A stretch of DNA of 64,000 bases from an uncultured Latescibacterota bacterium (GTDB taxonomy: Bacteria > Latescibacterota > UBA2968), in the NCBI GenBank assembly GCA_958295785.1, contig OY282377.1:5024896-5088895 (forward strand), in the 5' to 3' direction. Below are positions 1-64,000 of the stretch, piece after piece; positions within the stretch are counted from its first letter, which is position 1, and each line of letters opens with the position of its first letter. The notes under the pieces are model-generated. The model had not been told where the DNA came from. It saw only the letters and a program-made list of their open reading frames with translations, and did no database searches. The position numbers and the translations under genes were made by a program.

Positions 1-223
1 CCTCGCGCAACTCGGGCAGGCCCACGGGCGGGCCGTAACGGGTAAAGCCATCCGCGAGTGCTTGTTGCCCGGCCTCGACAATGTGCGCGGGCGTGTCAAA
101 GTTCGGCTCGCCGGCTTCCAGATGCACGACATCGCACCCCCTCGCCTCTAGCGCGCGCGCCTTGGCCATCACCTCAAATGCAGATTCCGTGCCCAATAGG
201 GACATGCGATTTGCAAGGTGCAT
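1..223 (-). CDS. PLP-dependent class I/II aminotransferase, N-terminal part
   Basis: The first 74 residues of a fold-type-I aminotransferase that runs off the left edge of the window. The ATG at 223 is fixed by a strong ribosome site (AGGGGAGGA, 7 bases upstream). Visible family signatures are an N-terminal LGTESAFEVMAKA helix, the GEPNFDTP segment and the YGPPVGLPELRE loop, all typical of aspartate/aromatic aminotransferases. The lysine that binds PLP lies outside the window. The gene lies 260 bases downstream of prephenate dehydratase on the same strand, so transamination of phenylpyruvate or a related keto acid is a reasonable inference, but substrate cannot be read from the fragment. Confidence 0.88.
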   Translation of the reverse strand, partial: MHLANRMSLLGTESAFEVMAKARALEARGCDVVHLEAGEPNFDTPAHIVEAGQQALADGFTRYGPPVGLPELRE

Positions 224-340
224 AATTAAATCCTCCCCTGTTGAAAATCAGCTTTCAGCCCCGCCGCCCGGTACGAGGACAGGCGGGGACTGACTACGGA
301 CTGCTGATCACTGACCACTGTCTTTTGTATCTTGCCTTTT

Positions 341-430
341 CGGGCGGGCACGGGGGCCGCGCCCCTACGTTTCTATCCTCGCATCTTGTATCTTGCTTTT
401 TCGGGCGGGCACGGGGGCCGCGCCCCTACG
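341..430 (+). repeat. Two copies of REP-like GC hairpin repeat (family 1)
   Basis: Copies at 341-369 and 402-430 share the form CGGGCGGGCACGGGGGC followed by NNGCCCCTACG. GGGGC and GCCCC can pair into a short hairpin. They fill the gap between pheA and the aminotransferase. Nine further copies occur across the window, always between genes. A degenerate stretch of ATCCGC-type repeats follows at about 455-500. Confidence 0.85.
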
Positions 431-482
431 TTTTTGTGGGGTTGGTTTTCGCCTTTCATCCGCGCAATCCGCGTCATCCGTT

Positions 483-1376
483 TCATCCGCGATCCATCTT
501 ACCTCTCACCACTTCCCCTTCGACCGCGTCGCCTTGTCGATACGAGCCGAGCACCTTGACGAATGTTGCGATTTCCCTCAGGTGATCGATGGCGCGGACG
601 CAGGGCTCTTGCCCGAGGTGGCCTTCAAAATCCAGTGAAAAAGCGTATTCCCAGGGCTTGCCCGCAAGGGGGCGGGATTCGATTTTGAGCAAATTGAGAT
701 CGCGCAGGGCAAACACGCTCAAACCCTTGAACAACGCGCCCGGCACATTTTTCATTGCAAATACAATCGATGTTTTTGCAGGCCCTTCAATGGCTAAATT
801 TTCAGGTGCGGATGCCTCGGGCGCCACCACCAAAAACCGCGTGTAATTTTGATGGTCGTCCTCAATGCCCGCCCGCAAAATTTCCAAATCGTAATCCACA
901 GCCGCTTGGACACTCGCTATGGCAGCCGAATCGCGTGCGCCCGACGCTTTCAATGCCTTCGCCGCGCCCGCGGTATCGGACGCCATCACCGCTTTGACCT
1001 GCGGCAACGACGCGAGAAATTCCGCACATTGCGCCAGGGCAGGGGCTTGGGAACAAACAGCGCGCACATCCGCCAACTCAACCCCGGGATTCACGATCAA
1101 GTTGTGGACGATCCGCAACTTCAATTCGCCCACAATCTGCAAATTGTACGCGGACAGATGGTCGTAATTTTCGTGAATGCTGCCCATCAACGAATTTTCA
1201 ATGGGCACCATCCCGTGCGTGCAATCCCCGCGTTCGACCGCTGCAAACAGAGACGCAAAATCGCGCTGCGGCGCAACGCGCACCTCTTTGCCAAAATAGG
1301 AACGCGCCGCCATCTCGCTAAACGCACCGTATTCGCCTTGAAATGCGACCAGAGTTTTGTTCACTGAATTATCCAT
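483..1376 (-). CDS. pheA: Prephenate dehydratase
   Basis: Converts prephenate to phenylpyruvate in phenylalanine synthesis (cytosol). The 297-residue product has the periplasmic-binding-protein-like catalytic domain (GEYGAFSEMAA near the N-terminus, VPIENSLMGSI, the catalytic NYTRF motif near residue 180) and a C-terminal ACT regulatory domain with GALFKGLSVFA and the ESRP motif that senses phenylalanine in the family. There is no chorismate mutase domain, so this is the monofunctional type. The start at 1376 overlaps the end of the deacetylase gene by 8 bases (ATGGATGGATAA), so translation is probably coupled. An upstream in-frame start would lie entirely within the neighbour and has no ribosome site. 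Confidence 0.95.
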   Translation of the reverse strand: MDNSVNKTLVAFQGEYGAFSEMAARSYFGKEVRVAPQRDFASLFAAVERGDCTHGMVPIENSLMGSIHENYDHLSAYNLQIVGELKLRIVHNLIVNPGVELADVRAVCSQAPALAQCAEFLASLPQVKAVMASDTAGAAKALKASGARDSAAIASVQAAVDYDLEILRAGIEDDHQNYTRFLVVAPEASAPENLAIEGPAKTSIVFAMKNVPGALFKGLSVFALRDLNLLKIESRPLAGKPWEYAFSLDFEGHLGQEPCVRAIDHLREIATFVKVLGSYRQGDAVEGEVVRGKMDRG

Positions 1377-2316
1377 CCATGAGTACTCCGAGATGTGCTG
1401 CGACGCTGCGGGACAGGCCGCCCAAGTCATAGCCGCCTTCCAAGACCGAGATCATCCGCCCGCGTGCGTGTTCGTTTGCAACAGCCAGCACGCGCTTTGT
1501 CATCTCGGCAAAGCCGGATTCCGTCGCCAGCGTGCCGGACAACGGATCTGCCCAGTGCGCGTCAAACCCAGCGGAAACAATGACGAACTGCGGTTGAAAG
1601 GCGTGCATCGCGGGCAAAAACACGTCGTCGAACACGCGCAAGTACAGGTCGTCATCGCTGCCTGCGGGCACGGGTGCGTTCAAGGTGAACCCCTCGCCCG
1701 CGCCAATGCCGGTTTCGTCTGCGCGGCCCGTGCCCGGGTAATGCGGGAATTGGTGGATGCTGAAGAAAAACACCGAGGGGTCGGTCTCCAAGATGTGCTG
1801 CGTGCCATTGCCGTGATGCACGTCCCAATCGACAATGACCACGCGCGCAATGCGATGTGTTTCTTGCACGTATCGCGCGGCAATGACCGCGTTGCCAAAC
1901 AGACAAAACCCCATGGCGCGGTCGCGCTCGGCGTGGTGCCCGGGCGGGCGCACCGCACAAAAAGCCGCATCCACGCGCCCGTCCATCACCGCATCGACCG
2001 CTTCAAAAGTCGCGCCCACGGCCAGGCGTGCAATGTCAAAAGACAGCGGACACAACATGGTCTCAAAATCCCCCATATACGGAATGCCCTGCGCGCATCG
2101 CGCTTTCACATGGGCGATGTACTCGGGCGCGTGTGCCTTTTCCAGCCATGACACCTCCGCATGCCTTGGGGCGAGCGCGACGAGGTCTTTGGTCAGGCCC
2201 GTTGCATCCAAATGCGCGTGCAGTGCCTGCAACCGCTCGGCGCGTTCGGGATGTTCCCCCCTCGTGTCGTGCTTTTGAAAATCTGTGTGTCCAACCAGTC
2301 CCACGCGCCCCATCAT
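1369..2316 (-). CDS. Histone deacetylase-family (acetylpolyamine/acetoin type) hydrolase
   Basis: A zinc-dependent amidohydrolase of the arginase/deacetylase fold, 315 residues, about normal length for bacterial members. Motifs in order: HPERAERL near the start, RPPGHHAE, the metal-binding DWDVHHGNGTQ, SIHQFPHYPGTG, SAGFDAHWADPL and EGGYDL near the C-terminus. In bacteria these enzymes deacetylate small amines, acetoin-related compounds or proteins; the substrate here is not evident. Two adjacent ATGs follow AAAGGAG; the second (2313) has the better spacing. It overlaps pheA by 8 bases and probably forms one transcript with it. Confidence 0.93.
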   Translation of the reverse strand: MMGRVGLVGHTDFQKHDTRGEHPERAERLQALHAHLDATGLTKDLVALAPRHAEVSWLEKAHAPEYIAHVKARCAQGIPYMGDFETMLCPLSFDIARLAVGATFEAVDAVMDGRVDAAFCAVRPPGHHAERDRAMGFCLFGNAVIAARYVQETHRIARVVIVDWDVHHGNGTQHILETDPSVFFFSIHQFPHYPGTGRADETGIGAGEGFTLNAPVPAGSDDDLYLRVFDDVFLPAMHAFQPQFVIVSAGFDAHWADPLSGTLATESGFAEMTKRVLAVANEHARGRMISVLEGGYDLGGLSRSVAAHLGVLMDG

Positions 2317-2343
2317 TCGTCTCCTTTGCGATTTCGAATTGCT

Positions 2344-3087
2344 TTACCGCGACCGTTTCGCGCCGATAGACGCCAGCCAGTCCGCAACTTCCGCGTGCTT
2401 TCGGTCCACAACTTGATCCAGCGGTGTTTCGCCAACGGGATTTTTGCGGTTGATGTCCGGTTTCTTTTGCAGCAACCATCGGGCGGTTTCGAGATGTCCA
2501 TTGCGGCACGCCATCCCAAACGCGCTGTCGATACAGTCTCGCGCAGGTCGAGGCTCTGACCAGCCGGGCAGAACGCCCGCACGGTCCGTTATATCGCCCT
2601 TTGCATCGAAAAATTCCGCAACGAGATCGAGCCGCCCAACGCCTGCGGCGATCATCAAATTGTAGGTGGCACCGCGTTGGATCAGCGTTGCCGCCGCATT
2701 GGGCATGCAAAAGATCACGGCTTCCCAAAGCGGCGTCCCATTTGCAATAATACCGCCATCTATGTCGATTTCCGCGCCGCCGTCGAGAAGCACTTCGATC
2801 ATTTCCGCATCGTCGCTGCTGGCCGCCCAGTGCAAGGGCGTCTCGCCCGGGTCGGTCTTTCCTTCGAACTTTGCCCGCGCATTGACCTTTGCGCCCGCCC
2901 GGATCAAAATCTCCGCTGATGCACGGCACCTCGGCCTGTGACCGGGATAATCGCAAAGCGTGTGCAAAAGCGTGCGGGGATTGTCCGCTGTGGTTTTATG
3001 TACCAATTTCGGGTCCTCTGCTATCAGCCGCTTCAGCGTCTCGACATCCCCCGATTCAACGGCGGCACGCGCTTGTTCAATGCTCAT
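2344..3087 (-). CDS. Ankyrin-repeat protein
   Basis: A 247-residue protein built of ankyrin repeats with no signal peptide. Repeat-like units include ARAAVESGDVETLKRLIAED near the N-terminus, ETPLHWAASSDDAEMIEVLL, GTPLWEAV and the C-terminal GMACRNGHLETARWLLQKK and GETPLDQVV segments. Such proteins mediate protein contacts; no catalytic domain is seen. The ATG at 3087 is preceded by AAGGAG with 7-8 base spacing, whereas an ATG nine codons upstream has no ribosome site. It ends 28 bases before the deacetylase start and may be cotranscribed with it. Confidence 0.85.
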   Translation of the reverse strand: MSIEQARAAVESGDVETLKRLIAEDPKLVHKTTADNPRTLLHTLCDYPGHRPRCRASAEILIRAGAKVNARAKFEGKTDPGETPLHWAASSDDAEMIEVLLDGGAEIDIDGGIIANGTPLWEAVIFCMPNAAATLIQRGATYNLMIAAGVGRLDLVAEFFDAKGDITDRAGVLPGWSEPRPARDCIDSAFGMACRNGHLETARWLLQKKPDINRKNPVGETPLDQVVDRKHAEVADWLASIGAKRSR

Positions 3088-3204
3088 GGTATATCTCCTT
3101 GGACGCAATACCAATTTGATTTTTATTTGTCCGTATCCCGCCTCCCATTAGGGAGGAATATGGAAGATGGCCGCCCAACCGCACATTCGCCTTTTGTGCC
3201 TTTT

Positions 3205-3233
3205 CGGGCGAGCACGGGGGCATCGCCTCTACG
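3205..3233 (+). repeat. REP-like GC hairpin repeat (family 1), diverged
   Basis: A diverged copy (CGGGCGAGCACGGGGGCATCGCCTCTACG form) in the gap downstream of priA. The same gap at about 3109-3165 holds a short 5' piece of the family-2 repeat (ACCAATTTGATTTT then TTGTCCGTATCC). Confidence 0.7.
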
Positions 3234-3265
3234 TCTCGCTATTCGTCTATTCGTTGATTCGCCCG

Positions 3266-5710
3266 TCACAGCATAGAAATCGGGTCCACATTGATCGCCA
3301 TGCGAACCCCGCTGGATCCGCCTTTATTGGGGCCGAATTGCGTGGCGGCATGGCGCAATGCGGCATTGAGGCGATTGTGCGAATCGGATTTGAGCAACAC
3401 TTGCCAGCGATAGGTGCCTTGGATGCGTGCGATGGGGGCTTGCACCGGGCCCATGATTTCGACATCGGGGGGGGTATGGACGCGCAGGGTTTGGGCACAC
3501 AGGCCGGCCGCACGCGCGACCGCGTGATCGTCTTTGCCCTTAAAGAGCAAGAGGGCCATGCGGCCAAAGGGCGGATACCCCAGGCTTTGGCGCGCTTTGA
3601 GTTCGCGCTGGGCAAAGGTCTCAAAGTCGTGGCGTTGCGCGCATTGCACGGCCTCGCCGTCGGGCATATAGGTTTGAATGACCACCTCGCCCGGAATGTC
3701 GCCTCGGCCTGCGCGTCCGCTGACCTGCGTGAGCAATTGAAACGTGCGCTCGCTGGCGCGAAAATCGGGCAGGTGAATGCCCGTGTCCGCAGAGATGACG
3801 CCGACGAGGGTCACGCCGGGAAAATCGAGCCCTTTGGCGATCATCTGCGTGCCGAGCAAAATATCGGCGCCGCCTTGGGCAAAGCACGCGAGAATGCGGT
3901 CGTGCGCGCCCTTGCGCCGCGTGGTATCCACATCCATTCGCAAAACACGCACCCCGGGAAATTGCGCCTCGAGGGTTTCTTCAACGCGCTGCGTGCCCGC
4001 GCCGAGCATGAGAAAATTGCCGCTGTTGCACGACGGGCAAGACGCGGGCGATGGCTCGGTATAACCGCAATAGTGGCACAGCATCGCGCGTCGGGCCGCG
4101 TGATAGGTCAGCGTGACTTGGCAGTGATGGCACGGGATGCTCTGCCCGCAGTCCGCGCACTGAACCGCGGGCGCGTACCCGCGTCTGTTTTGGAGCAAGA
4201 TGATGCGTTGCCCCTTTTTGACGCGCGCGCGCATTTTTTCCCGCAGTGGGCGAGAAAACAAGCCGCCGCCTTCACGCCGCATATCCACGAGGGTGATCTC
4301 GGGCAAGGGACGGCTGTCAACGCGCTCTGGCAAGGTGAGGACGTTGTATTTTCGAGTCTGCGCGTTGTGATGCGATTCGAGGGATGGGGTCGCCGATCCG
4401 AGCACAATGGGCAGGTTTTGCAGGCGGGCGCGCATGATGGCGACATCCCGGGCATTGTATCGAGGGGCCGGATCATCCTGTTTGTAGGAAGCGTCGTGTT
4501 CTTCGTCAATGACGATCAAGCCCAGATTTTTGACAGGTGCAAAAACAGCGGACCGCGCGCCAATGACGACTGCGCGTTTTCCCGTGCGAACTTCGCGCCA
4601 CGCATCGTAGCGTTCTCCGCGCGACAACGCGCTGTGCAAGACCGCGACCTGGTCGCCAAAGTGGATGCGAAAGCGGCGCACGGTTTGCGGGGTCAGCGTG
4701 ATTTCCGGCACGAGAACAAGCGCGCCTTTGCCCGACGCGAGGGCATGGGCAACAGCGCGAATATAGACCAGTGTTTTGCCGCTGCCGGTCACGCCGCGCA
4801 AGAGGTGAACGCGAAAAGCGCGTTGATCGATGCGCCGATTGATCGCGTGGATGGCGCGCGTTTGATGGGGCGTGGGCGTAACGTGTTCGGGAGGGGGCAG
4901 ATCGACATGGGAGTATGGGTCGCGCACGACTTCGCGGTCGATAAAGCGGACGAGGTTGCGGTTGACCAACCCTTTGAGTACTTGCGAGGAAATCCCCTCG
5001 GCGGACAGTTGCGCGACCGAGAGGGGGTGCTCTGCCGAGTGCAGGCGGCGAATACATTGCGCTTGGCGGGGGGCGCGTTTTTCGAGAACGGGCAATTCCA
5101 GATCAAACCAGCGCGGATCGCTGGGCACGAGTGCGGCCATGCGTTGGGTTTTGGGTTTTACCTTTGGCGCGGACATTTTTTGAAACGCATGCGCGATGCC
5201 GCGCCGCAACAGGCCGTACACCGCAGGGTGTACCCCACTTTTGCCAAGGCGGTTTTGAAGTTGGCGCATCGACGCGGACCCGAGATCGCGCAAGGCGGCG
5301 ACAACCTCGCGCTGGCGTGCGGAAAGCAGTTCGATGATCGCACAGTCAAAGTCGTCGGCAATGGCGAAATGCTGCCCGCTGTCCAAATGAATGCCCGCAG
5401 GGAGCGCGGCGGAAAGCACTTCAGAGAGACTGCACAGATAATACCACGCCATCCATTGACACAGATCGAGCATCGCAGGTGTGATGAGGGGATAGGGATC
5501 GAGAATTTGGGCAATGGCTTTGATCCGACTGGGCGCGAGGTCGCACGTTTCGCAAAATCCCACGACAATGCCCGTGACCCAGCGTTCGCCAAAAGGGATG
5601 AGCACGCGGCAACCCGCTTGCAGGTCAGGTTGTAGATCGTCGGGAATGCGATACGTAAATGTGTCGAGGGACGTGCCCAACGGAACGATTTGTGCAAAAG
5701 AACGCGCCAT
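3266..5710 (-). CDS. priA: Primosomal replication-restart helicase PriA
   Basis: A 3'-to-5' DNA helicase that reloads the replisome at stalled forks; cytosolic. The 814 residues cover the whole family length: an N-terminal DNA-binding domain (PLGTSLDTFTYRIP, GCRVLIPFG), the helicase core with Walker A GVTGSGKT (306-313) and DEEH (402-405), GSATPSLES, then a zinc-binding insertion with eight cysteines (518, 521, 527, 530, 545, 548, 558, 561), and C-terminal motifs LGTQMIAKGLDFPGV and QVSGRAGRG. All key residues are present. The start has only a weak ribosome site. It is followed on both sides by GC hairpin repeats rather than by coupled genes. Confidence 0.97.
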   Translation of the reverse strand: MARSFAQIVPLGTSLDTFTYRIPDDLQPDLQAGCRVLIPFGERWVTGIVVGFCETCDLAPSRIKAIAQILDPYPLITPAMLDLCQWMAWYYLCSLSEVLSAALPAGIHLDSGQHFAIADDFDCAIIELLSARQREVVAALRDLGSASMRQLQNRLGKSGVHPAVYGLLRRGIAHAFQKMSAPKVKPKTQRMAALVPSDPRWFDLELPVLEKRAPRQAQCIRRLHSAEHPLSVAQLSAEGISSQVLKGLVNRNLVRFIDREVVRDPYSHVDLPPPEHVTPTPHQTRAIHAINRRIDQRAFRVHLLRGVTGSGKTLVYIRAVAHALASGKGALVLVPEITLTPQTVRRFRIHFGDQVAVLHSALSRGERYDAWREVRTGKRAVVIGARSAVFAPVKNLGLIVIDEEHDASYKQDDPAPRYNARDVAIMRARLQNLPIVLGSATPSLESHHNAQTRKYNVLTLPERVDSRPLPEITLVDMRREGGGLFSRPLREKMRARVKKGQRIILLQNRRGYAPAVQCADCGQSIPCHHCQVTLTYHAARRAMLCHYCGYTEPSPASCPSCNSGNFLMLGAGTQRVEETLEAQFPGVRVLRMDVDTTRRKGAHDRILACFAQGGADILLGTQMIAKGLDFPGVTLVGVISADTGIHLPDFRASERTFQLLTQVSGRAGRGDIPGEVVIQTYMPDGEAVQCAQRHDFETFAQRELKARQSLGYPPFGRMALLLFKGKDDHAVARAAGLCAQTLRVHTPPDVEIMGPVQAPIARIQGTYRWQVLLKSDSHNRLNAALRHAATQFGPNKGGSSGVRMAINVDPISML

Positions 5711-5766
5711 AGTGTATGTCAGAAATATGGTGACAAATGTGGCGAAACTCGTATCTCACGGCTATT

Positions 5767-5795
5767 CGGGCGGGCACAGGGGCACCGCCCCTACG
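5767..5795 (+). repeat. REP-like GC hairpin repeat (family 1)
   Basis: A near-consensus copy between the rodZ-like gene and priA, which both read leftwards. Confidence 0.85.
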
Positions 5796-5809
5796 GTTCG
5801 TCTATCCAT

Positions 5810-6874
5810 CTATTCCTCGAGTTCTTCAACGCGAATATAGGTGCGCGAGATATGCAGGCGAAGGCTGCGGTCGGGGGGGCTGGCAGATTCGAGGGGCGCG
5901 TCCTGCAAGGAGAGCGAAATCGCGCCGGCGCGCTGTACGTAGATCTGAAAGTGATCGCCGGCCTGCCAGCGTTGCGTGTTGCCAATCGGCAAGATACCTG
6001 CAAAAAGATCGCGTCCGTCAGCGGCAATGGATAGAGATGTGTTTTCGGTTGCAACACAGGAAAGGATCAGGAGGTCGTCGTCGGCTATGACGACGGGGAG
6101 GGGCAAATTGTAGGTGGTCAGCACCTCGGGCGCAGGCGGTCGGTCTGATGTGGGCGTTTCCGAAACAATGGGTTGCCGAGCGTCGCGCACGGGCGATGGC
6201 GTCTCTTGATTTTCCGATGGAGACGCCGCCGCATTGTCTTCGGATTCGGGTGGAAGCGTTCTTTGCAATGTATCGCTTTGCGCGGGCGATGGCATCTCTT
6301 GATTTTCCGATGGAGACGCCGCGTCAGCTTCTGGTTCAGATGGCGGAATTATTTGTACTGTATCGCTTTGCGTAGGAGTTGAATCGCCTGTTTGTAGGGG
6401 TATGGCGGATTGCGCGCTGTCTTGCGGTGCCGGTTGTATCTCCGAGGGCGGTTGTGCAACAGGGGGCTGAGAGGTCGTTGTATCGAGCGGTGCTATGGGT
6501 TCTATTTTATTTTTGATGTTGAGGACAATGATCGCCACTAGGATTAGCGCGCATGCGATCAGCAGGAGGGATGATAGGCGGATATTCAAGTGGTGTTTTG
6601 GAGGGGCTTGTACCTTGGGACGGGCAGGTGGCGTCACGATGATTTTTTCAAAACGAGTGAGGATGTCCTGGTCGTCGAGGTCGAGTTCTCGCGCATAGGT
6701 CTTGAGAAACAGGCGTGCATAAGCGCGGGGCAACACGTCGAAATTGCCCTCTTCAAACGCTTGAAGAACCCCGGGATCAATCCGCGTGCGCTCAAAAATT
6801 TCGTCGATACTCAGACCCAAATTTTCGCGCTGCGTTTTGAGCAACTCGGCGATGTCTCGTTTTGCATCGGTCAT
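5810..6874 (-). CDS. RodZ-like cytoskeleton/cell-shape protein
   Basis: 354 residues. Order of parts: an N-terminal helix-turn-helix of the HTH_25/RodZ type (about residues 8-68, with LLKTQRENLGLSIDEIFERT), one membrane segment (about 99-117, SSLLLIACALILVAIIVL), a long Pro/Ser/Glu-rich linker, and a C-terminal DUF4115-type beta domain (about 250-340). This is the RodZ layout, in which the HTH contacts MreB and the C-terminal domain lies outside the inner membrane. The linker holds two near-identical copies of an SPSENQE(M/T)PSP unit, seen in DNA as a duplicated block near 6200 and 6293. It starts 9 bases after the maf stop, in the order dtd-maf-rodZ. Confidence 0.85.
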   Translation of the reverse strand: MTDAKRDIAELLKTQRENLGLSIDEIFERTRIDPGVLQAFEEGNFDVLPRAYARLFLKTYARELDLDDQDILTRFEKIIVTPPARPKVQAPPKHHLNIRLSSLLLIACALILVAIIVLNIKNKIEPIAPLDTTTSQPPVAQPPSEIQPAPQDSAQSAIPLQTGDSTPTQSDTVQIIPPSEPEADAASPSENQEMPSPAQSDTLQRTLPPESEDNAAASPSENQETPSPVRDARQPIVSETPTSDRPPAPEVLTTYNLPLPVVIADDDLLILSCVATENTSLSIAADGRDLFAGILPIGNTQRWQAGDHFQIYVQRAGAISLSLQDAPLESASPPDRSLRLHISRTYIRVEELEE

Positions 6875-6883
6875 GAGAAACTT

Positions 6884-7486
6884 TCAGCAACGGGTTTCGG
6901 GGATGGTGGCCCAAGGCGATTGCCCGGCCAAGCGGTGATAAAGCGTCCAGAATCGCGCGAGCGGCAGGCCCACCACATTGTAAAAGCAGCCGGATACGGA
7001 TTGAATAAATGCGGATGCGCGGCCCTGTGCCCCATAAGCGCCGGCCTTGTCCAGGGATTCGCCCGTGGCGACATAGCGCGAGATGTCTTGCTGTGAGAGC
7101 GTGCGTAGTGTGACAGAGGTGGTTGCGACTTCTGTGAGGATCTGCCCTGTTTCCGTATCCGCGAGGGCCAGGCCCGTATAGACCCGATGGGTTTTTCCCG
7201 AGAGTTGCGCGAGCATGGCGCGGGCGTGGTCGGCATCGCACGGTTTTCCGAGGATGGTGTTTTCCAACGCCACGACCGTATCCGCGCCCAAAACGAGCGC
7301 GTGGTCAAAATGAGGGGCAATGGCGCGGGTTTTGCGCTGTGCGATTTCTCGCACATGTTCGGGCGGCGGCAACCGGGTGTCGAGGGTTTCATCCACATTG
7401 CTGGGCGCGATTTCAAAGGGAATGTCCAACAAGCGCAACAGGCTCGCACGTCTGGGCGAGGCAGAAGCGAGGATCAGTTTTTTCAT
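6884..7486 (-). CDS. maf: Maf-family nucleoside triphosphate pyrophosphatase
   Basis: Hydrolyses (modified) nucleoside triphosphates, probably dTTP/UTP-type, to monophosphates and pyrophosphate. The 200 residues carry the family's N-terminal LILASASPRRASLL signature, SNVDET, the GADTVVAL loop with catalytic Asp and the KAGAYGAQGRA segment. The ATG overlaps the dtd stop by four bases (ATGA), so the two are translationally coupled; the rodZ-like gene starts 9 bases downstream. Confidence 0.95.
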   Translation of the reverse strand: MKKLILASASPRRASLLRLLDIPFEIAPSNVDETLDTRLPPPEHVREIAQRKTRAIAPHFDHALVLGADTVVALENTILGKPCDADHARAMLAQLSGKTHRVYTGLALADTETGQILTEVATTSVTLRTLSQQDISRYVATGESLDKAGAYGAQGRASAFIQSVSGCFYNVVGLPLARFWTLYHRLAGQSPWATIPETRC

Positions 7487-7926
7487 CTCTCGGACTCGAT
7501 CATCAGGGTCACGGGGCCATCGTTGTGAATTTCGACTTGCATATACGCGCCAAAAACACCCGTTTCCGCGTGAATGCCAAAATCGCGGACGCGCTGGACA
7601 AATTGCTCGTACATGGCTTTGGCAACTTCCGGCGGTGCGGCCCGATTAAAACTGGGACGCCGGCCTTTGCGGGTCTCGGCGCAAAGCGTAAATTGCGAGA
7701 CCACCAAAGCCTGCCCGCCCGCGTCGCACAAGGATCGATTCATTTTGCCTCGGTCGTCTTCAAAAATTCTCAGATTGACGCATTTCTCTGCGACGTATTG
7801 CAGGTCTTGCAGGCCATCGTCAATGCCAATGCCCAGCAAGATCAAAAGCCCGCGATCAATATGCCCAACGGTTCGTCCCTCAACGCGCACCGTCGCCCTG
7901 CAAACCCGCTGAATCAATGCTCTCAC
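7483..7926 (-). CDS. dtd: D-aminoacyl-tRNA deacylase
   Basis: Removes D-amino acids (and misacylated glycine) from tRNA. The 147-residue product is full length and carries both DTD signatures: SQFTL near residue 78 and the C-terminal NDGPVT with the cross-subunit Gly-cisPro motif. MRALIQRVCRATVRVEG is a typical N-terminus. First gene of the dtd-maf-rodZ cluster. Confidence 0.97.
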   Translation of the reverse strand: MRALIQRVCRATVRVEGRTVGHIDRGLLILLGIGIDDGLQDLQYVAEKCVNLRIFEDDRGKMNRSLCDAGGQALVVSQFTLCAETRKGRRPSFNRAAPPEVAKAMYEQFVQRVRDFGIHAETGVFGAYMQVEIHNDGPVTLMIESER

Positions 7927-8068
7927 ACCGGCCTCCTAACAAGATTATACATAAGCTATTTGTGGCATGGGGGCAAGTTAAAAGAGGCGAGGGGCTGAAA
8001 ATAGCAATCGGCTTTCAGCGCCCCACTGACCACTTGGGAGGGGTTGAGAACTGGGGCTGAAAACGGAA

Positions 8069-10348
8069 TCATATCCCAAATCCCCCCCGGCGGTGCTCGA
8101 TCTTTATTTGCGGAATATCTTTGATATTGATCTTAAAAAAGAAGCCTCGATTAAAACCCGTGGGATACCATGAAAACCGGGCTTCCCAACAGTGGAGGTC
8201 GCGGTAAAGCGAAAGGCTTTGCGCCGAGAGTTTGGCATTGGGCAATATATCGACATTGATCGCATAGTCGATCCGCAAAATTTGAAAGGGATTGACGCCC
8301 AGATCTGCTTTGACCCACGAGGTTTTGGTCAGTGTATTGCCGAATCGCCGCATGGCAATGTGGTGCGAGAGGTTGAATCGCCACGGCCCTGCGCTGGCAA
8401 AATCGCTGTACAGATCGCGTTCAAAGCCAAAATCGGCACTGTTGGAAAAATCGGACGTTTGGGTGCGCGGATCGGATCGACCGCCGGCAAAGCGAAAATT
8501 GGAGGTGACACTGAGGTTTTGCAAGCGCGGGTGCAAGAGCGACCGATTGCCCGCGTCGTCATAAAGCCCGTGGGTCATGGCGATGCGAACATCCACGCGG
8601 CGGTCGGGTTTGAGAGACGCGCGGGTGCGAAGAGAACGCCATTTTTGCCCCGGCGCGTCAAAATCGTACCCGGTTGACAGATTGAGCGTGGCCAGGGTAA
8701 AGCGATGAAAGTCGTCGCCGCGTTGGGTTTTGAGTTCGAGGGTGTTGCCGATATTAAAATTGATGCTGCGCCGGGCGTCATTCCAGTTGCGGTTGCCCCC
8801 AACGCCAAACGCGCCGCCATAGATGCTTCCGGCCTGGCTGTAATTGAAATTGATCTGGGGTTGAAGGCGATGCCGAATGCCGCGCAATCGCCCGATATGC
8901 GGTTGGAAGATGCCGTACAATGTCGTGCCCGAAGTCATCGCCGCGCTGTAGGACGTGCGGCGCGTGGTCGAGTCCGCGTCGCTGTATATCAATTCCTCGC
9001 TGAGATTCAAACTCGGCGTGAGGTCGAGCCAGCCCATGGGCCGGTGCTGGCTGTTGACAGTGAGGAGGTTTTGCAGGGAAACGCGCTCGGTATTGGGCGT
9101 TGGGTCCGGGTTGCGCGTAAAATTGTTGGACAAGGTGCTGGAAAATCCGTAGTAAAAGGCGCGATACCACCGGTCGGATGTAGGAGTGGATTCATCGCCG
9201 CCAAAGATGCGGCGTCTGGGTTGCCGAAAGCCGATGCGGGGAAAGCCCTGAAAGCTGTTGGTTTTTTTGCTCAAGTCGCGGTAATACGTCAGGCTGCCGT
9301 CAATGCTGCGCCCGGATTCTGTCCAGCGTTTGTCAAAAGAAAAGCTGGAGCGCAGTTGCCGGTTGAGATAGCGATACAAATTGTCGCTGTTGCGTCTGTC
9401 AAAATTGGTGCTGGTGGAAAACTGCCCGCGCCCCCGGATATTGGTGGTGGCGTTGAGGCGGTGCTGGTGTTGCAGGTTGACGCGCCAATTGTGGGCCGCG
9501 CTGCCTCCCGAGGTGTTGCGGTCGTACCCGAGATCGACGGCGCCGCTGTACCGGTTCCGCGCCGCGTATACAAACCGCGATTCGAGCAGGAACCCGCCGC
9601 GCTCTCGAAACGTGCCCTTCAAGGTGGCATCCCAGTATTCGCTCGGCGCGAAATAGTATCCGACATTGCGGACAAAAATGCCATCGCGGTCGTTGCTGCC
9701 CACCCCCGGCGTGAGCAAGCCCGATTGCCGCCCTTGCTTGACCGGAAAAACAAAAAAGGGAACCCAAAAAACCGGGATCGGCCCAATGCGAAAGGTGACG
9801 GAGCGACCAATGGCTTTGTCGTTTTGCAAAATGCGTACATTTTTGCACAAAAAATCGTAGTGTACATGGTCGAGGTCGCAGGTGCTCAGGGAAAGATCAA
9901 AGGCGTTGAGTGCTTTTTGGCCTTCGATCACGATGTGGGATCCGCGATAGTATTTGCGCTGGTGGGAGGCGCGCCCGGTACGCACGCGCCCGCGTTCTGT
10001 ATCGAGGTTGTAGCGCATGTAAGTGCCCAATATGCGTTCTTTGCCGCGCGTAAATTCGGGCAGGCCCCGGGTTTTAGCCCCTGTGGAATCGGGCAAGGCC
10101 CGCGCCGTGACCGTGCGGGTGTTTTGATCGTAGATAATATGCCCGGCTTTGAGCAAAATGTCGCGGTGGCGCAAGGTGGCATTGCCCACGAGTTCCACGC
10201 GCTTGGCCCGCACGCGATAGACGACCTCGGCGGCGTCAAACGCGATGGAATCGCCAGGTGCTCGTTCGGGCAGTTGGCACCATCCCGGCGCGGCGCACAA
10301 CACGCACAGCGCGGCGAGCAACCATTTTTTGTTGCAAATATCCATCAT
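8069..10348 (-). CDS. lptD: LPS-assembly outer membrane protein LptD (OstA-like)
   Basis: Inserts lipopolysaccharide into the outer leaflet of the outer membrane. About 759 residues: a signal peptide (KKWLLAALCVLCAAPGWC), an N-terminal OstA/LptA-like domain (about 30-150, with VYRVRAKRVELVGNATLRHR), then a large beta-barrel domain rich in alternating aromatic strands, containing GPIPVFWVPFFVFPVKQGR and GLLTPGVGSNDRDG. The start is placed at the ATG pair 10348/10345, directly before the signal peptide; a longer reading adds 36 hydrophobic, unlikely residues. Its presence shows a diderm envelope with LPS. No strong ribosome site is visible. Confidence 0.9.
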   Translation of the reverse strand: MMDICNKKWLLAALCVLCAAPGWCQLPERAPGDSIAFDAAEVVYRVRAKRVELVGNATLRHRDILLKAGHIIYDQNTRTVTARALPDSTGAKTRGLPEFTRGKERILGTYMRYNLDTERGRVRTGRASHQRKYYRGSHIVIEGQKALNAFDLSLSTCDLDHVHYDFLCKNVRILQNDKAIGRSVTFRIGPIPVFWVPFFVFPVKQGRQSGLLTPGVGSNDRDGIFVRNVGYYFAPSEYWDATLKGTFRERGGFLLESRFVYAARNRYSGAVDLGYDRNTSGGSAAHNWRVNLQHQHRLNATTNIRGRGQFSTSTNFDRRNSDNLYRYLNRQLRSSFSFDKRWTESGRSIDGSLTYYRDLSKKTNSFQGFPRIGFRQPRRRIFGGDESTPTSDRWYRAFYYGFSSTLSNNFTRNPDPTPNTERVSLQNLLTVNSQHRPMGWLDLTPSLNLSEELIYSDADSTTRRTSYSAAMTSGTTLYGIFQPHIGRLRGIRHRLQPQINFNYSQAGSIYGGAFGVGGNRNWNDARRSINFNIGNTLELKTQRGDDFHRFTLATLNLSTGYDFDAPGQKWRSLRTRASLKPDRRVDVRIAMTHGLYDDAGNRSLLHPRLQNLSVTSNFRFAGGRSDPRTQTSDFSNSADFGFERDLYSDFASAGPWRFNLSHHIAMRRFGNTLTKTSWVKADLGVNPFQILRIDYAINVDILPNAKLSAQSLSLYRDLHCWEARFSWYPTGFNRGFFFKINIKDIPQIKIEHRRGGFGI

Positions 10349-10601
10349 TTTAGAGAATATAAGTGGTGACACGACAAACGTAGATTCGGAATTTGGAAAA
10401 GTCAACGGCGGAACAAAGAAAGCGACTGCAGGACATGACAAAGCGGACAGACGCATCCCAAAACGAGCGCAACGGGGTACAACTGCGGCAGCCGTTCATC
10501 GAAAGTCGTAGGGGTTGGGCAGGGTGGACTGACAACTGACAACTGACAACTGATTTTTGTTGTTGATACATCTTGAGGAAATCGGTATCTTTTTTTTCGG
10601 T
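10349..10601. other. Intergenic stretch with short tandem repeat
   Basis: No gene seen. Holds a copy of the short motif ACGGGGTACAACTGC (also near 25617, 32575, 33820, 47820 and 50120) and a threefold GACAACT tandem at about 10529-10550. Confidence 0.5.
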
Positions 10602-10684
10602 GCGGACGTGGTGGAATTGGCAGACACGCCAGATTTAGGATCTGGTGGGTAATACCCGTGGGGGTTCAAATCCCCCCGTCCGCA
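10602..10684 (+). tRNA. tRNA-Leu(UAG)
   Basis: Class II tRNA with acceptor stem GCGGACG/CGTCCGC, D-arm GGTGGAATTGGCAGACAC, anticodon stem CCAGA/TCTGG around loop TTTAGGA (anticodon UAG), a long variable arm and a T-arm with GGTTCAAATCC. CCA is not exactly encoded (ACCC follows). Confidence 0.95.
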
Positions 10685-10721
10685 CCCAAAACAATTCGGC
10701 GTTTCGGCGCGCAATCCCCAA

Positions 10722-10763
10722 CCAAAAAAGGACGCCCTTCTGGGAGCTTTTTTGGTTTTTTTT
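10722..10763 (+). terminator. Rho-independent terminator after tRNA-Leu(UAG)
   Basis: A 9-bp outer stem CCAAAAAAG/CTTTTTTGG with an inner CCC/GGG stem, followed by a run of T. It lies 37 bases past the tRNA and 20 bases before the decarboxylase start. Confidence 0.75.
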
Positions 10764-10783
10764 ACCCAGAAAGTGAGGCTTAT

Positions 10784-12046
10784 GTGGTCGCATTTCTAAG
10801 TGATGAGCAAGTGCGGGCAATTCGGGCGCGGTTTGGGTCGCCGGTGTATGTGTACGACCAGCGCACGCTCGAGGCACAGGCCGAGGCCGTGCTGAATTTT
10901 CCCAATGCCTTTGGCCTGACCGCGCGGTACGCGATGAAGGCATTGCCCAACAAAGCCGCGATTCGCATTTTGACGCAAAAGGGGTTGCACCTCGATGCGA
11001 GCAGTGGATACGAGGTCGAGCGCGCGATGCGTGCCGGCGTGCCGGGGCAGCACATTATGCTCACGGCGCAAGAGATGCCCAAAAATTTGGCGTGCTCAAT
11101 CGATCAAGGCGTGATTTTTAATGCGTGTTCGCTAAATCAGTTGCGAAAATTTGGGGAATTATTTCCCGGTCACGCCCTTTCTGTACGCATCAACCCGGGC
11201 ATGGGGTCGGGGCACAGCAACCGCACCAATGTGGGCGGGCCTGCGGCGAGTTTTGGAATATGGCATGCGTATATTCCCGAAGTGCATCAAATTTGCAAAC
11301 AGCGCGATTTGACGGTGACGACCGTGCATACGCATATCGGGTCGGGAAGCGACCCCGAGGTGTGGGAGCGGGTGGCACTGATGGCGTTGGACATTTGCGT
11401 GGGATTTGCACACGCGACCACCTTGAGCCTGGGCGGCGGGTACAAGGTCGGGCGCGTGCCGGGCGAGGCATCGACTGATTTGCAGGTCATTGGCCGCCAT
11501 GTGGCCGAGGCGTTTCACCAGACCGCGGGCAAGACGGGCCGGGCGTTGCGTTTGGAAGTGGAACCCGGCACGTATCTGGTCGCAAATGCCGGGGCCATTG
11601 TGGCAACGGCGATAGATGTGGTGGATACGGGAACGGACGGGTACCGCTTTATCAAGACGGATACCGGCATGACCGAAGTCATTCGACCGAGCATGTACGG
11701 CGCGCAGCACCCCATCCACATCATACCTGCCCAAGCAGAGGCGCGCGGGGTTGGCGCGTATATCGTGGTGGGTCACTGTTGCGAAAGCGGCGATGTGCTC
11801 ACGCCCGCGCCCGATGATCCAGAGGGGTTGCTGCCGCGTCACCTCACAGAAGCAAAGGCGGGAGACGCGGTGGTCATCGGCGGGGCCGGCGCGTATTGCG
11901 CGGGCATGTCATCGAAGAATTACAACTCGTTTCCAGAAGCAGCCGAGGTGTTGTTGGGCCGCGACGGTGCGCTGCACCTGATTCGCAAGCGACAGACATT
12001 GGATCAGATTTTGGCGAATGAGATGCTGCCGGATTTTTTGAAATAG
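10784..12046 (+). CDS. Fold-III PLP decarboxylase, diaminopimelate decarboxylase-like
   Basis: A 420-residue member of the LysA/ODC alanine-racemase-fold family. PLP lysine in RYAMKALPNKAA (where the family has YAxKAN), HTHIGSGSD, SLGGGYKVGR, EPGTYLVANAG, the active-site CESGD and a C-terminal GAYCAGMSSKNYNSFP segment are all visible. The family decarboxylates meso-diaminopimelate or related amino acids; the unusual RINPGMGSGHS region leaves the exact substrate open. The start is GTG at 10784 with GAGG 5 bases upstream; longer readings would run into the tRNA and its terminator. Confidence 0.85.
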   Translation: MVAFLSDEQVRAIRARFGSPVYVYDQRTLEAQAEAVLNFPNAFGLTARYAMKALPNKAAIRILTQKGLHLDASSGYEVERAMRAGVPGQHIMLTAQEMPKNLACSIDQGVIFNACSLNQLRKFGELFPGHALSVRINPGMGSGHSNRTNVGGPAASFGIWHAYIPEVHQICKQRDLTVTTVHTHIGSGSDPEVWERVALMALDICVGFAHATTLSLGGGYKVGRVPGEASTDLQVIGRHVAEAFHQTAGKTGRALRLEVEPGTYLVANAGAIVATAIDVVDTGTDGYRFIKTDTGMTEVIRPSMYGAQHPIHIIPAQAEARGVGAYIVVGHCCESGDVLTPAPDDPEGLLPRHLTEAKAGDAVVIGGAGAYCAGMSSKNYNSFPEAAEVLLGRDGALHLIRKRQTLDQILANEMLPDFLK

Positions 12047-12061
12047 CGCGGGTGATGGGCT

Positions 12062-13201
12062 ATGACTTATGACGCTATCGTATTGGGCGCGGGGATCAAT
12101 GGGTGTGGCATTGCAGGCGAACTCGCCGAGCGCGGGCAGCGGGTGCTGGTGTTGGATAAAGGGGAGATCGGCGGGGGAACGTCGTCCAAGTCGTCTCGCC
12201 TGATCCACGGGGGGTTGCGGTATTTGGAAACGATGCAATTTGGCATGGTGCGCGAGGCATTGGCAGATCGCTTCGCCCTTTTGGGCCGCTATCCAGAACT
12301 CGTTTCAATGCGGCCTTTTTACGTGCCCATTTATCGGACGAGCCCGCGCCCGGTGTGGCGGTTGTGGACCGGGATCAAGCTCTACGACGCGCTGGCCGGG
12401 CGGCGCAATGTCTATCGGTCGGGCAAGGTGTCTCGAAAGCGATTTGCACGCGCATTTCCCGCAATAAAGCGAGAGGGGCTTCGGGCGGTCTTGCGGTATT
12501 ACGATGGCAAGACCCATGATCGGGCACTCACCCAGCGCGTGGCAGAAGATTCACGAGCGATGGGATGCGCGTTTTGCGAACGGGTCGATGTGCGCCATGT
12601 CGCGTGGGACGAGCGCGGCTTTGCCGTATCGGTCGGCGATGAAATATTCACCAGTCGCATTCTGGTCAATGCCACGGGTCCGTGGATCGACGAGGTGGCA
12701 GCGCGCTATGGCTTGCCCTCGCGGTTTCAGATTCGCAAGGTGAGCGGCGTTCACATTTTTGTCGATGGCCTGCTTTCGCCCGATCCACTGTTTTTGCAGA
12801 CGGCGAGCAAGCGCGTTTTTTTTCTGATTCCCGAACCGGAACGCGATCAGACCATGATCGGCACGACCGAGCGCGAAGAGCGCGGACGGGTCGATGGCGT
12901 GCGGGTTCGAGAATCGGAGGTCGATTATTTGATTCGAGAAGTGAATGCCTATCTCACCGCAGGCCGCCGCTTGCAACGCGCAGATATAACCGATGCCTGT
13001 GTGGGCGTTCGCCCTTTGGTGGCCCGAAAAGGCGATGCCACCGATCTCTCGCGGGAATGGGAATTGGATTTGCACACGCGGGGGAACGCGCAATTGCTCA
13101 ATGTGTTTGGCGGCAAACTGACCACGTATTTGTCCCTGTCGCGCCGCGCCGCCGATACGCTCGGCATCGAGACAATGATGCGCGTGGCCCTTCGCGCGTG
13201 A
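12062..13201 (+). CDS. FAD-dependent glycerol-3-phosphate dehydrogenase-like protein
   Basis: A DAO-superfamily flavoprotein of 379 residues. The N-terminal Rossmann fingerprint is DAIVLGAGINGCGIAGELA, followed by GGGTSSKSSRLIHGGLRYLE, which is the GlpD/GlpA substrate and FAD signature. Later come NATGPWIDE, VSGVHIFVD and GVRPLV. It lacks the extra C-terminal domain of full-length GlpD (about 500 residues). It probably oxidises glycerol-3-phosphate at the membrane face. It starts 15 bases after the decarboxylase and 62 bases before the transporter; all three may share a transcript. Confidence 0.85.
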   Translation: MTYDAIVLGAGINGCGIAGELAERGQRVLVLDKGEIGGGTSSKSSRLIHGGLRYLETMQFGMVREALADRFALLGRYPELVSMRPFYVPIYRTSPRPVWRLWTGIKLYDALAGRRNVYRSGKVSRKRFARAFPAIKREGLRAVLRYYDGKTHDRALTQRVAEDSRAMGCAFCERVDVRHVAWDERGFAVSVGDEIFTSRILVNATGPWIDEVAARYGLPSRFQIRKVSGVHIFVDGLLSPDPLFLQTASKRVFFLIPEPERDQTMIGTTEREERGRVDGVRVRESEVDYLIREVNAYLTAGRRLQRADITDACVGVRPLVARKGDATDLSREWELDLHTRGNAQLLNVFGGKLTTYLSLSRRAADTLGIETMMRVALRA

Positions 13202-13263
13202 TGTCATGTCTTTTTGGAGATAGGATAAAGAATGCACAAGTCTCGCTTGTAGGGAGGAAATAG

Positions 13264-14676
13264 ATGAGCAAAAAATTGGACGATTTTAAGACCGCGGTTT
13301 TGCCCGAGCGCAAATTTGGATTTTGGCAAATGGCCGGGCCGGGCGCGATTTTGGTGGGCCTGTCTATCGGCGCGGGCGAGATTATCGTGTGGCCCTTGGT
13401 CGTTGCCGAGTATGGCGCGAGCATGATCTGGGCCGCAGTGCTCGGCGTGTTTTTGCAGATGTGGATCAACTTTGAGGTGGGGCGATGGACCATTGCCACG
13501 GGCGAAACGGTTTATACGGGATTTGCGCGCGTGTGGCGCGGGTTTGCACCGCTGTTCATCGCGATCACCCTGTTCTCGTGGATCGCACCCGGATGGGCGC
13601 GCGCTTCGGGGTTGGCCCTCAAAGCCCTGCTGGTCGGCCCCCAAGGCTGGGGATCGGACACGTTTTGGACCGTGATCACCTTTGGCGGCGTCGCGCTGAT
13701 TTTGTTTGGCCCCAAGTTGATTTACAATTCAATGGAAAAGGCCATTGAATTGATGGTGGCTATTGTTACCGTGGGGTTGATCGTGGTCGCCTTTGCCGTG
13801 GGCACGGCTGAGACGTGGATCGATCTCGGCAAGGGGATCGCAAATGTGGGGTACAAAGACCCGAATATGTCGGTCAAGGAGTTGTTCATCGCCATTGTAT
13901 TTGCCGGCGCGGGGGGAACGGCCAATTTGTTTTACACCTTTTATTTGCGGGACAAACACATTGGCATGGGCGCGCATGTGCCGATCATGCAAAATCCATT
14001 GCGCGGGCGCGCAGAAGCCATTCCCTCAACGGGATTTACGTTTGAAGAAACAAAAGAAAACGCAACGCGGTTCAAGGCGTGGTGGGATTACGTGAAAAAA
14101 GATCAGATGGTGTTTTTTTGGGGACTCAATTCCGTGACGATGATGCTGTTCATTTTCGGGGCACTCGCGGTGCTCCATCCCCAAGGCATTGTGCCGGCGC
14201 GCGGCACGCTGATTTGGGACGAGGCCGCGATTTTGGGCGAGGTTTGGGGCGATATGGGGCGCGTGATTTTTCTCTTGGTGGGGCTGGCAACCCTGTTTGG
14301 CACGCAACTCGCCCTTGTCGATGGGGTCTCGCGGTCTATTGCCGATCTTGTTTATACCAATTTTAAGGGCGCGCAAAAACGCGATCTGAGTTGGTGGTAT
14401 TTGCTCGTGGCGGGAATATGGATCGTGGCCGGATGCGCGATCACATTTGTGATGGAACAATACGGCGTGAGTGAGTTGGGCTTTTTGTTCAATGCGGCCT
14501 ATATGGGCGGGTTTGCCATGGCAATTTACGTGCCCCTGATGCTGTATATCAATTGTCGCTATTTGCCCAAAATCGCCCGACCGAGCAAGGGTTGCACCGC
14601 GATGATGGTACTCGCATCGCTGGTCTATGTCATATTCTCCATTGCCTGCGTGCTGTGGGAATTGGGGATTGGGTAG
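13264..14676 (+). CDS. Nramp-like integral membrane transporter
   Basis: 470 residues with about eleven hydrophobic helices. The first helix, GPGAILVGLSIGAGE, and the following WPLVVAEYGASMIW segment resemble the Nramp/SLC11 fold. However, the metal-binding DPGN of canonical Nramp helix 1 reads SIGAGE here, and the helix 6 MPH motif is not evident (FAGAGGTANLF instead). It is therefore an Nramp-related transporter whose substrate may not be Mn/Fe. The ATG is preceded by AGGGAGG at good spacing. Confidence 0.8.
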   Translation: MSKKLDDFKTAVLPERKFGFWQMAGPGAILVGLSIGAGEIIVWPLVVAEYGASMIWAAVLGVFLQMWINFEVGRWTIATGETVYTGFARVWRGFAPLFIAITLFSWIAPGWARASGLALKALLVGPQGWGSDTFWTVITFGGVALILFGPKLIYNSMEKAIELMVAIVTVGLIVVAFAVGTAETWIDLGKGIANVGYKDPNMSVKELFIAIVFAGAGGTANLFYTFYLRDKHIGMGAHVPIMQNPLRGRAEAIPSTGFTFEETKENATRFKAWWDYVKKDQMVFFWGLNSVTMMLFIFGALAVLHPQGIVPARGTLIWDEAAILGEVWGDMGRVIFLLVGLATLFGTQLALVDGVSRSIADLVYTNFKGAQKRDLSWWYLLVAGIWIVAGCAITFVMEQYGVSELGFLFNAAYMGGFAMAIYVPLMLYINCRYLPKIARPSKGCTAMMVLASLVYVIFSIACVLWELGIG

Positions 14677-14875
14677 CAGCGATCTGTCCAAAGGCGAGAT
14701 GGAAGTTTAGCCACAAAAGGCGAGCAGTGTGTAGGGGCGATGCCCCCGTGCTCGCCCAAAGATACAAGAGATAAAAAAGGGAGATGGAAGTTAGCACGAG
14801 ATAGGCGGCGATGAGAACTATCCAGACGCGATTCTCGTTTGTGCGCCAGCCAGCGTATATTCCTCCACATCTCAT
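14630..14875 (-). CDS. Small membrane protein, 3' part overrun by repeat (uncertain)
   Basis: An 81-codon reading frame with a strong ribosome site (GGAGG, 5 bases before ATG) and one clear membrane segment (VWIVLIAAYLVLTSISLFYL, about residues 18-37). Residues after about 41 are encoded by a family-1 hairpin repeat (14731-14757) and then by antisense of the transporter 3' end, so the original C-terminus seems to have been lost to repeat insertion. No family recognised. Confidence 0.35.
   Translation of the reverse strand: MRCGGIYAGWRTNENRVWIVLIAAYLVLTSISLFYLLYLWASTGASPLHTARLLWLNFHLAFGQIAATQSPIPTARRQWRI
14731..14757 (-). repeat. REP-like GC hairpin repeat (family 1), reverse orientation
   Basis: Reads GTAGGGGCGATGCCCCCGTG on the plus strand, the reverse complement of the other copies. 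Confidence 0.75.
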
Positions 14876-14898
14876 AATCTCCTCCAATGTCGAAAAAA

Positions 14899-14985
14899 AC
14901 AAAATACCCAACAGCTTGTAAAGTGCTATTTCACGCATGAAACAAGGGCTTGCGGTGAAGATCGCAAGCCCTTGTTTTTTGTGTA
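14899..14985. repeat. Direct repeat copy 1 with perfect hairpin
   Basis: Shares about 85 bases with 15705-15790: an AAAGTGCTATTTCACG block followed by a perfect 14-bp stem (14941-14954 with 14963-14976, AACAAGGGCTTGCG arm, 8-base loop) and a T run. Works as a plus-strand terminator; also brackets the DUF2335 cassette. Confidence 0.8.
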
Positions 14986-15003
14986 CATCAATAACCGACT
15001 TCG

Positions 15004-15348
15004 TCATTCTCGTTCCGTTTTCTTGCTCGCACCCCACGCGGTTACAACAGATGCAATACCAGACGCGCCCAGAATAGATCCCAACACCTCATGCCCCATT
15101 ATCATCTGAGTGTAGGCGAGATAAATTACGGCAAGTGAAATAACCACAGCACCTACCTGTGCAGAATGCACTTCCCTATTTTTTCGCCTATTCCCTTATC
15201 CTGTTTGCAAACCCTGGATGAAGCTCTTCATATTCTTTGAGTATTTTGGGGGATGGTATTGGTCCCACATGGTATTCGGATTGCATCACAAACGAGTTCT
15301 GCGAAGAAGAAGACCGCCGTTGTGGTTGTTTATTTTTTTTTTTGACAT
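15004..15348 (-). pseudogene. DUF2335 family small membrane protein, decayed
   Basis: Reading across frames recovers a complete DUF2335 protein: a GPIPSPKILKEYEELHPGF segment (family GPLPPPxxLxxYExxxPG), ANRIRE, then KKNREVHSAQVGAVV and two membrane segments ending in TERE. Three lesions break it: an 11-A run after the ATG (12 would be in frame), a TAG where tryptophan is expected (IRE-stop-AKK), and a 6-A run (5 would be in frame). The two length changes cancel and 345 bases equal 115 codons, so the reconstruction is internally consistent. The family is associated with phage and other mobile regions; function is unknown. Confidence 0.75.
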
Positions 15349-15397
15349 GGCGGCCTTTCCGTACTTTTTGAGGGTTTTATTTTTCATTCACCCGGTC

Positions 15398-15634
15398 TCA
15401 TGCCTTGTGTTTTGCATTGTTTTTTTCGATCTCCAATGCCCGCTGAAAGTCGCCTCCCAATACTGCCCAGTCATGCGCGAGTGCTTCGGCATCTGACTGA
15501 AATGGATATGACCTATCAACAGCAGATTCGGGATCAGATTCAGGGTAGGTTGGAAACAAGCTCGCCAATGTGCCGACGCCATACAAGAAATTTCTCCAAG
15601 TGGGGCACACCTGATTTAGCAGTTCAAATGACAT
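15398..15634 (-). CDS. Small hypothetical protein upstream of DUF2335 pseudogene
   Basis: 78 residues, acidic C-terminal part with SDAEALAHDWAVLGGDFQR, resembling short phage or mobile-region proteins that carry a DAxxLxxDWxxVGxDF motif; no function known. An AAAAGG site precedes the ATG. It is followed after 49 bases by the DUF2335 pseudogene on the same strand, and both lie between the two hairpin direct repeats. Confidence 0.5.
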   Translation of the reverse strand: MSFELLNQVCPTWRNFLYGVGTLASLFPTYPESDPESAVDRSYPFQSDAEALAHDWAVLGGDFQRALEIEKNNAKHKA

Positions 15635-15704
15635 TTTATCGCCTTTTGTTAAGAGAAGATCAAAAGAAATTCCATCATGCGATAAATAGACTTACAACTG
15701 TGAA

Positions 15705-15790
15705 CAACAAAATACACAGCGGGTTGCAAAGTGCTATTTCACGTACGGAACAAGGGCTTGCGGTGAAGATCGCAAGCCCTTGTTTTTTTT
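15705..15790. repeat. Direct repeat copy 2 with perfect hairpin, at the tRNA 3' end
   Basis: Second copy of the 14899-14985 repeat. The 14-bp stem occupies 15749-15784 and is followed on the plus strand by eight T. It touches the 3' end of tRNA-Leu(GAG), so it probably served as that tRNA's terminator before being duplicated. Confidence 0.8.
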
Positions 15791-15876
15791 GGTGCCGAAG
15801 AGGGGATTCGAACCCCTACACCCTTTCGAGTACTGCCCCCTCAAGACAGCGTGTCTACCAGTTCCACCACTTCGGC
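15790..15876 (-). tRNA. tRNA-Leu(GAG)
   Basis: Class II tRNA with acceptor GCCGAAG/CTTCGGC, anticodon stem CTGTC/GGCAG around loop TTGAGGG (anticodon GAG), a long variable arm and GGTTCGAATCC T-arm; CCA is encoded. It follows secG by a few bases, the same secG-tRNA-Leu(GAG) order as in E. coli (secG-leuU). Confidence 0.95.
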
Positions 15877-15883
15877 ACAAAAT

Positions 15884-16252
15884 TTATGGCGCGGTGCTAC
15901 CCGTATCGGCGGGTGTGGTCTCATTTTGCGGAAAGACCAAGGGCTGAGGGAATTGCTGCGCGGGCACCTGCCCCTGTTCCATCAACCGTTCGGCAGCCGT
16001 GGATGGGGCGGAATCCGTCGCGCGACCCGCGTACCAAAGCCCAATACAGGTCAGCGCGAAAATAATGCCCACATACGTGGTCACTTTTGCCAGCAAGGGC
16101 ACGGCACCACCGCCGCCAAACATCGACGTGCCGCCGCCCATACCGCCAAACGCACCGCCGGACAACCCGCCGCTTCTGCCGGGCTGCATCAAAATAGCCA
16201 AAATGAGAACCACACAAACCAGCACATGAACGACCAAAAGAAAAATTTCCAT
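15884..16252 (-). CDS. secG: Preprotein translocase subunit SecG
   Basis: Inner-membrane subunit that stimulates SecYEG translocation. 122 residues with an N-terminal membrane helix (FLLVVHVLVCVVLILAILM), the family signature QPGRSGGLSGGAFGG, a glycine-rich loop, a second helix (VTTYVGIIFALTCIGLWY) and a hydrophilic tail. It follows tpiA by 8 bases, so the glycolytic genes and secG probably form an operon ending in the tRNA. Confidence 0.95.
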   Translation of the reverse strand: MEIFLLVVHVLVCVVLILAILMQPGRSGGLSGGAFGGMGGGTSMFGGGGAVPLLAKVTTYVGIIFALTCIGLWYAGRATDSAPSTAAERLMEQGQVPAQQFPQPLVFPQNETTPADTGSTAP

Positions 16253-16260
16253 ATTACCCT

Positions 16261-17016
16261 CTATACAGCCGCTTTCACAATGGCGGCAAACGCGTCGGCC
16301 TCCAATGAAGCCCCGCCGATCAAGCCGCCGTCGATATTGTCTTGGTCAAACAACGCCGCCGCATTGTCGGGCTTCACAGACCCGCCGTATTGAATGCGAA
16401 CCGCCTGTGCGACCTCGTCGCGATAAAGCCGCGCCAGCACTTGGCGGAGAAACCCATGGACCGCCTCGGCTTGTTCTGACGTAGCGGTCAGGCCCGTGCC
16501 AATGGCCCACACAGGCTCGTAAGCCAAGGTGATACCCTGCACATCGTCAGCGGAAAGACCGTTGAGCGCGCCCCGCATTTGCGCTTCGACCACTTGCTCG
16601 GTTCTGTCGGCCTGACGCTCATCCAAAGACTCGCCAAGACACACAATCGGTTTGAGTCCAGCACGCAGGGCAGTTTTTAAGCGGCGGTTTACGGTCTCGT
16701 CTGTTTCGCCGAAAAATTGCCGGCGTTCAGAGTGCCCTAATATAACGTATTCACAGCCGCAAGTCAACAGCATGGGAGCAGACACCTCGCCCGTAAACGC
16801 CCCCTCAGACGCCCAGTACATGTTCTGAGCCCCCAGCCCTATCGCCGTGCCGCGCACCGCGCTTGCAACTCGTTCCAATGCGGGAAAGGGCGGGCAGATC
16901 GCCACATCCACACCGGTTATCCCGGATACGGCATCTACCACGCATCGCGCCAGGGTTTCGGCCTCATCGGGCGTTTTGTTGAGTTTCCAATTGCCCGCCA
17001 CAAATGGCGTTCGCAT
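16261..17016 (-). CDS. tpiA: Triosephosphate isomerase
   Basis: Interconverts dihydroxyacetone phosphate and glyceraldehyde 3-phosphate. The 251 residues include the substrate lysine in AGNWKLN (near 11), catalytic His in LGHSERRQ (near 97), catalytic Glu in AYEPVWAIGTG (near 167) and the phosphate loop GGSVKPDNA and IGGASL. Full length. It lies 41 bases after pgk and 8 before secG. Confidence 0.98.
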   Translation of the reverse strand: MRTPFVAGNWKLNKTPDEAETLARCVVDAVSGITGVDVAICPPFPALERVASAVRGTAIGLGAQNMYWASEGAFTGEVSAPMLLTCGCEYVILGHSERRQFFGETDETVNRRLKTALRAGLKPIVCLGESLDERQADRTEQVVEAQMRGALNGLSADDVQGITLAYEPVWAIGTGLTATSEQAEAVHGFLRQVLARLYRDEVAQAVRIQYGGSVKPDNAAALFDQDNIDGGLIGGASLEADAFAAIVKAAV

Positions 17017-17057
17017 CGCAACATCCTTTCAAAATTTGGGACACATCCGTCTCGGCA

Positions 17058-18266
17058 TTATGCTTCATCGTCTTCTCTATCCGACAGTGCCGCCACGCCG
17101 GGCAAGGTCTGGCCTTCTAAAAACGCCAGCGAAGCCCCGCCTCCTGTCGAGACATGGCTCAATTTTTTTGCCACGCCAAAATCTGCCATCGCAGCCGCGG
17201 TTTCCCCCCCGCCGACAATCGTCGTCGCGCCCTGCTCGGTTGCCGCGACCAGTGCATTGGCAACCGCACGCGATCCTTTGGAAAACGAGTAAATCTCGCA
17301 CGCGCCCAAAGGCCCGTTCCACACCCCTGTTTTGGCATTGAGGACCACATCGGAAAATCGCTGCCGCGTTTCAGGCCCGATGTCAAACCCTTCCATGTCT
17401 GCTGGAATGCGATCTCGCGGCACGATTTGGACAGGGACGCCTTCGGCCATCTCTGATGCCACAACCGTATCGACGGGCAGAATGAGGTTCACGCCTTCGG
17501 CCTCTGAGCGGTTGAGCAACTCGGCGGCGACCTCAACGCGGTCTTCTTCCAACAACGACTTGCCGATTTCCAAGCCCATCGCCTTAAAAAACGTAAATGC
17601 CATGCCCCCGCCGATGAGCAGGGTATCGACTTTTGAAAACAAATTTTCGATGATGTCAATTTTGCCGGAAATTTTTGCCCCGCCCATAATCGCGACATAA
17701 GGCCGTGCGGGATCGGCCAATGCCGCGCCGAGATAATCCAACTCCTTTTGCATCAACAAACCCGCAGCACACTCGAGAAAATAATGGGTGACGCCCTCGG
17801 TGGAGGCATGGGCGCGATGGGCCGTGCCAAACGCATCGTTGACATACACATCGCCCAATTCAGACAACTGCTTGGCAAAGCCGGGCGCGTTGGCCTCTTC
17901 ATCGGCGCGAAAGCGCAAATTTTCGAGCAGCGCGACCGCCCCTTCGGGCGTGCGTTTGACCGCTACGGCAGTTGCCTCACCCACGCTATCGGGCGCCAAT
18001 ACCACTGCGCGCCCGAGCAGGAGTTGCAGGGCTTCGGCTATGGGTTTGAGCGAGAGTTCGGGCACGACCTCGCCCTCGGGCCGACCCAGATGAGACATCA
18101 ACACGGGTTTTCCGCCCGCGTCTAAAATGTGCCGGATCGTGGGCAACGCAGCACGCAAGCGCGTGTCATCCGCAACCCGCCCATCTTCGAGCGGCACGTT
18201 AAAATCGACGCGCACCAAAACGCGCTTGTCCGTCAAATCCAAATCTGTAATCGACACTTTTGCCAC
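17058..18266 (-). CDS. pgk: Phosphoglycerate kinase
   Basis: Transfers phosphate from 1,3-bisphosphoglycerate to ADP. 402 residues, normal length: [15 protein letters not shown] at the N-terminus, SHLGRPEG, the central hinge, [18 protein letters not shown] and the C-terminal nucleotide-loop GGGETAAA and STGGGASL. The start is GTG at 18266 with GAGGAG 7 bases upstream; an ATG seven codons earlier overlaps that ribosome site. Only a fragment of another gene separates it from the restriction-modification island upstream. Confidence 0.97.
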
Positions 18267-18320
18267 GTTATTCTCCTCAATCGCCATCGCTTACTGCTTC
18301 CATTCGATATGGCCGTTATT
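18210..18320. repeat. Direct repeat (pgk 5' end plus HIEWK remnant), copy at pgk
   Basis: Matches 19185-19290 over about 100 bases with scattered differences. Minus strand, it holds a short coding remnant NNGHIEWKQ-stop followed by the pgk start. The second copy ends the truncated HNH gene with INGHIEWKR-stop and then repeats the first 15 or so pgk codons. Confidence 0.75.
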
Positions 18321-18408
18321 TTTCGTCTCTATCGGCTTTCCAATACAATGCACGGTTTGCGAAAGCAAAAAGTGTTTTGACAAAACAGTGCCACTCGCGC
18401 ATCAGTTC

Positions 18409-19134
18409 TCAATTATCTATCGCAAAACAAAGGGAGGGTTGCATTGATTTTATTCTGTTCTCTGCGGCGGCGTAGTATTCTTTCTCTACTTCTATTCCTA
18501 TGAATTTTCTACCTACTCCAAGAGCGGCGACACCCGTAGAACCAACGCCCATGAATGGGTCAAACACAACATCGTTTTCATTGGTGGCGATATTGATCAG
18601 GTGCTTTAATAGTTTGATGGGCTTTTGCGTTGGATGCTTGGGATTCTTGAGTCTTTCTGGGCCCATACATATTGAAGACTCAAAAAAATTGTGCATTTCG
18701 CTTTGTTTGCCAAAATTCCATATATGTCCCTTGTTCCACATACAAACTATGAGCTCACAACTATTCAAAAAACCGGCCTTTCTAAACTTTGGAACGGGAT
18801 TGGTTTTGTGCCAAACAAAAAACTGAAAGGTATCAAAAATAGGATCGAATATTTCATGCCATCTTCCGATCAAATTATACGAGCAAAATGCAAAGAGATT
18901 TCCCGTTGGTTTTAGGATTCGCACGAAGTCGTTTTTCAGACCTACCGGGTCAAAATTTTTATCCCACTCGGCGAGGTCATTGTTTATATCCGTTCGCCAA
19001 TCAAATTTGATATTCCCCGTCGAATACTGGCTCAAGTTATAGGGCGGATCGGTAAAAATAAAATCGACAGAATTATCGGGCATGTCTTTCATTGCATGTA
19101 AGCTGTCTGCATGGATCAATTTATAGTCGTTCAT
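18409..19134 (-). CDS. DNA methyltransferase, N6-adenine/N4-cytosine type (beta order)
   Basis: 241 residues of the N6_N4_Mtase fold. The catalytic motif FTDPPYNL (near residue 30) comes before the SAM-binding DPFMGVGSTGVAALG near the C-terminus, the beta-class order. HPTQKPIKLLKHLI is also diagnostic. DPPY is more usual for adenine N6 methylation; the target sequence is unknown. The gene lies between two copies of a direct repeat and next to a truncated HNH protein, so it may be the surviving half of a type II system. It is visibly richer in A/T than the flanking glycolytic genes. Confidence 0.9.
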   Translation of the reverse strand: MNDYKLIHADSLHAMKDMPDNSVDFIFTDPPYNLSQYSTGNIKFDWRTDINNDLAEWDKNFDPVGLKNDFVRILKPTGNLFAFCSYNLIGRWHEIFDPIFDTFQFFVWHKTNPVPKFRKAGFLNSCELIVCMWNKGHIWNFGKQSEMHNFFESSICMGPERLKNPKHPTQKPIKLLKHLINIATNENDVVFDPFMGVGSTGVAALGVGRKFIGIEVEKEYYAAAENRIKSMQPSLCFAIDN

Positions 19135-19184
19135 TTTTCATCCATTCTCTCCTCAATACTCGTTTGACCAAACCGAACCCTCCA

Positions 19185-19290
19185 AGCGCACCAAGTGTCC
19201 GTCAAATCCAAATCTGTCATCGACACCACCGCCACGCCATCGCTCAATCGCTCACGCTCACCGCTTCCATTCGATATGACCGTTGATATC
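19185..19290. repeat. Direct repeat, distal copy carrying a pgk N-terminal fragment
   Basis: The minus strand encodes VAVVSMTDLDLTDTWCA, a mutated copy of the pgk N-terminus ([15 protein letters not shown]), next to the HNH C-terminus. This marks a duplication of the pgk 5' end flanking the methyltransferase gene. Confidence 0.75.
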
Positions 19291-19467
19291 GTGCTTCTCG
19301 TAGGTGCTGAAAATATCCGTGCAAAAATCCATTATTTCTCTTTCTCCATCGGCTTTCGCAGCCTCGTATAAAAGGATAAACATTTTCTTTCCCGCCTCTG
19401 TCTGGTTGAAAGATTTTTTTATGAAATTGTGCTGGGCACACAGGGTTTGTCCATTTTCAATCCACAT
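19258..19467 (-). CDS. Truncated HNH endonuclease, C-terminal part
   Basis: 69 residues beginning MWIENGQTLCAQHNFIKK, which matches the second half of an HNH motif (NGQTLCxxHNxxKK), followed by a helical tail. The first half of the HNH motif is missing, so the product should be inactive as a nuclease. It nevertheless has an AAAGGAGG site 9 bases before its ATG. It sits between a BsaWI-like endonuclease pseudogene and the adenine-type methyltransferase and may be the remnant of that enzyme's partner. Confidence 0.55.
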   Translation of the reverse strand: MWIENGQTLCAQHNFIKKSFNQTEAGKKMFILLYEAAKADGEREIMDFCTDIFSTYEKHDINGHIEWKR

Positions 19468-20004
19468 GGCTTGCCGCCTCCTTTGTGCTTATCCAAGGGT
19501 GTTGGTGATTTTCATAGGGCTACTGGCTTTCGCCTATGAGTTGATTGAAATCCTCAATGAAATGCTCAAATAGCTTGACCTTGTCGCTTTCCTCAATACT
19601 TGCCTCTGTTAGCACATAACTACCATCGAGATCAATCTCTACAATAGCTCTTCCCTTCTTTGCTGGAAATTTACTCGTCAAAGTTCCATCTTCGTCAAGG
19701 GTAATAAAATAGACCTTGATGTGTTCTGTAAACTCATCTGCCAGAAGTTTGAGCTTCCAATAGCCTGTTTGGGCAATTCGTTCTCGCAACGTAACTTTGA
19801 TTGAGAGGAGAGCGATTATCCTCTGATTTTTGGGATTGTAAACGACAATATCAACATCGGGTAGATGTAACCCAAATTCGTTGAAATCAATTGCCAAATT
19901 TCGCTTAATTTGCTTCAGGTCTTGCGGCAGGTTTTTCCGTCTCTCCAATTGATTGCCATTAATCACCCTCATGCCGAGGGCTTCAATGGAATCTGTGATA
20001 ATAT

Positions 20005-21096
20005 TAGGACTTACGCATGCTGAGTTAAAAAAGGGTGCAATTCCGTAAAATTTATCACTTTGAGGAGGTGTCAATGCGCCAACCGACGCGTTTGGATTAC
20101 TGTCAGTATCTGCTTAGCAGTCCCCTCAACGATACGCTGACCCATTTCGCCGACCATAGCGAAGGGTTCAGTCATGATATGATCAACCGCTATCTCGCCG
20201 GTGATCGTATCCCCCCCCGCTTGGTGTGGGAACACGTCAAAGACCACATCGCGTTGACGCCTGAAGGCTATGTGATCTTTGATGACACGGTTTTAGACAA
20301 GCGACACGCACGCAAGATCGCGTTAGTGCGCCGTCAATATAGCGGCAACGCCCAAGGCGTCATCAATGGCATTGGGGTGGTCACATGTGTCTATGTCAAT
20401 CCGCAACAGGATCGGTTCTGGCTGATTGACTATCGGATTTATGACCCGCAAGGCGATGGCAAAACCAAATTGGATCATCTCAAGGACATGCTCTCTGGGT
20501 TGGTCTATCAGAAGGACCTTCCTTTTACCGGGGTCTTGATGGACAGTTGGTATGCGACCAAAACGGTCATGCTACACATAGAGCAGATGCAAAAAACCTA
20601 TTATTGTCCCCTCAAGACGAACCGGCGCGTGGACGAGTAGGCAGGCACAATCCCCTACCAGCGCGTAGATAGCTTAACTTGGACGAAAGCGCAACGCAAA
20701 CAAGGCAAGTCCATTAAAATCAGAGGGTTTCCCAAAGACCACAAAGTGAAATTATTCCGGGTGGCGTCTGCTGCCAGACGCACGGCGTATGTCGTGACCA
20801 ACGACCATGCTCAAAACGATTCTTCAGTGGTACAACAGGTGTGTCACCAAAGATGGAAAATTGAGCAATTTCACCGCGAAGTCAAACAAGTGACCGGGCT
20901 TGAAAAGTGTCAATGTCGGTTGGCACGCATTGTACGAAATCATATTGGGTGTGCGATGTTAGTTTGGATAAGACTCGAGCAGGTGGCCTATCAAACAGGA
21001 CAAACCATTTATCAAGTCAAATACCGAGGGCTGGCTGACTTCTTGAGACAACAACTCAAAGCACCTCATATTCCAATGGTGATTGCGTAAGTCCTA
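20005..21096 (+). mobile_element. Insertion sequence IS-1092, copy 1 (IS701-like)
   Basis: 1092 bp with 13-bp perfect terminal inverted repeats TAGGACTTACGCA and 5-bp direct repeats AATAT (20000-20004 and 21097-21101). Two more copies of the same length lie at 58678-59769 and 62058-63149. Confidence 0.92.
20074..21090 (+). pseudogene. DDE transposase of IS copy 1, nonsense-mutated
   Basis: Transposase of an IS4-clan/IS701-like family, 338 codons in the intact copy. FDDTVLDKRHARK (first catalytic Asp), MDSWYAT (second) and IEQFHREVKQ (Glu) are present. At 20638 the codon pair GAT TCG of the intact copy reads GAG TAG, so translation stops after NRRVDE. The catalytic Glu lies beyond the stop. 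The ATG has GAGGAGG upstream. Confidence 0.85.
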
Positions 21097-21306
21097 AATA
21101 TGTTGGATCAATTTTTCAAAAATCTTTCCCTTAAAAGCACGCCAACTCTGTTCATGATCACCATAGGGTTTGTCTTTCAAAAAATCCTGCTTATGACGTT
21201 CTTTGGCATCCCGTAAAAGTTGGGAAACCGATTTGTAGGCTTTCTTTCGCACCCTCCATCACTAGCGTCTGCCCGTACATATCTCTTAAATCCGCAAAAT
21301 CCATAT

Positions 21307-22626
21307 CTACTCCTTTAACCCGATAACAATATACTCCGTTGGATACGCTTCTGAGTTCGCCTTATCGTTGCTTGCAAATCTACCTGTTTTTTCATCGCGT
21401 TTCTGGGGGAGTATCTTGAGAGGGATTTCCCGTTTTATGAGCCGATCCAGTTTGAAACCCGAGTGTTGCAGGGACTCGGCAAATGCTTCAGCGTTACGTA
21501 TATCAACTCCCTTTAGCTTCGTATTCCCAATGACATAGCAACACCTACCCCCCGGCTTCAGGATTCTAAAACTCTCATCAAAGACCTCTTGCATATCTAT
21601 AAAAAAGGCTTCAATTTCTTTTCCCTTTTTTTTGTTTTTAAATACCATCTCTTCAACAATATCGGAGGCAATTTGACTAAATAGCGACCTATCTTCGTAC
21701 TGTTTGTAGGACGTACCGATAAACTGTTTTCTGTATTCTTTTAGATCATCTGCTAAATCCAACCAGATCGTTGAAAGTTGATGGAGGTCTGCATATTCGT
21801 AACTCGTCACATAAGGACTTGAACTGATAATCAAATCGACACTGTCATCGGGAACTGCTTGGGCTTTGGCTGAACTTGTTTGGACGTTTAGGTAATGCTC
21901 CAGATTCTCTTTTACATGAGATGGAACGACTGCGTAGAAATAGGCATTTCCTTTTAGCATTTTTGACAGATGCCTTTTAATCGCATCAGCGGGAGGCGTA
22001 GGCCGCTTCTTCATATCCCTTGTCGGTTTCGTACTGCTCTGGCTCCAAATTGAACATGTTTTGAGAACGTGACTCAACGCGACAAAAAAGAAAGCCTGAA
22101 CGGCTTGGTCAGTTTCATCGAGAATTAAGGCTAGGATTTTGCCAAGTTCATCCCGTGCTTCCTCTGCAAACCAGTAGTCAATTCGTTCTAAGTGTTTTTC
22201 CGGAATTTGAGGGTGCATTTGACTTTTAGAAAAAAGGAAACCTTGCTTATTATCCTGGAAATTGCAAATGCTCGACAGAAACTGTTTTACTCTTTTTTCT
22301 AGATAGTCAGGTTTGATAGGTGTTGCTTTCGCTTTGGTTACCAAATGGGCGACTTTATTTATATCTGTGCCGCTGGCGCAGAGACCTCTGGATATCGCAC
22401 TAACAATCGTCGTTCCAGATCCCATGAAAGGGTCGTTTATACTCGCTGTGCCGTTGGTGATGTAGCAATCCATTAAGTGCTCTACCAACTGTGGGATAAA
22501 CTTGGCGGGATACCGGTGGTACCCATGCGTCCATTTTCCGGTGTCTGATGGCTTGCATCCGTTGAACGACCAAGCCTTATCAACGGGTGTCTGCTTAAAC
22601 CATTCGAGAATCTCATTGGGGGACAT
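21307..22626 (-). CDS. N4-cytosine-type DNA methyltransferase
   Basis: 439 residues. SAM-binding DPFMGSGTTIVSA (near 70) precedes the catalytic SSSPYVTSYEYADL (near 275); S-(P/S)-P-Y is the N4-cytosine methyltransferase form, and the WLDL and GGRCCYVIGNTK segments fit that family. It is flanked on both sides by BsaWI-like endonuclease genes, so it most likely protects a CCGG-containing site; the exact sequence is not readable. The start is ATG 22626, with GGAGG 7 bases upstream; a TTG seven codons earlier overlaps that site. Confidence 0.88.
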   Translation of the reverse strand: MSPNEILEWFKQTPVDKAWSFNGCKPSDTGKWTHGYHRYPAKFIPQLVEHLMDCYITNGTASINDPFMGSGTTIVSAISRGLCASGTDINKVAHLVTKAKATPIKPDYLEKRVKQFLSSICNFQDNKQGFLFSKSQMHPQIPEKHLERIDYWFAEEARDELGKILALILDETDQAVQAFFFVALSHVLKTCSIWSQSSTKPTRDMKKRPTPPADAIKRHLSKMLKGNAYFYAVVPSHVKENLEHYLNVQTSSAKAQAVPDDSVDLIISSSPYVTSYEYADLHQLSTIWLDLADDLKEYRKQFIGTSYKQYEDRSLFSQIASDIVEEMVFKNKKKGKEIEAFFIDMQEVFDESFRILKPGGRCCYVIGNTKLKGVDIRNAEAFAESLQHSGFKLDRLIKREIPLKILPQKRDEKTGRFASNDKANSEAYPTEYIVIGLKE

Positions 22627-22666
22627 AAATGAGCCTCCATTGCTCAAAGCGGTTATGTGCTACAAA

Positions 22667-23329
22667 CTATTGCAGGTCGTCTGTAATCCGTTCAAGTCTT
22701 CGGAGATTGTGCTGTTCAACAAAATTTTCGTGCAAAATATATGCGACATCCAATTCGTGCAACACAATGGCTTTGCTCTTATTAATTTTATTATTCGTAA
22801 AGGTATTATCTCTATCAGGCGTGAGAAAGAACATTTTGATGTGTCGCGTAACAGGGCAGGAACGCAATCTTAACTTCCAATATCCGGTTTGGGCAATGCG
22901 CTCTCGTAGCGATATCTTACAGGAAATAATGGCTTTTACAGAGGCATCAGAAGGATCGTACACTATAATATCAGCATCCGGCATGTAGCATCTATGAATG
23001 CCGAAGTCAACGACAATATTGCGCTTAACTTGACAAAGCACTGTGTCATTTTGTTCTTTTTCAAGTATTGAGCCTTGAATCAACTCGAGCGGGAGTCCCG
23101 CCTCGTCAATCAGTTTCGAGAGAATGTGAATCATGAGCTTCTCGAAATTTTGACCACTCCACGAGCGCCACGATTGATCCATATCACCTTTGAAACCCTC
23201 TTTCTGCTTTTCCTGCACATACAATTCTTTGGCTTTCTCCAAAAAAGCAGACAGATTGTTGTAGGCTTTCGGATTGCGTTTGACCTCTTCATCATAGAGA
23301 TTCTGGAGGTCTTCAAATTCAAATGGCAT
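22667..23329 (-). CDS. BsaWI-like type II restriction endonuclease B
   Basis: 220 residues. An N-terminal helical region (FEFEDLQNLYDEEVKRNPKA, DQSWRSWSGQNFEKLMIHIL) is followed by the nuclease core with YMPDADIIVYDP (catalytic Asp) and IISCKIS (xxK), then LRERIAQTGYWKLRL. The RER element matches the R-(D/E)-R signature used by CCGG-family enzymes to read CCGG. Full length and intact, unlike its paralogue A downstream. The start is ATG 23329 after GGGAG. The methyltransferase begins 41 bases downstream, forming a B-methyltransferase-A operon. Confidence 0.8.
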   Translation of the reverse strand: MPFEFEDLQNLYDEEVKRNPKAYNNLSAFLEKAKELYVQEKQKEGFKGDMDQSWRSWSGQNFEKLMIHILSKLIDEAGLPLELIQGSILEKEQNDTVLCQVKRNIVVDFGIHRCYMPDADIIVYDPSDASVKAIISCKISLRERIAQTGYWKLRLRSCPVTRHIKMFFLTPDRDNTFTNNKINKSKAIVLHELDVAYILHENFVEQHNLRRLERITDDLQ

Positions 23330-23384
23330 TATCCGTTCTCCCAAAGAGGGCGTGAGGGTCAACGGAAACAGGCCGGGGCTGTTT

Positions 23385-24431
<1,047 letters not shown>

Positions 24432-24446
24432 TTATCGCAGTCCATC

Positions 24447-25487
24447 TTATCCAAAAAATACTTTGGCAATGTCGTAAAGTCCCATATCCACGGTACGCAA
24501 TTTCGACACGGCCTCTTTCAAATCAATCGCGATGATGTTTTGACCGCGCAGCGCGACCATTTTGCCAAAATTGCCTTCGCCTATCAGGTCAATGGCCGCA
24601 ATCCCAAATCGCGTTCCCAGCACGCGGTCATAAGCCGAGGGACTGCCCCCGCGTTGAATGTGACCCAGCACGGTTGCGCGACTTTCATAGCCGGTTCGCC
24701 GCTCAATTTCATCGCTCAACAAATTGCCAATGCCGCCCAGGCGCACATGCCCAAAAGCGTCTTTTTCCCCCGACTGCAAAACCATGCTGTCGTCTTCGAG
24801 CTTGGCGCCTTCGGCCACCACCACGATGCTAAACGTCTTGCCGCGCGCATGGCGTTTGCGGATGGTGTCGCACACGTCATCCAAATCAAACGGCACTTCT
24901 GGGATCAGAATCACATCTGCCCCCCCCGCGATACCCGATTCTACGGCGATCCACCCGGCGTGGCGGCCCATAACTTCTACGACCATTACGCGGTTGTGCG
25001 ATTCGGCGGTGGTGTGCAGGCGATCTATCGCTTCCATCACGATATTGATCGCCGTGTCAAAACCAAAGGTTTGATCCGTGCCATCCAAATCATTGTCAAT
25101 CGTTTTGGGCACGCCGACCACTTTGATCCCCTGTTCGGTGAGGCGATGGGCCACGCCGAGCGTATCATCGCCTCCAATCGCGATCATCGCGTCCAGGTTC
25201 ATTTTTTTCATGCCCGCTCGAACAAGCGCGCCGCCATTTGCCCCGTCTTGATACGGATTTGTCCGCGACGATCCCAAAATCGTTCCCCCGCGTGGCAAAA
25301 TCCCCGAAACAGCGTCCAAACTTAGCGGGTTTGACATGCCTTCGAGCATCCCCTTCCACCCTTCCAACACCCCGATCATTTCGTAATCATAAGCCGCAAT
25401 GCCCTTGCGAACAATTGCGCGGATCACCGCGTTCAGGCCTGGGCAATCGCCGCCCCCGGTCAGTATGCCAACGCATTTTATCGCCAT
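24447..25487 (-). CDS. 6-phosphofructokinase, group III (PPi-type active-site residues)
   Basis: 346 residues of the PFK family. ILTGGGDCPGLNAVIRA at the N-terminus, AIGGDDTLGVA, VVGVPKTIDNDLDGTD and VMGRHAGWIA are visible. In place of the GGDGS and PGTIDND of ATP-dependent E. coli enzyme, it has GGDD and PKTIDND. Asp and Lys at these positions go with pyrophosphate use in the family, so it may be a reversible PPi-PFK; mixed-substrate group III enzymes make this uncertain. ATG at 25487 follows GGGAG. It ends 30 bases before gap. Confidence 0.92.
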   Translation of the reverse strand: MAIKCVGILTGGGDCPGLNAVIRAIVRKGIAAYDYEMIGVLEGWKGMLEGMSNPLSLDAVSGILPRGGTILGSSRTNPYQDGANGGALVRAGMKKMNLDAMIAIGGDDTLGVAHRLTEQGIKVVGVPKTIDNDLDGTDQTFGFDTAINIVMEAIDRLHTTAESHNRVMVVEVMGRHAGWIAVESGIAGGADVILIPEVPFDLDDVCDTIRKRHARGKTFSIVVVAEGAKLEDDSMVLQSGEKDAFGHVRLGGIGNLLSDEIERRTGYESRATVLGHIQRGGSPSAYDRVLGTRFGIAAIDLIGEGNFGKMVALRGQNIIAIDLKEAVSKLRTVDMGLYDIAKVFFG

Positions 25488-25742
25488 AAAATCTCCCTTT
25501 GCAAAATCTTCAAACGAACACGCTCGTGCGGTTTTCAAAGGTTTCAAGTGTATAAAATTGTAGCATACATGTCAAGCCTGCCGTAAGGAAATCGGCGGAA
25601 CAGCGAATCTACGGATCTGCGGAACGGGGTACAACTGACCGTTTTTCAGAAGCTGTTTTAAGACTAAAATACGCCCCCCCTGGCCCCTCCCCGCAATGGG
25701 GAGGAGAGACGTTATTTCCCCCTTCCTCGTAGGAAGGGGGGT
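25488..25742. other. Intergenic region upstream of pfk
   Basis: No gene seen. Contains the short ACGGGGTACAACTG motif near 25617 and a GC-rich inverted repeat (CCCCTCCCCGCAATGGGG near 25680) that recurs inverted at about 44995-45045. Confidence 0.4.
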
Positions 25743-26205
25743 TATACCAATTTGCTTTCAAGTTGTCCGTATCCTGCCTCACATCAGGGATGAATGAGGA
25801 ATGGGGAACAGACGTTCCGTAGAGATCATGCGTTGTTTGTCTCAAGCGTTTGGTTCTGCCTCCTTGTGGGTTGCCTTTGATGCCTTCGGCGTCAAACGCT
25901 CAAATTATTCGCGTTTTCATACTTTTTTTCAACAAAAAAAAAAAGGAGGCAAAAAATGCCGCTCTCAAACGCCGAGAGGCTGGCACAGCGCAAAACGCTT
26001 TTGTAGCACTACGACATGCGTTGGCCTGCGAGGTGGGTTGCCCAATGAACGTGGGTTGCGAGACGGACTTGCGCGCTGTGCGCGATGGCTTTATCCGATG
26101 GTCTTTTGGGATGGCATTTTGCCAGGGCTTATTTGACGTACTGCGTAACGGCAAGGGGATCGCTTGCTGGCAACATAGCGCATCACATGAGGCCAACTGA
26201 AAATC
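25743..26205 (+). repeat. Family-2 long repeat, copy a
   Basis: About 460 bases starting ACCAATTTGCTTTCAAGTTG and TCCGTATCCTGCCTC and ending near GCTTGCTGGCAACATAGCG. Related copies lie at 32367-32860 and 49911-50381. No continuous reading frame is shared by all copies, so it looks noncoding or long dead. An IS5-type element abuts its end. Confidence 0.75.
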
Positions 26206-26217
26206 AATTTAGAAGCC

Positions 26218-26688
26218 CTAACATAAAGAAATCAAGCGTCTGAAACAGAGGAGTGAACAGCCGATGGAGAGGAACGCCTCATGGATGTCCGCTCTGCGTT
26301 CGTCGCGCACCCGCAGGCTGCGGAACTGACGGAGCCAGGCCAGCGTCCGCTCAACGACCCACCGGTACACGCCCAACCCGCTACCATGCTCTGCACCCCG
26401 TCGGGCGATCACCGACGAGATGTGGCGCGCACGCAGGGCCTTCCGGTGTGCCCTCGAGTCATAGGCACGCGCCGCATACAGCCGTTGGGGTCTGCGACGC
26501 GGACGACCGCGTTTGCCCCTGACCGCGGGCACAGCGTCCACCCATGGCAACCATTGCGTCACATCTGGCCGGTTCGCCCCGGTCACAATCGCGGCCAAAG
26601 GTACCCCGTTGGCATCGGTGATCCCATGATGCTTACGCCCGGGCTTGCGGCGGTCTGTGGGATTGGGGCCGGTTTTTCCCCCCAGCAC
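26218..26688 (-). pseudogene. IS5-type transposase, orfB, copy A, catalytic Asp lost
   Basis: 156 codons continuing the transposase. Copies B and C read LYADRAYDSR at the second catalytic Asp; copy A reads LYAARAYDSR, so the catalytic Asp is Ala. The Glu helix VVERTLAWLRQFR remains. Copy A is predicted inactive. Confidence 0.75.
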
Positions 26689-27028
26689 CTACCGCACGCA
26701 GGGAGGCGCTGTCCACGCAGGCACGAGACCAATCCAGGCCATCGGCCGCTCGCAGTTTGGACAACAGCAGATGATGAAGCCGCTCCCACACGCCGGCGTC
26801 ATGCCATGCCTTCAGACGACGCCAGCAGGTCATCCCGGAACCACACCCCATCTCTTGGGGCAACTGCTCCCACGGGATGCCGCTCTTCAGGACGAATAGC
26901 ATGCCGGTCAACGCCTTGCGGTCATCAATGCGCTTACGTCCGGGAAAGCGGAACCGTCCAGGCTTGGGAACCGGCAAAAGGGGGTGGACCTTTTCCCAGA
27001 GTTCATCGCTCACGAGTGGTTTGGACAT
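26633..27028 (-). CDS. IS5-type transposase, orfA, copy A
   Basis: 131 residues. MSKPLVSDELWEKVHPLLP start, DRKALTGMLFVLKSGIPWEQ and the first catalytic Asp in ACVDSASLRAVGAGGKNRP. AAGGAGG lies 5 bases before the ATG. The frame ends shortly after a G6A5 run where the ribosome would need to change frame to continue into orfB. Confidence 0.85.
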   Translation of the reverse strand: MSKPLVSDELWEKVHPLLPVPKPGRFRFPGRKRIDDRKALTGMLFVLKSGIPWEQLPQEMGCGSGMTCWRRLKAWHDAGVWERLHHLLLSKLRAADGLDWSRACVDSASLRAVGAGGKNRPQSHRPPQARA

Positions 27029-27404
27029 CTGTTCCTCCTTGCCCGGTTGCAGATGCCGGGCAAGGACGTTGTAAGGGTTGGGCTGAGGAGAAAATCGGCC
27101 TCTCACAAATCCATGTCAACGCTTTCTGTTAGGGCTTCTTAAAATCAAATGGGTATAACTGTCTGAAACGCGTATTAACCAGATGGCGCAGATGACGCGG
27201 ATTGGGCGGCACCGGTAGGGCAGAACGTGCAGGGGGTGTAAAGGATGTAGCAGGTGCGGAGGACGCAGTGAGTGGCAGGGGGTGGGGTTAATCCGCGCAA
27301 TCCCTAAATCCGCGACAATCCGCGATTCAGACAAGGGACTGACCGCTTGATGGCGGGAATGGGTGACGAACCACTTGACAGAGCGAGAGATATTGCAGAT
27401 TATT

Positions 27405-27652
27405 TATTGATGTTACACAGTTTGTCCAATTCAAGCTGTAAGACGTGTTCTGCTTGTGCGTGGTAAAAGTTGCCCCTGCGTGAACGGGTCTTTGTTTGCG
27501 ACTGTGGCTATGAAACTGACCGAGATTTGAACGCGGCCCCAAACATTCATCGGGTTGGGATGTCAACCCTTGCAGGAGAAGATGTCAGATGGCTTGTTGC
27601 TTTTGCCGCACTCTTTGTTGATCGCACAATCTCCTTAGAAGCCCTAACATAA
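27405..27652 (+). pseudogene. IS200/IS605 TnpB fragment, C-terminal zinc ribbon
   Basis: Encodes SCKTCSAC, an in-frame TAA, then LPLRERVFVCDCGYETDRD and LNAAPNIHRVG, the C-terminal zinc ribbon and final RuvC Asp region of TnpB. The front of the gene is absent and the frame is cut by a MITE at 27638. The mirror copy at 39605-39853 (minus) lacks the MITE. Confidence 0.8.
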
Positions 27653-27749
27653 AGAAATCAAGCGTCTGAAACAGAGGAGTGAACACCCGCAGGAATGCCT
27701 CAAAGTCGGCCTCTCACAAATCCATGGCAACGCTTTTTGTTAGGGACTC
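27638..27749 (-). mobile_element. 112-bp MITE derived from the IS5-type element
   Basis: Both ends match the IS (GAAGCCCTAACATAAAG and, inverted, GAGTCCCTAACAAAAAG) with the interior deleted. Flanked by TTA duplications at 27635-27637 and 27750-27752. The uninterrupted target exists at 39623-39625. Confidence 0.92.
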
Positions 27750-27756
27750 TTAGAAG

Positions 27757-27777
27757 CCCCTTTGCTTCAGCAAGGGG
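27757..27777 (+). repeat. IS200/IS605-type right-end hairpin
   Basis: CCCCTTTGC-TTCA-GCAAGGGG stem-loop just after the tnpB fragment, followed by AGTTCGTCAC, the layout of IS605-family ends. Confidence 0.6.
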
Positions 27778-27801
27778 AGTTCGTCACTTGGTGGTATCCC
27801 C

Positions 27802-28815
27802 ATGGCAGAATACGATACGATTTCCAAACATTTGATTCAAACCTACCCTGCCGATTTCGTCCGCTTCACCCTCGGACGGGCCGATGTCGAAATCCGCGCA
27901 ATCCTCGACCCCGAGATCCCTAGGGTTGAAACGCGCTTAACCGATAGCCTGATTCGCGTGTGGATTGATGGCGAGGAGGTCTTGGTACACACGGAATTTC
28001 AAACCACCGACAGCAGGGATTCCCCCATGCCGATCCGCATGGCCAGCTATATCATCCGGCTCATTGAATACTATGGCCTGCCGGTCTATTCCCATGTGAT
28101 CTACCTCCGGCCCGATGCCGGGCGACGCGATGAAGGGCTTTACCTCCAAAAGCATCCGGACTACCCAGTGGTGGTGCGCTATAAGGTGATTCGGCTGAAC
28201 GAGATAGACGGGCAAGACATTGTTGAGGGCGGTCATCCGGGTTTGCTTCCATTCGCGCCATTGATGAAGCGTCCTGCGGGGATGACTTCTGAGGAATGGT
28301 TGCGTCAGTGCATTCGCAGGACCGATGCCGTGTCGTTGGCGCAGGCAGAAAAGGCTAACTTTTTGGGCGGCTTGGCAGTATTAAGTGGGTTGGCGTATGA
28401 TCCAAACACTATCACGAGTATCATTTCTCAGGAGGGTCTTATGGACGCGATTATGCGTGAATCATCGTTTGCCCAATACCTCAAGGAACAGGGCGTTAAA
28501 CAAGGCATTGAGCAGGGCATTGAGCAGGGCATTGAGCAAGGCATTGAGCAAGGCATTGAGCAAGGCATTGAGCAAGGCATTGAGCAGGGCATTGAGCAGG
28601 GCATTGAGCAGGGCATCGAGCAGGGCATTGAGCGAGGCATCCAAGAGAGCATCCGAGAAGCGTTGGCGGTTCGCTTTGATGCGGGTGTGGCCGGCCAGTT
28701 CGCTGATCGCATTGCGGTCATCGACGATTTGCAACGGCTCAAGCAGTTGCTTCATGCGGCGGTGCAAGTCAATAATCTGGCGGCATTTCAGCGTGTGTTG
28801 GATGCGGAGGCATGA
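27802..28815 (+). CDS. Rpn-family PD-(D/E)XK nuclease A1 with GIEQ repeats
   Basis: 337 residues. The N-terminal nuclease domain (about 1-160) carries the superfamily residues Asp48 (RLTDSLIR) and Glu65-x-Gln67 (VHTEFQT), as in recombination-promoting nuclease/PDDEXK_2 proteins. Residues 214-337 form a separate C-terminal unit: MDAIMRESSFAQYLKEQG, then eleven tetrapeptides GIEQ (the last GIER) from 235, and a helical tail. An ATG at codon 214 has its own strong ribosome site. Rpn proteins are toxic DNases linked to anti-phage defence. A near-identical gene lies in the inverted arm at 38500-39573. The start has only a weak upstream site. Confidence 0.85.
   Translation: MAEYDTISKHLIQTYPADFVRFTLGRADVEIRAILDPEIPRVETRLTDSLIRVWIDGEEVLVHTEFQTTDSRDSPMPIRMASYIIRLIEYYGLPVYSHVIYLRPDAGRRDEGLYLQKHPDYPVVVRYKVIRLNEIDGQDIVEGGHPGLLPFAPLMKRPAGMTSEEWLRQCIRRTDAVSLAQAEKANFLGGLAVLSGLAYDPNTITSIISQEGLMDAIMRESSFAQYLKEQGVKQGIEQGIEQGIEQGIEQGIEQGIEQGIEQGIEQGIEQGIEQGIERGIQESIREALAVRFDAGVAGQFADRIAVIDDLQRLKQLLHAAVQVNNLAAFQRVLDAEA
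28428..28443 (+). promoter_or_regulatory. Intragenic Shine-Dalgarno and start inside rpn A1
   Basis: CTCAGGAGGGTCTTATG: an 8-base near-perfect Shine-Dalgarno 4-5 bases before an in-frame ATG at codon 214. Conserved at the same codon in all four full rpn genes and in both truncated copies. Confidence 0.75.
28441..28815 (+). CDS. Predicted intragenic Rpn C-terminal protein (RpnS-like), A1
   Basis: 124 residues in the same frame as the full gene, covering the GIEQ repeat and tail but not the nuclease domain. In E. coli, small proteins translated from within rpn genes bind and block the full-length toxin. The internal ribosome site here is stronger than that of the full gene, which supports independent expression; expression itself is inferred. 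Confidence 0.6.
   Translation: MDAIMRESSFAQYLKEQGVKQGIEQGIEQGIEQGIEQGIEQGIEQGIEQGIEQGIEQGIEQGIERGIQESIREALAVRFDAGVAGQFADRIAVIDDLQRLKQLLHAAVQVNNLAAFQRVLDAEA
28504..28635 (+). repeat. 12-bp tandem repeat (GIEQ), 11 units
   Basis: Units GGCATTGAGCA(A/G), ten GIEQ and a final GIER. Unit number differs in the related copies: 16 (38680-38871), 10 (37626-37745) and 8 (38165-38260). Confidence 0.95.
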
Positions 28816-28955
28816 CGCGATTTCCCGCTGAATGACAAGCGGAGCATTGCGTAACGTCAAATGTTCACTGAAATCAGCTTTGGGCTTTCAGCCCCACCTC
28901 TCCACCGCTGATTGCTTGTTTTGCTGACCGCCAACCGCTGACAACGAAAAACAAA

Positions 28956-28982
28956 AGCCCGAGTTCCTTGCGAACCCGGGCT
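28956..28982. terminator. Bidirectional hairpin terminator after rpn A1
   Basis: AGCCCGAGTTC/GAACCCGGGCT stem with A run before and T-rich tract after. The inverted copy is at 37279-37304. Confidence 0.7.
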
Positions 28983-29047
28983 TGTTTTGTGACCCCTTGT
29001 CTGAATCAGGATAAACTTCTGTCGAAGTTGTACGCCGTTATTCAGGA

Positions 29048-29270
29048 TTATATGACCCTCATGTAGCGACGTTCTAAAATTCTACCCCCTCGCTTCTGCT
29101 CAACGTTAGGATATTACCTCTTATGTGGTACTGATAGGTATAAGTAGTGCCATCTTCATTAGTCATGGTAAGTACATCGTCCGCAATGCTCCACTGTCCT
29201 CTTTTACTTTCATCCAAAGGAGTGTAAGTGTATTTATCGTATGAGTTGTCCGCGTGGAAGTGAAGTGAAT
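29048..29270 (-). pseudogene. Lipocalin-like domain fragment, C-terminal
   Basis: About 75 codons of a beta-strand protein: DKYTYTPLDE, GQWSIADDVLTMTNEDG, YQYHIRGNILTLSRSEG, then ERRYMRVI-stop. A five-G run shifts the frame before the last strand; the mirror copy at 37062-37213 has six G and stays in frame. The N-terminal part is missing, cut near a MITE. Confidence 0.55.
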
Positions 29271-29284
29271 GGGGCTAAATATAA

Positions 29285-29396
29285 GAGTCCCTAACAAAAA
29301 GCGTTGACATGGATTTGTGAGAGGCCGACTTCGAGGCGTTCCTGCGGGTGTTCACTCATCTGTTTCAGACGCTTGATTTCTTTATGTTAGGGCTTC
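29285..29396 (+). mobile_element. 112-bp IS5-derived MITE
   Basis: Starts GAGTCCCTAACAAAAAGCG and ends TTTATGTTAGGGCTTC. The flanks are TAA and TTA, so the target duplication is not a perfect match. Marks the outer edge of the left inverted arm. Confidence 0.85.
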
Positions 29397-29499
29397 TTAG
29401 TATTAGGGGGGTAGGTCCCGATAATGTTAAAACAGTTTTGGATGGGTGGTTGGGGGACTGACCGCTGACCACTTGGGGATCGGGTCAAACGGGATTCGT

Positions 29500-30210
29500 C
29501 TATTCGTCTGTTCGTCCATCCACATCTTGAGAGAAATCATCCCCATCCACAGGCGGACTGGCAACAGCCCCTACAGACACGTCACGCGCGCCAGCGGCTC
29601 GCAAAGCGAGAGCGCATGCATTGAGCGTTGCGCCGGTCGTGATGACGTCGTCAATCAAAAACACCTTTTGCCCTTCAATCGCCGCGGGCTTACGCACGCG
29701 AAATGCCCCCATCACATTGTATTGGCGTTCAAAAACGCCCAAGCGCGTTTGCGTGGGGGTTGCGCGCATGCGGTTCAGCGCGTTGGCGATCACGCTGACG
29801 CCCGATACCCGTCCCGCGGCCCGTGCGATCACCTCGCTCTGATTGTACCCACGCGCTCTTTTTTTCGCCGGATGGAGTGGCACAGGGACGATCACCGCAT
29901 CGGGATCGACCGCATTCGCTATCCGCTGTCCCAACGCCTCGCCGAATATCTGCCCGGGAAGCGTTTTGCCCCGGTATTTGAGCGCGTGAATCAAGGCCCG
30001 AACACAGTCGTTAAATTGGTATAAAATCACGGTTTGATCAAATTCGTATTCAAAACTCGCTTTGTGTACTTGTGGATCCCAAGCCTCGAGCTCATCCCGA
30101 CGCGAATCACACATCCCCGGCAAGTTGGGCAACGGGGCTTTGCAAATCAAACAGGACGACGGATACACAAAATTTATGGTTGCTTGCCAAATTTTTCGCG
30201 CTGCTCGCAT
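29500..30210 (-). CDS. comF: ComF-family phosphoribosyltransferase-like protein
   Basis: 236 residues. VPVPLHPAKKRARGYNQSE and the PRPP-binding VFLIDDVITTGAT are the ComF signatures. The N-terminal zinc-binding region has CLIC and one more Cys (near 34), but the fourth expected Cys reads Ser (GMCDSRR), so zinc binding may be weakened. The family is needed for DNA uptake in competent bacteria, but the gene is also widespread in non-competent ones. Stands alone, divergent from the HAD-YvcK gene. Confidence 0.9.
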   Translation of the reverse strand: MRAARKIWQATINFVYPSSCLICKAPLPNLPGMCDSRRDELEAWDPQVHKASFEYEFDQTVILYQFNDCVRALIHALKYRGKTLPGQIFGEALGQRIANAVDPDAVIVPVPLHPAKKRARGYNQSEVIARAAGRVSGVSVIANALNRMRATPTQTRLGVFERQYNVMGAFRVRKPAAIEGQKVFLIDDVITTGATLNACALALRAAGARDVSVGAVASPPVDGDDFSQDVDGRTDE

Positions 30211-30383
30211 GATTTTTCTTCTTTCCCGTTTTTGTTTTTTTGTCTATTTTGGGTGGTACCCTCACCTTTTCCCCTTTTCCCTTCAGGGTACAGTTCGCAA
30301 CAGAAGTTCCTCTCTGTTTTCCCTCCATCCCCCAACAGGTCAAAACGCGCTCCTATTCCACAACCTCATGCGGAGGGTTTGCC

Positions 30384-32345
30384 GTGTCTCTGGAAAATGC
30401 CCGTGCTGTCGCGTTCGATTTCGACGGCACGCTTTTTGACTTGACGCCCGTTGTCAAGGCCGCTCGCAAGCGAGTCGCTGCCTTGCTGTTTTCAAACGGC
30501 TTTTTCGCCTCTCGGGCCTACGCGCTCAAACGCATTGAGGTGCTCGAACGCAAACACGGCCCTTATTATTCGTCCTCGCCCTATTATTTTGCGTTTTTCG
30601 ACATTGCCAAAGCGATCTTCAAGGACAAGCCCGACCAGGTTCGCGGCTTTCTCGACAAACAAAATACCGACCCGGAAGCCGATCCCGTGGAAGCACTCGT
30701 AGCCGAAATGGAGCGCGTGTACAACGCCGAAGAAGTCGAAGACATTCGCCCCTATTCAGATGTTTTGCACACCCTTCGGGAATTGCGTATCGCGGGCTAC
30801 AAACTGTTCATGGTCACGCTGGGCAGGTCGCGGCGGCAGCGCAACAAAATTGATCGCTTGGGCATTGCCCCCTATTTTGACCGCATCATCAACGAAGGCC
30901 CGCCCGCACACGAGTACTGGTTTTCAGAACTCATGGAAAGCCACGGCCTCTCGCCCGACCAACTCGTCGTTGTTGGCGACCGCACACACGATGAAATCCG
31001 TGCGGGCAATCGCCAGAACCTCACCACCGTTTGGTTGCGGCGCGGCAGATTTTCCCGGGAAACACCTATGTTGGGAGACCGCCCTGACTACGAAATCAAA
31101 TACCTCTCTCAACTCTCTACGTTGTTGCACTTGGCGCGGCTGGGCAAAAACCCCGATCAATTCAAAGTTGCCGTTATCGGCGGCGGAACGGGGTTGCCCA
31201 CGGTTTTGCGCGGGTTGCGGCCCTATACCCATCATCCGACAGCGGTCGTCGCCGTGACCGATACCGGCGCGTCTTCCGGGCGCATCCGCTGGAATTTGGG
31301 CGTGCAACCCCCGGGCGACATTCGCAATGCCCTCACCGCGCTCGCCGATCCCCAACAGGTCTCGCAAGGGCTTTTTCGCGTCTTTCAACATCGCTTTCCC
31401 AACAGCGAACACGAATCCGGCATTTTTAAGAACGACCACATCGGCAATTTCCTGGTTGCCGCACTCACGCAGCAACTCGGGGATTTTCACGCGGCCATCC
31501 AAACCGCCAGCGACATGCTGCACGTTCAGGGCACGATTTTCCCCGCGAGTACGGACAATGTCGATATTTGCGCCGAACTGGTAAATGGCGAACACCGCTA
31601 TACCGAATGGATGGTCAGAAAGCCCGGCAAGCCGCCGCTCGAGCGAGCCTATCTCGTTTCGAACACCGCGCTTTTGAACGAACTCAATCGCAAGGGCAAC
31701 GCGCTCGAGCGCACGGTCGATCCCGAAACCGGACAAGTTGAAATTCGCGCGTGCAAGGGGCAAAATGTGGGGTTGGAACAAAACCGGGTCAGCGCGCCAC
31801 GCGGGGCCTTGCAGGCCATTGCAGATGCCGATGTCGTGGTCATTGGGCCGGGCAGTTTGTTCACCAGCGTGATCACCAACCTCCTCGTGCCCGACATTCA
31901 GCAGGCCCTCATAGACCGCAGCCAGGGCAAAACCATCTACGTGTGCAATATCGTCACGCAGCCCGGGCAGACCGACCATTTTCGCGCATCAGATCATCTC
32001 AAAACGATCCTCCGCCACTTTCCCAAGGATCAGCCTGCGGGCATCATCGATCACATGCTGGTGCAAGACCCTCGGGTTTTCCAAACGCCCAAAAGCCGTG
32101 CGTGGCACCCCTTGCTCGAGCAGTACAAAAAAGATGGCAAAGTTCTCGTTGCGTGCGATTCGGAAACGCTCGACGCGATGGGGGCGTGGACGCAGGCGGA
32201 CTTTGTCGAGGAATTTCAACCCGAAGCCACAGAGCGCGGGGTGGGCGATTTCATCAGCCACGATCCGGCCAAAGTCTCCGATGCAATATGTCGCATCTTC
32301 TGCGGCCTGAGCGTGCCGGATTATTGGGGCTTGGATGAGTATTAG
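30384..32345 (+). CDS. Fused HAD hydrolase - YvcK/CofD-like protein
   Basis: 653 residues. The first 250 or so form a HAD-family phosphatase: VAFDFDGTLFDLTP (nucleophile Asp), a Thr/Ser motif in MVTLG, and VVGDRTHDEI. The remainder is a YvcK/CofD-fold domain: VAVIGGGTGLPTVLRGL (about 260), VAVTDTGASSGRIR, PPGDIRNALTALA, GNFLVAALT and VIGPGSLFTSVI. YvcK proteins act in carbon metabolism and cell shape in other bacteria and bind UDP-sugars. The two domains are normally separate proteins. The start is GTG 30384 with GGAGGG upstream; ATG 30240 would add 48 residues of unlikely sequence. Confidence 0.85.
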   Translation: MSLENARAVAFDFDGTLFDLTPVVKAARKRVAALLFSNGFFASRAYALKRIEVLERKHGPYYSSSPYYFAFFDIAKAIFKDKPDQVRGFLDKQNTDPEADPVEALVAEMERVYNAEEVEDIRPYSDVLHTLRELRIAGYKLFMVTLGRSRRQRNKIDRLGIAPYFDRIINEGPPAHEYWFSELMESHGLSPDQLVVVGDRTHDEIRAGNRQNLTTVWLRRGRFSRETPMLGDRPDYEIKYLSQLSTLLHLARLGKNPDQFKVAVIGGGTGLPTVLRGLRPYTHHPTAVVAVTDTGASSGRIRWNLGVQPPGDIRNALTALADPQQVSQGLFRVFQHRFPNSEHESGIFKNDHIGNFLVAALTQQLGDFHAAIQTASDMLHVQGTIFPASTDNVDICAELVNGEHRYTEWMVRKPGKPPLERAYLVSNTALLNELNRKGNALERTVDPETGQVEIRACKGQNVGLEQNRVSAPRGALQAIADADVVVIGPGSLFTSVITNLLVPDIQQALIDRSQGKTIYVCNIVTQPGQTDHFRASDHLKTILRHFPKDQPAGIIDHMLVQDPRVFQTPKSRAWHPLLEQYKKDGKVLVACDSETLDAMGAWTQADFVEEFQPEATERGVGDFISHDPAKVSDAICRIFCGLSVPDYWGLDEY

Positions 32346-32366
32346 CGGTCGGCAAGAGAGTTTTTA

Positions 32367-32860
32367 TACCAATTTGCTTTTGAGTTGTCCGTATCCTGCC
32401 TCCTATCAGGGAGGAATGAGGGATGGGGAACAGACGTTCCGCAGCACTCAGGCGTTGCTTGTCTAAAGCGTTTGGTCCTACAGCATCGTTTGTTGCCTTC
32501 GATGCGTTGGCTACGCCTGTGCCTACGGCGTGCGGCGACCGACTTTTTTTCAACAGCAAAAAAAGTAGGCGAGCGGGGTACAACTGCCCCAGCAGTTCAA
32601 AAATGCCGCTCTCAGGCGCCGAGAGGCTGGCACAGCGCAAATCGCTTTTGTAGTATACGCCATGCGTTGGCCTGCGAAGAGAGTTGCAAGATGGATGTGG
32701 GTTGCGAGACGGCCTTGCGCGCTGTGCGTGATGGTTTTGTCTGATGGGCTTTTGGGATGGCATTTTTGCAATGGCTTATTTGACGTACTGCGTAACGTCA
32801 AGGGGATCGCTTGCTGGCAACATATCGCATCACATGAGGACAACAGCTATTCAATTTGGT
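32367..32860 (+). repeat. Family-2 long repeat, copy b
   Basis: About 490 bases: ACCAATTTGCTTTTGAGTTG at the start and GGGATCGCTTGCTGGCAACA near the end. Internally holds GCGGGGTACAACTGCC. No gene seen in this gap. Confidence 0.75.
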
Positions 32861-32949
32861 ATTGGCAACGGTTGGGCGTTCAATGGCTGATAGCTTATGC
32901 ACGGATCTCGTAGCTATACCCCGTCCGCTGATTCACAGGTTTATTTCAA

Positions 32950-33636
32950 ATGACAAAAAAAATTAAAGGCATCATCTTCGATCTCGACGATACCTTGTTC
33001 GACTGCATGGGTCAACTTACCCAACCGGCCCGGCGCAGGGCCGCGCGTATCCTCGCTTCGGCGCGTCCCGGTCTCTCCGTTGAAACCGCTTGCCGACAAC
33101 AGGAGTTGCTCGCCCAAACCCATGAATCTTCAGAGGCGATTCGCGTGCTCGGTGTGCAACGCGATATTCCGCCCCACATCGTCAAACGGGCACTCGATGC
33201 GTACAATTCCCTCAAGGTAGAAGCCATCGCGCCATTTCCCGATGTGCCAGACATTCTTGCGACCCTTACTCAGCGCGATTATGAGCTCGCCCTTGTCACC
33301 GCTGGATACCCCGACCGCCAGCGCGAAAAAGTTCACCTGCTCGGCTTGGGCGATTATTTTAGCGAGACCGACAACACGCTCATTTTATGCGACACCCGCA
33401 AAACCGACAAAGGGCCATGCCTCGTGCAGGCCGCAAAAGTCCTCGCGCTGCCCCACGCCCAAATCCTCTGCGTGGGCGACAAACTCACCGACGAGATCGC
33501 CGCTGCCAATACCCTCGGCATGACCACCGTTCGCATGCGCCACGGGCGACAAAAACACAGAGTACCCCAAACGCCAACAGAACAACCCGATTGCGAAATA
33601 GACCGCATCGCGCAAGTGCTGTCACTCCTGCCATAA
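32950..33636 (+). CDS. HAD-superfamily hydrolase
   Basis: 228 residues. IIFDLDDTLFDCMGQ with the nucleophile Asp, ALVTAG, RKTDKGP with the catalytic Lys and CVGDKLTDEIAAAN with the metal-binding Asp. A phosphatase of small phosphorylated metabolites; substrate unknown. No ribosome site stands out before ATG 32950. Related in fold to, but not a duplicate of, the HAD half of the upstream fusion. Confidence 0.85.
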   Translation: MTKKIKGIIFDLDDTLFDCMGQLTQPARRRAARILASARPGLSVETACRQQELLAQTHESSEAIRVLGVQRDIPPHIVKRALDAYNSLKVEAIAPFPDVPDILATLTQRDYELALVTAGYPDRQREKVHLLGLGDYFSETDNTLILCDTRKTDKGPCLVQAAKVLALPHAQILCVGDKLTDEIAAANTLGMTTVRMRHGRQKHRVPQTPTEQPDCEIDRIAQVLSLLP

Positions 33637-33654
33637 CAAAAACGAGCAACCCGA

Positions 33655-33800
33655 CGGGCGGGCACGGGGCCACGCCCCTACCGATTCGTCTCTTCGTCCA
33701 TTCGGGTAGGCACGGGGGCACTGCCCCTACGATTCTTCTATCATCTGTTCCTCTGTGGTTGCTTTTCGCTTCAGGCAGGCACGGGGGCACTGCCCCTACG
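33655..33800 (+). repeat. Three REP-like GC hairpin repeats (family 1)
   Basis: Copies at 33655-33683, 33703-33731 and 33772-33800 in the convergent gap between the HAD gene and the SAM hydrolase gene, followed by an inverted TTGTACCCCGT motif near 33820. Confidence 0.85.
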
Positions 33801-33889
33801 ATTCGTTGATGAACTGCTGTCGCAGTTGTACCCCGTTCCGTTGATTCGCTCGCCTATCATCTGCGCTCATCTGCGTCATCTGCGGATAC

Positions 33890-34687
33890 TCACTTTTCAC
33901 TCCTCGCCTGAATCCGAATCTCATCCCCGCGTTTGAGGTCGAGCACGCGGCCCGCACTGCCTCCGCGAACCGCGATTTCCAACGTGTCCAAACTGCCGTA
34001 AAGCGCGAGTGCTTGTCCTTCCTCGACATTGGCATACGTTTGGCATATCCGATCAAAACGGGTCTCGCCTATGGCGATCTCAAACGCGCCATCGGGATAT
34101 TTTTTGTCGATCCGCGCCCGAGAGATCATTGAAATGGCATTGCCAAAATGGTCCACGCTGACCACCCGTCCAATGAGTGCATCGGCCTCTTCTTTCACGC
34201 CCCACAAATCGCAGGTGACCGGATCGTCAATTTCCGGCCCCACCTCGTCACAGGGCACGCCCTTGAGCAAATGCGCCCCCACCAGCGCGAACACATCGCG
34301 TCCGTGAAATGTCGAACTGACCTGCGGGCGCATCAAGGCCGCATTTTCAATCTCCACAATCCGCCGCACGGCCTCGCGTGCGTAAACCCCTGAAAACAGA
34401 CCATTGTCCGGCCCGACATACGCAAAGTGCTCGGTTTCGACGACAATGCCCCTGCGGTTACTGCCCACACCGGGGTCGATCACGCCAACGTGTACTGTGC
34501 CCGCAGGAAAAAATCGGCATGCACAATACATGGCAAACGCCCCCGCAGCAATGTCCTGCGGCGGTACATGATGGGTAATATCTACGATTTGAGCATCGGG
34601 CAGATAGGTGAGCACCACGCCCTTCATCGCGGCGACATAACCATCAGAAACGCCAAAATCTGTAGTCAATGTCAAAATTCGGTTCAT
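33890..34687 (-). CDS. SAM hydroxide adenosyltransferase (DUF62/chlorinase-like)
   Basis: 265 residues. TLTTDFGVSDGYVAAMKGV at the N-terminus, VDITHHVPPQDI, GVIDPGVGSNRRG, VGPDNGLFSGV and VDHFGNAISMI are signatures of the family that splits S-adenosylmethionine into adenosine and methionine with water (the fluorinase/chlorinase relatives use halide). No fluorinase-type insertion is evident, so the hydroxide type is the likelier. ATG 34687 is used; a GTG five codons upstream is possible. Ribosome site weak. Confidence 0.9.
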   Translation of the reverse strand: MNRILTLTTDFGVSDGYVAAMKGVVLTYLPDAQIVDITHHVPPQDIAAGAFAMYCACRFFPAGTVHVGVIDPGVGSNRRGIVVETEHFAYVGPDNGLFSGVYAREAVRRIVEIENAALMRPQVSSTFHGRDVFALVGAHLLKGVPCDEVGPEIDDPVTCDLWGVKEEADALIGRVVSVDHFGNAISMISRARIDKKYPDGAFEIAIGETRFDRICQTYANVEEGQALALYGSLDTLEIAVRGGSAGRVLDLKRGDEIRIQARSEK

Positions 34688-35189
34688 AGTGATGTTACGC
34701 ACATCTACACTTGTGTTGCGTGCTTGTGTAAAGCGTTTGGCAATGTACCGTCGTCTCTCGTGTCAATTCACCGGCATTCGCAACAAAATGATCGACGATT
34801 GAATCGGCAACCCGCCCAACACGACAAACATCGTGATCTGAATGCCGATCATCCAGCGTTGACCCGCACCGTGATTTTTTTTAATGGGAATTATATACTT
34901 TCCAACCCTAAATCATCTTGTTAAAGTAATCACGGGTTTTTGGTGTTGAATGCAAGCGCCCTCTGATTTTCGGCACGCCTGCCCCTAACATCTAACGTTT
35001 CAAAACGTTTTCCTTCGCGTCTTTCAGGAACGGATAACATTTGCATGCGTGGATAACATTTCCCGTTGACTTCCATATCGCTCGCCTGTGCCATAAAGGT
35101 TGTTCATGCAACCCCCCCACTGGCTATAAGTTGCTTGTAAGTCAACCGTGCGCCCATCGCCATATTCAACATCTCATCAACACGACTTA
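34688..35189. other. Gene-poor region with decayed coding fragments
   Basis: No intact gene. On the minus strand, 34763-34912 encodes a hydrophobic fragment (QRWMIGIQITMFVVLGGLP, then MPVN-stop) that looks like the C-terminus of a membrane protein. The stretch before 35190 encodes a short VDEMLNMAMGARLTYKQLIA tail whose upstream part is removed by the IS at 35190. Confidence 0.35.
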
Positions 35190-35298
35190 GAGTCCCTAAC
35201 AAAAAGGGTTGACATGGATTTGTGAGAGGCCGACTTTCTTCTCAGCCCAACCCTTACAACGTACATGCCCGGCATCTTTATCGGGCGAGGAGAGACAA

Positions 35299-35694
35299 AT
35301 GTCCAAACCATTGGTGAGCGATGAACTCTGGGAAAAGGTCCAACCCCTTTTACCGGTTCCCAAGCCGAGACGATTCCGCTACCCCGGACGTAAGCGCATT
35401 GACGACCGCAAGGCGTTGACCGGCATTCTATTCGTCCTGAAGAGCGGCATCCCGTGGGAGAGATTGCCCCAAGAGATGGGGTGTGGTTCCGGGATGACCT
35501 GCTGGCGTCGTCTGAAGGAATGGCATGAAGCCGGCGTGTGGGAGCGGCTTCATCATCTGCTGTTGTCCAAACTGCGAGCGGCCGATGGCCTGGATTGGTC
35601 TCGTGCCTGCGTGGACAGCGCCTCCCTGCGTGCGGTAGGTGCTGGGGGGAAAAACCGGCCCCAATCCCACAGACCGCCGCAAGCCCGGGAGTAA
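35299..35694 (+). CDS. IS5-type transposase, orfA, copy B
   Basis: 131 residues starting MSKPLVSDELWEKVQPLLP, with the first catalytic Asp in ACVDSASLRAVG. The ribosome site is GAGGAGAG. A few substitutions separate it from copies A and C. Confidence 0.85.
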   Translation: MSKPLVSDELWEKVQPLLPVPKPRRFRYPGRKRIDDRKALTGILFVLKSGIPWERLPQEMGCGSGMTCWRRLKEWHEAGVWERLHHLLLSKLRAADGLDWSRACVDSASLRAVGAGGKNRPQSHRPPQARE

Positions 35695-36109
35695 GCATCA
35701 TGTGATCACCGATGCCAACGGGGTGCCTCTGGCCGCGATTGTGACTGAGGCGAACCGGCATGATGTGACGCAATTGTTGCCCTTGGTGGACGCTGTGCCT
35801 GCGGTCAGGGGCAAACGCGGTCGTCCGCGCCGCAGACCCCAACGGCTGTATGCAGACCGTGCCTATGACTCGAGGGCACACCGGAAGGCCCTGCGCGCAC
35901 GCCACATCTCGCCGGTGATCGCCCGACGGGGTGCAGAGCATGGCAACGGGTTGGGCGTGTACCGCTGGGTCGTTGAGCGGACGCTGGCCTGGCTCCGTCA
36001 GTTCCGCAGACTGCGGGTGCGCTACGAGCGCAGAGCGGACATCCATGAGGCGTTCCTCTCCATCGGCTGTTCACTCATCTGTTTCAGACGCTTACTTTCT
36101 TTATGTTAG
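35639..36109 (+). CDS. IS5-type transposase, orfB, copy B
   Basis: Up to 156 residues in the +1 frame relative to orfA, overlapping it by 56 bases across GGGGGGAAAAAC. Catalytic Asp (LYADRAYDSR) and Glu (VVERTLAWLRQFR) are intact. Probably made as an orfA-orfB fusion by frameshift. Confidence 0.8.
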   Translation: MLGGKTGPNPTDRRKPGSKHHVITDANGVPLAAIVTEANRHDVTQLLPLVDAVPAVRGKRGRPRRRPQRLYADRAYDSRAHRKALRARHISPVIARRGAEHGNGLGVYRWVVERTLAWLRQFRRLRVRYERRADIHEAFLSIGCSLICFRRLLSLC

Positions 36110-36118
36110 GGCTTCTTA

Positions 36119-36974
36119 AGGTATCACCCTTTTTTCGATTGATGCGAAACACGCAAGCATTCAGGTACTTTTGCATGTGTTTGTCTGACCAATGGTGATG
36201 AATACCCATATAGACACGCTTAACCCGTGCCCACAAACTCTCAATGGCGTTCGTATGGACACCATCGCGTTCATATTCGTCGGCAGAAGGATTGATTTGT
36301 TCCCCTTCGTAATCATCCCTCAATGCGCCGTATGCGCTGTTCTCGTCTGCATGAATAGTTGCGCCCGTCAAGACCTAGTTCAACATCTGATCGTGTCATG
36401 TGGCCCCTTTTGCATCCTGTACATGAACCGCCATTGCCTCACCATCTTCACCTTTTTCCCGCATTCCGAAAGCAACTGATTTACCTACTCTTCCGCGACC
36501 CGCATTCAACTTTTTGGATTTATGTTTGTTCTTTTCTTTGCCACCGATGTAGGTTTCATCAATTTCAACGATACCAGACAGAAAATCATCATCATCACCG
36601 TCTTTGTTGCCAAAAGCGTTTCGTATTCTTTGACGCATAAACCAAGCGGTCTTTTGCGTTGTACCGATCATTTTAGCCAACTGAACGCTTGAAATACCTT
36701 TTGGGTGGTTCGTTTCAATCCATATTGCGGCGAACCATTTAGGCAACATCTTGATTTTAGACTTGCCAAACATCGTTCCGTAAATAATATGAAAATTACG
36801 CCCACAATCCGAGCACCTATACGCCAAATCAGAACGACGATAGATTTTTCCCATACGCCCACAATGCGGACAAGACTCGCCATCCTTAAAGCGTATCTTT
36901 TCAAGGTGCAAAATACACGCTTCAGGCGTGGCAAACTTCTGTGTGAACGCGACGAAACTAAGCTACTTTGCCAT
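36119..36974 (-). pseudogene. IS1595-type (ISXO2-like) transposase, decayed
   Basis: Frame begins MAK, then TAG at codon 4, then LSFVAFTQKFATPEAC. The zinc ribbon (CPHCGRMGK and CSDCG), NHPKGISSVQLAKMIG and the DDE segment VEIDETYIGGKEKN follow. Further TGA and TAG stops interrupt the same frame near 36395 and 36370. Then HADENSAYGAL and GIHHHWSDKHMQKYLN appear. The C-terminus is cut by IS copy B. AAGGGGG precedes the original ATG. Confidence 0.82.
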
Positions 36975-37061
36975 CATACACCCCCTTGTTCATTCGTAAC
37001 TTCTATAAATATAACAAGAAAGCTTAGGGTTGGCAAGTATATAATTCCCAAAATAAAAGAG

Positions 37062-37213
37062 GACAGTGGAGCATTGCGGACGATGTACTTACCATGACTA
37101 ATGAAGATGGCACTACTTATACCTATCAGTACCACATAAGAGGTAATATCCTAACGTTGAGCAGAAGCGAGGGGGGTAGAATTTTAGAACGTCGCTACAC
37201 GAGGGTCATATAA
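37062..37213 (+). pseudogene. Lipocalin-like fragment, mirror copy
   Basis: Inverted copy of 29048-29270, shorter at its N-terminus, in frame to the end (SEGGRILERRYTRVI-stop). Marks the outer limit of the right inverted arm's similarity. Confidence 0.5.
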
Positions 37214-37278
37214 TCCTGAATAACGGCGTACAACTTCGACAGAAGTTTATCCTGATTCAGACAAGGGGTCACAAAACG

Positions 37279-37304
37279 AGCCCGGGTTCGCAAGGAACTC
37301 GGGC
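37279..37304. terminator. Hairpin terminator after the rpn A2 array
   Basis: AGCCCGGGTTC/GAACTCGGGCT stem followed by TTTTGTTTTT on the plus strand; mirror of 28956-28982. Confidence 0.7.
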
Positions 37305-37423
37305 TTTTGTTTTTCGTTGTCAGCGGTTGGCGGTCAGCAAAACAAGCAATCCGCGGTGGAGAGGTGGGGCTGAAAGCCCAAAGCTGATTTCAGTGAACAT
37401 TTGACGTTACGCAATGCTCCGCT

Positions 37424-37960
37424 TGTCATTCAGCGGGAAATCGCGTCATGCCTCCGCATCCAACACACGCTGAAATGCCGCCAGATTATTGACTTGCACC
37501 GCCGCATGAAGCAACTGCTTAAGCCGTTGCAAATCGTCGATGACCGCAATGCGATCAGCGAACTGGCCGGCCACACCCGCATCAAAGCGAACCGCCAACG
37601 CTTCTCGGATGCTCTCTTGGATGCCCTGCTCAATGCCCTGCTCAATGCCCTGCTCAATGCCCTGCTCAATGCCTTGCTCAATGCCTTGCTCAATGCCCTG
37701 CTCAATGCCTTGCTCAATGCCCTGCTCAATGCCTTGCTCAATGCCTTGTTTAACGCCCAGTTCCTTGAGGTATTGGGCAAACGATGATTCACGCATAATC
37801 GCGTCCATAAGACCCTCCTGAGAAATGATACTCGTGATAGTGTTTGGATCATACGCCAACCCACTTAATACAGCCAAGCCGCCCAAAAAGTTAGCCTTTT
37901 CTGCCTGCGCCAACGACACGGCATCGGTCCTGCGAATGCACTGACGCAACCATTCCTCGG
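37424..37960 (-). repeat. Tandem duplication of rpn 3' region, unit 1
   Basis: About 537 bases spanning codon 176 or so of rpn A2 to just past its stop. The junction with unit 2 (CATTCCTCGG joined to ATTGTCATTCAG) is identical to the unit 2/full-gene junction at 38475, so both units arose by the same unequal event. Confidence 0.9.
37446..37808 (-). CDS. Stand-alone Rpn C-terminal protein (RpnS-like), unit 1
   Basis: 120 residues from the conserved internal ATG (AGGAGGG upstream) with ten GIEQ units (37626-37745) and the common tail. Open frame extends back to 37949 but without a ribosome site. No nuclease domain is encoded upstream in this unit, so it can only make the C-terminal protein. 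Confidence 0.65.
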   Translation of the reverse strand: MDAIMRESSFAQYLKELGVKQGIEQGIEQGIEQGIEQGIEQGIEQGIEQGIEQGIEQGIEQGIQESIREALAVRFDAGVAGQFADRIAVIDDLQRLKQLLHAAVQVNNLAAFQRVLDAEA

Positions 37961-38475
37961 ATTGTCATTCAGCGGGAAATCGCGTCATGCCTCCGCATCC
38001 AACACGCGCTGAAATGCCGCCAGATTATTGACTTGCACCGCCGCATGAAGCAACTGCTTAAGCCGTTGCAAATCGTCGATGACCGCAATGCGATCAGCGA
38101 ACTGGCCGGCCACACCCGCATCAAAGCGAACCGCCAACGCTTCTCGGATGCTCTCTTGGATGCCTTGCTCAATGCCCTGCTCAATGCCCTGCTCAATGCC
38201 CTGCTCAATGCCCTGCTCAATGCCTTGCTCAATGCCCTGCTCAATGCCTTGCTCAATGCCTTGTTTAACGCCCAGTTCCTTGAGGTATTGGGCAAACGAT
38301 GATTCACGCATAATCGCGTCCATAAGACCCTCCTGAGAAATGATACTCGTGATAGTGTTTGGATCATACGCCAACCCACTTAATACAGCCAAGCCGCCCA
38401 AAAAGTTAGCCTTTTCTGCCTGCGCCAACGACACGGCATCAGTCCTGCGAATGCACTGACGCAACCATTCCTCGG
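37961..38475 (-). repeat. Tandem duplication of rpn 3' region, unit 2
   Basis: 515 bases, same limits as unit 1 but with eight GIEQ units; differs from unit 1 by only a few substitutions outside the tandem repeat. Confidence 0.9.
37985..38323 (-). CDS. Stand-alone Rpn C-terminal protein (RpnS-like), unit 2
   Basis: 112 residues, as unit 1 but with eight GIEQ tetrapeptides (38165-38260). Same AGGAGGG ribosome site. Confidence 0.65.
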   Translation of the reverse strand: MDAIMRESSFAQYLKELGVKQGIEQGIEQGIEQGIEQGIEQGIEQGIEQGIEQGIQESIREALAVRFDAGVAGQFADRIAVIDDLQRLKQLLHAAVQVNNLAAFQRVLDAEA

Positions 38476-38499
38476 ATTGTCATTCAGCGGGAAATCGCG

Positions 38500-38934
38500 T
38501 CATGCCTCCGCATCCAACACGCGCTGAAATGCCGCCAGATTATTGACTTGCACCGCTGCATGAAGCAACTGCTTGAGCCGTTGCAAATCGTCGATGACCG
38601 CAATGCGATCAGCGAACTGGCCGGCCACACCCGCATCAAAGCGAACCGCCAACGCTTCTCGGATGCTCTCTTGGATGCCCTGCTCAATGCCCTGCTCAAT
38701 GCCCTGCTCAATGCCCTGCTCAATGCCCTGCTCAATGCCCTGCTCAATGCCTTGCTCAATGCCCTGCTCAATGCCTTGCTCAATGCCCTGCTCAATGCCT
38801 TGCTCAATGCCTTGCTCAATGCCTTGCTCAATGCCTTGCTCAATGCCCTGCTCAATGCCCTGCTCAATGCCTTGTTTAACGCCCAGTTCCTTGAGGTATT
38901 GGGCAAACGATGATTCACGCATAATCGCGTCCAT
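38500..38934 (-). CDS. Predicted intragenic Rpn C-terminal protein, A2
   Basis: 144 residues from the ATG at codon 214 of rpn A2, preceded by CTCAGGAGGGTCTT. Longest repeat tract of the set. Expression is inferred from the ribosome site. Confidence 0.55.
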   Translation of the reverse strand: MDAIMRESSFAQYLKELGVKQGIEQGIEQGIEQGIEQGIEQGIEQGIEQGIEQGIEQGIEQGIEQGIEQGIEQGIEQGIEQGIEQGIQESIREALAVRFDAGVAGQFADRIAVIDDLQRLKQLLHAAVQVNNLAAFQRVLDAEA

Positions 38935-39573
38935 AAGACCCTCCTGAGAAATGATACTCGTGATAGTGTTTGGATCATACGCCAACCCACTTAATACAGC
39001 CAAGCCGCCCAAAAAGTTAGCCTTTTCGGCCTGCGCCAACGACACGGCATCGGTCCTGCGAATGCACTGACGCAACCATTCCTCGGAAGTCATCCCCGCA
39101 GGACGCTTCATCAATGGCGCGAATGGAAGCAAACCCGGATGATCACCTTCAACAATGTCTTGCCCGTCTATCTCGTTCAGCCGAATCACCTTATAGCGCA
39201 CCACCACTGGGTAATCGGGATGCTTTTGGAGGTAAAGCCCCTCATCGCGTCGCCCGGCATCGGGCCGTAGGTAGATCACATGGGAATAGACCGGCAGGCC
39301 ATAGTATTCAATGAGCCGGATGATATAGCTAGCCATGCGGATCGGCATGGGGGCATCCCTGCTGTCGGTGGTTTGAAATTCCGTGTGTACCAAGACCTCC
39401 TCGCCATCAATCCACACGCGAATCAGGCTATCGGTTAAGCGCGTTTCAACCCTAGGGATCTCGGGGTCGAGGATTGCGCGGATTTCGACATCGGCTCGTC
39501 CGAGGGTGAAGCGGACGAAATCGGCAGGGTAGGTTTGAATCAAATGTTTGGAAATCGTATCGTATTCTGCCAT
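38500..39573 (-). CDS. Rpn-family PD-(D/E)XK nuclease A2 with 16 GIEQ repeats
   Basis: 357 residues, nearly identical to rpn A1 (27802-28815) apart from a few substitutions and the repeat number (16 GIEQ against 10 GIEQ plus GIER). Asp48, Glu65 and Gln67 are kept. The internal start is at 38934 (codon 214), giving a possible 144-residue C-terminal protein. Two partial copies of its 3' half follow downstream in tandem. It sits in the right inverted arm with tnpB remnant upstream. Confidence 0.85.
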   Translation of the reverse strand: MAEYDTISKHLIQTYPADFVRFTLGRADVEIRAILDPEIPRVETRLTDSLIRVWIDGEEVLVHTEFQTTDSRDAPMPIRMASYIIRLIEYYGLPVYSHVIYLRPDAGRRDEGLYLQKHPDYPVVVRYKVIRLNEIDGQDIVEGDHPGLLPFAPLMKRPAGMTSEEWLRQCIRRTDAVSLAQAEKANFLGGLAVLSGLAYDPNTITSIISQEGLMDAIMRESSFAQYLKELGVKQGIEQGIEQGIEQGIEQGIEQGIEQGIEQGIEQGIEQGIEQGIEQGIEQGIEQGIEQGIEQGIEQGIQESIREALAVRFDAGVAGQFADRIAVIDDLQRLKQLLHAAVQVNNLAAFQRVLDAEA

Positions 39574-39604
39574 GGGGATACCACCAAGTGACGAACTCCC
39601 CTTG

Positions 39605-39853
39605 CTGAAGCAAAGGGGCTTCTAAGGAGATTGTGCGATCAACAAAGAGTGCGGCAAAAGCAACAAGCCATCTGACATCTTCTCCTGCAAGGGTTGACAT
39701 CCCAACCCGATGAATGTTTGGGGCCGCGTTCAAATCTCGGTCAGTTTCATAGCCACAGTCGCAAACAAAGACCCGTTCACGCAGGGGCAACTTTTACCAC
39801 GCCACAAGCAGAACACGTCTTACAGCTTGAATTGGACAAACTGCGTAACATCA
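39605..39853 (-). pseudogene. IS200/IS605 TnpB fragment, mirror copy
   Basis: Inverted copy of 27405-27652 with VCDCGYETDRD and NAAPNIHRVG, continuing uninterrupted into the right-end hairpin (near 39598-39618). It keeps the TTA/TAA site that holds a MITE in the left arm. Confidence 0.75.
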
Positions 39854-40232
39854 ATAAATAATCTGCAATATCTCTCGCTCTGTCAAGTGGTTCGTCACCC
39901 ATTCCCGCCATCAAGCGGTCAGTCCCTTGTCTGAAGCGCGGATTGTCGCGGATTTAGGGATTGCGCGGATTAACCCCACCCCCTGCCACTCACTGCGTCC
40001 TCCGCACCTGCTACATCCTTTACACCCCCTGCACGTTCTGCCCTACCGGTGCCGCCCAATCCGCGTCATCTGCGCCATCTGGTTAATACGCGTTTCAGAC
40101 AGTTATACCCATTTGATTTTAAGAAGCCCTAACAGAAAGCGTTGACATGGATTTGTGAGAGGCCGATTTTCTCCTCAGCCCAATCCTTACAACGTCCTTG
40201 CCCGGCATCTGCAACCGGGCAAGGAGGGACAG

Positions 40233-40628
40233 ATGTCCAAACCACTCGTGAGCGATGAACTCTGGGAAAAGGTCCACCCCCTTTTGCCGGTTCCCAAGCC
40301 TGGACGGTTCCGCTTTCCCGGACGTAAGCGCATTGATGACCGCAAGGCGTTGACCGGCATGCTATTCGTCCTGAAGAGCGGCATCCCGTGGGAGCAGTTG
40401 CCCCAAGAGATGGGGTGGGGTTCCGGGATGACCTGCTGGCGTCGTCTGAAGGCATGGCATGACGCCGGCGTGTGGGAGCGGCTTCATCATCTGCTGTTGT
40501 CCAAACTGCGAGCGACCGATGGCCTGGACGGGTCTCGTGCCTGCGTGGACAGTGCCTCCCTGCGTGCGGTAGGCGCTGGGGGGAAAAACCGGCCCCAATC
40601 CCACAGACCGCCGCAAGCCCGGGCGTAA
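40233..40628 (+). CDS. IS5-type transposase, orfA, copy C
   Basis: 131 residues from MSKPLVSDELWEKVHPLLP with GGAGGG upstream. First catalytic Asp in ACVDSASLRAVGAGGK. Differs from copy A at a few positions (MGWGSG for MGCGSG; DGSRAC for DWSRAC). Confidence 0.85.
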   Translation: MSKPLVSDELWEKVHPLLPVPKPGRFRFPGRKRIDDRKALTGMLFVLKSGIPWEQLPQEMGWGSGMTCWRRLKAWHDAGVWERLHHLLLSKLRATDGLDGSRACVDSASLRAVGAGGKNRPQSHRPPQARA

Positions 40629-41043
40629 GCATCATGTGATCACCGATGCCAACGGGCTACCTCTGGCCGCGATTGTGACCGGGGCGAACCGGCCAGATGT
40701 GACGCAATGGTTGCCATGGGTGGACGCTGTGCCCGCGGTCAGAGGCAAACGCGGTCGTCCGCGCCGCAGACCCCAACGGCTGTATGCAGACCGTGCCTAT
40801 GACTCGAGGGCACACCGGAAGGCCCTGCGTGCGCGCCACATCTCGTCGGTGATCGCCCGACGGGGTGCAGAGCATGGCAACGGGTTGGGCGTGTACCGGT
40901 GGGTCGTTGAGCGGACGCTGGCCTGGCTCCGGCAGTTCCGCAGCCTGCGAGTGCGCGACGAGCGCAGAGCGGACATCCATGAGGCGTTCCTCTCCATCGG
41001 CTGTTCACTCATCTGTTTCAGACGCTTGATTTCTTTATGTTAG
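40571..41043 (+). CDS. IS5-type transposase, orfB, copy C (needs frameshift)
   Basis: Continues the transposase in the +1 frame with LYADRAYDSR and the Glu helix intact. Unlike the other copies, the GTG at the orfB start region reads GCG, so orfB has no obvious start of its own and would depend on frameshifting at GGGGGGAAAAAC. The 5' limit is approximate. Confidence 0.7.
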
Positions 41044-41049
41044 GGCTTC

Positions 41050-41090
41050 TAAATCTCAGACAGCTTCTCCCTCAACTGGTCTATATCCAT
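41050..41090 (-). pseudogene. 5' end of an unknown gene cut by IS copy C
   Basis: MDIDQLREKLSEI with a strong ribosome site (GGGAGGG, 5 bases before ATG 41090), ended after 13 codons by the IS. The rest of the gene is not found in the window. Confidence 0.4.
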
Positions 41091-41185
41091 TTCGTCCCTC
41101 CCATGTGACTGTGTTTTACACCTGATTGGTTTATCAAAAAATTTGCTTACTGTTTCTGAACAGTAGTTGCTTCGTGCTTTTCTAT

Positions 41186-41209
41186 CGGGCACAGGGACCG
41201 CGCCCCTAC
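41186..41209 (+). repeat. REP-like GC hairpin repeat (family 1), shortened
   Basis: CGGGCACAGGGACCGCGCCC form, missing the first bases; 3' of radC. Confidence 0.6.
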
Positions 41210-41244
41210 ATTTCATCCGCGTTCATCTGTGGTTGCCTCTCATC

Positions 41245-41937
41245 TCAAAACACATTCGCCTCTTTCATGCTCAAAAACCGCTCCGATCCCACGATCAGAT
41301 GATCCAGCACCTCGATCCCCATGATCTCGCCGGCCTGCACCATGCGGCGCGTGAGTTCGATATCTTCTCGGCTCGGGGTCACGTCTCCGCTGGGATGGTT
41401 GTGCGCCAAAATCACACTGGCAGCCGATGACCCCACGGCTGGGGCAAACACTTCTCGGGGATGCACGAGGGAGGCGTTGAGCGACCCGATAGACACATCT
41501 TCGCGGCAGATCACCTGATTGCGCGCATTGAGAAACAGGGCCACAAAATGTTCCTTGCGCCGATCTTTGATGTCTGTGAGCAGCCCCACGACATCGGCCG
41601 GGCTGGTAATTGAAGGCGCGATCCCCAGACCCTGATTGAGGCCGCGTTTTGCCAATTCAAATCCCGCAATCAGTCCCGACGCTTTTGCCCGGCCAATGCC
41701 TTTGATGGTCGTCAGGGTTTCCAGATCCATGTCCACCAGCGCATCGACCGAATAACGCCTGCATATCTCGCGGGAAATTTCCAGCACATTGCGGCCCTCG
41801 TATCCGGTTCGCAGCAAAATAGCCAGCAGTTCTTCATCGCGCAATGCCTCCGGCCCCAAACGCTCGAGTTTTTCCCTGGGCATATCCACATCGGCCACAC
41901 CCGCAATACCGCCTCTGTGCTTGATAAGGCCATTCAT
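41245..41937 (-). CDS. radC: RadC-family JAB/MPN protein
   Basis: 230 residues. A UPF0758 N-terminal part with PREKLERLGPEALRDEELLA, a helix-hairpin-helix (LTTIKGIGRAKA) and the JAMM metal-binding motif ILAHNHPSGDVTPSRED preceded by HPREVFAPAV. The metal ligands are all present. Once linked to repair, the role of RadC remains unclear. ATG 41937 has GGAG 7 bases upstream. Confidence 0.95.
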   Translation of the reverse strand: MNGLIKHRGGIAGVADVDMPREKLERLGPEALRDEELLAILLRTGYEGRNVLEISREICRRYSVDALVDMDLETLTTIKGIGRAKASGLIAGFELAKRGLNQGLGIAPSITSPADVVGLLTDIKDRRKEHFVALFLNARNQVICREDVSIGSLNASLVHPREVFAPAVGSSAASVILAHNHPSGDVTPSREDIELTRRMVQAGEIMGIEVLDHLIVGSERFLSMKEANVF

Positions 41938-42289
41938 ATTCCATCTCCTCAATGTTGGTGTTCCAATAGTGAACAGCTTTGGGTTGCCGGATTCTCCAAG
42001 CCGCTGGCAGGCGGTTCACGCGGTTGTGTTTGTGCATCAGGCAAATTCAATGCCGTTGCTCGGAGATTTTACAATCTATTTATTTATAGAGACTTATGCG
42101 TTGAAACGCAGCGCACCAACACGTCCGCGACAACACAATGTTCAACTTGCGCCCATAGATGTGAACGCGCTGTTCACCACGCAAAACAAAAACGGCGAGC
42201 ATCTCTCGACACTCACCATCGCTATGTAAAACACGACCTCATCGCCTTGTGTTCGATACAGAAAGCGCGGCACATCAATTTTTTTACAA
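41938..42289. other. Intergenic region, nothing recognised
   Basis: About 350 bases between the convergent-side end of the dioxygenase and the radC start. No gene, repeat family or RNA seen. Confidence 0.4.
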
Positions 42290-43123
42290 CTACGGTATCC
42301 AGCTTTTTTCGGTATAGTGCTCGCGCTCAAACAACTTCTTGCGTTCAGGGCTCGCCGCAGAGATCCATTGAGGGGGTATTTCCTGTGTATATCTATGCGG
42401 GGGGCCTGCTTCCTTAAAAATATCGATGTTGAAGATGCGATACGCCTGCGGCGAATAAAGCGGCTTTGCTTCAACGCCGTGATACATTCTGGCATTGATA
42501 TAAACCATGCTGCCCGGCGGCACTTCCAGATGCTTTTCTTTCAATTCCCGACTGGCCTCTTTATCGTATTTTCCAGACAAGAGCATCTCGCGTGTCATCT
42601 CTTTTTTGGGCGACACCTTGTGACTGCCGGGCACAACAATAAGATTGTGATCGCCTTTTCGAAAACCGTTGGGATAATACAAAATTTGAATATAGTATTT
42701 TTCCCGCTCTGCAAAATTCACTGGATATTCGTGAAACCAGTGATGATGATCTTGATGAAGCCTGATCGGGTTTGCACCGCGTGCTGTAATCCGCAAAGCC
42801 GAATGGCAAAAATGATAGTCGGGCCCAACCGTCGCTTGTAAAAGTGCTGTCACCAAAGGCGCGTCAATCAGACGATCTCCCCAGTAGCCCCGATCATTCC
42901 AGGGTCGGACAAAATAAGATGGCCTCCCCATCTTCTGACGCTCGACATCAGACAAATTGATGAAATCGCGAACAGGTTCGAGATTCAAAATTTCACCCGT
43001 CAGCCCTTCCAATGCCTCGTCGGTCAAAACGCCGGGGTAAGCGATATAACCATCGCGATGAAATCCGTCGATATCCTCTGATAGAGGTGCATCAAAACGA
43101 AAAACAGATTTTTCATCCGCCAT
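42290..43123 (-). CDS. Phytanoyl-CoA dioxygenase-family protein
   Basis: 277 residues. A non-haem Fe(II)/2-oxoglutarate oxygenase with metal-binding HxD in IRLHQDHHHW (near 136) and the distal His in MYHGVEAKPLYSP, followed by an Arg (AYRIF) that binds 2-oxoglutarate in the family. The substrate is unknown; members hydroxylate lipids, ectoine or natural products. ATG 43123 follows GGAG. Expanded in Latescibacteria/Poribacteria-type genomes. Confidence 0.9.
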   Translation of the reverse strand: MADEKSVFRFDAPLSEDIDGFHRDGYIAYPGVLTDEALEGLTGEILNLEPVRDFINLSDVERQKMGRPSYFVRPWNDRGYWGDRLIDAPLVTALLQATVGPDYHFCHSALRITARGANPIRLHQDHHHWFHEYPVNFAEREKYYIQILYYPNGFRKGDHNLIVVPGSHKVSPKKEMTREMLLSGKYDKEASRELKEKHLEVPPGSMVYINARMYHGVEAKPLYSPQAYRIFNIDIFKEAGPPHRYTQEIPPQWISAASPERKKLFEREHYTEKSWIP

Positions 43124-43150
43124 CAAAAATCTCCAATCTCGCAAAACAAT

Positions 43151-43260
43151 GTGACGAACTCCCCTTGCTGAAGCAGAGGGCGGCTCTCAAGAACACCCCC
43201 GTTCAGCGGAGATTGTGCGATCAACAAAGCGTGCGGCTCAAGCAACAAGCCATGGGCTGA
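43151..43260 (-). repeat. IS200/IS605-type right-end remnant
   Basis: Minus strand resembles the tnpB 3' end found at 27590-27790 (GTTGATCGCACAATCTCC, then GCTTCAGCAAGGGGAGTTCG) with small insertions. No coding frame left. Confidence 0.55.
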
Positions 43261-43348
43261 AGCCCAACAGAGCCACACCATATCCCCGACCTGAAGGAAC
43301 GGGGTCTTACGGGCTGGAGGATAATTGACCGCTTTGGGAATAGCCGTT

Positions 43349-43411
43349 GAGACTCAAGCCCCATAAGTGACAGCCGTGCCGCTGGCACTGACCATGAGCA
43401 TACTGCCTCCG
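43349..43411 (-). repeat. Stray copy of the ybjQ 3' end
   Basis: About 63 bases (CTCAAGCCCCATAAGTGACA through ACTGCCTCCGC) identical to 45050-45112, the last 20 codons or so of ybjQ, ending 1-2 bases from the glycosidase stop. Confidence 0.85.
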
Positions 43412-43412
43412 C

Positions 43413-44777
43413 TCAGAGCCTGTGTGTCGCAATCTCGTACATTTCATCTGTGCAGGCCGCGAGTGCTTCTTCAAGGGCGGGATAGGGCTCGCCATAACCA
43501 TCGATCAAGCCAGAATGTTGCCGGTCCTCTTTGTGCGCGACCAGGTTGGAGGCATCGATCAAGCCGCAATAGTGCCAGCCGACAAATTCCGGACGCCCAA
43601 AGGCTCGCCGGAAAAATTCAGCGGTCCATTCTGCCCGCTGTTCGAGGCTGTCGGCCACCGGGCCGTAGGGCCGCGGCATGTGGTCGGCGATCATCGTGAA
43701 CGCAGAATCGCCATTGATCAGAGGCTTGTCGGCGATCTTAGACCAGCGATCTAATCCGGGCTTTTGCACTTCGTATCGCGCGTACATCTGATAAAACACG
43801 ACGTCGGTCAACTCCCTTGTAATGGGCAATACCGTATCCAGCGAATCCGTGTTGGCATTGAGCTTGTCGCCGACGAACAGGTGATTGGGATCGTATCGCC
43901 GAATCGCATCCCGCGCTGTTTGGTAGTACCTCGCAACGACTTTTTTGAGGAACTCGACATTATCGCGCGTTTCGTTTCCATTGGAAAGGTCCGTGTGTGG
44001 CCGCCAGTCCTCGGCGGTTTGGAGCGCGTCAAACGAATCGAACGGCGTGCGATATGTCGCGTTGAAATCGCCGATCCGCCCGCGGTAGATATCGCGCATC
44101 GTCCGAACATAAGCCCTCTTTCCCGGCGCGTTGGCGGCCAAATTTCTCAACCGCCGCGGCCAACCGATTCGGGCATTCCGCTGCGCGCCGCCAATGACGT
44201 CGGGTCGTTCCCGGCAATCTTCTTCCGTCAACAACGGGCAGTCGGTCATCGCATAACCGAGCAGGAGCGAATCATCCCTTGCAGGCGCGGCAAATTCCTT
44301 TGCCATCCGCTCGCAGTGCGCCGCAAACGCATCGGCAAAGACATCTACAAAATTGCTGTCGGGTATTTCTCCTTTCCAATGTGGGATATCGACAAACTGA
44401 ATCGGCAGCATATAAGGCATAGATGGCTGTGGGGTATTGACGATAGACAACTCGGTGTGAACGCCTACCGTATTGAAGCCGTACTGGCGACACGTCTGGA
44501 GGAACCATTTCTGGAGGGCAGGCGCGAATTTGTGGCTGTTCAGATCGTCTAAGCCCAAGCGTTTCTTCCATGCCTCGCGATTGTAGTCCTGCTTCCACAA
44601 ATGGGGATGCAGATGGTTGATCCCGAAACTCAAAAACGCATTTCCCTCGGGCGTTACGAGCCACCATCTTTCGTCTTTCTCGACGCGAAAAAAGCCCGTC
44701 GCCTTGAACCTTTTGCCCGTCCAGCCGCCGAATCGATCAAAATCGCCTGCATCTCGACGCAATTCACGCCTTTTCAT
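43413..44777 (-). CDS. TIM-barrel glycoside hydrolase (agarase-like)
   Basis: 454 residues, no signal peptide. GFFRVEKDERWWLVTPEGN and AFLSFGINHLHP form the N-terminal signature of agarase/beta-galactosidase-like clan-A enzymes, followed by GFNTVGVHTE, YDPNHLFVGDKLNA and FVGWHYCGLID. The usual acid/base D/N-E after the GY strand reads GYAMTDCP, and the position of the nucleophile Glu reads NGDSAF, so catalysis may use other residues or be lost. GGAGG precedes ATG 44777. Substrate unknown. Confidence 0.7.
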   Translation of the reverse strand: MKRRELRRDAGDFDRFGGWTGKRFKATGFFRVEKDERWWLVTPEGNAFLSFGINHLHPHLWKQDYNREAWKKRLGLDDLNSHKFAPALQKWFLQTCRQYGFNTVGVHTELSIVNTPQPSMPYMLPIQFVDIPHWKGEIPDSNFVDVFADAFAAHCERMAKEFAAPARDDSLLLGYAMTDCPLLTEEDCRERPDVIGGAQRNARIGWPRRLRNLAANAPGKRAYVRTMRDIYRGRIGDFNATYRTPFDSFDALQTAEDWRPHTDLSNGNETRDNVEFLKKVVARYYQTARDAIRRYDPNHLFVGDKLNANTDSLDTVLPITRELTDVVFYQMYARYEVQKPGLDRWSKIADKPLINGDSAFTMIADHMPRPYGPVADSLEQRAEWTAEFFRRAFGRPEFVGWHYCGLIDASNLVAHKEDRQHSGLIDGYGEPYPALEEALAACTDEMYEIATHRL

Positions 44778-45052
44778 TTTCCTGCCTCCATGATGTCATT
44801 GACGTACTCCGCTTTTTATTTGACGCTCGGATCAAAGATGCTTCGGCATCCCGACAGCCTTTCACTATAGATAAAATATACGGATAGCGACTTATCGCCA
44901 AGATATAGGCGAGTTCCCAACTTTATTCACTCATTTTATTTTAGACCTACCCTCTCGCTCCGCTCATTGTAGGCTACGCCTGTGCCTATGAGGAAAGGGA
45001 ATAACGTCTCCCCTCCCCGTTGCGGGGATGGAAAGGGGGCATCCGGTCAAAC
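44778..45052. other. Intergenic region
   Basis: No gene seen. Contains a GC-rich inverted block (CTCCCCTCCCCGTTGCGGGG near 45010) related to one at 25680. Confidence 0.4.
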
Positions 45053-45373
45053 TCAAGCCCCATAAGTGACAGCCGTGCCGCTGGCACTGACCATGAGCAT
45101 ACTGCCTCCGCCAATGGTTTCGTAGTCGAGATCCACGCCAACGACGGCATTGGCACCCATGTGACTCGCCTGTGTGGTCATCTCTTCAATGGCAAGGGCT
45201 TTGGCTTTGCGGAATTCTTCCTCATAGGCGGCCGAACGTCCACCCACGACGTCGCGCACCCTTGCAAAGAGATCTTTGAAGATGTTGGCACCCAAAATGG
45301 CTTCCCCACTCACAATGCCGTGATAGGCGGTGATGGTTGCCCCTTCAATTGAGGGCGTTGTCAAAATCAGCAT
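45053..45373 (-). CDS. YbjQ/UPF0145 family protein
   Basis: 106 residues, full length for the family: [39 protein letters not shown] and the C-terminal [18 protein letters not shown] pentameric protein family with proposed heavy-metal binding; function unproven. Strong AAAAGGAGG ribosome site. The 3' end is duplicated at 43349-43411. Confidence 0.9.
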
Positions 45374-45426
45374 AAAAGCCTCCTTTTACTTCTGCAGTAC
45401 TCATCAACCGATAGAAACAACCGGGT

Positions 45427-45669
45427 TCAATTTTTTTGCCGTAGCATATCTCGCAATGCAAGTCGAACCCAAAAACTTTCTGGCTCACCGAGTTTTCTGG
45501 CAATTTTTGCGGCCTTGCCGGGACTTGGGATTGTTCTTTCTTTTTTCATTCGCAAAGGTTTTGGGGCGAAGCCCAAAAAAGGAGCAACTGCTCTCTGGCT
45601 CTTATCTTCGCCCATGCGATAGCTCGCCAGCGCGTTTCCAAATGTCAGACATCCAAAGTCGCTTTCCAA
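45427..45669 (-). CDS. HTH (XRE/HigA-like) antitoxin-type protein, possibly truncated
   Basis: About 80 residues. LTFGNALASYRMGEDKSQRA, then ERTIPSPGKAAKIARKLGEP and FWVRLALRDMLRQ, resemble XRE-type antitoxins that follow RelE-like toxins. The recognition-helix region (FLGFAPKPLRMKK) is unusual. No ATG and no clear ribosome site are in place (TTG 45669 is a guess), and no toxin gene is present upstream, so this may be an orphan remnant. Confidence 0.45.
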   Translation of the reverse strand: MESDFGCLTFGNALASYRMGEDKSQRAVAPFLGFAPKPLRMKKERTIPSPGKAAKIARKLGEPESFWVRLALRDMLRQKN

Positions 45670-45748
45670 CTCGGGAATCCCATAGGGTCCTTTAGCACTC
45701 GTGTTTATTGATCTGCCCTTTACCCAAGGTCTTTGGCGACGTATCGCG

Positions 45749-46579
45749 TCACGCGCCCGGCGCGAATTGTCGCAGATAGTTGACTGCTTTGGGAACGGCG
45801 GTTTCCTCTGCTTCTGCGTCCTGCCCCTCATACACTATCGACACCCACCCGTTGTAATTCACGCCGTTCAAAATCTCGAAAATGCGCGGGTAATTCAGCC
45901 ATGCTTCTTCGCCGGTTGTGATGCGATAGATTTTCGCGCGCACATGCACGGCAAGGGGGGCGGTTTCCGCGATGCTGCCGTAGAAATTCAAGGCGGGGTC
46001 TTCTTTGCCGCGCTGACCACTCGCGCCCGGCGACCCGATGTATTGGCCCGTGTCGAGAATGTGCGACAAATAGGGGTTATCGACCATCTCGAGAATTTTT
46101 CGCACGTCTTTGCCCGTGCGCGTGACGCACCCGTGGTTGTGGTTGTGCAAACCCAAGACGACGCCTTTTTGCTCGCCGTATTCCGCGACTTCCCGCATGC
46201 AGGGGATCATGCGATCCCACACTTGCTCTTCGGGTTCGCCTTCGGCAACCCATGCGGCAAAAATACGCACGAGGGGAACGCCCATAAACTCGGCGACATC
46301 GACCCAGTGCTCAACATCGGCGATCACATCGGGCAATTCTTCATGGGGCCTGCCAAAGTTGTTGCTCACGCCAATGTACGAAATCGCCAGACCGCGCTTG
46401 AGGCAGCGCATGCGAATGTCGCGCAAATACGCCGGCGATTGAGACGCAAAGGCGCGCGTGTGAATGTCAATGCCATCCAGACGCAGATCGCATGCTTTGT
46501 CGATAAACCCCGGCAGATCGAGTTTGCCATCGCTGAACTGGTCTTTGTAACTCAGAGACATACAGCCCAATTTCATCAT
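45749..46579 (-). CDS. Sugar phosphate isomerase/epimerase (AP endonuclease 2 fold)
   Basis: 276 residues of the TIM-barrel xylose-isomerase-like family. MKLGCMSLSYKDQF start, LDGIDIHTRAF, GVVLGLHNHNH with metal ligands, HILDTGQYI and WVSIVYEGQD with the final Glu. Substrate unknown. It starts 4 bases after the class V aminotransferase stop, so the two genes are an operon. Confidence 0.88.
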   Translation of the reverse strand: MMKLGCMSLSYKDQFSDGKLDLPGFIDKACDLRLDGIDIHTRAFASQSPAYLRDIRMRCLKRGLAISYIGVSNNFGRPHEELPDVIADVEHWVDVAEFMGVPLVRIFAAWVAEGEPEEQVWDRMIPCMREVAEYGEQKGVVLGLHNHNHGCVTRTGKDVRKILEMVDNPYLSHILDTGQYIGSPGASGQRGKEDPALNFYGSIAETAPLAVHVRAKIYRITTGEEAWLNYPRIFEILNGVNYNGWVSIVYEGQDAEAEETAVPKAVNYLRQFAPGA

Positions 46580-46583
46580 GGTT

Positions 46584-47720
46584 TTATCCTTTCGTTATAT
46601 CCGCCAGTGCAGCGAGCAGGCGGGCCACATCATCGCTGCTGTTGTACAAATGCGTGGAAACGCGCACCCGTCCAAAATCGCCCCAGCACAAAACGCCGCG
46701 CTCTTCGAGGCGGTTGACCAATGCGCGACCTTCGCGGCAGGCAAAGCAGGTGTTGCCCGAACGCGCCTCTCGGGCACTCGGCGAGATGACCTCGTAGCCC
46801 AATGCCGCGAGGCCCTCGGAAACTTGTTCGGACAGGTCGCGCGCGTGATTTTCAATGCTCTCTGGCCCAATGTCCAAAATGATGCCCAGCGCGTGATCCA
46901 GGTGCATAATCACCTGCATGGCCGGGTTGCCGGGTTCGAGTTTTTCCGGCATGGGTTGTTCGGCGACTTCGGGATGTCGCTCCGCGGTTTGTTCGGGCCA
47001 AACCATGAGATTGTGCCAGCCAAAGCAAGTCGAGGCAACCCGCTCTTCTGCGCGTTGGCTCAAATAACAGGGGGCCGTGCCGTGCGTTGCCAAAAGCCAT
47101 TTGTAGCTGCTGCTCACCGCGAGGTCGGTCAGATAGGCGGGCACGCGCAACACGCCCGAGGAATGCGTGGCATCAACGGCGAATAACGCGCCTCTTTTTT
47201 TTGCGCCCTCAGAGAGTTGCGCCAAATTCAGGCACTGCCCCGTGTAAAACCCCGCATGGCTGACCGCGAGAACGCGCGTGCGGGCATCCACCGCGGCGAG
47301 GAGATCTTCTTCGCGCACGAGCCAATTTTTGTGCGGCACCAATCGGACTTCCACCCCTTTGGGTCGCAAGTGTTTCCACGAATATGCCACAGACGGAAAT
47401 TCGAGGTTGTTGGTCACGACATTGTCGCCGCGTTGCCAATCCAACCCCCGCGAAAACCAACCCATGCCCTCGGCGGCAGAGGGCATAAAGGCGATGCGAT
47501 GGGCCGGCACATCCCAAAGTTGCCCCATGCGTTGACGACAGCGTTCTCCGCGGTCGTAAATTTTGTCCCGGCCCTTGTGCGACCCGCCCTTGAATTTGGC
47601 AAATTCCGCATAGACCTGAGCCTGACTTTTGAGCCACGGGGATTCGCCGCCCGTACACAAGTGGGCGATGCCCTCAATGCCTTCAAAGGCATCGGGTGAA
47701 AGAAGGGGTGCGATAGCCAA
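46584..47720 (-). CDS. Class V aminotransferase-fold PLP enzyme
   Basis: 378 residues. PSAAEGMGWFSRGL (PLP phosphate binding), VVTNNLEFPSVAYSW, AVSHAGFYTGQ, FAVDATHSSG with the cofactor Asp and SSSYKWLLATHG with the PLP lysine. Relatives include cysteine desulfurases and isopenicillin-N epimerase-like enzymes. The start is TTG 47720, 5 bases after AGGAG. Operon with the downstream sugar isomerase. Confidence 0.88.
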   Translation of the reverse strand: MAIAPLLSPDAFEGIEGIAHLCTGGESPWLKSQAQVYAEFAKFKGGSHKGRDKIYDRGERCRQRMGQLWDVPAHRIAFMPSAAEGMGWFSRGLDWQRGDNVVTNNLEFPSVAYSWKHLRPKGVEVRLVPHKNWLVREEDLLAAVDARTRVLAVSHAGFYTGQCLNLAQLSEGAKKRGALFAVDATHSSGVLRVPAYLTDLAVSSSYKWLLATHGTAPCYLSQRAEERVASTCFGWHNLMVWPEQTAERHPEVAEQPMPEKLEPGNPAMQVIMHLDHALGIILDIGPESIENHARDLSEQVSEGLAALGYEVISPSAREARSGNTCFACREGRALVNRLEERGVLCWGDFGRVRVSTHLYNSSDDVARLLAALADITKG

Positions 47721-47870
47721 GGGAACTCCTTTCTTTGGTGCTGATCAATGAGCGGGTGGTTGTCCAATATAGGGCGCGAAAAAAAAGTGCAAAGTGCAAA
47801 GTGCAGGGCCTGCCCTGAAACGGGGTACAACTGCGTCAGCAATCCATCGACGAACCCCGTCCAACACGGC

Positions 47871-47910
47871 AAAAAAACAGGGTCATGAAACATTCGTCAT
47901 TTCACGACCC
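47871..47910 (-). terminator. Rho-independent terminator after tRNA-Glu
   Basis: Minus strand: GGGTCGTGAAA/TTTCATGACCC stem (one mismatch, 9-base loop) followed by TG and seven T. Confidence 0.8.
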
Positions 47911-47933
47911 TCGATTGATCAACGCAATTTTAA

Positions 47934-48011
47934 TGGCGACCCCGAGGGGAATCGAACCCCCGTTGCCGGGATGAAAACCCGGTGTCCTAACCACTGAACG
48001 ACGGGGTCGCC
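47934..48011 (-). tRNA. tRNA-Glu(UUC)
   Basis: Acceptor GGCGACC/GGTCGCC, D-arm TTCAGTGGTTAGGACA, anticodon stem CCGGG/CCCGG with loop TTTTCAT (anticodon UUC), T-arm GGTTCGATTCC. CCA not encoded. Confidence 0.95.
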
Positions 48012-48148
48012 TTAAGTGAGACACAATATATATAAAATCCAAAAATGAAGCAAGGCGGAAGGCGAAAAAATCAAAATCCGCGCATCTTGACAAAATGGCG
48101 ATCTCGCTATACACTGTATTTTAATTGCTCTAATTGGAGGCTGGGCCA

Positions 48149-49726
48149 ATGACCGGACGACAAACCCATTTGAGTAGCCTGACCAAGCGCAAACTGCCCA
48201 TTGGCATTCAGACCTTTTGCAAGATGCGAGAGGAAAACTGCTACTATGTCGATAAGACCGCCTACATGCGGCGATTGGTCGAAGAAGGCAGCCATTTCTT
48301 TTTGTCGCGCCCGCGTCGCTTTGGCAAGAGTCTGTTCTTGGACACGTTGAAGGAATTGTTCGAGGGCAACGCGCCGCTGTTTGAGGGGCTCTACATCTGC
48401 GACCATTGGGATTGGTCGGTTCGCTATCCTGTGGTGCGCCTGAGTTTTGGCAGCGGCAACTTCAAGGAGCCGGGCTATCTGCAAGCGAACCTGATGGCAC
48501 AACTGGACGGGGTGGAACGTCGGGCTGCCGTGAAGTCCGAGTCCGCGACAGCACCGGGGCGTTTTGCCTTTCTGATCGAGGCACTGCACGAGCGTGCGGG
48601 ACAGCGGGTTGTGGTGTTGATCGACGAGTACGACAAGCCGATTTTGGACGCGCTTGAGGAGCCGGAAATCGCCCGTGCCAACCGCGACTTTCTGCGCGGG
48701 TTGTATGCCACGATCAAGGACAGCGACGCACACGTCAAGTTTGTGTTCCTCACCGGCGTGAGCAAATTCTCCAAGGTCAGCCTATTTTCTGGCCTCAACA
48801 ATCTCAAGGACATCACGTTGGATGCGCGCTACTCAGCCATCTGCGGCTATACCGACGCGGACTTGGATACGGTATTCGCGCCAGAACTCCCCGGCTTGGA
48901 TCGGGACGAAATCCGCCGCTGGTACAACGGCTATAGCTGGCTTGGGGAGGAAAAGGTTTACAATCCGTTCGACATCCTCCTGCTCTTTGACAGGCGCCGG
49001 TTCGGCGCGTGGTGGTTCGAGACGGGCACGCCGACGTTCCTCATCGAGACGCTGATTTCGCACGGGGTCGGTTCGTTGGCTCTGGACAACATGCTGGGCA
49101 CCGACGAGTTGCTGTCGGCCTTTGACGTCGATCACATTGCCCCCGAAGCCCTGCTGTTTCAGACCGGCTATCTGACCATTCGCCATACAGAACCGCGAGG
49201 CAGCAGGACCTACTACCGTTTGGGCTACCCGAACCAAGAAGTGCGCCAGAGCTTGAACGAGAGCTTGCTGAATCACCTGACGGAAAGCCCAGCGCGGCAG
49301 GTGGAGTACATTGCCCGGTTGTACGACCTGTTGTTGGTCAACGACTTCGTCGGTCTGGAGAACTTGTTCAAGGCATTCTTCGCCAGCATTCCCTACCAGT
49401 GGCACACGAAAAACAACATCGCCGACTACGAAGGCTACTACGCCAGCGTGTTCTACTCCTACTTCGCGTCGGTGGGATTGGATATCGTTGTGGAGGACAG
49501 CAGTAGCCACGGGCGTTTGGACATGGCGGTGCGCTTCAACGACAATATTTACCTGTTCGAGTTCAAAGTGGTCGAATCGGCAGCAGAGGGCGCCGCAATG
49601 GCGCAACTGAGGGAGAAACGCTACGCAGACAAGTACCGCGACTTGAACCAGCCGATTCATCTCGTCGCCATAGCGTTCAGCCGAGAGACCCGCAATGTGG
49701 TGGGGTTCGAGACCGTTCTCGCATAA
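48149..49726 (+). CDS. AAA-ATPase-like / PD-(D/E)XK nuclease domain protein (DUF1703 type)
   Basis: 525 residues. The N-terminal part is the AAA-ATPase_like domain: GIQTFCKMREENCYYVDKT, Walker A-like SRPRRFGKSLFLDTL, Walker B LIDEYDKPI and TGVSKFSKVSLFSGLNNL. The C-terminal part is a PD-(D/E)XK domain with GRLDMAVRF and IYLFEFKV (D...ExK). Such genes are common in Bacteroidetes and uncultured lineages; a nuclease or defence role is suspected, not shown. ATG 48149 has GGAGG 8 bases upstream. Monocistronic. Confidence 0.88.
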   Translation: MTGRQTHLSSLTKRKLPIGIQTFCKMREENCYYVDKTAYMRRLVEEGSHFFLSRPRRFGKSLFLDTLKELFEGNAPLFEGLYICDHWDWSVRYPVVRLSFGSGNFKEPGYLQANLMAQLDGVERRAAVKSESATAPGRFAFLIEALHERAGQRVVVLIDEYDKPILDALEEPEIARANRDFLRGLYATIKDSDAHVKFVFLTGVSKFSKVSLFSGLNNLKDITLDARYSAICGYTDADLDTVFAPELPGLDRDEIRRWYNGYSWLGEEKVYNPFDILLLFDRRRFGAWWFETGTPTFLIETLISHGVGSLALDNMLGTDELLSAFDVDHIAPEALLFQTGYLTIRHTEPRGSRTYYRLGYPNQEVRQSLNESLLNHLTESPARQVEYIARLYDLLLVNDFVGLENLFKAFFASIPYQWHTKNNIADYEGYYASVFYSYFASVGLDIVVEDSSSHGRLDMAVRFNDNIYLFEFKVVESAAEGAAMAQLREKRYADKYRDLNQPIHLVAIAFSRETRNVVGFETVLA

Positions 49727-49781
49727 GGCGTAGCAATAGATAGTGGCTGGTGGTCGGTGGTCAGTGGCCTGTCCACCGCTT

Positions 49782-49809
49782 CGGGCGGGCACGGGGCCGC
49801 GCCCCTACG
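49782..49809 (+). repeat. REP-like GC hairpin repeat (family 1)
   Basis: CGGGCGGGCACGGGGCCGCG form, downstream of the AAA-ATPase gene. Confidence 0.85.
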
Positions 49810-49910
49810 ATAGCCTTTCATCCTGAAAATCCTGATTTGATTTTTGAGGGTGGAAGGTTGAGTGGCCTTCTCCCCTCTCGCTTGGGGCGCGGGAGAGGGG
49901 AGGCCTTAAC

Positions 49911-50381
49911 ATACCCATTTGATTTTAAGTTGTCCGTATCCTGCCTCCCATCAGGGAGGAATGAGGAATGGGAACAGGCTTACGTAAAGCGTTTGGTTCT
50001 GCCTCCTTGTGGGTTGCCTTCGATGCGTTGGCTACGCCTGTGCCTACGGCGTGCGGCGTCAAACGCTCAAATTATTCGCGTTTTCATACTTGTTTTCAAC
50101 AGCAAAAAAAGTAGGCGAGCGGGGTACAACTGCCTTAGCAGTTCAAAAATGCCGCTCTCAAACGCCGAGGGGCTTGCACAGCGCAAAACGCTTTTGTAAC
50201 AGGACGCCATGTGCTGGCCTGCAAGGTGGGTTGCATCATGGCTGTGGGTTGCGAGACGGCCTTGCGCGCTGTGCGTGATGGCTTTGTCTGATGGTCTTTT
50301 GGGATGGCATTTTTGCAATGGCTTCTTTGAATGATTGCGTAACGTCAAGGGGATCGCTTGTGCTGGTAGCATATTGGTATA
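49911..50381 (+). repeat. Family-2 long repeat, copy c
   Basis: About 470 bases starting ACCCATTTGATTTTAAGTTG and ending near AGGGGATCGCTTGTGCTGG. No gene seen in it. Confidence 0.75.
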
Positions 50382-50406
50382 ACCCCTGTCTTGAAAGGAA
50401 TGCACT

Positions 50407-51369
50407 TTGGCAAAATTCAATGTTCTGCTCTTTGAGCCTGTCCATCCATGTGGACAAAATCACCTCCTCGAAAACGACTGTGAGATTATCTGGGCCAAGG
50501 GATTTGAACCCGATCAAATCATCGCCTCGGTCAAAGATGCAGATGGCATTCTCGCACGCGCTCGGGGCATCATCGACGGCTCGGTTATGGATCGGGCGCC
50601 GCGCCTCAAAGTCATTGGTCGGCACGGCATTGGGGTTGACAATATCGACGTTGACGCGGCAACTGAACGCGGAATTTACGCGGTCAACACGCCCAGCGCG
50701 CCCGTTGAAGCCGTTGCCGAATACGTGGCGATGGCGTTTATCGCCCTGCCGCGCAAAATTGCCCAAGCCGATGCCGCGACCCGTTCGGGCGACTGGGCGT
50801 TTCGAGACCGGGTTCACGCGCCCGAATTGCTCGGCAAAACCCTGGGGATCGTCGGTTTTGGGCGCATTGGTCGCCGCCTTGCAGAAATTTGTTCCCTCGG
50901 CTTTGGCATGACGGTCATCTACGCCGATGAATTTCCCGCGCCCAAAAAAGAAGAAATTCGCCTGAATGCGCGCCGCGTTTCATTTGACGCCCTCCTCCCT
51001 GCCGCCGACTATATCAGCCTGAACGTGCCCCTCCTCGACAGCACGCACCACCTCATCAATGCCGAAACACTCGCCTGCATGCAACCCCACGCCATTTTGG
51101 CCAATTGCAGCCGCGGGCCGGTCGTGGATGAACAAGCACTCGCAACCGCGCTGAAAAACAACCGCATTGGCGGCGCGATTATCGACGTTTTTGAACGCGA
51201 ACCCGCGGCGTGCGACAATCCCCTTTTTGAACTCGACAACGTGCTCCTGTCGCCCCATTATTCTGGACACTCGGACGAATCCATACAAAAAATGGCGATG
51301 GTCGCCTCGGACATCGTGCGCGTGCTCAATGGGCAGAAACCCGAGTTTCCAGTCAATGGGCCGTTCTAA
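50407..51369 (+). CDS. D-2-hydroxyacid dehydrogenase (phosphoglycerate dehydrogenase-like)
   Basis: 320 residues. GRHGIGVDNIDVDAA, the NAD-binding GIVGFGRIGRRLAE, catalytic Arg in NCSRGPVVDE, Glu in DVFEREP and His in LLSPHYSGHS. No ACT domain, so it may act on a hydroxyacid other than 3-phosphoglycerate. The start is TTG 50407, 7 bases after AAGGA. Start of a plus-strand run of metabolic genes. Confidence 0.92.
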   Translation: MAKFNVLLFEPVHPCGQNHLLENDCEIIWAKGFEPDQIIASVKDADGILARARGIIDGSVMDRAPRLKVIGRHGIGVDNIDVDAATERGIYAVNTPSAPVEAVAEYVAMAFIALPRKIAQADAATRSGDWAFRDRVHAPELLGKTLGIVGFGRIGRRLAEICSLGFGMTVIYADEFPAPKKEEIRLNARRVSFDALLPAADYISLNVPLLDSTHHLINAETLACMQPHAILANCSRGPVVDEQALATALKNNRIGGAIIDVFEREPAACDNPLFELDNVLLSPHYSGHSDESIQKMAMVASDIVRVLNGQKPEFPVNGPF

Positions 51370-51514
51370 TTCCGCTCTTTGAAGGCAATCCGCCACAACA
51401 GGCACAAAGCATGTGGTGTCGTTCAGTATAGGCGCGGTAGATTTACCCTTTTGTGCTTTTGTGCTTTCTGGGGCAAATCAACAAAATGTCCAACCCATTG
51501 TGAAGGAGTTGACG

Positions 51515-52330
51515 ATGCGATACATTATGCTCGGCAGTGGCGCGGTGCGGGACAATCCGAATCGCGGTGGGCCGTCGCAATTGTTGCAAATTGGCGATGA
51601 GAACTGGATGTTTGACTGCGGCAGGTCCGCGTGTACAAATCTGGCGCGTGCAGGCGTGCATTGCGAAAATGTGGATCGGCTGTTTTTGACGCACCTGCAT
51701 TTTGATCACATCGTCGATGTGCCCTATCTCGTGTTTGTAGGCTGGGTGAAAGTGCGCGCAAACCCCTTGCAGATTTACGGCCCCATCGGGACAAAGCACT
51801 TTGTGACGCATGTGATTCGCCCGCCGTTTGAGCAGGATATTCAAAGTCGCATTGGGCACGGAAAAGACGACAGTGTGTTGGATCCAGAAGTGATTGAGAT
51901 CGGCGAAAAGGGCGAGTTTTTAGCGACAGATGATTTCCAAGTGTCTGCGACATTTACGGATCACGGCGGCATTCCCACGCTGGCCTACCGCGTGGATACC
52001 CCAGATCGCCGCGTCGTGATTACCGGAGACGGAAATCCCGATGGCGAATTTCCCGCGTTCTGCCGGGATGCGGATTTGTTGTCTATCGAATGTTCGGGCA
52101 CGGCTGAATTTTTGGCGACCCAACCCTGGGGGGCATGGCATATTACACCGCCGGAAATCGCGGCGATAGCAACCGAGGCCCGCGCCAAATGCGTGATGAT
52201 CAAGCATCTGGTGATCGAAGATATCACCGGCGATTTAGAAGTTGTACATCGCATGGGCGACCAGATTCGCAACGGATATGACGGAAAAGTGCTGGTGGGC
52301 GAAGATGGATTGCTCGTCGAAATTGGATAA
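51515..52330 (+). CDS. Metallo-beta-lactamase-fold hydrolase (RNase Z-like)
   Basis: 271 residues. MRYIMLGSGAVRDNPNRGG start, THLHFDHIVDVP (HxHxDH metal site), FTDHGGIPTLAYRV, VITGDGNP and a C-terminal KHLVIED with the last His. Similar to RNase Z/arylsulfatase-type MBL proteins; substrate unknown. AGGAG 6 bases before ATG 51515. Confidence 0.88.
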   Translation: MRYIMLGSGAVRDNPNRGGPSQLLQIGDENWMFDCGRSACTNLARAGVHCENVDRLFLTHLHFDHIVDVPYLVFVGWVKVRANPLQIYGPIGTKHFVTHVIRPPFEQDIQSRIGHGKDDSVLDPEVIEIGEKGEFLATDDFQVSATFTDHGGIPTLAYRVDTPDRRVVITGDGNPDGEFPAFCRDADLLSIECSGTAEFLATQPWGAWHITPPEIAAIATEARAKCVMIKHLVIEDITGDLEVVHRMGDQIRNGYDGKVLVGEDGLLVEIG

Positions 52331-52402
52331 CTGATCGCGCTTTTTGTCGCGTATTATGGGAAATGCCAAGGTATGAACGCCAATGATGCTCGGAGATGCG
52401 CG

Positions 52403-53947
52403 ATGTCATATACAGAACGCGAAACGTGGATCACCATGAACGATGGCGTAAAGTTAGACGCCTCGATTTTTACGCCCAAAGGGGAACAACCCCAAGGCGG
52501 CTGGCCTGGCGTGTTGTTGATTCACGGGCACGGTGACGCGGGCAATAAAACGGCGATGTTTGACCGCGCGAGGCACTGTGCAGGTCGCGGCTATTTGACA
52601 GTGAGTTACAGCGTGCGTGGGCAGGGCGATTCCGAAGGACTGGTCTTTCACATGGGCGCCCGCGAGTTGTTCGATTTGCAGGATGTGATTTCATGGGTGT
52701 TGCGCGCATTGCCCATCCATTGGGAAAAGCTCGGCGTGTGTGGCAGTTCTCAAGGCGGTTGGCATGCGTATATGGCCGCGGCGCACCATCCACAGGTGGC
52801 GACTGTTGTTCCCGAGAATATTTTTGTCGATTACGCGGACTTTGCCGTGCATAACGGCTGTTTGTCCAAGTGGTTTTTTACGCGCACCATGCGCCGGCGC
52901 ATTTTGACGGCGGGCCTGCAAGAGGTGACGCGGCAGTGGGCCGTGTCAGGCGATTGGTTTCGCATCCGAGAATGGGTGAAGCCGATGTCGCCCTCGCTAT
53001 TTGTGGATCGGATTCAATGTCCGATTTTCATTCTGCACGGTTGGCACGATGTCGGAATGCCGCCGAATCAAATTTTTGACATGTTCGCACGCATTCAATC
53101 GCCCAAGAAACTGTATGTTGGCGGCGGTGGACACGATGGGCAAGACAGCGCGGCAGCGCGAAAAGTGCGAACAGACCTGATCGACCGCTGGTTGGATCAT
53201 TGGCTAAAGGGAGAGGATACGGGAATAATGGACGAGCCGGCGATGGTGTATGTCCGCCGACCGGGATGGGATGTCATTGCGGTAGATGCTTTCCCGCCTG
53301 CGGATGTAGAAACGCGAATCCTGTACCTGAGTGCTGTAGAACCCGAGCGAGCCGTTCCCGATGACCCCGATGCCGCGGTTGAGGGGGTGCGTCCGCAACC
53401 GGTGCGCGCATTGGTCGAGAGGGCTTCGGATGTACCGCGTATACACTCGAATATTACAAACCGACCGATCAATCTAAATTACGGTTTGGCAGATGCGTTG
53501 AACGACGATATGGCGGGTGTGGCAGACGCGCTGGCGCACGAGGAGATTGGGTTTGCCAGTGCGCCGGTAGATGGGGCGGTAGAAATTGTCGGCGCCCCGG
53601 TTGTGAAACTCTATGTGATGCCGAATCGTCCACAATTTCAAGTGGTGCTGGATTTGTGCGATGTCAACGCCAAAGGCGAGCGTACCTCGATTACGCGCGG
53701 GCAGTTTGGCACGCGCACGGCTACCCCTGGACAACATCTGACCGTTGAGATCGAGATGCGCGCGATAGCGTATGCGGTTGCAGCGGGACATCGCCTGCTT
53801 TTGAACGTATGCAATTGCGATACGACCTATGCGTTTCCGTATTTTGAGCCGTTTGTCGTGCGGGTATTTCACGATAAGCAGCACCCCTCGGCAGTGGCAT
53901 TACCGCTTAGAAATGCGGAACCGCAGATGGACGGGTTTGTGGTCTGA
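52403..53947 (+). CDS. X-Pro dipeptidyl-peptidase (S15)/CocE-type hydrolase
   Basis: 514 residues. Alpha/beta-hydrolase N-domain with GVLLIHGHGDAGNK, GQGDSEG, nucleophile Ser in VCGSSQGGWHAY, Asp in LHGWHDVGMP and His in GGGGHDGQD; then a C-terminal jelly-roll (S15 C) domain. Cleaves esters or X-Pro peptides. No signal peptide. ATG 52403 has GGAG 7 bases upstream; ATG 52373 is less likely. Confidence 0.88.
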   Translation: MSYTERETWITMNDGVKLDASIFTPKGEQPQGGWPGVLLIHGHGDAGNKTAMFDRARHCAGRGYLTVSYSVRGQGDSEGLVFHMGARELFDLQDVISWVLRALPIHWEKLGVCGSSQGGWHAYMAAAHHPQVATVVPENIFVDYADFAVHNGCLSKWFFTRTMRRRILTAGLQEVTRQWAVSGDWFRIREWVKPMSPSLFVDRIQCPIFILHGWHDVGMPPNQIFDMFARIQSPKKLYVGGGGHDGQDSAAARKVRTDLIDRWLDHWLKGEDTGIMDEPAMVYVRRPGWDVIAVDAFPPADVETRILYLSAVEPERAVPDDPDAAVEGVRPQPVRALVERASDVPRIHSNITNRPINLNYGLADALNDDMAGVADALAHEEIGFASAPVDGAVEIVGAPVVKLYVMPNRPQFQVVLDLCDVNAKGERTSITRGQFGTRTATPGQHLTVEIEMRAIAYAVAAGHRLLLNVCNCDTTYAFPYFEPFVVRVFHDKQHPSAVALPLRNAEPQMDGFVV

Positions 53948-54047
53948 GCGAATACAACACTCGGCCTGTATCCCGTTGTTTATATTTTGGGATTTTCTGA
54001 AGGGGAAATACGAAAACGTTGTATATTCCATTTAAGCGAGGTGTGGT

Positions 54048-55778
54048 ATGCGTTATTCTCGGTTGTTGACACAAACACTGCGCGAAGTGCCGGCAGATGC
54101 AGACGCGATCAGCCATCGGTTGGCATTGCGGGCGGGATTGATTCGGCCTTTGGCAGCGGGCATATTCAGTTTTTTGCCGCTGGGCTTGCGCGTGAAGCAA
54201 AAGATCGAACAGATCTTGCGCGAAGAAATGGAACGGGCAGATTGCTTTGAGATTTCCATGCCCGTGGTGCAGCCTGCGGAAATCTGGCGCGAGAGCGGGC
54301 GGTGGGACGATGTGGGGCACGAAATGGTGCGGATGAAAGATCGCGGAGACCGCGACATGTGTTTGGCGATGACGCACGAGGAAGCCGTGACGGATTTGGC
54401 GCGTCACATCGCACACAGTTATCGCCAACTGCCATTGAGCGCCTTTCAAATTCAGACCAAATTCCGAGACGAGCCGCGCAGCCGAGGCGGGTTGATTCGG
54501 GTGCGCGAATTTACGATGAAAGACGGATACAGTTTCCACATCGATCAAGGCAGCTTAGACGCCTATTATCCGCGCATGTACGAAGCGTATCAGCGGATAT
54601 TTGAGCGTGCGGGATTGGGCGAACAGGTCATTGTGGTCGAAAGCGACCCGGGAATGATGGGCGGCACCGAAGCGCACGAATTTATGTATTTAAACGCGGG
54701 CGGCGAAGACACCCTGCTCCTGTGCGATAGATGCGGTTACAACGCCAATCGGCAAGTGGCAACGCATCGGCGGGAAGCGATAAAAGCCGAAAGCGCGAAA
54801 CCGCTCGAAAAAGTGGCGACCCCCAACTGCAAAACAATCGAAGACGTGGCATCGTTTTTGAATGTGCCGCAACACGAGACCGCCAAAGCCGTGTTTTTTG
54901 TTGGGACAATAGGGGGCGAGGAAAAGTTCATTTTTGCGATGGTGCGCGGCGATAGCGAGTTGAACGAGACCAAGTTGACCAATGCCGTGAGGGCGCAGGC
55001 ATTGCGCCCGGCAACGGATGCGGAGATCATCGCGGTCGGCGCCGTGCCGGGATATGCGTCTCCCATGGCCGTGACAGACGCGCTCGTGGTGGTGGATGAA
55101 GCCATCGCACAGGGCGCGAATTTCGTATCGGGCGCGAATGAGGACGGGTGCCACTGCCTGAATGTCAATGCGGGGCGCGATTTTGAGGCGGATGTGATCG
55201 CGGACCTCGTTGCCGTGCAAGAAGGCATGCCCTGTCCAAAATGCGAAACGCCACTCGACAGCACGCGCGGCATTGAGGTGGGCAATCTCTTCAAACTCGG
55301 CACCAAGTACAGCGACAGCATGGGCGCGACCGTGCTGGATGAAAACGGCAAAGCGCGGCCCCTCGTGATGGGCTGTTACGGCATTGGCGTGGGCCGGTTG
55401 CTGGCGTGTATTATCGAAGCCCATCACGACGAGCACGGCATTATTTGGCCGATGTCTGTCGCGCCGTTCGACGTGGAAATAGTGGTGCTCACGGGCCGCA
55501 AGCCCGCGGGCGAACGGGAAGCCGCCGAGAAATTGTATGGGGAACTCACCGCAGCGGGCCTGGATGTGTTGCTCGACGACCGCGATGAACGCGCAGGGGT
55601 AAAATTCAACGATGCGGATTTGATCGGCATTCCCATTCGGTTGACCATAGGCTCGCGCGGCCTGAGCAAAGGACAGGTGGAACTCAAGTTGCGCCATGCT
55701 TATGACCGCGTGGATGTGGTGCTAGATCAGGTGGTAGAACGGGTGAAGGCGGAGAAAGCAAAGCTGATCCACAGATAA
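54048..55778 (+). CDS. proS: Prolyl-tRNA synthetase, bacterial type
   Basis: 576 residues. Class II synthetase with motif 1 AGLIRPLAAGIFSFLPLG, motif 2 FRDEPRSRGGLIRVREF, the editing (INS) domain (about 225-390), motif 3 region GCYGIGVGRLLACIIE and a C-terminal anticodon-binding domain. Full length. GAGGTG precedes ATG 54048. Confidence 0.97.
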   Translation: MRYSRLLTQTLREVPADADAISHRLALRAGLIRPLAAGIFSFLPLGLRVKQKIEQILREEMERADCFEISMPVVQPAEIWRESGRWDDVGHEMVRMKDRGDRDMCLAMTHEEAVTDLARHIAHSYRQLPLSAFQIQTKFRDEPRSRGGLIRVREFTMKDGYSFHIDQGSLDAYYPRMYEAYQRIFERAGLGEQVIVVESDPGMMGGTEAHEFMYLNAGGEDTLLLCDRCGYNANRQVATHRREAIKAESAKPLEKVATPNCKTIEDVASFLNVPQHETAKAVFFVGTIGGEEKFIFAMVRGDSELNETKLTNAVRAQALRPATDAEIIAVGAVPGYASPMAVTDALVVVDEAIAQGANFVSGANEDGCHCLNVNAGRDFEADVIADLVAVQEGMPCPKCETPLDSTRGIEVGNLFKLGTKYSDSMGATVLDENGKARPLVMGCYGIGVGRLLACIIEAHHDEHGIIWPMSVAPFDVEIVVLTGRKPAGEREAAEKLYGELTAAGLDVLLDDRDERAGVKFNDADLIGIPIRLTIGSRGLSKGQVELKLRHAYDRVDVVLDQVVERVKAEKAKLIHR

Positions 55779-55838
55779 ACGCAGTAGGAGAGGGGATCTG
55801 ATCCTCATTATGTTCCAACTCATTGTTTGGAGCATGGG

Positions 55839-55866
55839 TTGACAACCCGTATCGGTTTTGTCAAAT
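55839..55866 (+). promoter_or_regulatory. Possible sigma-70-type promoter for rpn B1
   Basis: TTGACA at 55839-55844 and TCAAAT at 55861-55866 with a 16-base spacer, about 80 bases before the gene. Weak -10. Confidence 0.25.
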
Positions 55867-55944
55867 TTTCCCAAGTCACAGCAGGCCAGCATACCAGCAC
55901 CATCCGTTTCACTTTGCGCGGCCCCAAATCCAAGGTGTCTCCAC

Positions 55945-56922
55945 ATGGCCGAATACGATACGATATCCAAACACTTGATTCAAACCTACCCGGACGATTT
56001 CATCCGCTTCACACTCGGACGCGCTGACATCGAGGTGCTCGAGGTGCTCGAGACCGAGCAACCCACCGTGGAATCCCGGCGCGCCGATAGCCTGATTCGC
56101 GTGCGTATTGAAGGTGAGGATGCGTTGATTCATTGCGAATTTCAAACCGCGGACAGCACGGACACTCCGATGTCGCATCGCATGGCCGGCTATATCGGTC
56201 GCGCCATAGAACGCTATGGCCTGCCGATCTTTTCCTTTGTGATCTACCTGCGTCCCGGTGCTGGACGACGCGATAAGGGATACTACATCCAAGAACTGCC
56301 CGGCCATGAGGTGCTGGTGAAATACAAGGTGATTCGTCTGAGTGAGATCGATGGTCAAGCGATTATCGAGGGCGGTCATCCGGGCTTGCTTCCGTTTGCG
56401 CCATTGATGAAGCCTCCGTCTGGCGTGTCTGCGGATGCGTGGTTGCGTCAATGTCTTCATGCGACGGAAGCCTTGCCCTTGGACGCTTCAACCAAGGTTG
56501 ACATGATGGCGGGTATGGCTATTTTAGGTGGGATATCGTATGAATTGTCCACCGTTAGGCGTATTATTTCTCAGGAGGGTTTTATGGATGCGATTATGCG
56601 TGAATCATCATTTGCCCAATATCTTACCCAACAAGGTATTGACCGCGGGATCGAGCAGGGCATTGAACAGGGCATTGAACAGGGGATGCGTCGCGGCAGG
56701 GAGCAAGGGATTGAGCAGGGGATTGAACAGGGGATTGAACAGGGCATCCAAGAAAGCATCCAAGAAGCGTTGGAGATTCGCTTTGGTTCGGTCTCTGTGT
56801 ATCCCTTGGTTGGTCGCATTCGGGCTATCGCCGATTTGCAACAACTCAAACTGTTGCATCGCGTGGCGGTTCAGGTCGTTGATCTCGATGCTTTTCAGCG
56901 TGCGTTGGACGCAGAGGCGTAA
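55945..56922 (+). CDS. Rpn-family PD-(D/E)XK nuclease B1
   Basis: 325 residues. Nuclease domain with Asp48 (RRADSLIRV) and Glu65-x-Gln67 (IHCEFQTAD). From codon 1 to about 227 the DNA appears identical to rpn B2 (60844-61749), after which the two diverge completely. Its repeat tract has six GIEQ units interrupted by GMRRGREQ (56647-56742). The internal ATG at 56584 (codon 214) has AGGAGGG upstream. It lies between proS and glnS, 45 bases before glnS. Confidence 0.85.
   Translation: MAEYDTISKHLIQTYPDDFIRFTLGRADIEVLEVLETEQPTVESRRADSLIRVRIEGEDALIHCEFQTADSTDTPMSHRMAGYIGRAIERYGLPIFSFVIYLRPGAGRRDKGYYIQELPGHEVLVKYKVIRLSEIDGQAIIEGGHPGLLPFAPLMKPPSGVSADAWLRQCLHATEALPLDASTKVDMMAGMAILGGISYELSTVRRIISQEGFMDAIMRESSFAQYLTQQGIDRGIEQGIEQGIEQGMRRGREQGIEQGIEQGIEQGIQESIQEALEIRFGSVSVYPLVGRIRAIADLQQLKLLHRVAVQVVDLDAFQRALDAEA
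56584..56922 (+). CDS. Predicted intragenic Rpn C-terminal protein, B1
   Basis: 112 residues from the in-frame ATG at codon 214, preceded by TCAGGAGGGTTTT. Contains the interrupted GIEQ tract and a tail unlike that of B2. Confidence 0.55.
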   Translation: MDAIMRESSFAQYLTQQGIDRGIEQGIEQGIEQGMRRGREQGIEQGIEQGIEQGIQESIQEALEIRFGSVSVYPLVGRIRAIADLQQLKLLHRVAVQVVDLDAFQRALDAEA

Positions 56923-56967
56923 CGCGATTTCTTCCACCTTTCCCAACAACCGATAAAGGTCCAAAGA

Positions 56968-58650
56968 ATGGCAAGATCTGAAAATGCAAACGCGCCGACG
57001 GATTTTATTCGAGAAATTGTTCGCGCAGACTTAAAAAGCGGCAAGCACGACAAAATTGTGACGCGGTTTCCGCCCGAGCCTAATGGCTATTTGCACATTG
57101 GTCATGCCAAGGCGTTTTGTTTGAACTTTGGCCTAGCCGAGGAATTTGGCGGGCAGTGCAATCTGCGGTTTGACGACACCAATCCAGACCGGGAAGACAC
57201 CGAATATGTCCACTCTATCTGTGAAGATTTGAAGTGGATGGGGTTTGACTGGGGCGATGGCTTGTACTTTGCCTCCGACTATTTCGATCAACTCTACGAC
57301 TACGCCGTGGAACTCATCCAGCAGGGAAAGGCTTATGTTTGCGATTTGAGCACGCAGGAGATCCGCGCCTATCGCGGCACCGTGACCACGCCTGGCAAAA
57401 CCAGTCCGTATCGCAATCGCACCGTGTCGGAAAATCTCGCGCTGTTTGAGCAGATGAAAAATGGCGCGTTTTCCGATGGCGCGTGTACCTTGCGCGCAAA
57501 GGCCGATATGGCGTCGCCAAATATGAATTTGCGTGACCCCGTGATGTATCGGATCAAACGCACGCCACACCATCGCACGGGCGACAAGTGGTGCATTTAT
57601 CCCCTGTACGATTGGGCGCACGGGCAGTCCGACGCCATTGAGCGGGTCACGCATTCCCTGTGCAGCATCGAGTTTGCCGAACACCGCCCCCTGTACGATT
57701 GGTACATCCAGCAATTGGAGATTTTCCCCTCGCGGCAAATCGAATTTGCACGCCTGAACATCACCTATACACTGACCAGCAAGCGAATGTTGACCCAACT
57801 CGTGGATCGCGGTCTCGTCAACGGATGGGACGACCCGCGCATGCCCACGCTTTCGGGCATGCGCCGGCGCGGGATTCCGCCGCAGGCCATCGAGAATTTT
57901 ATCTGGCGCGTGGGGATGAACCGGCGGGATACCACCGCGGAAATTGATTTGTTCGAGTTTTATATCCGCGAGCATCTCAACGAGGTCGCGCCCCGGGTGA
58001 TGGGCGTGATCGATCCCTTGAAGGTGATCATCGAAAACTATCCCGAAGGCGAGGAAGAGACCTTTGAAGCGATGGTCAATCCCGAAGACCCGGATGCGGG
58101 CACGCGCTCCGTGCCGTTTTCCCGGGAAGTGTACATCGAGCGGGAGGATTTTATGGAAGACCCCCCGCGCAAATTTTATCGCTTGGCCCCCGGGCGCGAG
58201 GTGCGGTTGCGCGCTGCGTGTTATATAACCTGCCGGGATGTGGTGAAGGATGAGGATGGCGAGGTGGTTGAACTGCGTTGTACGTGGGATCCCGAAAGCC
58301 GCGGTGGCACAACGCCCGATAAGCGCAGGGTTCGCTCAACCCTGCACTGGGTATCGGCCAAACACGCCATCAAAGCCGAAGTGCGATTGTTCGACCGGTT
58401 GTTCCTCGCGGAGAACCCCACCAAAACCGAAGATGGGCAGGACTTTACGGTCAATCTCAATCCCGATTCATTAGAGGTGCGGCCCGCGTGTTATGTCGAG
58501 CCGAGCATGAAAGGCGCGGAAGTTGGGCGCGTGGTTCAGTTTGAGCGGCTGGGCTATTTCTGCGTGGATGCGGATTCATCGGACGAAAAGCTCGTGTTGA
58601 ACCGCACGATCACCCTGCGCGACACATGGGCGCGGATGAACAAAAAGTAG
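56968..58650 (+). CDS. glnS: Glutaminyl-tRNA synthetase
   Basis: 560 residues. Class I synthetase with [17 protein letters not shown] (HIGH motif), [31 protein letters not shown] and a KMSKS-type [10 protein letters not shown], then the two beta-barrel anticodon domains. The glutamine form ([14 protein letters not shown]) rather than GluRS form is clear. AAAGG precedes ATG 56968. Having GlnRS means direct charging of tRNA-Gln. Confidence 0.96.
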
Positions 58651-58677
58651 GTTGCCTATGAATGGGGAAAAATATAT

Positions 58678-59769
58678 TAGGACTTACGCAATCCCCATTG
58701 GAATATGAGGTGCTTTGAGTTGTTGTCTCAAGAAGTCAGCCACCCCCCGGTATTTGACTTGATAAATGGTTTGTCCTGTTTGATAGGCCACCTGTTCGAG
58801 TCGAATCCAAACGAACATCGCACACCCAATATGATTTCGTACCATGCGTGCCAACCGACATGGACACTTTTCAAGCCCGGTCACCTGTTTGACTTCGCGG
58901 TGAAATGGCTCAATTTTCCATCGCCTGTGACACACCTGTTGTACCCCTGAAGAATCGTTTTGAGCATGGTCGTTGGTCACGACATACGCCGTGCGTCTAT
59001 CAGAAGACGCCACCCGGAATAATTTCACTTTGTGGTCTTTGGGGACCCCTCTGATTTTAATGGGCTTGCCTTGTTTGCGATCCGCTTGAGTCCAAGTTAA
59101 GCTATCTACGCGCTGGTAGGGGATTGTGCCTGCCGAATCGTCCACGCGCCGGTTCGTCTTGAGGGGACAATAATAGGTTTTTTGCATCTGCTCTATGTGT
59201 CGCATGACCGTTTTGGTCGCATACCAACTGTCCATCAAGACCCCGGTAAAAGGGAGGCACTTCTGATAGACCAACACAGAGAGCATGTCCTTGAGAGGAT
59301 CCCATTTGGTTTTGCCATCGCCTTGCGGGTCATAAATCCGATAGTCAATCAGCCAGAACCGATCCTCTTGCGGATGGACATAGACACATGTGACCACCCC
59401 GATGCCATTGATGACGCCTTGGGCGTTGCCGCTCTCTTGACGACGCACTCACGCGATCTTGCGCGCGTGTCGCTTGTCTAAAACCGTGTCATCAAAGATC
59501 ACATCGCCTTCAGGCGTCAGCGCGATGGGGGCTTTGACGTGTTCCCACACCAAGCGGGGGGGGATACGCTCACCGGCGAGATAGCGGTTGATCCTCTCAT
59601 GACTGAACCCTTCGCTATGGTCGGCGAAATGGGTCAGGGTATCGTTGAGGGGACGGCTAAGCAGATACTGACAGTAATCCAAACGCGTCGGTTGGCGCAT
59701 TGACACCTCCTCAAAGTGATAAATTTTACGGAATTGCACCCTTTTTTAACTCAGCATGCGTAAGTCCTA
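58678..59769 (-). mobile_element. Insertion sequence IS-1092, copy 2
   Basis: 1092 bp with the same 13-bp ends as copy 1. Flanking ATATAT on both sides fits a target duplication, though its length (4 or 6) is ambiguous in this AT-rich site. Confidence 0.9.
58684..59700 (-). pseudogene. DDE transposase of IS copy 2, nonsense-mutated
   Basis: Same protein as copy 3 but with TGA in place of TTA after KRHARKIA (59449-59451), splitting it into 83 and 254 codons. Many more substitutions than copy 1, so this copy is older. Confidence 0.85.
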
Positions 59770-60026
59770 ATATATTTATTTTCCGAGTACACGCCAAAAG
59801 GTCAATAGACACACAGGCGTATTCGGATATTCACGTTAATTTTCATACCTGTAAAAGGGGCTGTCATGCCCAAGGTCATTTCGTTCATCAACTACAAAGG
59901 AGGCGTTGGAAAAACCACAACAGCATATCATGTGTCGAGTTCACTAGCCCAACATTACCGCCAAAGCGTCCTGATGATAGATATTGACCCACAGGCCAAC
60001 TTGACGTTCCTTTGTGGCAGTATTAA

Positions 60027-60138
60027 GAGTCCCTAACAAAAAGCGTTGCCATGGATTTGTGAGAGGCCGACTTTGAGGCATTCCTGCGGGTGTTCACTCC
60101 TCTGTTTCAGACGCTTGATTTCTTTATGTTAGGGCTTC
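60027..60138 (+). mobile_element. 112-bp IS5-derived MITE inside parA
   Basis: GAGTCCCTAACAAAAAGCG to TTATGTTAGGGCTTC with perfect TAA duplications (60024-60026, 60139-60141). Confidence 0.93.
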
Positions 60139-60410
60139 TAAACAATGGGAGCGTCGCAAGACAAATATTGGAACAATCAAGAATTTGTACGATCGCTTTA
60201 CGGGAGGCCAAACGCTTGATGTCAGAAGATTCATTTGGAACGATGCCGTCGTTATAGGACATTACCCAATCTCTGGACTCGATCTGATTCCCTGCGATAT
60301 AGATCTGCTTGGCGAGGATCTCGGTGGTGGGTAAATCGTCGGCACGTTCCCAACAATGGAGGCACTCCGAAGAGACTCGCAACGCTATCTGAGAGAAAGA
60401 TCCTTTCTAA

Positions 60411-60522
60411 GAGTCCCTAACAAAAAGGGTTGACCTGGATTTGTGAGAGGCCGCCTTTGAGGCGTTCCTGCGGGTGTTCACGCCTCTGTTTCAGATGCTT
60501 GATTTCTTTTTTTTAGGGCTTC
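60411..60522 (+). mobile_element. IS5-derived MITE, left end of composite
   Basis: 112 bp; TAA on the left and TTA on the right, so not a simple independent insertion. Confidence 0.85.
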
Positions 60523-60708
60523 TTAGCACTGGCTTACGGCGTTTTGGCACAGGTTCTGCAACGCCACTGTCTGGATCGCGGATTGTCGCGGATTAGGGGA
60601 TTGCGCGGATTACCTCCGCTCTGTCCTCTCTGTCTGCTCCATTGGCTGTCCTGCGCTTCCCAATATTTGTCCCTCTAGGGTTGTCTTTCGCCTTGTATCT
60701 TGCCTTTT

Positions 60709-60737
60709 CGGGCGGGCACGGGGGCACCGCCCCTACG
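60709..60737 (+). repeat. REP-like GC hairpin repeat (family 1)
   Basis: Near-consensus copy 107 bases upstream of rpn B2, carried within the composite element. Confidence 0.85.
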
Positions 60738-60843
60738 TTTTTATTTTCGCATCTTTGTCCAACAAAGTCTTGTCAAAAATGGCGTGATTGTATCATTTTT
60801 TTGTTCCCCATTTTTGTTCCTCAATTTTTTCAAGGTGGCGTTT

Positions 60844-61749
60844 ATGGCCGAATACGATACGATATCCAAACACTTGATTCAAACCTACCCGGACGATTTC
60901 ATCCGCTTCACACTCGGACGCGCTGACATCGAGGTGCTCGAGGTGCTCGAGACCGAGCAACCCACCGTGGAATCCCGGCGCGCCGATAGCCTGATTCGCG
61001 TGCGTATTGAAGGTGAGGATGCGTTGATTCATTGCGAATTTCAAACCGCGGACAGCACGGACACTCCGATGTCGCATCGCATGGCCGGCTATATCGGTCG
61101 CGCCATAGAACGCTATGGCCTGCCGATCTTTTCCTTTGTGATCTACCTGCGTCCCGGTGCTGGACGACGCGATAAGGGATACTACATCCAAGAACTGCCC
61201 GGCCATGAGGTGCTGGTGAAATACAAGGTGATTCGTCTGAGTGAGATCGATGGTCAAGCGATTATCGAGGGCGGTCATCCGGGCTTGCTTCCGTTTGCGC
61301 CATTGATGAAGCCTCCGTCTGGCGTGTCTGCGGATGCGTGGTTGCGTCAATGTCTTCATGCGACGGAAGCCTTGCCCTTGGACGCTTCAACCAAGGTTGA
61401 CATGATGGCGGGTATGGCTATTTTAGGTGGGATATCGTATGAATTGTCCACCGTTAGGCGTATTATTTCTCAGGAGGGTTTTATGGATGCGATTATGCGT
61501 GAATCATCATTTGCCCAATACCTTACCCAACAAGGTATTGACCGCGGCAGGGAGGAAGGGATTAGAGAAAGCACCATTGAAGATATTCTCGATGTGTTGG
61601 AGGTTCGCTTTGATGCGGACGCGCCCGGTCAGTTCGCCGGTCGCATTCGGGCCATTGACGATTTGCAACAACTCAAGCAGTTGCTTCGTGCGGCGGTGCA
61701 AGTGGACAATCTCGATGCTTTTCAGCATGCGTTGGACGCAGAGGCTTAG
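60844..61749 (+). CDS. Rpn-family PD-(D/E)XK nuclease B2, short C-terminal form
   Basis: 301 residues. Codons 1 to about 227 appear identical in DNA to rpn B1, including Asp48, Glu65 and Gln67. The C-terminal part then differs: GIDRGREEGIRESTIED in place of a GIEQ tract, and a tail closer to that of the A genes (QLLRAAVQVDNLDAFQ). Its stop codon TAG uses the first base of the following MITE. The internal ATG at 61483 keeps AGGAGGG. Carried in a composite element inserted into parA. Confidence 0.85.
   Translation: MAEYDTISKHLIQTYPDDFIRFTLGRADIEVLEVLETEQPTVESRRADSLIRVRIEGEDALIHCEFQTADSTDTPMSHRMAGYIGRAIERYGLPIFSFVIYLRPGAGRRDKGYYIQELPGHEVLVKYKVIRLSEIDGQAIIEGGHPGLLPFAPLMKPPSGVSADAWLRQCLHATEALPLDASTKVDMMAGMAILGGISYELSTVRRIISQEGFMDAIMRESSFAQYLTQQGIDRGREEGIRESTIEDILDVLEVRFDADAPGQFAGRIRAIDDLQQLKQLLRAAVQVDNLDAFQHALDAEA
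61483..61749 (+). CDS. Predicted intragenic Rpn C-terminal protein, B2
   Basis: 88 residues from codon 214 of rpn B2; the only family member without a tandem GIEQ tract. Confidence 0.5.
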   Translation: MDAIMRESSFAQYLTQQGIDRGREEGIRESTIEDILDVLEVRFDADAPGQFAGRIRAIDDLQQLKQLLRAAVQVDNLDAFQHALDAEA

Positions 61750-61860
61750 AGTCCCTAACAAAAAGGGTTGCCCTGGATTTGTGAGAGGCCGACTTTGAGG
61801 CGTTCCTGCGAGTGTTCACTCCTCTGTTTCAGATGCTTGATTTCTTTTTCTTAGGGCTTC
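61749..61860 (+). mobile_element. IS5-derived MITE at the rpn B2 stop codon
   Basis: 112 bp directly after rpn B2, flanked by TTA (left) and TAA (right). The G at 61749 completes the TAG stop. Confidence 0.85.
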
Positions 61861-62057
61861 TAAGCGTTCCCATCAAAGTGACCTGTCCGCAGATAACGCA
61901 GATGATCGCAGATAGGTTGTTGTCGCAGAGGCCCCAAGGTGTTGAGTAGCAAGGGGGTTGCAACCATTTTGTTAGGGCCTCTAAAAAGGGTAATAGAAGG
62001 TGTTGAGGATAGGTATGATTGGGTCGTCATAGATTGTCCTCCGAATTTGTACCTGAT

Positions 62058-63149
62058 TAGGACTTACGCAATCACCATTGGAATATGAGGTGCTTTGAGT
62101 TGTTGTCTCAAGAAGTCAGCCACCCCCCGGTATTTGACTTGATAAATGGTTTGTCCTGTTTGATAGGCCACTTGCTCGAGTCGAATCCAAACTAACATCG
62201 CACACCCAATATGATTTCGTACAATGCGTGCCAACCGACATTGACACTTTTCAAGCCCGGTTACCTGTTTGACTTCGCGGTGAAATTGCTCAATTTTCCA
62301 TCTTTGGTGACACACCTGTTGTACCACTGAAGAATCGTTTTGAGCATGGTCGTTGGTTACGACATACGCCGTGCGTCTGGCAGAAGACGCCACCCGGAAT
62401 AATTTCACTTTGTGGTCTTTGGGAAACCCTCTGATTTTAATGGACTTGCCTTGTTTGCGATCCGCTTGAGTCCAAGTTAAGCTATCTACGCGCTGGTAGG
62501 GGATTGTGCCTGCCGAATCGTCCACGCGCCGGTTCGTCTTGAGGGGACAATAATAGGTTTTTTGCATCTGCTCTATGTGTAGCATGACCGTTTTGGTCGC
62601 ATACCAACTGTCCATCAAGACCCCGGTAAAAGGAAGGTCCTTCTGATAGACCAACCCAGAGAGCATGTCCTTGAGATGATCCAATTTGGTTTTGCCATCG
62701 CCTTGCGGGTCATAAATCCGATCGTCAATCAGCCAGAACCGATCCTGTTGCGGATTGACATAGACACATGTGACCACCCCAATGCCGTTGATGACGCCTT
62801 GGGCGTTGCCGCTATATTGACGACGCACTAACGCGATCTTGCGCGCGTGTCGCTTGTCTAAAACCGTGTCATCAAAGATCACATAGCCTTTAGGCGTCAG
62901 CGCGATGTGGTCTTTGACGTGTTCCCACACCAAGCGGGGTGGGATACGCGCACCGGCGAGATAGCGGTTGATCATATCATGACTGAACCCTTCGCTATGG
63001 TCGGCGAAATGGGTCAGCGTATAGTTGAGGGGACTGCTAAGCAGATACTGACAGTAATCCAAACGCGTCGGGTGGCGCATTGACACCTCCTCAAAGTGAT
63101 AAATTTTACGGAATTGCACCCTTTTTTAACTCAGCATGCGTAAGTCCTA
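62058..63149 (-). mobile_element. Insertion sequence IS-1092, copy 3 (intact)
   Basis: 1092 bp, 13-bp inverted ends, 5-bp CTGAT duplications (62053-62057, 63150-63154). Inserted into parA between YL and MTQN. Confidence 0.93.
62064..63080 (-). CDS. DDE transposase of IS copy 3, intact
   Basis: 338 residues, the only copy free of stop codons. FDDTVLDKRHARK, MDSWYATKTV and WKIEQFHREVKQVTGLEKC carry the presumed catalytic D, D and E. The family looks like IS701 within the IS4 clan, although its 5-bp target duplication is not the usual 4. GAGGAGG precedes the ATG at 63080. Confidence 0.88.
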   Translation of the reverse strand: MRHPTRLDYCQYLLSSPLNYTLTHFADHSEGFSHDMINRYLAGARIPPRLVWEHVKDHIALTPKGYVIFDDTVLDKRHARKIALVRRQYSGNAQGVINGIGVVTCVYVNPQQDRFWLIDDRIYDPQGDGKTKLDHLKDMLSGLVYQKDLPFTGVLMDSWYATKTVMLHIEQMQKTYYCPLKTNRRVDDSAGTIPYQRVDSLTWTQADRKQGKSIKIRGFPKDHKVKLFRVASSARRTAYVVTNDHAQNDSSVVQQVCHQRWKIEQFHREVKQVTGLEKCQCRLARIVRNHIGCAMLVWIRLEQVAYQTGQTIYQVKYRGVADFLRQQLKAPHIPMVIA

Positions 63150-63583
63150 CTGATGACTCAGAATGCCTTGCATGCCAGCGACTATTACGTTGTGACTGCT
63201 ATCCCGGACCATTTGTCCACTATCGGGTTAAATATCCTGAAGCAAAAAATAGGTAGGATAGGTAAAGATATTTCAGCCGCTCAGACATTGGCGGGGTCAA
63301 GTGGTGCTCACACAGTATCTAACCTTGGAGCTATCGTATTCGTCAAGGTTCGGATTGGTGGGAGCCTGATAACGACTACGCACGAAACGACTATGAACTC
63401 TATAGCTTTGGAACAGTTCGCAAAGGACAAGGTGGTTACGCAATACACAACGGAATTGATTGGATACAGTGAGGCAGCCGAGAACCGAGTTCCAGTTTGG
63501 GAGCACGACTCGGACAATGCCCGGCGAGCGGCGCGCAAGAATGAGTATCCCGAAATAACACGAGAATTGATTGATAAGCTAAG

Positions 63584-64000
63584 GTGAACGCCATAAACAT
63601 GACAAAACGCATATCCCAATATCCAACGGATGCTATGTTCAAAGGTCTGAAGACCTTGCTCACGTCACTACCTTCTGAGGAAGAGAAGCGTGAACTTATT
63701 CAGACATTGAGTGAAGCCCAGAGTTTTTTGGAGGAACTTCGGCAGTTAGTAGAAACTGTTCCAACGACAGAGTCAAGCCGGGAGTTGTCAGAAGGCTTAT
63801 CGCGCCTCAACATCTTAGCGGAGCGGGCATATTCGGATGCTGGCCTCCGCCGACTTCTGGGCTTAAGGGGATCTGTGGCTTCCAATACTAAGAGAGTTGT
63901 TAGTCCTGAAGATGCTGAGTCACGCGCTCGAGGATTAGAGCAAAAGCTTATTGATTTGAAGACTTCGGATGTGGCGGACTTACTCAAGCGATCTGGCGAA
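63584..64000 (+). CDS. Unknown helical protein downstream of parA, partial
   Basis: At least 139 residues, running off the right edge. GTG 63584 overlaps the parA stop by four bases (GTGA); ATG 63599 is the alternative. The sequence is hydrophilic and probably coiled coil (SLPSEEEKRELIQTLSEA, FLEELRQLVETV). In ParA systems the next gene is often a DNA- or cargo-binding partner; no ParB motif is visible in the part present. Confidence 0.6.
   Translation, partial: MNAINMTKRISQYPTDAMFKGLKTLLTSLPSEEEKRELIQTLSEAQSFLEELRQLVETVPTTESSRELSEGLSRLNILAERAYSDAGLRRLLGLRGSVASNTKRVVSPEDAESRARGLEQKLIDLKTSDVADLLKRSGE

Follow-up and report, generated by a model that had tools for sequence, protein, structure and literature searches.

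The stretch of DNA analysed here, 64,000 nucleotides in length and referred to below as the window, holds on its forward strand a gene in which a HAD phosphatase and a YvcK/CofD-like domain are joined, with a second, stand-alone HAD phosphatase beyond it and a set of glycolytic genes on the opposite strand. The features that the following paragraphs draw on are listed by their coordinates in the window.

30384..32345 (+): HAD-YvcK fusion gene, 653 codons, GTG start
30384..31133 (+): HAD phosphatase domain, residues 1-250, placed by Pfam, alignment and modelled fold
31134..31163 (+): linker, residues 251-260, placed by the secondary structure of the model and alignment
31164..32342 (+): YvcK/CofD-like domain, residues 261-653, placed by Pfam, NCBIfam, PDB alignment and modelled fold
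31662..31796 (+): insert stretch of the fusion clade, residues 427-471, placed by alignment
32256..32258 (+): codon of Ser625, aligned with B. subtilis Arg301 and B. halodurans Arg300, placed by the family alignment and the 2o2z alignment
32364..32857 (strand not assigned): repeat copy between the fusion and HAD2, its other copy at 25742-26210
32950..33636 (+): HAD2, stand-alone paralogous HAD phosphatase, 228 aa, placed by Pfam
29500..30210 (-): ComF-like phosphoribosyltransferase-fold gene (TIGR00201 at 98.5 bits, below its cut-off of 233.55)
24447..25487 (-): pfk, phosphofructokinase, placed by Pfam and NCBIfam
23385..24428 (-): gap, GAPDH, placed by Pfam and NCBIfam
17058..18287 (-): pgk, phosphoglycerate kinase
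16261..17016 (-): tpi, triosephosphate isomerase

The fusion gene, which has GGAGG 7 nt upstream of its GTG, runs through 653 residues without an internal stop, and its product is matched by PF00702 at residues 7-208 (65.5 bits, cut-off 26.4) and by the CofD family PF01933 at residues 262-601 (260.5 bits, cut-off 30). The initial annotation had described two complete domains in a single frame of this length and had named a missed stop or start near codon 255 as the point on which that description might fail; the Pfam matches and the uninterrupted frame bear the description out, and the possible flaw finds no footing in the 17 complete fusion genes checked (that of the window and those of 16 relatives), none of which contains an internal stop. 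In the 30 codons before the GGGTGL motif, two of these genes lack any start codon, while the remainder carry a varied assortment of TTG, GTG and ATG codons with none common to all; judged from these sequences, internal initiation between the HAD and CofD parts is not conserved, although one or another gene may use it. An AlphaFold2 model of the whole protein has a pLDDT of 77.4 and a pTM of 0.81. Both fused domains are under purifying selection: in seven comparisons of the window with same-genus relatives, dN/dS comes to 0.075-0.113 for the HAD part, 0.046-0.064 for the first part of the CofD domain and 0.081-0.108 for its last part, the insert (about residues 426-471) standing above both domains at 0.26-0.43.

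The fused frame is present in all 21 sampled genomes of the order, which span two families and eight genera, at full length in 20 of them and cut by a contig end in the other (G014). Outside the order, none of 43 genomes of the phylum, a set that includes the 26 other genomes of the class, matches the query at 1e-20, and a search for the CofD family gave no match in those 26 class genomes, the B. subtilis control being silent in the same search. B. subtilis carries both yvcK and yvcJ. Because this control was silent in the CofD and RapZ searches, yet gave matches for GlmS and GlmU, absences from the former two are not airtight. Two wider samples, which overlap in their genomes, were also searched. 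The first, of 386 genomes chosen outward from the window, gave matches in 43 genomes outside the order (E up to 1e-25), every one starting at query residue 246 or beyond; the second, of 389 genomes centred on G164, gave matches in 155 outside the order (E up to 1e-15), with starts of at least 244 among the matches listed. No HAD like the fused one is attached to an outside CofD among the matches listed, a comparison to which an unrelated fused HAD would be invisible. One long frame of 671 aa, in G190, was considered as a fusion and rejected, being an Arg-rich read-through ahead of an ordinary YvcK. No relative of the fusion was found in viral contigs; the scan of genome contigs used two exact 8-residue patterns and reaches close relatives only. 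The same architecture, when sought in other genomes, was recovered in all sampled genomes of the order and not seen in the wide outside samples, so that the fusion is real and conserved and, in these samples, appears to be a trait of one order. By title, no paper on a HAD-YvcK fusion was found in the open-licence literature.

The unfused relatives were studied at 60 loci, taken from 59 of the 67 matching genomes outside the order; 57 of these loci contain an ORF recognised by a CofD profile (E up to 1e-10). The HAD part is absent from all 57 CofD ORFs, and a HAD profile at E up to 1e-3, which detects HAD2 in 16/16 relatives and would miss remoter HADs, found no HAD ORF near the CofD gene at any of the 57 loci; the single weak HAD hit, an ORF at E 1.4e-4, comes from L154, which is among the three loci that yielded no CofD ORF. 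With no HAD gene near these 57 genes, the HAD and YvcK functions show no independent association. More than 80 residues precede the CofD match in 36 of the 57 unfused frames, and 35 of those 36 hold a strongly hydrophobic window, so that many unfused YvcK proteins look as though they carry a membrane segment in the place where the fusion carries its phosphatase. A tree of the CofD domain (69 rows, its bootstrap not settled) gathers the 12 fusions into a single clade (100/100) whose branch is long (1.2); the nearest unfused rows, L127 and L144-L146, join it with weak support (90/92) and do not have the insert.

HAD phosphatases are marked by four motifs, DxDGT, T/S, K and GDxxxD, and the fusion carries them as D12xD14GT, T145, K155 and G198D199xxxD203. 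Across the 12 aligned fusions D12, D14, G15, T16, K155, G198, D199 and D203 are invariant and position 145 is either T or S. The modelled domain adopts the HAD fold, with Z up to 16.1 (to 2gfh), but since Z does not separate the best structural matches, 2gfh (NANP), 2hoq (PH1655) and 2hsz (phosphoglycolate phosphatase-like), we claim no substrate from structure. Nor is one assigned by family, as every specific NCBIfam HAD model falls below its cut-off on the fusion, including the CTE7 subfamily model TIGR02253 (99.8 bits, cut-off 169.75).

The stand-alone HAD2 of the window aligns to part of the fused HAD at about 33% identity and lacks the HGPYYSSSPYYF stretch that is invariant in 12/12 fusions. 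HAD2 is the next gene after the fusion in all 16 relatives with enough contig, and in 13 of these it starts before the fusion gene has ended: in six its start overlaps the fusion stop as ATGA, and in seven more its first motif lies 11 nt past that stop, which places its start inside the fusion gene. For L045 and L053 the distance from stop to motif is 92 and 36 nt, respectively, and L060 was missed by the pattern. None of the 16 relatives has room between the two genes for the repeat of about 500 bp that lies there in the window, and whose two copies (25742-26210 and 32364-32857) are 84-95% alike in four blocks. In the window this intervening repeat has cost the overlap, with both genes still open.

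On the other side of the fusion the ComF-like gene is divergently oriented, with 173 bp between them, and is followed by genes of glycolysis. In a neighbourhood set of 18 loci (17 relatives and the window), pfk lies beside the fusion in 18, comF in 17, gap in 16, pgk in 14 and tpi in 14. All of these genes run opposite to the fusion, and contig ends and the size of the stretches explain some of the gaps; downstream, a convergent SAM hydrolase gene is found in 17/18. In nine loci of the sister class, taken from 26 sister genomes, pfk, pgk and tpi occur together in all nine, and neither the fusion nor HAD2 was found there. Several further elements are seen in the window. A restriction-modification-like module at 18409-23362 (-), comprising two N6/N4 DNA methylases and two BsaWI-type endonuclease ORFs, parts pgk from gap, genes that adjoin in relatives. 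An ORF with a long EQGI tandem repeat occurs at 27802-28815 and 37446-39573 in four copies, two of full length (337 and 357 aa) and two shorter, and the one copy scanned has no Pfam match. An inverted repeat pair (26208-27139 and 35189-36119; 838 nt at 94% and 89 nt at 91%) flanks the fusion region and carries two-frame ORFs that by eye resemble an insertion sequence.

The second half of the protein belongs to the YvcK subfamily by the NCBIfam model TIGR01826, which scores the window fusion at 249 bits against a cut-off of 196 and is passed by all three fusions scanned, the two relatives reaching 235.1 and 229.8 bits. By comparison, the F420 CofD model TIGR01819 (2-phospho-L-lactate transferase) reaches 35.4 bits against 257.45 and the GAK-system CofD-like model TIGR04357 reaches 95.8 against 340. 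The modelled YvcK part superposes on B. halodurans YvcK (2o2z_C) over 285 residues with Z 28.0 and an rmsd of 3.1, and FbiA/CofD structures match the model at Z 15-17. What distinguishes the fusions lies within this conserved frame. The portion of the mutational work on B. subtilis YvcK drawn on here ranks Tyr265 and Arg301 as most important for UDP-GlcNAc binding, with Thr14 and Asn218 mattering less (PMC5482804). Three of these four residues, Thr269, Asn522 and Tyr581 in the numbering of the fusion (Thr14, Asn218 and Tyr265 in B. subtilis), are kept in 12/12 fusions, whereas the Arg301 position is Ser in 11 and Gly in one; in 57 unfused proteins it is Arg in 47 and Lys in three. For want of the arginine, the YvcK-type UDP-sugar binding put forward in the initial annotation is not safe to assume. 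Y265 is itself absent from Listeria GlmR, according to the sections consulted of PMC10128056, so not every residue of the UDP-GlcNAc site is universal.

The same source, in those sections, reports that Listeria GlmR makes UDP-GlcNAc from GlcNAc-1-P and UTP, and that a D40A/D41A/N198A triple mutant loses uridyltransferase activity by about 100-fold (PMC10128056). The proposed set is not kept whole in the fusions: the D40 position is retained as Asp293 in 12/12 and the N198 position as Asn499 in 11/12, but the D41 position is Thr in 11 and Ser in one, although it also varies in 20 of the 57 unfused proteins. The fusions are further set apart by the insert of about 40 residues in the middle of the YvcK part, where the stretch is 45 letters long in 12/12 fusions and 4 to 18 in 57/57 unfused proteins. 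The YvcK fold has been kept, but from the changes at Arg301 and D41, the insert and the long branch we infer that the ligand or its binding mode has probably shifted, so that binding in the fusion probably departs in some respect from that of UDP-GlcNAc by Bacillus YvcK. The pocket geometry around Ser625 is unreadable in the model, pLDDT being below 50 at loop 292-356 and at residues 619-622.

The roles ascribed to YvcK/GlmR differ in the literature as sampled here, extending from UDP-sugar binder to GlmS activator to uridyltransferase. The genome of the window (G000) is a single contig with a completeness of 99.34%. In it no protein reaches the GlmS cut-off (TIGR01135), which is exceeded in 14/14 controls; of two weak hits, one is PurF-like (304.4 bits against 350) and the other an asparagine synthase. 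The RapZ/YvcJ family PF03668 was found in 0/47 class genomes and in 6/14 controls, with B. subtilis, which carries the gene, silent. Given this RapZ result with its imperfect control and the missing GlmS, the Bacillus GlmS/YvcJ route is not to be assumed. GlmU is likewise not seen over cut-off in this genome, which is weaker evidence because 5/14 controls also fall below the GlmU cut-off; a GlmU-like archaeal-type sugar-1-phosphate nucleotidyl/acetyltransferase is present (230.5 bits against 292.1). MreB, MreC and AnmK are encoded, so the missing GlmS is not read as a missing wall and some wall metabolism is likely, as far as gene content tells. The word 'peptidoglycan' is absent from the portion of PMC4454575 covered by a search on Latescibacter. 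A 513-aa frame elsewhere in it (L212 410-1948; G000:C1:752500-754500) resembles, by eye, a nucleotidyltransferase in its first half and a CDP-alcohol phosphotransferase in its second, which is hydrophobic.

The reading that we favour, while holding it tentatively and at somewhat less than an even chance, is that of a glycolysis-linked soluble two-domain protein in which the HAD domain dephosphorylates a small metabolite and is controlled by, or works in series with, the YvcK part. The YvcK-type Rossmann domain would most likely bind a nucleotide-containing metabolite, the HAD domain would be a Mg-dependent phosphatase for a small phosphorylated intermediate in central sugar or amino-sugar metabolism, and the fusion would couple this phosphatase step to whatever the YvcK domain binds or makes, with HAD2 as a companion phosphatase that in most relatives may be co-translated. 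Support comes from the HAD motifs (12/12), the YvcK cut-off and fold match, the retention of Thr269, Asp293, Asn522 and Tyr581, the gene order, the purifying selection and the HAD2 overlap, and against it count the loss of the Arg301 equivalent and of the second proposed catalytic Asp, the lack of HAD genes near the 57 unfused CofD genes, the failure of family models to assign a HAD substrate and the low pLDDT of loop 292-356. A substrate or signal common to both domains, as first suggested, is plausible. Taken as a whole, the original interpretation stands in its fusion and in its link to carbon flow, the latter through the divergent comF-pfk-gap-pgk-tpi order, and becomes unsafe where it presumes UDP-sugar binding of the Bacillus kind.

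Next in rank, and unlikely rather than negligible, is a catalytic YvcK part, comparable to Listeria GlmR or to CofD/FbiA but using an altered nucleotide or acceptor, while the HAD removes or supplies the phosphorylated partner in consecutive steps. The uridyltransferase reaction of Listeria GlmR, the conserved Asp293 and Asn499, the fold match to FbiA/CofD and a genome with neither GlmS nor GlmU over cut-off, which may need another route to amino-sugar nucleotides, all point this way. Weighing on the other side are the replaced D41, softened by its variation among unfused proteins, the archaeal-type GlmU-like protein together with the modest sensitivity of the GlmU model among controls, and the very low score of the F420 CofD model.

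That the protein is a Bacillus-like YvcK/GlmR regulator, exerting UDP-GlcNAc-responsive control over amino sugars with the HAD as an added output, seems to us quite unlikely. It would fit the TIGR01826 score and three of the four UDP-GlcNAc-site residues, but the Ser or Gly at the Arg301 place in every fusion and the lack of GlmS over cut-off in a search that all controls pass speak against it, as does the lack of RapZ from the class, though the silence of the B. subtilis control makes that search imperfect. More doubtful again is a general house-cleaning HAD that operon order happened to bring into fusion, with uncoupled domains. An unfused paralogue does adjoin the fusion and the NCBIfam HAD models assign no substrate, as such an origin would allow, yet the fusion is kept in 21/21 genomes from two families and eight genera, and each of its parts is under purifying selection. 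An assembly or frameshift artefact is ruled out for practical purposes by the 20 full-length copies in as many genomes of the order, that of the window included, and by the 17 stop-free genes.

A more speculative reading, which we consider rather unlikely, would make the protein a new transferase or sensor of the CofD/YvcK superfamily with a changed ligand, in view of the Arg-to-Ser change and the extra insert, whose own HAD dephosphorylates its substrate or product and so steers sugar phosphates between glycolysis and the amino-sugar or nucleotide-sugar pools without a recognisable GlmS. A phosphatase covalently tied to a YvcK, order-wide, beside glycolytic genes and in a genome without a recognisable GlmS, offers through its HAD activity a concrete handle on the YvcK substrate.

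Among known systems, the GAK-system CofD-like proteins resemble the fusion by a partial sequence match, well short of the TIGR04357 cut-off, and CofD/FbiA of F420 biosynthesis by a distant fold match at Z 15-17, but not by the TIGR01819 score. The IA-type HAD phosphatases (2hoq PH1655, NANP/HDHD4 and the phosphoglycolate phosphatase-like proteins) have the catalytic motifs and HAD fold in common with it, from which it differs in lying below every specific NCBIfam cut-off and in being joined to a YvcK. The accessory uridyltransferase GlmR of Listeria is like the fusions at the D40 and N198 positions (12 and 11 of 12, respectively) and unlike them at D41, where they have Thr or Ser. Closest are the YvcK/GlmR (CuvA) proteins of TIGR01826, with the structures 2o2z, 2hzb, 2ppv, 2q7x and 2p0y. 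These and the fusion have in common the subfamily cut-off, the fold, GGGTGL, the Asn of YxCN, the Tyr and most signature residues, while the fusion genomes depart from the Bacillus GlmR system in RapZ, not found in the class (with an imperfect control), and in GlmS, not seen in the genome of the window. The fusion itself departs from YvcK/GlmR in the Ser or Gly at the Arg301 equivalent, in the insert of about 40 residues and in its N-terminal HAD, carried where the sampled unfused proteins have nothing or, mostly, a hydrophobic segment.
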